A program made the position numbers and the translations under genes. The notes beneath the pieces were generated by a model. That model ran no database searches. It had not been told where the DNA came from and worked only from the letters and a program-made list of their open reading frames with translations. A stretch of 26,547 nt of DNA. Origin: Clostridia bacterium (GTDB taxonomy: Bacteria; Bacillota_A; Clostridia; Christensenellales; Borkfalkiaceae). Of this stretch, positions 1-26,547 are shown in pieces (within the stretch, counting starts at the first letter, position 1; every line of letters begins with the position of its first letter). The stretch spans positions 1 through 26,547 of the forward strand of contig JAFQBR010000192.1 in assembly GCA_017399665.1 (NCBI GenBank), read 5' to 3'.

Positions 1-769
1 AATAACCAACCGTTTTGATATGCGGTAATACGCCGAATTTATCGTAGAATGTTACCAAGCTCATTTGGTCAACAAAAAGCTCGGCAATGCTTAATACGAT
101 AAAAGTAGTAAGCGTAGGCATAATCATTGGAAGAGTTATGTAAAACAACTCGCTTATAGCGTTAACCCCGTCTACCTGAGCCGCCTCTTCTATGGACTGA
201 CTAATACTAGACATCGAGCTTGTTATAAGCAAGGTCTGCCCTGCAAAACCCAGCCATAGGTTAAAGAATACAATAGTTGCAAAGGTTGTATCGGGATTAT
301 CGAGTAACCCCATTTTTAAACCAAACGCAGAAACAAAGGCATTATTTACCAAATAACGGAACAAATAAACCATTATTAAGTTTGAGATGATGTTAGGCAA
401 AAATAGGATAACTCTAAAAAATCTTGAACCTACTGCTTTTTTGTAAACGTAGTAAGAAAAGATTACCGAAATGGGCAAGCCTAAAAATAACCTAAACGCC
501 CATAAAACGACAGAGTTTCTAAGCATCATCCAATTTTCGCCGTAAGATAACATTTGTATTACGACCTTAAAATTATCTAGCTTGGCAAATGATATTTTAT
601 AACCAAAATCAGAACCCTCTAACGGCTCGTATTTTTTAAACGCCAACACTATTGTATTAACGTTAATAACGCCGTAAAATAATATAAAGATGATAATGGG
701 TATAATTATCATTACACCAAAGAATATATTACGTTTTTGAGTTCTTGTTAAAGTTTTTTGGTGATTCAT
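1..769 (-). CDS. ABC transporter permease, MalF/UgpA type (3' end beyond window)
   Basis: Inner-membrane permease of a carbohydrate ABC importer. The reading frame starts at ATG 769-767 (MNHQKTLTRTQK) and stays open for 256 codons to the window edge, so the C-terminus is missing. Several hydrophobic segments are visible, the first at about residues 15-35. The EAA loop that docks on the ATPase is at about residues 195-210 (EAAQVDG, then LPMIMP), which is diagnostic for binding-protein-dependent permeases. It lies 211 bp downstream of the solute-binding lipoprotein gene on the same strand. The second permease probably follows outside the window. An 11-bp hairpin in the gap may lower its expression relative to the binding protein. 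The substrate cannot be read from sequence; the neighbouring esterase and oxidoreductase suggest a plant or host glycan fragment (inference). Confidence 0.9.
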   Translation of the reverse strand, partial: MNHQKTLTRTQKRNIFFGVMIIIPIIIFILFYGVINVNTIVLAFKKYEPLEGSDFGYKISFAKLDNFKVVIQMLSYGENWMMLRNSVVLWAFRLFLGLPISVIFSYYVYKKAVGSRFFRVILFLPNIISNLIMVYLFRYLVNNAFVSAFGLKMGLLDNPDTTFATIVFFNLWLGFAGQTLLITSSMSSISQSIEEAAQVDGVNAISELFYITLPMIMPTLTTFIVLSIAELFVDQMSLVTFYDKFGVLPHIKTVGY

Positions 770-910
770 TTCTACCTCTTAATTTGCATTTGTTAAAGGC
801 AACAAAACAAAGGACGCTTGATTATTAAAAAACATTTAGCGAGCATTTGTCTAACAAGCCTTGTAAAAAAGCCTCTTTTTTATCATAACTAAAGATTAGT
901 AATAACGGAC

Positions 911-941
911 TTACGCGTAGTCATTTTTAAACTACGCGTAA
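911..941 (-). promoter_or_regulatory. Intercistronic hairpin between binding-protein and permease genes
   Basis: TTACGCGTAG (911-920) and CTACGCGTAA (932-941) form a perfect 10-bp stem, 11 bp with the inner T-A pair, and a 9-nt loop. No U-run follows on the minus strand, so it is not a standard terminator. Such stems after binding-protein genes are known to stabilise the upstream mRNA or attenuate downstream genes; that role here is inference. Confidence 0.6.
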
Positions 942-980
942 TCCAAGTGGAATTTATATGAATGTCTATTGCTTAAATGC

Positions 981-2753
981 TTAATTTCCCTTATACATAC
1001 CTTTCCAAATGCTTTCGCTAATTTGTTGTGCGTTAAAGCATTCCGTTAAGGTTTTATTATATTCATAAAGCGCTTGATATAGGCTGGGAATACCTGATAC
1101 AGAGAAAACTGCGTTTGTCCAGCTTTGTTCAAATGAAGCCGTGTTTGCCTTGAAAGTTGCGTTTTCAGCAGCAAAATATACAACCTTGCTTTCGCCCTTA
1201 CTTACAGAATCGATAAGAAGCTTGCCGTATTTGCTAATTCTTGAAACGTCATTTGAAGATAATGAATAGTCCATTGATCTTAAAATTGAAGTATTTGCTG
1301 TATATGCAGAAAGTTCTGCATCTGTATATAGGAATGCTAAGAATTCCTTAGCTGCTCTTAATAAACCGGGATTGTTTTTAAGGTTTCCGTTAATAACAAA
1401 CATACCGTAGTTCATTTCAAGCAACGTTTGAGGCTTACCCTCGCCAACTTGAACGCTTTCTGCAATATTTACAGGTAGAGGCATAACGCGAACGTCTCTT
1501 GATTCAAAACCTGTTAAACTGTTTGCCTGTGCCCATTGTTCAAAATAGTTGTCGCCTTCGGTTGCTTCGTTGTACCAATAGCTACCGTCAAGGTGCATTG
1601 CAATCTTAGGTCTGTTACCGCTATCGCTGAATACGAATTTTGAAATAGCTGCCTTTTGGCTTTCCCCATTATATACAGATGGACCAAACCAATCTCTTTC
1701 AATGCAAAGAGCCATAAATGCTTCTGCATAATATTTTTCAACTTCCTTAGTCGTCAAGTAACCTGTTGCTTCCGTTACTTCTACAACCTTTGTTTTGGGA
1801 ACTTTAACACCGTCTAAACCAAAAAGATTTGCATCTTCAAATCCGTCAACGATAATAGATTCACCGTTAAATTCATAGTTATTTCTTGCACCCTCATAGC
1901 CCTGTAAAGAGGTGTATAATGCAGAAAGAAGGAAGTTAGAATAATATTTGTAACCGCCTGTGAAGTTAAAGGGGTTAATACCTAATGATTTTAAGTGTTC
2001 GCATAAAGCGATTAGTTCATATAGTGATGAAGGAAGACCGTCGTCATCTGTGCCGTATTCACCGTCAGGTCCGCAAGATTTTAAATCTGCATCGTTACCC
2101 GTAAAATCAGATAGGAAATAGAAAGGTGCATTAAGAACTTCAGATGCTAAAACCGTAAGGTCGGCATTGGTGTACGCTTCAGGTCTAGCTAAATAGGTGT
2201 GATACTTATCGAATAAGTTTCTATCGTAATTGATTACGGGATAATATTCACAGCTAGGACCTGCATAGTAGTGACCGTTATACATATATCTTGAACGTTG
2301 ATCTGCTGATATTTTGTCAAGCGGAGAAATAGGTTGACCTTCTCTGATATCGTTTTTAGTAGTTAAAACGTCATCAATAGCAATAACCTGTTCATTTCTT
2401 GCAGCATCTTCAATATTTACTTGACCCATAACGTCTATAATTGCAGAGCCTGAAGTTTGAGCGTTTTTAATTGAGGGGTTTTCTACTGGCTTAGGAATAA
2501 TAGTAACACCCATTTTTCCCGCTTCGTATGATTCATTAGCTTTTAACGCAGAAAAACGTGTGCCTGCATCAATTAACCAATTAATACCTGTACCACCGCT
2601 TTTAAGTTCTACGTATACGCTTGTTTTAGCCTCGTCTTCTTTAGGGATTTCAATACTGCTTCCGCCATCTTCACCCGTTCCACCGCACGCGGTTACGAAT
2701 AAAGGTGTTAGCGCCATTAGAAGACAGCACAATAAAGAGATAAATTTTTTCAT
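981..2753 (-). CDS. Extracellular solute-binding lipoprotein of a sugar ABC importer
   Basis: Family 1-type carbohydrate-binding lipoprotein of about 590 aa, long for the class but usual for clostridial oligosaccharide binders. The N-terminus is a lipoprotein signal: MKKF, a hydrophobic core, then the lipobox VTAC, followed by a Gly/Ser-rich linker. The mature protein has the Trp- and Tyr-rich pattern of sugar binders (for example SYWYNEATEGDNYFEQW). An in-frame ATG lies 6 nt further upstream at 2759, but AGGAG (2761-2765) would sit only 1 nt from it. Spacing to the ATG at 2753 is 7 nt, so I chose 2753. The gene is divergent from the AraC regulator and upstream of the permease, forming a regulated importer operon. 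The substrate is unknown. Confidence 0.92.
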   Translation of the reverse strand: MKKFISLLCCLLMALTPLFVTACGGTGEDGGSSIEIPKEDEAKTSVYVELKSGGTGINWLIDAGTRFSALKANESYEAGKMGVTIIPKPVENPSIKNAQTSGSAIIDVMGQVNIEDAARNEQVIAIDDVLTTKNDIREGQPISPLDKISADQRSRYMYNGHYYAGPSCEYYPVINYDRNLFDKYHTYLARPEAYTNADLTVLASEVLNAPFYFLSDFTGNDADLKSCGPDGEYGTDDDGLPSSLYELIALCEHLKSLGINPFNFTGGYKYYSNFLLSALYTSLQGYEGARNNYEFNGESIIVDGFEDANLFGLDGVKVPKTKVVEVTEATGYLTTKEVEKYYAEAFMALCIERDWFGPSVYNGESQKAAISKFVFSDSGNRPKIAMHLDGSYWYNEATEGDNYFEQWAQANSLTGFESRDVRVMPLPVNIAESVQVGEGKPQTLLEMNYGMFVINGNLKNNPGLLRAAKEFLAFLYTDAELSAYTANTSILRSMDYSLSSNDVSRISKYGKLLIDSVSKGESKVVYFAAENATFKANTASFEQSWTNAVFSVSGIPSLYQALYEYNKTLTECFNAQQISESIWKGMYKGN

Positions 2754-2817
2754 AAACATGCTCCTTTGACATATTATTTTTTTTGAATTTTTCAGCTGAT
2801 TTCTCAGTGTGTAATAT

Positions 2818-2846
2818 ATTATAAAACAGCCAAATATTTTTTTCTA
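2818..2846 (-). promoter_or_regulatory. Likely promoter of the solute-binding protein operon
   Basis: On the minus strand there is a perfect -10 TATAAT (2823-2818) and a poor -35 TAGAAA (2846-2841) with a 17-nt spacer. A weak -35 next to a divergent AraC-type regulator fits an activator-dependent promoter (inference). Confidence 0.5.
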
Positions 2847-2909
2847 CCCCCTAGCGTATCTAAAATTTTCGTTTTTTTAACATTTTACCCTTTTTATTGC
2901 ATTTGCATA

Positions 2910-2938
2910 TTGACAAAATTTGTTCAAATTATTATACT
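2910..2938 (+). promoter_or_regulatory. Distal SigA-type promoter facing the AraC gene
   Basis: TTGACA (2910-2915), 17-nt spacer, TATACT (2933-2938). It is a near copy of the proximal promoter at 3139-3167, sharing the first 10 bases and the -10 block. No terminator follows before the AraC gene, so the likely product is a longer araC leader; a short RNA cannot be excluded. Confidence 0.55.
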
Positions 2939-3006
2939 ACAGGAAGAAACAAGCGATAAAATTTATCTTTTTAACGCCATTGCCCTTTTAGAGGGTTTAA
3001 TTTAGA

Positions 3007-3020
3007 GGCAAAATTTTGCC
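3007..3020. promoter_or_regulatory. Palindromic operator candidate GGCAAAATTTTGCC
   Basis: A perfect 14-bp palindrome between the two divergent genes. The proximal araC promoter contains the related string GACAAATTTTGCC (3141-3153). It is a plausible regulator site, but the binding protein is not known. Confidence 0.3.
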
Positions 3021-3138
3021 ATAAATAAGAGATAGTATTGTTTTAACCGCCTAATTTCTTTTAAAAAACGTCATTTTCGGTAAAATGTGCAAAATTATCG
3101 ATTTTTAAACATTTGATACATATTATCGCCTAACTTTA

Positions 3139-3167
3139 TTGACAAATTTTGCCACTCATATTATACT
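3139..3167 (+). promoter_or_regulatory. Proximal promoter of the AraC-family regulator
   Basis: TTGACA (3139-3144), 17-nt spacer, TATACT (3162-3167). Transcription should start near 3174, leaving about 20 nt of leader with the AGGAGG ribosome site at 3181-3186. Confidence 0.75.
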
Positions 3168-3195
3168 TAAAACGTGCAATAGGAGGTCATTTGAA

Positions 3196-4053
3196 ATGAA
3201 GAGATATAAATTCCCCTCTAAAGATAAAAACTTTTTTATCAACTATAATTACGGACCTTATCCCGAAACTCACTGCCACGAGCATTGGGAATTTACCATA
3301 ATAACAAAAGGCAGTATATTGCATAAAATAGGCTCTTTCGAGCGAATTATAAACGAAAACACTCTTTTGGTTATTCGCCCAGACGACGTACACTCACTTA
3401 ATAAAACGTCATCTAATCAAGAAATCGCGTATATAAATATTGGGGTAAGGGATGAAGTTTTAAAAAATATTTTGGCTACCCTTTCAGACGGACTTTACGA
3501 GTTTTTGCTTAAAGGTTCGTATATAGAATACGAAATAAGCAGAAGTACAACTACTTATTTTACCAATATGTTCAACAAATTTCACACCACCATTCACGAT
3601 AAACATGCCAGCGACGACTTTTTATCAACAATATTTATTAGCGTTATTAGGGAGCTTTTATTATGCAATAATAAATCCAAGCAAACGCATAACTACAGCC
3701 CCACCGTTAACGAATTTATAGAGCACATGAGAAAAACTGAAAATTTAACGCTATCTATAAACGATATCATTAAAAATATGAACTACTCTCATTGCCATAT
3801 AATAAGGCTTTTTAAAAAGGAAACGGGCACTACCCCGTCGCAATATTTTTTAAAAATCAAGCTTAACTATGCAAGAAGCTTACTAGAAACTACCAACCTT
3901 TCCGTTTTAGATATAGCCTCTACCGTTGGTTTTTCCAGCTTAGGACACTTTACGGAGGTGTTTAAAAACCAATATTCTCTGCCTCCTGCAAACTATAGAA
4001 GAAAATGGAGCAATTACTACGATTCATTCGACGAACTAAACGATAGAAATTAA
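3196..4053 (+). CDS. AraC-family transcriptional regulator with cupin sensor domain
   Basis: One-component sugar-responsive regulator of 285 aa. The N-terminal half is a cupin-like ligand domain, with the His-rich stretch PETHCHEHWEF near residues 25-35. The C-terminal 100 residues hold two helix-turn-helix units. The first reads through SINDIIKNMNYSHCHIIRLF. The second contains SVLDIASTVGFSSLGHFTEVF, followed by the family signature in which Gly-Phe is followed by the F-x-x-x-F pattern and a P-x-x-Y-R end. The frame is open upstream to 3139, but that region holds the proximal promoter, and AGGAGG at 3181-3186 sits 9 nt before ATG 3196, which fixes the start. It is divergent from the importer operon and most likely activates it. 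The inducer is unknown. Confidence 0.93.
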   Translation: MKRYKFPSKDKNFFINYNYGPYPETHCHEHWEFTIITKGSILHKIGSFERIINENTLLVIRPDDVHSLNKTSSNQEIAYINIGVRDEVLKNILATLSDGLYEFLLKGSYIEYEISRSTTTYFTNMFNKFHTTIHDKHASDDFLSTIFISVIRELLLCNNKSKQTHNYSPTVNEFIEHMRKTENLTLSINDIIKNMNYSHCHIIRLFKKETGTTPSQYFLKIKLNYARSLLETTNLSVLDIASTVGFSSLGHFTEVFKNQYSLPPANYRRKWSNYYDSFDELNDRN

Positions 4054-4064
4054 AGTGATAAACA

Positions 4065-4099
4065 AAAAGAGCAAACACAATTTTAGTGCTTGCTCTTTT
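4065..4099. terminator. Bidirectional terminator between convergent genes
   Basis: The arms at 4065-4078 and 4086-4099 form a 14-bp stem with one mismatch and a 7-nt loop. Stem ends are A4/T4, so T-runs follow on both strands. It separates the AraC gene from the oppositely oriented oxidoreductase. Confidence 0.85.
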
Positions 4100-4114
4100 A
4101 TTATGCTTTTTTTG

Positions 4115-5413
4115 TTATTTTTTATGAACGTGTATCTTTTCACCCGTTTTGCGTGATTTTTCAGCTGCTAACGCCATTAAATGGCTTTCTATTGATTTTT
4201 CTAGGGTTGTTTGCGCATCCCCTGCTTCAGTTAACGCCTTATAAAAATCTCTAACTAGTAGCTCGTCGCCACCGCCGTGACCAAAATCATCTTTTGTATT
4301 GCTGTTAATAATCTCTTTTATGCTGTACGCTTCTGACTTTCTAACGTCGTAAACGTCCTTTTCTTCACCAAAAACGGAAACTTTAAGCATATCGCGGTTT
4401 TCATCTAGCTCAATTTCGCCAAGTGTACCGTGAATTGCCGCCTTTCTGCCAGCATAACCGGTAAATCCAACCATCATTAAGTTAGCTTTTATTCCGTTTT
4501 CAAATTGGATAAATACCGTTTGATTATCTACTACGTTATTATCGCAGGCAAATACGCATCTACCGTACTGATTGCCTTGATATGCCTTTCTTAAACTTTC
4601 CACCGTTATAGGCCTTGTTAGGTCAACTACGTCAAATGGCCAACCCGTTATACTTCCAATATCCACGAACTGTTTAACGTATAATCTTTCCGCGCTATAC
4701 GGACAGCTTTCTATATACTTACAGTCTTGGCATCTATCTGCCGCACCCTCTGGCTGATTTTGTTTATTAAAATACGATAAATCGCCAACCGAATACAAAT
4801 AGTCACACTTTGAATTTGCATAATACTGAAGCATATCTAAGTCATGACAGCATTTTTGCATAATCATAGGCGAAGTTTCTTGGTCGTTACGCCAATTACC
4901 CCTTACAAAGCTATGCGCCTGATGCCAATATGCAACCTGCTCTGTCCAGTCTATGCTTACAATTCTGCCAATTTTCCCGCTGTCGATTACTTCTTTAATC
5001 TTTAAAAAAGCAGGCGCGTATCTTAAAACGTGGCAAACTATAACCTTTCCACCGTACTGCTTTTGCGCTTCAAGCAAATCGTAAAGCTCGCTTTCAATTG
5101 GAGAAATAGGCTTTTCTAAAAGCACGTCGTAGCCAAGCTTTAACGCTTTAATACACATGCTTACGTGATCTCTATCTTGCGTGGCAAGCACTAACACGTC
5201 TGCGCGCTTTTTATCAAAAAACTGCTCGCTATCTAAAAAACAGTTTTTATCTTCAATGTCAAAACGCTGTTTTGCTATTTCAAGCATTTCCTTTTTTATA
5301 TCGCACAAAGCTACGATTTTAAACATGTCGCTATATGCGTGCATGTACTTACCGTAAACGTTTTGCCCGCGTGAACCACAACCAATTATTGCAACTGAAA
5401 AAACTTGTTTCAT
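4115..5413 (-). CDS. Gfo/Idh/MocA family oxidoreductase
   Basis: NAD(P)-dependent sugar or polyol dehydrogenase-like enzyme of 432 aa, probably cytosolic. The N-terminus is a Rossmann fold with the glycine motif GCGSRG (residues 11-16). The catalytic-domain junction carries the family motif EKP (residues 100-102). Residues 189-192 (CHDLD context) match the metal or substrate region of this subgroup. A cysteine cluster C228-x2-C231-x5-C237 is typical of a branch of the family and may bind a metal. The C-terminal region is the usual open-faced beta-sheet domain. Start ATG 5413 has AGGGGA upstream. The gene has its own strong promoter. The neighbours (sugar importer, SGNH esterase) suggest oxidation of an imported sugar, but the exact substrate cannot be assigned. 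Confidence 0.9.
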   Translation of the reverse strand: MKQVFSVAIIGCGSRGQNVYGKYMHAYSDMFKIVALCDIKKEMLEIAKQRFDIEDKNCFLDSEQFFDKKRADVLVLATQDRDHVSMCIKALKLGYDVLLEKPISPIESELYDLLEAQKQYGGKVIVCHVLRYAPAFLKIKEVIDSGKIGRIVSIDWTEQVAYWHQAHSFVRGNWRNDQETSPMIMQKCCHDLDMLQYYANSKCDYLYSVGDLSYFNKQNQPEGAADRCQDCKYIESCPYSAERLYVKQFVDIGSITGWPFDVVDLTRPITVESLRKAYQGNQYGRCVFACDNNVVDNQTVFIQFENGIKANLMMVGFTGYAGRKAAIHGTLGEIELDENRDMLKVSVFGEEKDVYDVRKSEAYSIKEIINSNTKDDFGHGGGDELLVRDFYKALTEAGDAQTTLEKSIESHLMALAAEKSRKTGEKIHVHKK

Positions 5414-5441
5414 TTTTTTGTCCCCTAACCTTATTAATTAC

Positions 5442-5469
5442 ATTATAGCAAATACAGAACAAATGTCAA
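5442..5469 (-). promoter_or_regulatory. Strong promoter of the Gfo/Idh oxidoreductase
   Basis: On the minus strand: TTGACA (5469-5464), 16-nt spacer, TATAAT (5447-5442) preceded by TGC, giving an extended -10. It lies in the 90-bp gap after the SGNH gene, so the oxidoreductase can be transcribed alone. Confidence 0.8.
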
Positions 5470-5503
5470 ATGCAAATTTTCGGTAAAATATCCTAATTTT
5501 TTC

Positions 5504-6166
5504 CTATTTTTTCATTCTGTCAAAATCAAAGCCCATAAAATTTAATATTTCGTTTGCAATAAGCATAGAGCCAACATGGCTTGGATGAACTCTATCCCAC
5601 GAAATACTTGCCGGGTATTTATACTTTAACAAATTATCGAACGCAGGCTGAAGGTCAATACAAGGCAACCCCTTTTCTTTTGCGACCTCTTTTACAACAG
5701 TTCCGTATTCATCACAAGCCTTACACATCAAATCTTCTTTGTTTGTTTCCATATAGTATGGAGTCATAAATATCAGCTTTATGCCCTTTTGCGCGCATAA
5801 ATCTGCCATTTTTTGTAAGTTTTCTTTGTATTCTTTAATATCAACCTGCCCGTCTGTAACGGTGGGCTCATCAAAAAATCTCCACACGTCGTTTACGCCA
5901 ATACAAACCACGGCATAGCTTGGATTTAAAGCAATAACGTCGTTGTCAAATCTATTTAACAAATCTCGCGAGGTATTGCCGGAAACCCCTGTATTAGATA
6001 CTCTTACCGAAATTTCGGGATAAAAAACGCTAATAAAGCTTTCAACAAGTCTAACGTAACCCGTACCCGTTCCTTCCCAAAGTCCTTCGCCAACAGGTCT
6101 TTTTCTTCCGGTGTCCGTTATAGAGTCCCCTGTAAAAACAATTCTCTCTCCATTTTTTAGTAGCAT
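5504..6166 (-). CDS. SGNH/GDSL-type esterase (carbohydrate acetylesterase-like)
   Basis: Hydrolase of 220 aa with all four SGNH blocks. Block I is GDSITD with the catalytic Ser15. Block II is NTGVSGNTS with Gly60 and Asn64 nearby. Block III is GVND (residues 90-93). Block V is WDRVHPS with catalytic Asp191 and His194. There is no signal peptide, so it probably acts in the cytosol on an imported substrate. The fold and size match rhamnogalacturonan- or xylan-acetylesterase-like enzymes (established family knowledge). The placement beside a sugar importer and an oxidoreductase suggests de-acetylation of imported oligosaccharide (inference). The start ATG 6166 gives the usual short MLLKNGERIVFTGDS lead into block I. 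Purine-rich GGCGGAAG precedes it. Confidence 0.9.
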   Translation of the reverse strand: MLLKNGERIVFTGDSITDTGRKRPVGEGLWEGTGTGYVRLVESFISVFYPEISVRVSNTGVSGNTSRDLLNRFDNDVIALNPSYAVVCIGVNDVWRFFDEPTVTDGQVDIKEYKENLQKMADLCAQKGIKLIFMTPYYMETNKEDLMCKACDEYGTVVKEVAKEKGLPCIDLQPAFDNLLKYKYPASISWDRVHPSHVGSMLIANEILNFMGFDFDRMKK

Positions 6167-6201
6167 AACACGCTTCCGCCTTTCATTTTTAATTATTTTT
6201 T

Positions 6202-6230
6202 ATTATACAGCAAAAAAACAAAAATGCAAA
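6202..6230 (-). promoter_or_regulatory. Probable promoter of the SGNH gene
   Basis: On the minus strand: perfect -10 TATAAT (6207-6202) and weak -35 TTTGCA (6230-6225), 17-nt spacer. Confidence 0.5.
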
Positions 6231-6284
6231 TAAAAGTTTAATATTCTGCTTTATTTATTGCCCAATACAAAGCAAAAAGTGGGG

Positions 6285-6298
6285 CTATAAGTCGATTA
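6285..6298 (+). repeat. Dispersed 14-bp motif, copy 1
   Basis: CTATAAGTCGATTA, one of six copies of CTATARGTCGATTA. It is flanked by GGGG (6281-6284) and CCCC (6303-6306) that could close a small hairpin around it. Confidence 0.75.
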
Positions 6299-6339
6299 TC
6301 TCCCCTTTTGATTAATTAAAATATTTTTTTTATTTTTTA

Positions 6340-6415
6340 GGCTCTGTCACAACAAAGTGTTGATAAAAGAAGTTTTATCTCTTAAAAAAAATCAACCATT
6401 GTTTGTGACATCGCC
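6340..6415. repeat. 76-bp palindromic MITE-like element
   Basis: The left end GGCTCTGTCACAA and the inverted right end (GGCGATGTCACAA on the other strand) match at 11 of 13 positions. Inside are further inverted pairs GTTGAT/ATCAAC and GATAAAA/TTTTATC. A solo left end recurs at 8780. It looks like a non-coding miniature element or an insertion-sequence remnant; no family assigned. Confidence 0.5.
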
Positions 6416-6546
6416 ATTTTTTAAAAAACTTTTATATTTATCTTTTACAAAAACAAAACTTTTAAAGCTTTCGAGTATATTTAATTTGCCCCTTTTTTTA
6501 CTTACGTTAGTCATTTTTCTTTACCAACAGACAACATTTTCTTCGA

Positions 6547-6641
6547 GCAAACTTCTCCCCCATCAAATCCCATTTACGTATCACTTTTCCCATAAAAAAA
6601 GCACCCATACAGGGTGCGTTTTTTATGGCGGAGAAAATGGG
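6547..6641 (-). repeat. 95-bp direct repeat, copy A, with truncated tRNA-Ser 3' end and terminator
   Basis: Matches 6749-6843 at constant offset 202 with three mismatches. It includes a terminator (GCACCC 6601-6606, GGGTGC 6612-6617) and the last 16 nt of tRNA-Ser, CCA included (6626-6641), after which identity to the tRNA stops. CATCAAATCCCATTT (6561-6575) pairs with 6635-6649 at 14 of 15 positions, so copy A is also one large palindrome. Confidence 0.75.
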
Positions 6642-6748
6642 ATTTGGTGTTTTGCACACCGCCCCGATAAACTGCCACACCGGGCAGTTTAGTCCGCTAT
6701 ATGCTCTTCTGTATGTTTTTTACTTTCGCAAGCGGACAGTTTGCTCCC

Positions 6749-6843
6749 GCAAACTTCTCCCCCATCAAATCCCATTTACGTATCACTTTTCACATAAAAA
6801 AAGCACCCATGCAGGGTGCATTTTTTATGGCGGAGAAAATGGG
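6749..6843 (-). repeat. 95-bp direct repeat, copy B, overlapping the intact tRNA-Ser 3' end
   Basis: Partner of 6547-6641. It carries the working terminator of the tRNA and its last 16 nt. Confidence 0.75.
6803..6819 (-). terminator. Terminator of tRNA-Ser
   Basis: GCACCC (6803-6808) and GGGTGC (6814-6819) with a 5-nt loop, followed on the minus strand by a run of seven T. Flanking A/T runs can extend the stem. Confidence 0.85.
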
Positions 6844-6918
6844 GTTCGAACCCATGGTACGCTTATGACGTACACACGATTTCCAATCGTGCGCCTTCGA
6901 CCACTCAGCCATTTCTCC
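6828..6918 (-). tRNA. tRNA-Ser(GGA): tRNA-Ser (anticodon GGA)
   Basis: A 91-nt class II tRNA with encoded CCA (6830-6828). The acceptor pairs GGAGAAA with TTTCTCC, discriminator G. The anticodon loop TTGGAAA gives GGA, which reads UCC/UCU serine codons. The long variable arm (GTACG/CGTAC type) and the TTCGAAC T-loop are typical for tRNA-Ser. It has its own promoter and terminator. The 3' end is duplicated 202 bp away (6626-6641). Confidence 0.96.
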
Positions 6919-6965
6919 AATATGTAAAGAGCAAAAATATCTTTCGCCCTTTTTATAGCTATTAC

Positions 6966-6994
6966 ATTATATAAAATAGCAAAACAAATGTCAA
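6966..6994 (-). promoter_or_regulatory. Consensus promoter of tRNA-Ser
   Basis: On the minus strand: TTGACA (6994-6989), 17-nt spacer, TATAAT (6971-6966); start expected near 6960, about 40 nt before the tRNA. Confidence 0.85.
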
Positions 6995-7004
6995 GAAAAT
7001 TAAA

Positions 7005-7517
7005 CTACTTAAAAAATGAATTGCCATGCTTTGCTTGTAGTTTTATTATGGACAGATACAAAAACAACCCCAAAGATAAAATTACAACTGTTTGACCAAT
7101 AAATACCTGCACTGCAGAAATAAAGTAAAGCGCCTTAAGCTCTGTTATGGCTAAAAATGTAAAGGGAACTATTATTGCGTTAATAATAATGGGAAACGAT
7201 GCGCAAACAAAAAACCTAAGCAAGTAGTTTTTTATTTGCTTTGCAATAATTCTTGAAAGAAGAGCCGATATAAAGGTTGCAAAAGTGCCAAATATTACAT
7301 CTAACGGGCCGTTGCCAAAAATGTTTGCAATAAAACACCCAATGGTTAAACCTATAACCCCTTCCCCATAAAAAAATGCCAACACGCACAGACATTCCGC
7401 AATGCGAAATTGAATTGCCCCATAAGATATGGGCGCAAATATGAAAGTGCAGGTGGCGTATAGCGCGGCAATTACCGCAATTTTGGCAAGACTTTTTGCC
7501 GAAAATTTGTTATTCAT
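7005..7517 (-). CDS. queT: QueT-family transporter (queuosine precursor ECF S component)
   Basis: Small integral membrane protein of 170 aa with five to six hydrophobic helices. Family features are visible: AIQFRIAECLCVL at residues 34-46, the GCFIANIFG segment near residues 59-67 and the GTFATFISALLSR segment near 77-90. QueT proteins are substrate-binding components of ECF importers for queuosine precursors such as preQ1 (established). The leader holds a preQ1-I riboswitch whose pseudoknot covers the ribosome site, which independently supports the assignment. No ECF ATPase or T component is nearby, so it probably shares the housekeeping energising module. The start ATG 7517 has GAGGT 7 nt upstream. 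Confidence 0.93.
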   Translation of the reverse strand: MNNKFSAKSLAKIAVIAALYATCTFIFAPISYGAIQFRIAECLCVLAFFYGEGVIGLTIGCFIANIFGNGPLDVIFGTFATFISALLSRIIAKQIKNYLLRFFVCASFPIIINAIIVPFTFLAITELKALYFISAVQVFIGQTVVILSLGLFLYLSIIKLQAKHGNSFFK

Positions 7518-7524
7518 TTTAATA

Positions 7525-7566
7525 CCTCGGTTTTTTTAATCAGAAGTGTTTACCGAAAACCTTCTG
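7525..7566 (-). ncRNA. preQ1-I riboswitch upstream of queT
   Basis: Read on the minus strand: P1 is CAGAAG (7566-7561) with CTTCTG (7546-7541). Its loop contains TCGGT (7556-7552). An A-rich tail follows P1, and ACCGA (7531-7527) can pair with TCGGT to form the H-type pseudoknot typical of preQ1-I. The pseudoknot strand overlaps GAGG, the ribosome site of queT, so bound preQ1 should block translation. Size and A-rich L3 match the class. Downstream gene identity agrees. Confidence 0.85.
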
Positions 7567-7577
7567 TAAGCGTTAAT

Positions 7578-7606
7578 ATTTTAACACTCTTTTGTTTTTT
7601 TTGCAA
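7578..7606 (-). promoter_or_regulatory. Promoter of the preQ1 leader and queT
   Basis: On the minus strand: TTGCAA (7606-7601), 17-nt spacer, TAAAAT (7583-7578) preceded by TGT, an extended -10. Transcription would start just ahead of the aptamer. Confidence 0.7.
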
Positions 7607-7886
7607 GCGCTTTATCGCAAAAATTAAAAAAGTTAATCTGCTTTTTTAACTAACCGTACTATTATGCTGTTATTTTAATAAAAAATGGGGCTATAGGTCG
7701 ATTATCTCAACTTTTGCCCCATAAAAATTTAATTTGATTTATGTAATTTTTCACAATTCATAAAGTAAATTTCTTCCGTTGCAAGCGAAACCTTGGTTAT
7801 AATATCGCGCTTTGTTAAGGGATAAATCCAATAGTTTTCGTCAATAGTTACATAATTGTAAAAGTTTTGTAAAAAATAACTATTGT
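7607..7886. other. Intergenic stretch upstream of queT
   Basis: Together with the leader this makes a 369-bp gap. It holds copy 2 of the 14-bp motif within a 7-bp ATGGGGC/GCCCCAT hairpin, and a TATAAT (7798-7803) without a good -35 facing the small ORF at 7887. A minus-strand frame (about 7737-7914) looks protein-like but has no usable start. Confidence 0.5.
7691..7704 (+). repeat. Dispersed 14-bp motif, copy 2
   Basis: CTATAGGTCGATTA, placed in the loop of a hairpin with arms ATGGGGC (7685-7691) and GCCCCAT further downstream. Confidence 0.75.
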
Positions 7887-8081
7887 ATGAAAAAAAATCA
7901 CCGAAAAACAGCCAAGCGCCTTATAAATAACGGACATCTTGTTTATTTTGAAAGGGTTGCAAGCAAAGATAATTCCCCTGCCCTTATGTTATATTTTGAC
8001 AATCACTTGCCCATTCTTATTTCTAGCGAGAAGTATAATTATTACTGCGACCTTATTATAAGCAGCATACAGCCTTTTTAA
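7887..8081 (+). CDS. Small hypothetical protein, 64 aa
   Basis: I do not recognise this protein. It is basic at the start (MKKNHRKTAKR) and then alternates hydrophobic and polar residues (LVYFERV, ALMLYFDNHLPILIS), suggesting a small beta-sheet domain with no membrane segment. Codon choice (GCC, CTT, ATT, AGC) resembles the neighbouring real genes, which is the main reason to keep it. Against it: there is no ribosome binding site before ATG 7887, the upstream promoter is weak, and a plausible frame exists on the opposite strand of the adjoining DNA. It lies 77 bp upstream of the DUF975 gene, which has its own promoter. Confidence 0.45.
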   Translation: MKKNHRKTAKRLINNGHLVYFERVASKDNSPALMLYFDNHLPILISSEKYNYYCDLIISSIQPF

Positions 8082-8098
8082 AATTTGCAAAATTTTAA

Positions 8099-8127
8099 TT
8101 GTTTTTTTAAAAGCCAAGTGATATAAT
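8099..8127 (+). promoter_or_regulatory. Promoter of the DUF975 gene
   Basis: Extended -10 TGATATAAT (8119-8127) with weak -35 TTGTTT (8099-8104), 17-nt spacer. Transcription would start about 25 nt before the start codon. Confidence 0.65.
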
Positions 8128-8158
8128 AAAATAAGAAATTTTATTTGGGAGATATGCT

Positions 8159-8755
8159 ATGGTTCCTAATTATATATTAAAAAGAAACGCTCGCATGCAG
8201 CTTGGCGACAGTATCTTTTCAAGAACGTGGCTTATGGTAATGCTTGCGCTTATTATTTGCGACATAATTTTATCTACTGCCGGCTCTATTGCCGTTGGTA
8301 TTGGCGCGCTAATACTTACAGGGGCTTTTTCTTACGGCAGTGCGCGAATTGTGTTAAGCCTTATTCGCGGTAAAGAAGATATTGACCTTAGCGACCTGTT
8401 TAGCGGTTTTAGAGAAGGCTTTGACCAAACTCTTTTACTTGGACTATTACAGTCCTTATTTATTGCGCTTTGGTCATTGTTATTTGTAATCCCCGGCATT
8501 GTAAAATCTTATTCTTACGCACTTGCATCACATATTCAGCAAGATGAAGAACAAAAGGATTGGAAATACTGTTTAGAAAAAAGCGAAGCTATGATGAGAG
8601 GGCACAAATGGCAACTTTTCTGCCTTGACTTAAGCTTTATTGGCTGGTATATAGTTGGAGCTTTATGCTTTGGCATTGGTACACTTTTCGTTACGCCCTA
8701 TCACTATACCGCAAGATGTAATTTTTACGAAGCTTTAAGGGCTCAATATTCATAA
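8159..8755 (+). CDS. DUF975 family integral membrane protein
   Basis: Membrane protein of 198 aa with about four to five hydrophobic segments: residues 25-40, 43-65, 97-118, 155-180. It matches DUF975 in its key stretches: the loop segment with LFVIPGIVKSYSYALA near residue 107-122, the SEAMMRGHKWQLFCLDLSF segment near 141-160, and the Gly-rich GIGTLFVTPYH close to the end. The family is common in Bacillota, and its biochemical role is not established. GGGAG (8147-8151) sits 7 nt before ATG 8159. It is monocistronic, ended by the terminator at 8815-8844. Confidence 0.88.
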   Translation: MVPNYILKRNARMQLGDSIFSRTWLMVMLALIICDIILSTAGSIAVGIGALILTGAFSYGSARIVLSLIRGKEDIDLSDLFSGFREGFDQTLLLGLLQSLFIALWSLLFVIPGIVKSYSYALASHIQQDEEQKDWKYCLEKSEAMMRGHKWQLFCLDLSFIGWYIVGALCFGIGTLFVTPYHYTARCNFYEALRAQYS

Positions 8756-8779
8756 ACAATTTAACCTAATATAAATAAA

Positions 8780-8795
8780 AGGCTCTGTCACAATA
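8780..8795 (+). repeat. Solo copy of the GGCTCTGTCACAA end sequence
   Basis: AGGCTCTGTCACAA followed by YAAA occurs here and at 6339 (17 of 18 positions agree). No matching right end is found here, so it is either a remnant or chance. Confidence 0.35.
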
Positions 8796-8814
8796 AAAAA
8801 CACAAATAAAACAC

Positions 8815-8844
8815 AAAGCAACCGCTAAACTAATCGGTTGCTTT
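8815..8844. terminator. Terminator shared by DUF975 and the surface gene cluster
   Basis: AAAGCAACCG (8815-8824) and CGGTTGCTTT (8835-8844) form a perfect 10-bp stem with a 10-nt loop. Six T follow on the plus strand. On the minus strand a T-rich tract follows, so it can also end the long operon that finishes at 8881. Confidence 0.85.
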
Positions 8845-8880
8845 TTTGTTTGTTTTATTAAACTTTAGTATAAACAAGGC

Positions 8881-10026
8881 TTAATCCCAAAGAGCATAAA
8901 CAGTCATATCACAGCTTATTGTTGTTAAATTTGTTAACTGACCGTGAATTCTTGGGTCTATATTATTACCTTCTCTTGTAGCATACCAGCCTAAGAATGT
9001 ATGTCCGGGCCAAGTGGGAACGGGGATAGCTTTTTCATCTTGATAAAAGCTTGATAAGGGATTAATTAAAATTTCGCCTGACTCAAAGCCTGCGGGGAAG
9101 CTTGCTTCGCCTGAGTTGTTGTCGTTAAGAATAAAGGTTACGGTATATGGCTCGCCCTTTGTAACGTCAAAGTCAAACATGGGTTCCCATTGAGAAGAGT
9201 TTTTCTTATAATAAATTTTATTATTATCCTTATCCCAACAGAAATCGCCTACCCTGCCGTATTCCTCGGTTGGCATACCAGCTGAAGTAATCCACGTACC
9301 GGGGGCTTCAATGCCCTCTTTTCTTTCTGAATAGGTAGTACCGTCGGCAAGTTCGTAAGTAATTATAAGAGCATATTTAGTTCTATCGTTAGGATCAATT
9401 ACGTATTCAATATCGTAAACGCTTCTACCGTTTTCACCTTTAGGTATTAGAACGGGCTCGGGAGCGCCTTCTCTGCCGTCATCATAGCTAAAAACAAGCC
9501 ATTTATTACCATCGCCGTTAAGGTCCTCTACTTTAACCATTAAGGTTGCGCCGTCCTTAGGCATTGGGAAATAAACGTTTTCTGAACGTTCTTCACCGTT
9601 ATCGTCATAAACGACTGAAAAATAATATTGAGGCTTAGCAGGGTCACTTTCATCAATTTGTAGTTCGTCACTAATACGTAGGATTTTTGTCCCTCTATAA
9701 ACGGTATAGCTAGGATCTTCCGTTTGGTCGTTAAAATCGTCTATGGTAAGGACTAAGTTCCCCTTTTCGTCGTAATCAACGATAATATCAACGGCGGGAC
9801 CGGCGTCACCTTTTACACCTTGTGGAATATAAAAAACATCATCCGGTTTAACTTTATCTACGTACATAATTGTTATTTTTTTGCTTCCGTCAGGCTCGTA
9901 TCCTTCTGAAACCACTATGTCTTCAATCATGAGTGTTTCTTCTTCAAAAAAGCTTGAACAAGAGCTGAAAACAAAAGAACATAAAAGTAAACACACTAGC
10001 ATTAAGCAAGTTATTATTTTTTTCAT
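8881..10026 (-). CDS. Surface lipoprotein with C-terminal InlB/Flg_new-type repeat
   Basis: Predicted cell-surface lipoprotein of 381 aa. A Cys-rich signal peptide ends at FSSC with Cys23 as lipidation site. The middle contains short collagen-like or phage-fibre-like connectors (GVKGDAGPA near residue 88, PKDGATL, PKGENGRS) separating beta-rich modules. One of them reads WITSAGMPTEEYGRVGDF, then IYYKKNSSQWEP, a pattern common in extracellular tip or linker modules. The last 90 residues (VTFILNDNNSG to MTVYALWD) match the Listeria-Bacteroides/InlB B-repeat signature with TFLGWY and YALW. GGAG lies 7 nt before ATG 10026. It is 12 nt downstream of the beta-helix gene, the last gene of the operon. 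Role: surface display or adhesion (inference). Confidence 0.8.
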   Translation of the reverse strand: MKKIITCLMLVCLLLCSFVFSSCSSFFEEETLMIEDIVVSEGYEPDGSKKITIMYVDKVKPDDVFYIPQGVKGDAGPAVDIIVDYDEKGNLVLTIDDFNDQTEDPSYTVYRGTKILRISDELQIDESDPAKPQYYFSVVYDDNGEERSENVYFPMPKDGATLMVKVEDLNGDGNKWLVFSYDDGREGAPEPVLIPKGENGRSVYDIEYVIDPNDRTKYALIITYELADGTTYSERKEGIEAPGTWITSAGMPTEEYGRVGDFCWDKDNNKIYYKKNSSQWEPMFDFDVTKGEPYTVTFILNDNNSGEASFPAGFESGEILINPLSSFYQDEKAIPVPTWPGHTFLGWYATREGNNIDPRIHGQLTNLTTISCDMTVYALWD

Positions 10027-10038
10027 AAAAAATCTCCT

Positions 10039-12483
10039 TTATGGGGTTTGAACAATGGCACTGTTTGCCATAGCGTTATTTTCTAATATTTCGTCGTTTG
10101 CGGTTTTGCCATATAAATATCCGTTTTTAACAAAATGGAAGCGGAATGGCTCGTAGCCAATAACGGTGGTAACCATCTTTGTTAATAAACTTTGAATGGT
10201 TGCCATACTGATATCGTCACTGCCTGAAATTCTCAAATAAGTGTCTAACAAATCCATAGGCTCTTCGTGAGAAATATATTTTGCGTTCGGTCCGCTAAAT
10301 TCTACCTTAGAAAGATTTAAACCGCCCCCGTAAAACGCAACGGGAATATTTACGTACTGTGAGAACTCTTCCTTATGGAAATATTGGCTTTTTTCCCTTT
10401 TTATAATATCCTTTACAGGGAAAAATTTATCCATAATACCGTCTAGCATAGTAACTAAGCTTTCGGGAAGTTCTTGACCGGGCAACATATTTTTTACCGT
10501 TTGGGCTATATTTTCATCAATAAGCCCTGTAACGTCCATCTTGTCTATATCTTTATAGTCGAAGAACATAGTGTTTCCCGTTACCTCAACTTCAACAGGA
10601 TAAGAAACACCCGCTATATTTTGAGGTTGGAATGGGAAGCAGACTGCAAGAAGTGGGCCAAGCGTACCTTCAACGTCACTAATCGTACTAGGTGAGCCAG
10701 AGTAAAGGAATGGCCCGTTAAACTGTGATTCTATACCGATAGCGGCAATACCGCTGTTTGCAAACAAGCAATCCTCTATAACGGTAGAGCCAGCGTAATT
10801 ATTTTCAACACCAGCGCGCTGATTTAAGGTATTTTGTATTTCAGCTAACAGTTGACGCATTTGCTCTCTTGTTTCATGCGAGTTGGAGTAACTACCGAAG
10901 ATAAATTCATTCATAATATCATCTCCGGCACCGCCTTTGCGAAGATAGTCGTATATTCTTGACTGTGTTTTTTCACCTGAAAGGGTGTTAAACGTCATCT
11001 CTTTTTCGCCGTTAATAGGAACAAAATCGTTAGAGCCCGTGAAAACAAGGAAGTTTCTTGCCGTATGAACGTAAGAATTTTTTAGTGTAAATTGATTAGC
11101 CGAAAATGCTCTTACAACGTTTTTGCCGTTTTTAATACGTGAATTTTTAACGGTAATATTATCCCCTGCAACCTCTAAAACTGTACCTACGTAATCTAGG
11201 TTTTGAATAACTGCAACGTTATCGCAGTTACTTAAGTTCACGTCGTTTACAGTAATATTGCTTCCTGCAAGGTACATACCTATATTATCTTGACCAAAGG
11301 CTTTAACCATCGTTTGCGTATCGTCTTTATCCTTTGGTGTACCAAGCGCATAGAAAGGTAGCGGACCTCTAAATAAGTCCTCTTGTGCGGGCTTTGCAAT
11401 ATTTGCATCCGAGGGTTCAACGTCCTTAGGGTAAGCTAGGTTATGGAAGTTTAAGGTGTATCCGTTGCCATAAAAGTCTTTGGTAACGCGTAAGCCTACT
11501 TTAATATCCATGCTTAACTGCTCAACACCCTTTTGCGTTTTTGCGTATGCGTTCCATTGGTCTATATAGTTATGATTATACGTTGTTGGGAATGAGTCTA
11601 TTTCATACTTAAATCCCCAAGCGTTATTCTTAGCATCATAATTACCAAAGCAAACCACGTTGTTTTCTTTAGTGGCTTTTACTTCGTTTAAAGACTGAAA
11701 ATGCTTTCTTAAAACTACTATTTCACCGCCGTTTTCGCTTTTGTTCGTGCAGTTTAATAAATCTTGATAAGTATATACGTTAACGCCATTTTCAACAATT
11801 TCAAAAGAATAGCTTCTGCTTGCCGCAGCATCGCTGTGAATTGTTAACGTTGCTAGCTTGGGCGTTGGTTTTAAAATACTGATTTTGCCCGTATTTTGAT
11901 CAAATGAAATATTTTCCGTGCATTCGTAAGTGATAGTAGGCAATATATTTTCCGGCTGAGCTTCAATAACCATATCAAAAGAAGCTGGCATTTTTGCCGT
12001 ACCGCTTAAATCGTATTGACCGTAGTAAATAGTTGGGTCTATATTCGCACCAGAAAGTGAAATCTCTGGGCGAAGCGAAATAAATGCGTTCTCAAACAAA
12101 ATAGCCGTCATTCTTCTTGAAACGTCACCGTTTTTAGTTGAACATCTAACGTACACTTCACCTTCTTTTAAGGGCTTTAAATAATACTCTCCGTTTTGCT
12201 CAACAATTTCTGCTAGCGGTTCGTCTTCGCCGTTTTTATTTACGACGCTCCAAACAAGCTCGTTGCCTTCTGCAAGCTTATAATTGTTTCTGTTAACACC
12301 TTTTGCAGAAAGCTTGTGCCCTATTTCATTTGTAAATTGGAATGGGTGATAGTCCTTGTATTCCCATTCAATACCCGAAATATTTACGTCAACTATATTA
12401 TAAGTAAAATTGACTGTTACAATACAAAGTGTAGATACTATAAAAGGTAATAGAAGAAGTACTATTAAATTTTTCTTTTTCAT
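10039..12483 (-). CDS. Large exported beta-helix protein with N-terminal membrane anchor or signal
   Basis: Extracytoplasmic protein of 814 aa. Residues 1-30 are a basic start plus a hydrophobic segment (LIVLLLLPFIVSTLCIVTV), acting as signal or anchor; no lipobox. Residues about 35-230 look like Ig-like Big domains (KLAEGNELVWSVVNKNGED, GEVYVRCSTKNGDVSRR). Residues about 330-620 have the stacked pattern of a right-handed parallel beta-helix: DNITVKNSRIKNGKNV, NQFTLKNSYVHTARNFLVF, and STVIEDCLFANSGIAAIGI. No catalytic motif recognised. Its ATG shares one base with the TGA of the exporter permease gene (TGATG), so translation is coupled. That tight link suggests this is a cargo or anchoring partner of the exporter (inference). 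Confidence 0.75.
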   Translation of the reverse strand: MKKKNLIVLLLLPFIVSTLCIVTVNFTYNIVDVNISGIEWEYKDYHPFQFTNEIGHKLSAKGVNRNNYKLAEGNELVWSVVNKNGEDEPLAEIVEQNGEYYLKPLKEGEVYVRCSTKNGDVSRRMTAILFENAFISLRPEISLSGANIDPTIYYGQYDLSGTAKMPASFDMVIEAQPENILPTITYECTENISFDQNTGKISILKPTPKLATLTIHSDAAASRSYSFEIVENGVNVYTYQDLLNCTNKSENGGEIVVLRKHFQSLNEVKATKENNVVCFGNYDAKNNAWGFKYEIDSFPTTYNHNYIDQWNAYAKTQKGVEQLSMDIKVGLRVTKDFYGNGYTLNFHNLAYPKDVEPSDANIAKPAQEDLFRGPLPFYALGTPKDKDDTQTMVKAFGQDNIGMYLAGSNITVNDVNLSNCDNVAVIQNLDYVGTVLEVAGDNITVKNSRIKNGKNVVRAFSANQFTLKNSYVHTARNFLVFTGSNDFVPINGEKEMTFNTLSGEKTQSRIYDYLRKGGAGDDIMNEFIFGSYSNSHETREQMRQLLAEIQNTLNQRAGVENNYAGSTVIEDCLFANSGIAAIGIESQFNGPFLYSGSPSTISDVEGTLGPLLAVCFPFQPQNIAGVSYPVEVEVTGNTMFFDYKDIDKMDVTGLIDENIAQTVKNMLPGQELPESLVTMLDGIMDKFFPVKDIIKREKSQYFHKEEFSQYVNIPVAFYGGGLNLSKVEFSGPNAKYISHEEPMDLLDTYLRISGSDDISMATIQSLLTKMVTTVIGYEPFRFHFVKNGYLYGKTANDEILENNAMANSAIVQTP

Positions 12484-14075
12484 CAGTTAATAGCCTCCAA
12501 ATCCATAAATAACGCGCCCATGTTTTGATGTAGGAATACAATGGGGTAAATTCCACAAAGTATAAGCACTAATACACCGGCAAGATAAATAAGAGCCAAA
12601 GAAGTACCAAGGAAAGAAAATACTATACCAACTACGATATAAACGAAAGGAAGAAGATACGCATATAAAGAAGAAAGATATGTTTTTCTTGGTTTACCGT
12701 GGCGAATTGAAAGCTCTTCTTTAAGTGAAATAACGTCAAAAACAAACAGACAAATTGTTGCCATAAGTAGGGCTATAAGCGCGTTAGCTATACTTAATAC
12801 CCCTGTGAAGGCAAGCACCGCAACCGAGATAAAAAGTGATACGAAGGAAAGCATAAAGGGTATTGCTGTTTTTATAATTAATTGCGTTTTGTATTTTACA
12901 GGAATGGTCTTCATGTTCTTAATAGTGCGCTCTTCCATAGTTATATAAGAATTTGCGCCCTGATTTATAATCAAAGTAAACATAATTACAATGAATATAT
13001 CCAAAAGAACTGAAAAGTTAGGAATAAGTGCTAAATAGAATTTAAACAATCCCGCTGAAAAGACGGTATTCATTGCGTTGACTATAAGATATAAAAGCAA
13101 CGGTTGAATTACTAAAAGACCGGAAAATGAGAATATGTAATCAGAGTTTTTAGTAATTAAAATAAGCTCCTTTTTAATAAGCGCACGTACAGGCGTTAAA
13201 GGTTTAAAGTTAAATTCTTTTTCACTGCGCTTTGCCGTTACTGAAAGATTTCTTACGTAATGGAAGGTAAAAACCGTAATGGTTACGCCAAGCACAAATA
13301 CGCCTAATGCAATACAAATATATGGCATAAATGATGCCGTTCTTTTTTTAATAAACACGTCACATAAGAATTTAACAGGAATAGCAAATCTTTCAAATTT
13401 TATAAACTTTGCCATTGACTCTTTACTAAAAAGAGTTACCAGCTGATTGTTTGCAACAAGGTCGATAAATATTGTTAAAATTTGAGAGTAAAGATAAGTC
13501 CCAACAAACAATAATGTTAATGAAAGAATAAATTTAATAAGGATATGCTTTTTAAGATACTGTGATGCAACCCAAACGGGGTAAACAAGTAGTAACGCTA
13601 CGCCCATTTCAAAGAAGAATGATAAAACGGGATAAAATAGTGCTAAGTAATAAAACAGTATAGTTTTTTCAAATACTTGTCCGTATGCAAAAAACATTGG
13701 ATAAATAAACATAAACGTAGTTGCATAGTGAGATAAGAATAAGAAAATCAACTTAGAAAAGATTATCTGCGCGTTAGAAACGGGATAGTTCGTAAGCTGT
13801 TGAATATCTTTTTCGTTAAAGAAAAGCTTTTTAGCTTTTAAAAGACCAGAAACGATAGTCAGTAAAGAAATTATTAAAAGCAACAGGCTGACAAATGCCT
13901 GCGGAGCGTTTTCGTAACTTTTTATTTTTCCAAAGACTGCGCTATACAAAATATATTCAAGCAGAATAAAGCACACCACAAAGATAGCCGAAACGATTGA
14001 CGTAACGACCTTTGCGGCAGTGGTCTTTTCCCTACCGAACATCATTTTAAAATCCTTTATAAGTAGATTTAGCAT
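12483..14075 (-). CDS. ABC-2 type exporter permease (putative ABC_export family)
   Basis: Polytopic membrane protein of 530 aa with about 12 hydrophobic segments, starting with a cytoplasmic MLNLLIKDFKMMFGREK followed by the first segment at about residues 24-50. The LTNYPVSNAQIIFSKL segment near residues 95-110 and the later FKPLTPVRALIKKEL segment near 290 are typical of ABC-2/ABC_export membrane subunits that export lipids, peptides or polymers. The two halves look like a tandem ABC-2 arrangement. It lies 55 bp downstream of the ATPase and overlaps the beta-helix gene by one base. Purine-rich AGGAAAAG precedes ATG 14075. The substrate is not known. Confidence 0.8.
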   Translation of the reverse strand: MLNLLIKDFKMMFGREKTTAAKVVTSIVSAIFVVCFILLEYILYSAVFGKIKSYENAPQAFVSLLLLIISLLTIVSGLLKAKKLFFNEKDIQQLTNYPVSNAQIIFSKLIFLFLSHYATTFMFIYPMFFAYGQVFEKTILFYYLALFYPVLSFFFEMGVALLLVYPVWVASQYLKKHILIKFILSLTLLFVGTYLYSQILTIFIDLVANNQLVTLFSKESMAKFIKFERFAIPVKFLCDVFIKKRTASFMPYICIALGVFVLGVTITVFTFHYVRNLSVTAKRSEKEFNFKPLTPVRALIKKELILITKNSDYIFSFSGLLVIQPLLLYLIVNAMNTVFSAGLFKFYLALIPNFSVLLDIFIVIMFTLIINQGANSYITMEERTIKNMKTIPVKYKTQLIIKTAIPFMLSFVSLFISVAVLAFTGVLSIANALIALLMATICLFVFDVISLKEELSIRHGKPRKTYLSSLYAYLLPFVYIVVGIVFSFLGTSLALIYLAGVLVLILCGIYPIVFLHQNMGALFMDLEAIN

Positions 14076-14130
14076 AACTTTTCCTATATTTTAAATATAA
14101 CCTTAATGAATTTACTTTAATTAAACGCTT

Positions 14131-14904
14131 TTACTTTTGATTGCTACCCTTATAAATTTCCATAAATAACTTAGGCAACTGTATACGTCTATTAGGCTCG
14201 CGGTTAAAGTCGTAAAGCCCGGCAACCTTGCCTTGGTTAATAATTGCAACTCTATCGCAAATTTTAGCAACAAGGTCGATATTGTGCGAAGTAACGAATA
14301 CCGTTTTACCGTGATCTGCATATTCGCGAAGCATCTTTTTAAGCTCCTCTACCGCCATAATATCAAGACCAACGGTGGGTTCGTCCAATATCCAAATTTT
14401 AGGGCTGTGCATTAAGCTTGCAACAAGGCAAAGCTTTTGCTTCATACCGTGTGAATAATCTGAAATGGGATTATTAAGCTCTGCAAGATCAAGTGCAAGT
14501 CTTGTGCAAAGATATCTATAATTTCTAATAAAATCGCCCTCGGTTACGCCGTAAATACTTGCAACGAATTCCAAATACTCATACCCTGTCATTGCTTCAT
14601 AGCAAGAAGGCTCGCTGGCAACGTACCCAAATGAGTATTTAGCCTCAATAGGCTCTTGAACAATATCGAAGCCGTCAAGCAAAATTTGACCTTGCTGAAA
14701 CTTTTTAGAGCCGATAACACAGTCGATAGTAGTTGATTTACCAACACCGTTTTTACCGATAAACCCAAAAAGCTCGCCCTCGTATACTTCAAGGTCAATC
14801 CCCTTTAAAACTGATTTAGTTCCGTATGATTTATGTAAATCACGTATAGAGATAAGGCATTCCTTTTGCTTCTTTTCATTTGGCCTATCAACCATTTCAA
14901 TCAT
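14131..14904 (-). CDS. ABC transporter ATP-binding protein (exporter type)
   Basis: Cytosolic ATPase of 257 aa with all ABC motifs: Walker A GKNGVGKST (residues 50-58), a Q-loop position occupied by the SEP segment near residue 98, a degenerate signature SHGMKQK (151-157) in place of LSGGQ, Walker B with ILDEPTVGLD (172-181) and the switch His207 in TSHN. The SHGMKQK signature and single-domain size are typical of ABC-2 exporter ATPases. AAGGAGG (14920-14914) lies 9 nt before ATG 14904 and sits inside the end of the upstream gene, 3 nt apart, implying co-expression with the zinc-ribbon protein. It should pair with the permease encoded next. The N-terminal 15 residues are a charged extension. 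Confidence 0.93.
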   Translation of the reverse strand: MIEMVDRPNEKKQKECLISIRDLHKSYGTKSVLKGIDLEVYEGELFGFIGKNGVGKSTTIDCVIGSKKFQQGQILLDGFDIVQEPIEAKYSFGYVASEPSCYEAMTGYEYLEFVASIYGVTEGDFIRNYRYLCTRLALDLAELNNPISDYSHGMKQKLCLVASLMHSPKIWILDEPTVGLDIMAVEELKKMLREYADHGKTVFVTSHNIDLVAKICDRVAIINQGKVAGLYDFNREPNRRIQLPKLFMEIYKGSNQK

Positions 14905-14907
14905 AAA

Positions 14908-16323
14908 TCACACCCTCCTTATTTTTCTTAACCAAATCTTTTCGCCTTGCTCGTCAACGAAAAGATATTGTGTATCACAAAGCGAACAATGTCCGTTATT
15001 TTCGTCTACGTCTACCGTTTTTTGTTTACAAACCGGGCAATATTTAGAATAAACTTCTTTATCGCCTGTAATTAAAGTAATTTTAGAAAGTAGCCATTGC
15101 TTAATCATTTCTTTTTCGTTATAGTTGCCTGAAAGTAATCGCTTATCGTTATTTTCCCAAGCAAAGCTATTCCAAATAGAAAAGATATCTGTAGTTAAAA
15201 AGTCTTCCTCGCACGAAAGCTTGAAATCATCTTCGCCCCCGTCAAATGCAAGTAGATGAGAAACCTTACCAACTCCGTTATAATCCACGTTAAGCCAAAT
15301 TGCCTTTTCACTTTGCAAATAACCGCATTCCAAATTAAAGCCGTTACCGCAGAATAAGAAGGTTGCACCGTTGAAAAATGGCGCTATAGCGCGATTAACA
15401 GCAATTTCACCGCCATTTTCGCCTTCCAAAGTGCCGGCAGAAATATCTTGGTGACTGCGCTTCATAAGCTGTCTTACAACGCCTAGCGGAACACGGAAAG
15501 TTCCCTCTTTAACAGAAGAAATTTCAAAGCCAAGCTCGCCTAGTGCCTTAAGTATTATAACTGAAGCATATTTTGCAAGGTCTTCCTTTAAAGAATACTC
15601 ATCGTCGTAGCGAACAAACTTGCGATAGAATTTAAAGCATTTATTATAAAGCCTATCTTTAGTTAGAATGTTCGTAGGCTTAATAATTGGGCTAATACCC
15701 TTGCCCTGCGAAACTATTTTATAAAAAGCAGTATTTTTAATAAAGGTTATTCTGCGCATTAAGCTTGAAGAAAGCTTGATTGCCTCTGCCGTATCTTTTG
15801 GAGAAACAACGTTATGAATGGGGTTAATTTCGACGTTAAGCCCCGCGCTTACTTTTGGTAGCTTGTGAAGGTAAAAGGCGTTGCTTTTGGCAATTTCCAC
15901 ACCCAAAAGGTCAACAAGTAAAACGATAAACTGGTTTTCGTAAATACGCAGTTCGTCTACGTGCTGATAATAATAAACGTTTTCGGGAATCATTTTACCT
16001 TTGTGCTCTTTCCACAAACTGCTATCTTGCAGAACTTTTCTGAAAGCGTCTTGTTGAATTTGTCTTGCCTGCTCTATACGGATTACTATGTCTTCGCGCT
16101 TATTTGAAAGATGGGGATGAGCGATTATTGATGAAATAATAGCAAGTAATTTAGAAACTTCCTTTAAAAACTCCATATCCTTTTCAAATGCGATATGCTG
16201 TAAAGAAAAGTCGGGAACTTGCTCTATTTTATCGTAAAAATCGCGCGCATCTGAAAAACCTTCGCAAATAACGTCAACGCTTTCTATATAATCTCTGAGC
16301 GTGGCCTTTTCGGCAATTTTCAT
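14908..16323 (-). CDS. McrBC-partner-like (DUF2357-like) protein with C-terminal zinc ribbon
   Basis: Soluble protein of 471 aa with no signal or membrane segment. I do not recognise it firmly. The stretch VDELRIYENQFIVLLVDLL (residues 122-140) and LYNKCFKFYRKFVRY (225-239) resemble the core of DUF2357-type proteins, which accompany McrB-like AAA+ ATPases. The C-terminus has a four-cysteine zinc ribbon: C429-x2-C432-x13-C446-x2-C449. I see no D-(x)n-E-x-K nuclease motif of the kind expected in McrC. Its start overlaps the end of the AAA+ gene with only one base between TAA and ATG (TAATATG) and has no good ribosome site, so translation is probably coupled. This suggests a fixed-ratio partner or regulator of the ATPase. 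The DUF2357 link is tentative. Confidence 0.5.
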   Translation of the reverse strand: MKIAEKATLRDYIESVDVICEGFSDARDFYDKIEQVPDFSLQHIAFEKDMEFLKEVSKLLAIISSIIAHPHLSNKREDIVIRIEQARQIQQDAFRKVLQDSSLWKEHKGKMIPENVYYYQHVDELRIYENQFIVLLVDLLGVEIAKSNAFYLHKLPKVSAGLNVEINPIHNVVSPKDTAEAIKLSSSLMRRITFIKNTAFYKIVSQGKGISPIIKPTNILTKDRLYNKCFKFYRKFVRYDDEYSLKEDLAKYASVIILKALGELGFEISSVKEGTFRVPLGVVRQLMKRSHQDISAGTLEGENGGEIAVNRAIAPFFNGATFLFCGNGFNLECGYLQSEKAIWLNVDYNGVGKVSHLLAFDGGEDDFKLSCEEDFLTTDIFSIWNSFAWENNDKRLLSGNYNEKEMIKQWLLSKITLITGDKEVYSKYCPVCKQKTVDVDENNGHCSLCDTQYLFVDEQGEKIWLRKIRRV

Positions 16324-16324
16324 A

Positions 16325-18136
16325 TTACAATGTTCTTAAAATATTATTAATAACTTTTTCTGTTCTAGGTAGAACGTTAGAGCCGTAAGTTCTTTCAAGT
16401 AAGTTAAGAAGCTCTTTTAAAGCACCCTTAACGTATTCTTCAAATCTACCCTCTATTTTGCTAATAAGTTTTCTTGAAAGCATAAAGTCGATAGCCGTTT
16501 CTTTACTACCGCCGGTTGCAACGAATACGGGAACGATATTATCTATTTGTGTTAAAATACGGTTACCGATTGCAATACCGAACTGATCGTAAACGTATTC
16601 AGTAACGACATTTAGCTTATTATAATCCTCTTTTGTAAGGCGATATTCAGGCGTATTAAGCGCGATATCGTATAAAGAAGCAAGCTTGCTATGGCCTAAA
16701 GTTATTGGATCGCTATCCCCTTGAACAACGAAAGCGTCGTTCTTATAGTCGAAGTCGGTGGTAATAGCACGGTCGTAAACCTTATCTGTAATAGTAAAGG
16801 TAGAGTCGTCCTTATTGGCAGTACCTACAAAATAAGAGTTCGTGGGAATTCTAATAATACCGTTTTCAAGCTTTACAGGTGGGATGAAATCGTAAGGAAT
16901 TTGAAGAATTTTTAATTGCCATTCCTCTTCGGGATATTCCAAAACTGAAAGCAAGTCTGCAAAGTAATATTCAACACGTGAAATATTCATTTCGTCAAGA
17001 ACGAAAATATGTATTGTGTCGGGATTATAGTTAGCGCGGTAAAGCTCTACTAAGAAATCCGTTTCTGAATAGGTTTGGGTAAATTCGTTAAAGAAGCCCA
17101 AGATATTACTCTTATCTCTCCAAGTAGCTTGAACGGGCATAAATAATACTCTACCGTTTACAAACTTAGCAAAATATCTGGGAAGTGAAGATTTACCTGT
17201 ACCGGATAGACCTTCTAAGATTTCGAAGTGTGAAGCAGCAAAACCGCTTATGAAAAATCTAATAGTGTCAATATCAAAGTAAAGTTTTTCGTATTCAGCA
17301 AGATAATTTCTAAATCTATTAGCAAGCTGGTCTAACGTAATGTCTGCGCTGTCAAGGCTAAGTGCATCCATGCCTTCAAACTCGTTATCAACACGTGAAA
17401 GAGCGGGGAAAACCTTTTCTCTATCTTCAAGCTCGCGCTTATCTGAAACGTAAGATTCACCAGCCCCGCCAACGCCTGCGCCAGCGCCTGCACCACCGCC
17501 AAGACCGGGCGCAAAGCCCTCCATAGTGCCTTCTTTGTTTTCATCAAAAGCAGCCGTTACGTCGTTAGTGATAAATTCTTCGTCATCAAAAACGGGTTCT
17601 GAATTTTGGTCGAAGAACTTAAAGGGTTTATCAATAAATATAAAGTTAATAACGAACATTAAAACTGCGCCGATTATTAAGAATAAAAGAGCGTAAATGC
17701 AAAGTGATAACACAAAAGTCTGTGTTAAATACTGAATTAGGTTACCAATATTTTCTGCATTTATGGGTTTTTGAATAATAATGCCAATACCAAAAGATAA
17801 AACTGCGCAAGCCATAGCTGTTAAAAGGTACGACCCGATCATTTTTAAGCTGTAAGGCTTTTTATTATTAACGATAGCATAACGTCTTTCGTAAATGAAA
17901 GCAACTGCAAACACTATAATATAAATAGTAATCAAAATTAGCGAAACCATACTAGAAACACTACCCTTGATTTCTCTAAATCCTAAATTGGTAGCAATTT
18001 TAGCAATGGGGTTTTTGCTACTTACGATTTTTGCAGAAGTATCTAAGCAAATACCTGTAAATAAGAAGATAAATGCGTAGAAAATAGAAAGCGCAATAGC
18101 AATAAGATTTTTTCTTGTGAATAGAACTTTAAACAT
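16325..18136 (-). CDS. Membrane-anchored McrB-like AAA+ ATPase
   Basis: Fusion protein of 603 aa. The N-terminal 170 residues carry four hydrophobic segments (about 10-30, 60-82, 100-121, 133-168). A linker follows: an acidic part (residues 180-205), then a Gly/Ala run (211-226), then charged residues. The AAA+ domain spans about 285-600, with Walker A GLSGTGKS (309-316), Walker B IFVLDEMN (377-384), the McrB-type continuation NISRVEYYFADLLSVLE (384-400), sensor 1 GTANKDD (438-444) and an arginine-finger candidate in YDRA (454-457). McrB normally drives a McrC nuclease in the cytosol. Here it is tethered to the membrane and sits among export genes, so a role in remodelling or powering surface assembly is inferred. 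GGAGAT precedes ATG 18136. Confidence 0.82.
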   Translation of the reverse strand: MFKVLFTRKNLIAIALSIFYAFIFLFTGICLDTSAKIVSSKNPIAKIATNLGFREIKGSVSSMVSLILITIYIIVFAVAFIYERRYAIVNNKKPYSLKMIGSYLLTAMACAVLSFGIGIIIQKPINAENIGNLIQYLTQTFVLSLCIYALLFLIIGAVLMFVINFIFIDKPFKFFDQNSEPVFDDEEFITNDVTAAFDENKEGTMEGFAPGLGGGAGAGAGVGGAGESYVSDKRELEDREKVFPALSRVDNEFEGMDALSLDSADITLDQLANRFRNYLAEYEKLYFDIDTIRFFISGFAASHFEILEGLSGTGKSSLPRYFAKFVNGRVLFMPVQATWRDKSNILGFFNEFTQTYSETDFLVELYRANYNPDTIHIFVLDEMNISRVEYYFADLLSVLEYPEEEWQLKILQIPYDFIPPVKLENGIIRIPTNSYFVGTANKDDSTFTITDKVYDRAITTDFDYKNDAFVVQGDSDPITLGHSKLASLYDIALNTPEYRLTKEDYNKLNVVTEYVYDQFGIAIGNRILTQIDNIVPVFVATGGSKETAIDFMLSRKLISKIEGRFEEYVKGALKELLNLLERTYGSNVLPRTEKVINNILRTL

Positions 18137-18221
18137 AATTAATCTCCGTAAAATACTGTTTGTATTTTTTAGTTTTTGCTAGAAATAGTAATTTGTAATT
18201 AGTTAAAATATTTTATATATG

Positions 18222-19232
18222 TCAATTTTCTTCCGATTCCTCTTTTTCAGAAGGAATTTCTATGTTTTCAGAAGAAACATTACCGGAAGAATCACTTTTT
18301 TCCTTAATTAAAACGTCTTCTGACTGTTCTTTGAGCTGTGGATTATCAATTTCTTTTTTACCAACAAAACCTTCGTCGTTAAAGGTGTACTCAAAGCCTT
18401 TAAAGTAAATTCTTTGCACCGTTTCGCTTGCAAGCCCTTCACTTTTCTTTTCGTTTTTAAAATTAATGGCGGATGCCAAAATTTCAATACGCTTATCCTG
18501 CGCGTCGTGCATTTTATCTGTAAAGCGGTCAATCATTATTAAACAGTAAATAACCGCAAGTATAGTCAGCATGCCTGCATAGGACTGGAAGAACATTACG
18601 AACGCGCCAACGTAGGGCACTCTTTTGCCCGTATACCGACCAAGAACGTCACTTTTTTTGGGGTGGAACTTATCGTCGCCGTTGTTAGAGTCCCCGCGCG
18701 TAATATATCCGTCTGCGGTAAACCCAACAATTCTGTGGATAATATTTTCCCCTTTATCGTCTACAAAAGCAATGACGTCGTAGCGTTCTAATATCTTGTT
18801 GGAAACGTCTTCTAAAACGATAACGTCGTAAGTATTAAATTGGTTTGTTAGATTATTGGTAATAAGGTAGTCGTTTGCTTTGTTTTTTTCACTCATTGAC
18901 CCCGATGCTACAACGATAATGCCCTTTCCGCCTACCATTGCAATTCCGGAATTAAATTTAGAAACGATTGCTAAAGCCAGCGCAGGAATGGTTATAGCCA
19001 TAAAGAGATAAAAGAAAACCTGTCTGATTATTCTTAAAATTTTCTTTTGCCTTTTAACGTGCGCCTGATTTTCAAAAATAGCCTCGTCAATCAAGTCAAG
19101 GTCCCTGTATCCGCCTTGATACTCACTTATTGCAGACAGCGCATAAGACCTATAAAGTATTGTGAAAATGACAGAGAAACTAAGCACCCCTACTCCAGTT
19201 ACTACCAACGCAATAATATCAAACGTGTGCAT
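18222..19232 (-). CDS. sipW: SipW-like signal peptidase I (S26B) with extended C-terminal tail
   Basis: Membrane peptidase of 336 aa. It has hydrophobic segments at about residues 5-27, 70-92 and 206-236. Catalytic Ser112 is in the VASGSM motif. His166 in the IIHRIVG motif replaces the Lys of bacterial P-type enzymes, marking the archaeal/ER-type S26B class that includes B. subtilis SipW. The third block has GDSNNGDD with Asp181 and Asp186. There is an unusual N-terminal pair of helices and a charged C-terminal tail of about 95 residues, Ser/Glu/Lys-rich at the end. It probably cleaves the three SipW-type precursors encoded upstream. GGAGAT lies before ATG 19232. It is 85 bp upstream of the AAA+ gene and in the same direction. 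Confidence 0.9.
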   Translation of the reverse strand: MHTFDIIALVVTGVGVLSFSVIFTILYRSYALSAISEYQGGYRDLDLIDEAIFENQAHVKRQKKILRIIRQVFFYLFMAITIPALALAIVSKFNSGIAMVGGKGIIVVASGSMSEKNKANDYLITNNLTNQFNTYDVIVLEDVSNKILERYDVIAFVDDKGENIIHRIVGFTADGYITRGDSNNGDDKFHPKKSDVLGRYTGKRVPYVGAFVMFFQSYAGMLTILAVIYCLIMIDRFTDKMHDAQDKRIEILASAINFKNEKKSEGLASETVQRIYFKGFEYTFNDEGFVGKKEIDNPQLKEQSEDVLIKEKSDSSGNVSSENIEIPSEKEESEEN

Positions 19233-19315
19233 ACAATCTCCGAAAGTGTGTGTTTTTAAATAAAAACGTGTAGTTAATACCCTGCGGTATTATAATTTCG
19301 TTTACCCTTTTTGCA

Positions 19316-19345
19316 TTAAAGGGCCGTTTGGGCGTTCGCCCTTAA
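19316..19345 (-). terminator. Hairpin after the SipW-type protein gene at 19355
   Basis: TTAAGGGC and GCCCTTTAA (minus strand) form a stem with one bulge. An alternative GGGC-GAAC-GCCC tetraloop hairpin lies inside. No clear T-run, so it may only slow or partly end transcription before the peptidase gene. Confidence 0.45.
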
Positions 19346-19354
19346 GAATTTAAC

Positions 19355-20200
19355 CTATTTAACCATAGCAGAAACAACAAATCCTAAGTTCGGATCGCTA
19401 TTAGAGTTAACCCTAGCGGTTACAAGCTCTTTAAAGCCGTTCAGTTGCTCGTAAATCTCTTCCGACTTCATAGCGTAAATGCCATCTAACGTACTAACAA
19501 ACGCATTTGTAAGCGCGTCTGCAGTTAAGGGATTACCGTTTGCATCTACCCCGTCGTAATAATAACTTGGGTTAACAAATGCAAATTTTTCGCCCCATAA
19601 AATGGTCATTGTATAGCTAAAGTGCGCAACGTAAGTCTGATAACCGTGTTCCATAATCGGGTTACCATGTTCATCCTTTTGTTCAACTAGAATATAGCCG
19701 TTATTAACCTTGCTAAGGTCAGTAATAGGCGGATTTATTCCGTCGTTTAGGTTGCGTAATTCAATTTGGTCGTTTGTAAGATTGGGCAATCTAATATAGC
19801 CATTTTGTTCTGCCTGTTTTAAGTTAGAATTTGTGTAGTCCAGCGTTACCAAAAGCGTACCAAGGTGTTGAGCGTTCGTCACAGTACCAGATATAGTGAT
19901 GGTAAGACTTTCACGGTCTCCTCCATCTTCTGCGCGAACTCTTCCCGTATAATCTGCAGGCTCGAACTTAAGCGACTGATCCTTTAGTCTGCCGTCCTCT
20001 ACCCCATTTACGGTAATAGTCATAATCGAGGTGGAAACCGTTGCTACTGAAACACCTATTTCGGACTTAGCTTTGGCATTAGAGGAAATAATCCACGCGC
20101 TAAAACCGGATGCAATTAATGCAACCGTTATCAGCAGTGCCGAAACCACTCCTATTAATTTTCGTTTCAACGATTTTCTCGTTATTCTATTATTAAGCAC
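19355..20200 (-). CDS. SipW-dependent exported protein, paralogue 3
   Basis: Secreted protein of 281 aa. It begins at GTG (20200-20198) with AGGAG 7 nt upstream. The N-terminus is a SipW-cognate signal: basic ITRKSLKRKL, a hydrophobic core, then GFSAWIISSNAKAKSEIGVSV, with the cleavage likely after the AKA region. The mature chain is rich in Thr/Val/Asn beta-strands (SLTITISGTV, LLVTLDYTN), like TasA-type fibre subunits. It shares the motif WGxxFxxxNPxxY (WGEKFAFVNPSYYYDG) with the two other family members in this cluster. It lies upstream of and next to the peptidase gene. A fibre or surface-layer subunit role is inferred; sequence identity to TasA itself was not seen. Confidence 0.82.
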   Translation of the reverse strand: MLNNRITRKSLKRKLIGVVSALLITVALIASGFSAWIISSNAKAKSEIGVSVATVSTSIMTITVNGVEDGRLKDQSLKFEPADYTGRVRAEDGGDRESLTITISGTVTNAQHLGTLLVTLDYTNSNLKQAEQNGYIRLPNLTNDQIELRNLNDGINPPITDLSKVNNGYILVEQKDEHGNPIMEHGYQTYVAHFSYTMTILWGEKFAFVNPSYYYDGVDANGNPLTADALTNAFVSTLDGIYAMKSEEIYEQLNGFKELVTARVNSNSDPNLGFVVSAMVK

Positions 20201-20231
20201 CGATATACTCCTGTGTGTGCATGATTTAAAC

Positions 20232-20268
20232 CTGCGCGCATCTTCCTATAGCTTTTTTAATCGCGCAG
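20232..20268 (-). other. Leader hairpin ahead of the 20200 start
   Basis: CTGCGCG (20232-20238) pairs with CGCGCAG (20262-20268) across a 23-nt loop, about 30 nt before the start codon. Confidence 0.4.
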
Positions 20269-20372
20269 AAACAAACATATAACAGTTTGCTGTGGAAAAC
20301 CTTTCCACTAATTAATAACTACGTGTACGCGCGAATGCGTACCTTGCCCAGATTTGGGCATACCTTTACCTT

Positions 20373-20510
20373 ATTTTAGGCATAGTTCAGCCTTTTTAGC
20401 GCTTTTTTGCTATTTTAGGCATAGTTCAGCCTTTTTAGCGCTTTTTTGCTATTTTAGGCATAGCTCAGCCTTTTTAGCGCTTTTTTGCTATTTTAGGCAT
20501 AACTCAGCCT
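20373..20510. repeat. 39-bp tandem repeat, three full copies plus a partial one
   Basis: Units at 20373-20411, 20412-20450 and 20451-20489, then a partial unit at 20490-20510. Each starts ATTTTAGGCATAGTTCAGCC; the three full units differ only by T/C in that stretch. Each unit can fold AGGC with GCCT followed by five T. There are no spacers, so this is not a CRISPR array. Confidence 0.92.
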
Positions 20511-20821
20511 TATTTAGGCATAATTTGGGCTTTTTTAATATACCTTTCCCATTTAAGCGTACCTCTAGCTTTTTAAAATACCTTTTTAAGTTAGGCATAG
20601 TTAAAGCTTTTTACATACGTTGGGCTTTTTTAGGCAGGGTTTTGTCTTTAAAGCACTATTTGCTGATTTAGCATTATAATAATAGCTTTTTCGCACACCA
20701 CGCCATTTTTAGGTATTTTTTTGCCTTTTATTGGCAATTTTACCCACTATTAGCTTATTTATAATAAATTTGGTTGTGATTGTGTTTTTAAAGGCAATTT
20801 TTTAACGCGTAAAAGTTCTGT

Positions 20822-20835
20822 TAATCGACTTATAG
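20822..20835 (-). repeat. Dispersed 14-bp motif, copy 3
   Basis: CTATAAGTCGATTA on the minus strand, in the large intergenic region. Confidence 0.75.
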
Positions 20836-21149
20836 GGCGTTTTTATCCCTTTTTAGTAAACAAACAGAAAATTGGCAAACCTATACCAAACCCATTGGTA
20901 CATTTACCCTTTAAAATTACGTGAAAAATCAACTATTTAATTATTGCCAAAAACTCTTTTTTTCGATTCTTTTCCGTACGTGCTTTTTATAAGTTTTAGC
21001 GCTGTTTTTTATTAATGCACACAAAAACTTTAAACTTTTTTCTTTTACCTCTGCTTTAACCCTTAAACAGCAAATAAAGCTTAAAAAACAAAAAGTTGCT
21101 TTATTCGTTGGTAATTTAAAAAAAGTCCAAAAACACAAAATCCCTTTAC

Positions 21150-21174
21150 CCGATAGGGCGCATTGCCCTATCGG
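21150..21174 (-). terminator. Strong hairpin after paralogue 2
   Basis: CCGATAGGGC (21150-21159) and GCCCTATCGG (21165-21174), a perfect 10-bp stem with a 5-nt loop, and outer CCTTT/AAAGG that can extend it. The T-tract on the minus strand is broken, so termination may be partial. It separates the two-gene 22751-21213 unit from the rest of the cluster. Confidence 0.7.
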
Positions 21175-21212
21175 AAAAGGTATATACAGATCGAAAAATA
21201 TTTAATTTGCTA

Positions 21213-21959
21213 TTATGCAACCTCTGCTAATACGGTTACTTTAATAGTCTTTCCGCCTACTTTTTCATTGAAAGCCGTAAGCACGCTTTCTATGGTATTT
21301 AAAATATCAGCGTCTTCAGTAGTGCTAAAATCAACGTCTTCGTCAAAATAATAACCTGGGTTTTTATTTCCAAATGCAGAACCCCATTTTAATTTTAAAT
21401 CGATGTCAAAATCAGCATTTGATCCTGAAGCATGATAATAATCTGAACCGTCGCCAATATCAATGGTGTAGATATATGTATGAGCAACACCTTCAGCAAT
21501 TGTTTCAACGGCATGTTCCATATCTAGTTCGATATAATTAGCTTCAATAGCTGCTGCAAAAGCAGATAAATCAACCGTTAACGTAAGTTTGCCAAGGTTT
21601 TCTATATTTTTAACTACACCCTTTATTTTAACTGATAAATTTTCAGTATCAGTAGAACCGGTTTCAGCCTTTAAATAACCTTCAGTATCTGCACCATCAG
21701 GACCAAAAGTTAATTTATCCTTATGAGCGCCACCTTCTGTTGATGCAAATAAAGTTTCGTCCATTTCTATTGTTAAATTACCTCTTTCAATGGTTGCAAC
21801 GTCAACGCCAACCGTGCCTTCTGCTTTAGCATTAGTTGAAATAACCCATGCTGCAAAACCGGTTGCCATCATAGCAACAGACATAAATATTGCAACGCCG
21901 AATACTATGATTTTACGCTTGAAAGAATTTCTTGTTAATCTATTTTTTGCCATTTTCAT
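21213..21959 (-). CDS. SipW-dependent exported protein, paralogue 2
   Basis: Secreted protein of 248 aa. The signal region (LTRNSFKRKIIVFG, hydrophobic core, GFAAWVISTNAKAEGTVGVDV) is closely similar to that of the 19355-20200 product. The mature part is acidic and beta-rich (NLTIEMDETL, LTLTVDLSAF). The shared motif reads LKWGSAFGNKNPGYYFDED near residues 188-206. It is followed by a helical stretch (ILNTIESVLTAFNEK) and a terminal strand. AAGGAG lies 7 nt before ATG 21959, the first Met; the second Met, two codons on, has poorer spacing. It follows paralogue 1 by 48 bp, so the two are co-transcribed. It is a likely co-subunit of a fibre or layer. Confidence 0.83.
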   Translation of the reverse strand: MKMAKNRLTRNSFKRKIIVFGVAIFMSVAMMATGFAAWVISTNAKAEGTVGVDVATIERGNLTIEMDETLFASTEGGAHKDKLTFGPDGADTEGYLKAETGSTDTENLSVKIKGVVKNIENLGKLTLTVDLSAFAAAIEANYIELDMEHAVETIAEGVAHTYIYTIDIGDGSDYYHASGSNADFDIDLKLKWGSAFGNKNPGYYFDEDVDFSTTEDADILNTIESVLTAFNEKVGGKTIKVTVLAEVA

Positions 21960-22007
21960 AATATTTCTCCTTTAAATGTTTTTAAGATAATTGTTCGCAA
22001 GCACCTA

Positions 22008-22751
22008 TTATTCAGCGAATTCAGTTGCAACGCCGCTAATAGTTACTTTATAGTTTAGCTTGCTGTTAGCTGCTGAATAAATAGCACCTAATGCTGTTTC
22101 TGCTTTTGTTGCTAGATCGTCAGTTTTTGCTTGTTCGTTAAAATATGTATAGGGGTTTTCATTACCAAATTCAGAGCCCCAAGCAAATTTAATACCAACG
22201 TAGAAAGTACCGCTTGCACCAAGAGTCATTTCAGAAGCGCTGATTTCTGGATCGGTAACCTTGTAAGCTACTGCGCTTGTACCAGGTAAAAGATTAGCTA
22301 GTGCTGCGTCAGAATACAAACCAACGGTTACAGTGATGTAGTGATTGGTAATAAGATTTGCTAATACGGTTGAATCAGCCGTCGTATTTAAGAAGGCTTC
22401 AAGGTTAACAGTAATTTCACCCTTTGTAACGTGTTGGGTTGTGTAATCAACCTTAATTGCTGAAGTTAAAACTTCTTCTTCAATGTTATTAGCAACTAAC
22501 CAATTGTGGTTGGGGCTAGGTGTACCAGCTTTACCAAAGTTAATTACAGTAGCAGGATTTGTAGCTGTTAAAGTGAAGTTAGCATCGCCAACTGCTGATG
22601 CAGTAATTGAACCGGTAGCAACTTGGTCAGTAGGTTGGTTAACGATTAACCATGATGCGAAACCTACGCTCGCGATTGCTATGCAAGAAAGCATAGCGGC
22701 AATTTTCATACTTAAAGCAAATTTTCTTTTTCTTGATTTTACAGTTTTCAT
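22008..22751 (-). CDS. SipW-dependent exported protein, paralogue 1
   Basis: Secreted protein of 247 aa, first gene of the cluster. The signal is VKSRKRKFALSMK, a hydrophobic core, then VGFASWLIVNQPTDQVATGSI, which fits the SipW-cognate pattern of Gly-aromatic plus Gly-Ser/Thr-Ile after the core. The mature chain is Ala/Thr/Val-rich and weakly charged, as in self-assembling subunits. The common motif is FAWGSEFGNENPYTYFNE near residues 188-205, followed by a helix and a terminal strand (YKVTISGVATEF). AGGAG lies 7 nt before ATG 22751. A long structured leader and a TATAAT-type promoter at 23097-23125 precede it. High expression would fit a major structural subunit (inference). Confidence 0.83.
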   Translation of the reverse strand: MKTVKSRKRKFALSMKIAAMLSCIAIASVGFASWLIVNQPTDQVATGSITASAVGDANFTLTATNPATVINFGKAGTPSPNHNWLVANNIEEEVLTSAIKVDYTTQHVTKGEITVNLEAFLNTTADSTVLANLITNHYITVTVGLYSDAALANLLPGTSAVAYKVTDPEISASEMTLGASGTFYVGIKFAWGSEFGNENPYTYFNEQAKTDDLATKAETALGAIYSAANSKLNYKVTISGVATEFAE

Positions 22752-22958
22752 TTTCGATCTCCTTTGAAACTTATTTTTTTTGCTTTTTATATATAAACGG
22801 ACGGCTTTTATCGGCTTGGGTTTTAACCGACTTAAACCCCGATTGTTTTCACAAATCTTTCATAATTGGTTTTTTAAGCTAACCTTGCTTGTTTTGCGCT
22901 ACTACATATACATATACGCATACGCGCGTTAAAAAAAATATTTTAGTATAAACTCAAT

Positions 22959-22979
22959 TATATATGTGCAACATATATA
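22959..22979. other. A/T-rich leader hairpin
   Basis: TATATATGT and ACATATATA form a perfect 9-bp stem with loop GCA, in the transcribed leader of the 22751 gene. Confidence 0.45.
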
Positions 22980-23096
22980 TGTAAAATCTACAATAATCGC
23001 AACGTTACACCATTAATTTACAGTTTTACCGAAATTTATTTGTTTAAATTGTGAAAAAAGTGATAAACTCCCCCTAAGAATTTTCACAGTATTATC

Positions 23097-23125
23097 ATTA
23101 TACAGTTTTTAGAAAAAAAAGTAAA
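23097..23125 (-). promoter_or_regulatory. Probable promoter of the surface cluster
   Basis: On the minus strand: -10 TATAAT (23102-23097), -35 TTTACT (23125-23120), 17-nt spacer. The predicted start near 23090 gives a leader of about 340 nt before the first start codon. Confidence 0.55.
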
Positions 23126-23367
23126 CGCATTTTTTTCTTTTTTTTACAATTTGTTAAAAAATAATGTATTTTTTTTATTTTTCGCAAAAGCAATGGCTAA
23201 CTTATCCACAAAAAGGCGCAATCAAAACACATTTCTGCGTATTTTTTTGTGATATTTATATAATAAAATCGAATAAATTGCATTTTGTTAAAATTACTAC
23301 CTTTTAAAATTGTAAGCAAAAAAATCTTTTTCCACTTTAAACACAGGTTTTTTTGCACAAATAAAAA

Positions 23368-23390
23368 AGCCAGAGAAAAAATCTCTGACT
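23368..23390 (-). terminator. Terminator of the nuclease-helicase gene
   Basis: On the minus strand AGTCAGAGA (23390-23382) and TCTCTGGCT (23376-23368) form a 9-bp stem with one T-G pair and a 5-nt loop, followed by TTTTTATTT. It ends just 7 bp past the stop codon. Confidence 0.9.
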
Positions 23391-23396
23391 AATTTA

Positions 23397-24848
23397 TCAT
23401 TTTCTAAGCTTTAAAGATAGCGCCCTTTCAAGCACTGCATCATTATTTTGCACTATTATACACAGTTTTTTTCTTACCCTAGTAACGGCATAATATAAAT
23501 TATCTGCAAAAGTGTTTGTTTTGCGTTCACACAGCTTGCCCTTTGAATTATAATAAAATTCGTTACCAATAACCACGCAAACGTTATCGTATTCCTTACC
23601 GTATGCAACGTTAAGGGGCAGATCACCACGTTCCTTTTCGCATTTTTTAGCTATAGTATAGGTATGTGCTATCTTTTTAAACTGTTTTTGGGCTAAATAT
23701 TTAATAATTTCGTTTGTTTCTTCGCAAGATGCAGAAGAATAAATCTGCACGTTTTCAAGTGTTTTTACTTTTAATTGTCTTGTTTTATCAAAAAGTGCAC
23801 AAATAAAGCGTGTTATATCGTTATTTATTCGTATTTTACCCGACAAAGTGAAAACACTTCCTCTAATTTTTGCCATTCTTACGCTAGAAATACTTCTTTC
23901 TCTAGGCAAAGCAACGTCACTTTTTTCAAAACAAAATACACATTTTAACTTATTGACCTTTGCGCGGTATAAAATTTGATTAAAAACCGCGTCTGAATAT
24001 CTTTCGCTTTCATCAACTAAAATGTAGTCAAACCCACTAAAACTAGGGATTTTATTTGTAATTTGAACAAATTTTAAGTTATTGTGCGCGCTTTCTATCA
24101 ATTTTTGGCTTTCTAAAACTGCACCCGGCTGAATAAAGCACACCTTATTTGTTTTTGCAAAAGATATTGCCAATTCGTAAAGCAGTAATGTTTTTCCTGT
24201 GCCCGGGCCACCTGAAATTTTTGCAAATTGGTTAGATTTTAGTCTTAAAATAACGTTTCTTTTTATTTGTTGTTGCTGAAGGGTTAAAAAATATTCGCCC
24301 GCTAAAAAACGTTTTGGGCTTTCCGTTGGGCACAAAACAAACTGCGAAATTTCAAAATAATCATCAATTAATCGACCTATAGCCCCGCTTATTTGTTTAA
24401 TCACCTTAACAAGTTCAGTAATTTTACACTCTTTAAGCTCATTAAAACTATCTAACTTGTATAAAATTTTAGTGTCGCTATTAAAAGTGAAAAAATATTG
24501 CTTTTTATTAATATGCGCAAGGTAAAACTTATTTTTTAAAAGCTGTTGTTTAACTGCTTCAATATCGCCAACCCAGCTTTTAAGTTCAATATTTAAGCAT
24601 ACGTTGTCGCAAATTTTTAAAATATCAAACTCTTTGCCTATTTGCGGTATTATAAATCCGTAATAAAACCCGTCAAAATCTTCTATACTTGCGCCAAATC
24701 TTGCAAGCTCTTCAACCAAAACAGCCAGGCTATTAGCCTCGTGCGGTTTATACGTGCGCTCCTCTTCCCCTGTTAAAGAGGCGTAATATTTGCCGTAAAG
24801 GCGCATATTTTTCATTTTAGAAAGTATATATAAATTGCACGCTTTCAC
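23397..24848 (-). CDS. PD-(D/E)XK-like nuclease fused to SF1/DUF2075-type helicase
   Basis: Protein of 483 aa. The N-terminal domain has a nuclease-like core: E73-F-D75 followed by E88-L-K90, matching D-(x)n-E-x-K, plus a later Q-rich helix. The helicase part has a Q-motif-like TLQQQQ (residues 189-194), Walker A GGPGTGKT (213-220), Walker B LVDE (277-280) with the partner Ser281, and a motif VI-like YYAVTRVRKK near residues 452-461, all as in DUF2075/UvrD-type SF1 proteins. It probably processes DNA or RNA ends, in repair or phage defence. It starts at GTG 24848, with GGGGGT upstream as a weak ribosome site; a later in-frame ATG has none. It has a consensus promoter. Copy 4 of the 14-bp motif lies within codons 155-164 and copy 5 in its leader. 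Confidence 0.72.
   Translation of the reverse strand: MKACNLYILSKMKNMRLYGKYYASLTGEEERTYKPHEANSLAVLVEELARFGASIEDFDGFYYGFIIPQIGKEFDILKICDNVCLNIELKSWVGDIEAVKQQLLKNKFYLAHINKKQYFFTFNSDTKILYKLDSFNELKECKITELVKVIKQISGAIGRLIDDYFEISQFVLCPTESPKRFLAGEYFLTLQQQQIKRNVILRLKSNQFAKISGGPGTGKTLLLYELAISFAKTNKVCFIQPGAVLESQKLIESAHNNLKFVQITNKIPSFSGFDYILVDESERYSDAVFNQILYRAKVNKLKCVFCFEKSDVALPRERSISSVRMAKIRGSVFTLSGKIRINNDITRFICALFDKTRQLKVKTLENVQIYSSASCEETNEIIKYLAQKQFKKIAHTYTIAKKCEKERGDLPLNVAYGKEYDNVCVVIGNEFYYNSKGKLCERKTNTFADNLYYAVTRVRKKLCIIVQNNDAVLERALSLKLRK
24369..24382 (-). repeat. Dispersed 14-bp motif, copy 4 (inside a coding region)
   Basis: CTATAGGTCGATTA on the minus strand, encoding part of GAIGRLIDDY in the nuclease-helicase. 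It is the only copy inside a gene. Confidence 0.75.
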
Positions 24849-24863
24849 TATTTTACCCCCATT

Positions 24864-24877
24864 TAATCGACTTATAG
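24864..24877 (-). repeat. Dispersed 14-bp motif, copy 5
   Basis: CTATAAGTCGATTA on the minus strand, in the short leader of the nuclease-helicase, directly before its weak ribosome site. Confidence 0.75.
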
Positions 24878-24904
24878 AGCACCTTTTGCTTTTATTATAT
24901 AAAA

Positions 24905-24933
24905 ATTATACACATTAATTAAACCTTTGTCAA
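24905..24933 (-). promoter_or_regulatory. Consensus promoter of the nuclease-helicase gene
   Basis: On the minus strand: TTGACA (24933-24928), 17-nt spacer, TATAAT (24910-24905). Start near 24898 gives about 50 nt of leader, which holds motif copy 5. Confidence 0.85.
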
Positions 24934-24937
24934 GTTA

Positions 24938-24967
24938 TTGAATAATATTTCTTTTAAGGTGCATAAT
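24938..24967 (+). promoter_or_regulatory. Possible promoter of the small-ORF pair
   Basis: TTGAAT (24938-24943), 18-nt spacer, CATAAT (24962-24967). It overlaps no gene, but its -35 lies just beside the divergent helicase promoter, so the two may compete. Confidence 0.4.
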
Positions 24968-24992
24968 AGAATATGCAAGGAGGTATGACTTG

Positions 24993-25097
24993 ATGAATAC
25001 AAAACAAACAAAGAACACTTCTAAACAAAGTGAAAGCACTTCAAAGCAAACTGAAAACAAGCAAAAAAGCACAAGATCAACAAAAAACTGTAAGTAA
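24993..25097 (+). CDS. Small Lys/Thr/Ser/Gln-rich hydrophilic protein, 34 aa
   Basis: Tiny ORF of 34 codons plus stop, too short for most gene finders. It begins MNTKQTKNTSKQSESTSKQ and ends with KNCK. The composition is almost only polar and basic residues, with no hydrophobic core, so it is probably unfolded, perhaps nucleic-acid or spore related; I do not recognise a family. AGGAGG (24979-24984) lies 8 nt before ATG 24993. An earlier ATG at 24985 is only 1 nt from that site, so 24993 is favoured. It is 18 bp upstream of the next small ORF and probably co-transcribed. A near-perfect ribosome site supports real translation. Confidence 0.7.
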   Translation: MNTKQTKNTSKQSESTSKQTENKQKSTRSTKNCK

Positions 25098-25115
25098 TTA
25101 GTTTAAGGAGTACAA

Positions 25116-25259
25116 ATGAAAAAGAAAAATAAAAAAACGAATAAGGTTGTAATTCCGCCCCTGCCAATGACATCACCCTTTGACCCATTAGGCAGTTGGA
25201 CGGGAAATTATTTCTTTAACGAATTTGAATTACCCGACCAAGACGTAGACGATTTATAA
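25116..25259 (+). CDS. Small protein with DPLGSWTG-type motif, 47 aa
   Basis: ORF of 47 codons plus stop. It starts with a basic block (MKKKNKKTNK), then VVIPPLPMTSPFDPLGSWTG and ends acidic (DQDVDDL). The central FDPLGSWTG and acidic tail QDVDDL recall short conserved proteins of clostridial genomes with D-P-x-G-S-x-T-G and a D-D-L end; that link is from memory and untested. AAGGAG (25105-25110) lies 5 nt before ATG 25116. It follows the 34-aa ORF by 18 bp, and a good terminator follows at 25281-25301. Function unknown. Confidence 0.75.
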   Translation: MKKKNKKTNKVVIPPLPMTSPFDPLGSWTGNYFFNEFELPDQDVDDL

Positions 25260-25280
25260 CCTTACCCAACTAAAATAAAG

Positions 25281-25301
25281 CGCGATTTTTATTAAATCGC
25301 G
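25281..25301 (+). terminator. Terminator of the small-ORF pair
   Basis: CGCGATTT (25281-25288) and AAATCGCG (25294-25301), 8-bp stem, 5-nt loop, then TTTTGTTTTT. Confidence 0.9.
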
Positions 25302-25325
25302 TTTTGTTTTTGCCAAAAAGCCCCT

Positions 25326-25339
25326 CTATAGGTCGATTA
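25326..25339 (+). repeat. Dispersed 14-bp motif, copy 6
   Basis: CTATAGGTCGATTA, 25 bp past the terminator of the small-ORF pair. Confidence 0.75.
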
Positions 25340-25394
25340 TCACACATTTAAATTCTTTTGCAAAAAATAACCGTTATTTTTTTTAACTTTGGTA

Positions 25395-25423
25395 TTGACA
25401 TTTGCTTGCTTTTGATGTATAAT
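25395..25423 (+). promoter_or_regulatory. Consensus promoter of the purine riboswitch transcript
   Basis: TTGACA (25395-25400), 17-nt spacer, TATAAT (25418-25423). Transcription starts near 25430, about 30 nt before the aptamer. Confidence 0.85.
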
Positions 25424-25460
25424 TGTGAGGCTGCGAAAAAACAGTAAAAATTGCATAATA

Positions 25461-25530
25461 GATTTGGTATATGCTTGCAATATGGGCAGGCGTTTCTACC
25501 AACCACCGCAATATGGTTGACTACCGGGTT
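25461..25530 (+). ncRNA. Purine riboswitch aptamer, guanine type
   Basis: P2 is GCTTGC (25473-25478) with GCAGGC (25486-25491), loop containing ATATGG. J2/3 reads GTTTCTACC (25492-25500), the invariant core. P3 is AACCA/TGGTT with loop CCGCAATA; the GG of L2 and CC of L3 allow the loop-loop contact. J3/1 is GACTA, with C at the position that pairs with the ligand, so guanine or hypoxanthine rather than adenine is expected. P1 pairs GATTTGG with CCGGGTT through several U-G pairs and is weak. L3 is slightly longer than in xpt-type aptamers. Confidence 0.88.
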
Positions 25531-25550
25531 TTATTAAATCCCATAGTCAA
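25517..25550 (+). terminator. Riboswitch-controlled terminator overlapping the aptamer
   Basis: TTGACTA (25517-25523) pairs with TAGTCAA (25544-25550), with inner GGG/CCC, followed by TTTTTATTTT. The 5' arm is also P3 and J3/1 of the aptamer, so the two folds exclude each other. Confidence 0.85.
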
Positions 25551-25591
25551 TTTTTATTTTACGCTAACAAACGTAAAAATCAAGGAAACAA

Positions 25592-26197
25592 ATGTCACCT
25601 GAAACCTATTTAGAAATATTTGGATATATTGGAACTGCTCTTGTTATTACTTCTATGATGATGACTTCACTTGTTAAGCTTAGAGTGCTTAATATCTGCG
25701 GTTCGGTAATAAGTATGACCTACTCTTTTATTGGCGGAGCGTGGCCAATAGTCGTTATGAACCTTGCTCTTATTATTATAAACGTAGTTCAGCTTATAAA
25801 AGCGCGCTTTAACAAAGATGAGTTTACCTGCATTAAAACCACTTTATCAGATAGCTCGGCAAATCACTTTGTTTCACTTTTTAACGAAGATATTATTAAG
25901 TTTTTCCCATCATTTTCTAAAGATGCGCTTTTAGACCGAGAATGCTTTATTATTTTTTCACGTAGCGAAATTGCAGGAATTTTAATTGGCAAAAGGGAAG
26001 GTCAGCTTATTAAGGTTGATATTGACTACACCTCGCCCAAATACAGAAATCTTTCAGTTGGCACTTTTCTTTACGACTATTTAAAAACCTTTGAAATCAA
26101 CACTTTAGAGGCAAATTTTGAAGTTCAACAGCATAAACTATATCTTAAAAAAATGAACTTTGAAGAAATCAACGGCAAAATGATTAAAAAAATATAG
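25592..26197 (+). CDS. YgjV-like membrane domain fused to GNAT-like acyltransferase domain
   Basis: Protein of 201 aa. Residues 1-70 contain three to four hydrophobic helices with the YgjV-type pattern: IFGYIGTALVITSMMM, then LRVLNICGSVISMTYSFIGG and PIVVMNLALIIINVVQL. Residues about 85-201 look like a GNAT N-acetyltransferase-like fold: FIIFSRSEIAGILIGKREG, then VDIDYTSPKYRNLSVGTFL (acyl-CoA-loop-like) and a terminal YLKKMNFEEING strand. This pairing of a small membrane domain with a GNAT-like domain is known in clostridia but its substrate is unknown. AAGGA lies 7 nt before ATG 25592. Its transcript begins with a guanine-type riboswitch, tying it to purine levels. Confidence 0.75.
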   Translation: MSPETYLEIFGYIGTALVITSMMMTSLVKLRVLNICGSVISMTYSFIGGAWPIVVMNLALIIINVVQLIKARFNKDEFTCIKTTLSDSSANHFVSLFNEDIIKFFPSFSKDALLDRECFIIFSRSEIAGILIGKREGQLIKVDIDYTSPKYRNLSVGTFLYDYLKTFEINTLEANFEVQQHKLYLKKMNFEEINGKMIKKI

Positions 26198-26238
26198 ATT
26201 GCAAACATATTAATATATTATATGATAAGGAAAGAATT

Positions 26239-26547
26239 ATGAAATTAAAAATAGACGGACATATTATTACCCCAAAACCCGACCAATCTCTTTACGATAT
26301 TGCTAAAGAACTTGGCCTTATTAAAGGCAAACTTTCAACAGACCCTATCGTTGCTAAAATTGCAGGTAGAATATTCACGCTAAACTACGTTCCCGTAAGA
26401 AGCAAGGACGAAACGGCAGAACGCGGTTCAATTAGAAAAGCTATTAGCGCTTCCGACGGCACGGTTAAGCTTATTTATTACAGCGACCCAAGCGGACGCG
26501 ACGCATACAAACGCACCGCGCAGTTCGTTTTATTTAGCGCGCTTGAA
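26239..26547 (+). CDS. Nucleoside (uridine) kinase-like protein, N-terminal part (runs off window)
   Basis: The frame runs 103 codons from ATG 26239 to the window edge. The first 60 residues (MKLKIDGHIITPKPDQSLYDIAKELG) look like the TGS/ThrRS-like N-terminal domain found on clostridial nucleoside kinases of the Udk type. Further on, LIYYSDPSGRDAYKRTAQFVLFSALE matches the linker seen in that family before the P-loop kinase domain (D-x-x-G-R-x-x-Y-x-R-(S/T)), though the kinase motif itself lies beyond the window. AAGGAAAG (26227-26234) is the ribosome site. It is 41 bp after the YgjV/GNAT gene and so probably shares the purine-controlled transcript. Confidence 0.65.
   Translation, partial: MKLKIDGHIITPKPDQSLYDIAKELGLIKGKLSTDPIVAKIAGRIFTLNYVPVRSKDETAERGSIRKAISASDGTVKLIYYSDPSGRDAYKRTAQFVLFSALE

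Follow-up and report, generated by a model that had tools for sequence, protein, structure and literature searches.

The window analyzed here, that is, the whole stretch of DNA under study, comprises 26,547 nt of a Clostridia bacterium contig (GCA_017399665.1, JAFQBR010000192.1, positions 1 to 26,547). Ten minus-strand ORFs occupy 8881–22751, and our ORF calls place all ten at that span, as a preliminary description of this DNA had reported. In the direction of transcription, the cluster begins with three secreted proteins carrying SipW-type signals: subunit 1 (22008–22751, 247 aa, signal GFASW), whose family also occurs ahead of SipW in related loci; subunit 2 (21213–21959, 248 aa, GFAAW), modeled as a beta-sandwich; and subunit 3 (19355–20200, 281 aa, GFSAW), which has a GTG start. 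These are followed by a SipW-type (S26B) signal peptidase (18222–19232, 336 aa) with conserved Ser112, His166 and Asp181, a membrane-anchored McrB-like AAA+ NTPase (16325–18136, 603 aa) with Walker A and B and NxDD motifs, and a DUF2357 partner of the McrC N-domain type (14908–16323, 471 aa), which ends in a zinc ribbon and is without a conserved nuclease motif. The remaining genes encode an ABC transporter ATPase assigned by family match (14131–14904, 257 aa), an ABC-2-type permease assigned by a weak family match together with conserved order (12483–14075, 530 aa), a membrane-anchored Ig-like/beta-helix protein recognized from its structure model and fold matches (10039–12483, 814 aa), and a lipoprotein with a conserved Cys23 and a C-terminal InlB-type repeat (8881–10026, 381 aa). 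Family scans gave firm support in the window for the peptidase and the ABC ATPase and weak support for the other genes.

From the ATPase gene downstream, the spacing is 1, 3, 55, -1 and 12 nt, exactly as first described. The SipW and ATPase genes are 85 nt apart, the other gap flanking SipW measures 122 nt, and subunits 2 and 3 are separated by 1 kb (20201–21212) containing 3.7 copies of a 39-bp tandem repeat (20372–20517). Promoter-like and terminator-like sites scanned across the window occurred at chance level (45 vs 43.7 and 12 vs 12.3, respectively).

Other features of the window lie outside the cluster. An AbiO/Nhi-like nuclease-helicase gene (2e-108; 23397–24848, minus strand) adjoins it; among 81 loci this gene was found only in the window, and it was rejected as a part of the system. 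A purine riboswitch (58 bits; 25445–25543, plus strand) immediately precedes a 201-aa membrane-type ORF (25592), which looks unusual as the target of such a riboswitch. At the opposite end, the region 6357–6927 contains a tRNA-Ser (GGA) gene (6828–6918, minus strand) and two overlapping ORFs, both with the repeated stretch KLLPHQIPFTYHFSHKKSTH, a sign that the DNA beside the tRNA gene may have been duplicated locally.

To examine relatives, a profile built from 25 ATPases was run against one-genome-per-species contigs; 292 loci were found and the best 80 were kept (two of them, L031 and L074, from the same MAG), so that the counts describe the near lineage. ORFs were called with an in-house script, and the family profiles were trained on the same loci. 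A gene was counted when it lay on the same strand as the ATPase gene, no more than two genes upstream for SipW and subunits or no more than seven genes downstream for the others, and loci too short for a given test were excluded from that denominator. The recurrent order was subunits, SipW, ATPase, DUF2357 partner, ABC ATPase, permease, beta-helix protein and lipoprotein. Among the testable relatives within these best 80 of 292, a subunit preceded SipW in 66/66 and SipW preceded the ATPase in 69/70, while downstream of the ATPase we found the DUF2357 partner in 76/76, the ABC ATPase in 71/76, the permease in 68/70, the Ig/beta-helix protein in 61/63 and the lipoprotein in 57/58. The six genes starting at the ATPase kept their exact order in 52/58. 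The misses in these counts were L055 and L059, in which the ABC ATPase was not called separately, and L066, L070 and L079; in L068 and L072, the order is altered, with the ABC trio several genes further along. Median gaps among the relatives were -4, 4, -1, -1, -1 and 1 nt, and the SipW and ATPase genes overlap in 35/69; gaps between -4 and +4 nt indicate that the genes are probably translationally coupled. A chance neighborhood is rejected by the conserved order, and the grouping is thus real, conserved across relatives and stronger than the first description, made from the window, could see. The possibility raised there, that the ATPase-partner pair usually resides elsewhere without SipW or exporter genes, does not hold for the window lineage, given SipW in 69/70. 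Four loci (L034, L036, L045, L050) carry an additional gene, coding for 838–988 aa, between SipW and the ATPase.

The host MAGs bear the names of Clostridia, Oscillospiraceae, Christensenellaceae, Bacilli, Erysipelotrichaceae, Acholeplasmatales, Anaeroplasma, Onthovivens, Mycoplasmatota and others, labels that may in part be wrong. Across 296 Bacilli genomes, 98 matched the ATPase at E<=1e-60, 21 had its window type (E<=1e-120) and 22 carried the full beta-helix protein (E<=1e-140); both were found in 21 genomes, the window-type ATPase alone in 0, the beta-helix protein alone in 1 and neither in 274 (Fisher 3e-31, a value inflated by kinship of the species and obtained with the 1e-120 and 1e-140 thresholds fixed after the lists had been inspected). 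Among 291 Clostridia genomes, a draw centered on G001, 15 matched the ATPase at E<=1e-60 and G001 alone had the window type; G233 from the same draw carries a near form of the ATPase without SipW. In the order to which G001 belongs, E<=1e-270 was reached by 2/101 genomes, with a further two at about 1e-134 to 1e-138; in its family, 5/61 reached E<=1e-260, with a further four at about 1e-137 to 1e-141. These counts show that the system is patchy rather than universal.

The peptidase scored 60.8 bits against the S26B SipW/ER-type model TIGR02228 (cut-off 51.85) and 61 bits against the Bacillus SipW equivalog NF046067, below its cut-off of 190. S112, H166 and D181, which we take to be the catalytic residues, are kept at 90% across 75 sequences. 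Each subunit leader is hydrophobic and ends in small-hydrophobic-[A/S]-x-aromatic; at the predicted SipW cut position, all 56 aligned subunits have A or S at P1 and an aromatic residue at P2' (51 W, 5 F). A looser form of this motif occurs in 147/151 subunits compared to 62/330 unassigned ORFs. Family scans of the 56 aligned subunits returned no convincing family: at most four matched one NCBIfam model (ExtJ, best 3e-4), other matches were weak and limited to one or two members each, and no TasA or camelysin model appeared among all 20 NCBIfam rows and the 25 of 26 Pfam rows listed. The predicted structure of subunit 2 is a beta-sandwich in which residues 41–54, toward the N-terminus, stay unpaired; this stretch is the would-be donor strand and the only part of the model with pLDDT <50. 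A Foldseek search with this model gave nothing below 1e-3, and in the PDB sequence search the subunits had one match at 1e-4, to a designed repeat protein in which no individual stretch passed, all others having E >0.2. Between one and seven subunit genes lie upstream of SipW among the relatives, with arrays of six or seven in L040, L041, L043, L044 and L073. The system resembles the SipW-TasA (CalY/CapP) fibers of Bacillus in its S26B peptidase, small secreted subunits and P2' aromatic residue, but differs from them in having no TasA-family match, in the added NTPase pair and exporter, and in the one to seven upstream subunits.

The preliminary description of the ATPase as membrane-anchored and McrB-like is borne out by its hydrophobic segments and its Walker and NxD motifs. 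Hydropathy places five such segments in residues 11–170 of the window protein, followed by a Gly-rich linker, the length of which differs between relatives and which in the window contains a 12-bp tandem repeat at the DNA level (17467–17500). The protein scored 18.3 bits against AAA_5, below the cut-off of 22, and matched the PADLOC candidate PDC-M26A over residues 267–407 (2e-36); a PDB sequence search with the ATPase profile gave 0 matches at E<=0.01. Walker A and Walker B (DExN) are present in 75/75 window-type ATPases, and NxD followed by D or E in 71/75, 52 of the 75 reading GTANKDDS; of the four exceptions, one reads NRDG and the others are L068, L072 and L079. N441, D443 and D444 are invariant across 25 ATPases. 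At least 7846 relatives were scored among 8000 candidates, the most that the search could take, and the best 120 of these relatives share 57–95% identity over 98–100% of the length.

What had been called a possible McrBC-partner-like protein proved to be a DUF2357/McrC-type partner with a zinc ribbon. The window partner reached 21.4 bits against DUF2357, just below the cut-off of 23.3, and the domain was detected at E<=0.01 in 17/24 family members. The C-terminal zinc-ribbon pattern is found in 77/77 window-type partners versus 8/51 others. As for a PD-(D/E)xK nuclease, no [DE]xK is kept at 70% among the 77 partner sequences and no D or E at 90% past residue 200; the partner may retain a dead nuclease fold. 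A PDB search with the partner profile returned seven matches, all at E >0.05, six of which are small ribosomal zinc-ribbon or aS34 chains.

We compared forms of the ATPase in 141 rows, using loci with 1.5 kb on either side; the 81 window-type rows include genome repeats among L141–L155, and the cousin loci were chosen for high rank among the hits or by type, not at random. At least one hydrophobic segment precedes the ATPase domain in all 141 rows by hydropathy: 3–6 in 81/81 window-type rows (4–6 in 80/81), 4–6 in the near forms (n=8), 1–2 in 46/46 cousins of about 420–570 aa, and 12–13 in a 900-aa class (n=6). DUF2357 adjoins the ATPase throughout (81/81, 8/8, 46/46 and 6/6, respectively), whereas SipW lies nearby in 80/81 window-type rows, 4/8 near forms, 22/46 cousins (22/27 once tandem rows were removed by hand) and 0/6 of the 900-aa class. 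The linker is richer in Gly/Pro in the window type than in the cousins (0.14 vs 0.09). In a tree of 89 rows, for which 22 window-type loci were hand-picked for spread, the window falls within a 27-row group (support 98/90) nested in a 31-row group (99/97), and beside it stand 52 cousin rows, a group that is itself weakly supported (85/75). SipW presence required 7 changes on this tree against 28.6 in shuffles; the SipW-ATPase link is therefore clustered and probably old, with losses or gains. Rows without SipW comprise a basal branch (L096, L157, L159 and L160, with only 0.7 kb available upstream in L157), L070, L094 and L110, the tandem ATPase pairs, and one branch whose neighbors are giant.

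Several arrangements of the wider family deserve separate mention. Tandem ATPase-DUF2357-ATPase loci (L121–L128, L092, L100) have membrane segments and no SipW, and mostly lie near proteins of about 680–1680 aa; in 4/10 of them (L121, L122, L125, L128) both ATPase domains have the same or almost the same sequence. The 900-aa class (L129–L134) has its hydrophobic segments fused to the McrB-like domain and is accompanied by DUF2357 without SipW. In L108, L116, L119 and L120, ATPase-DUF2357 pairs without SipW adjoin proteins of 2030–2596 aa.

FtsB, relevant to the comparison with published systems, has one membrane helix. A short passage in Bell et al. 2024 (eLife, PMC11090510) describes CoCoPALM, McrB-like GTPases with a membrane domain that are tied to signal peptidases; the GTPase carries a fused FtsB-like part with membrane and coiled-coil regions, has the NxD motif and is accompanied by a McrC homolog that bears a fused coiled coil of its own. 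The cousins, with one or two segments, fit CoCoPALM as described in that passage. The window lineage shares with it the NxD-type McrB-like GTPase with a membrane part, the McrC-type partner and the signal peptidase neighbors, but differs from this brief description in having mostly 4–6 hydrophobic segments (judged by hydropathy only) and a Gly-rich linker instead of the FtsB-like/coiled-coil part, as well as a zinc-ribbon partner and fixed ABC-2, beta-helix and lipoprotein genes that are absent from 30 cousin loci. Because the NxD motif and the signal peptidase are shared while the anchor differs and the partner bears a zinc ribbon, we place the window type as a sister lineage of CoCoPALM, not as a member. 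Thus, of the preliminary statement that the combination with a McrB-like AAA+ protein was unfamiliar, one part falls, since the link between McrB-like proteins and signal peptidases appears in that passage of PMC11090510, and another stands, since we did not find the joined operon described. Searches for SipW together with DUF2357 found no paper, searches for McrB with SipW or signal peptidase, and a joint search with TasA, found nothing relevant by title and abstract start, and for the cluster itself the open literature, screened mostly in the same way, held nothing beyond PMC11090510 and its preprint; within this literature, most subscription papers and bioRxiv lying outside it, the window lineage and the joined operon are not described. 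What appears new, judging from sequence, is a sister lineage with a putative 4–6-segment anchor, a zinc-ribbon partner, a fixed operon and predicted TasA-like cut sites.

Downstream of the partner, the ABC ATPase clearly matched ABC_tran (PF00005), the permease weakly matched ABC2_membrane_4 (PF12730; 17.9 bits, cut-off 27), and the lipoprotein weakly matched the InlB-type repeat (19.7 bits, cut-off 27). In L055, L059 and L153, the permease is longer (620–701 aa) and no separate ABC ATPase was called, which may reflect fusion or frameshift. The 814-aa protein was modeled (pLDDT 84, pTM 0.87) with an N-terminal membrane helix, two Ig-like domains (about 32–231) and a right-handed beta-helix (about 232–793). 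The beta-helix part of the model aligns with right-handed beta-helix proteins, and the whole model matched mostly Ig- and cadherin-like structures among the 50 Foldseek matches listed; the Ig-like domains match the S-layer proteins Sap and SbsC along with other Ig-like folds. A PDB sequence search with this protein gave 27 antibody-type matches at E 0.07–1. The modeled likeness to AlgE4-type right-handed beta-helix proteins would be one of fold only and confined to residues about 232–793, the membrane helix and Ig-like domains being additions.

A beta-helix match unaccompanied by the window-type ATPase occurred in seven Bacilli genomes; it was strong in G552 and weaker in the other six (E 1e-86 or worse). 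Loci were fetched from six of the seven, and the ABC ATPase, permease and beta-helix genes formed a complete trio in 5/6 (L161, L162, L164, L165, L166) and one interrupted by a contig end in L163; no match to the ATPase, DUF2357 or SipW was called in any of the six. Some of these loci adjoin other surface-type proteins. In the opposite direction, we examined 30 loci from the wider family of the ATPase, all with 6 kb on each side: DUF2357 was present in 30/30 and SipW in 17/30, but 0/30 had the permease, the beta-helix protein, the lipoprotein or a member of the subunit family. The trio standing alone in 5/6 loci and the absence of the exporter from the 30 cousin loci therefore point to two joined modules: SipW-ATPase-DUF2357 is one, the ABC trio is the second, and the window lineage joins both. 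The ten genes are accordingly not the single unit initially proposed, and the original interpretation is supported in part, the conserved grouping and the envelope reading standing while the single unit and the unfamiliarity of the combination do not.

The hosts bear on how any surface structure could be held. The PF00905 transpeptidase was present in 12/20 host genomes and was not found in the other 8/20 (G009–G015, G017); as a control, it was matched in 10/14 named genomes. Four of the eight negative genomes had no Mur_ligase_M match and four had one low-scoring match each (E 2e-8 to 5e-6), which exceeds the cut-off and which we presume may represent folate enzymes. These eight genomes are drafts, maybe incomplete, and both tests agree for all eight. 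Because these hosts seem to lack peptidoglycan genes, a wall-anchored pilus, which cannot work in such cells, is unlikely as the general product; the transpeptidase-free hosts fit anchoring in the membrane, not the wall. The occurrence of the new lineage in genomes in which no peptidoglycan transpeptidase was found (8/20) has likewise not been described in the literature searched.

The reading we favor, with somewhat better than even confidence, is a membrane-anchored surface-assembly system in which SipW-cut subunits would form a membrane-held fiber or layer and a McrBC-type motor would power its release or assembly; the envelope machine first suggested for this cluster thus stays the best account. 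Sec would export the subunits and the leader would keep them in the membrane until SipW cuts just before the aromatic residue, as in TasA, which likewise has an aromatic residue at P2'. Cut subunits could then polymerize, each donating its freed N-terminal strand to the next beta-sandwich. At the cytoplasmic face, a McrB/McrC-type ring would pull on leaders or subunits at the expense of GTP or ATP, and this pulling would drive release, ordering or turnover where assembly occurs; this action of the motor is what we infer from sequence. The lipoprotein and the beta-helix protein may serve as base or cap, and the ABC-2 trio, the joined second module, might move a substrate or transmit force. Our confidence falls from SipW cutting through the membrane-held polymer and the NTP-driven action of the ATPase-DUF2357 pair to the role of the ABC trio. 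MoxR/RavA-type AAA+ chaperones, helpers of envelope complexes encoded in operons with their clients, offer a possible parallel to the ATPase here, although its partner is DUF2357, not a VWA protein. A bolder version, which we hold only tentatively and would not presume correct, is that a McrBC-type ring moved from restriction to the envelope to become the powered base of a fiber. In what would be a new class of surface assembly, driven by NTP, the membrane McrB-like protein would form a hexamer with DUF2357 as its stalk and pull SipW-cut leaders or feed strand-donating subunits outward, in cells with and without a peptidoglycan wall.

The same parts could instead build a paracrystalline layer or sheath, as the matches of the Ig-like domains to Sap and SbsC, among other Ig-like folds, and the hosts seemingly without peptidoglycan genes would allow; we consider this unlikely given that the subunits are small, variable and present in 1–7 copies, unlike a single abundant S-layer protein, and that their N-terminal stretch fits strand donation. 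An ABC-2 exporter might also move a polysaccharide or lipid-linked glycan that the beta-helix protein modifies and the SipW proteins bind, with the motor organizing the export site. Such a glycan matrix seems rather unlikely to us: family scans reported no glycosyltransferase family among the ten genes, and the beta-helix matches are those usual for the fold, without indicating a function.

A McrB-type AAA+ NTPase with an adjoining DUF2357 partner gene is also what the system shares with McrBC type IV restriction, from which it differs in its membrane anchor, the lack of a conserved nuclease motif and the surface-protein setting. The pair might be a CoCoNuT-type sensor and effector that monitors the envelope and acts against invaders, in line with the PDC-M26A match (2e-36), the NxD motif of the CoCoNuT/CoCoPALM branch and the AbiO/Nhi-like neighbor. 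But that neighbor is confined to the window among the 81 loci, no [DE]xK is kept at 70% in the 77 partners, and 24 partners yielded one match to PDC-S64 and one to Cas10, both weak. Matches at E<=1e-20 occur in 15/72,556 plasmid records, none of which covers 80% of the protein; among phage records, 1/50,697 matches, with 53% covered. Defense islands are not known for a fixed gene order, unlike the order here. Restriction or defense was considered and lowered, and we now regard it as improbable. That the genes are merely unrelated neighboring operons, as the gaps on either side of SipW (85 and 122 nt) and the repeat-bearing 1-kb gap in the window might hint, is contradicted by the order kept, with overlaps, in 52/58 testable relatives, and is hardly credible.

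The abstracts of two reports describe assembly of TasA-type fibers with a chaperone and name no motor (PMC10151520, PMC13082335); Bell et al. 2024 left the nuclease-less McrBC relatives for later work (PMC11090510). If the surface-assembly reading is true, a McrBC-family motor-partner pair beside SipW subunits would amount to a powered route for fiber assembly and would provide a function for nuclease-less McrBC relatives. This could be tested in the window lineage, where the gene set is compact and fixed, including in hosts seemingly without peptidoglycan, and this conserved set of genes in gut bacteria suggests an unstudied powered machine that builds surface structures.
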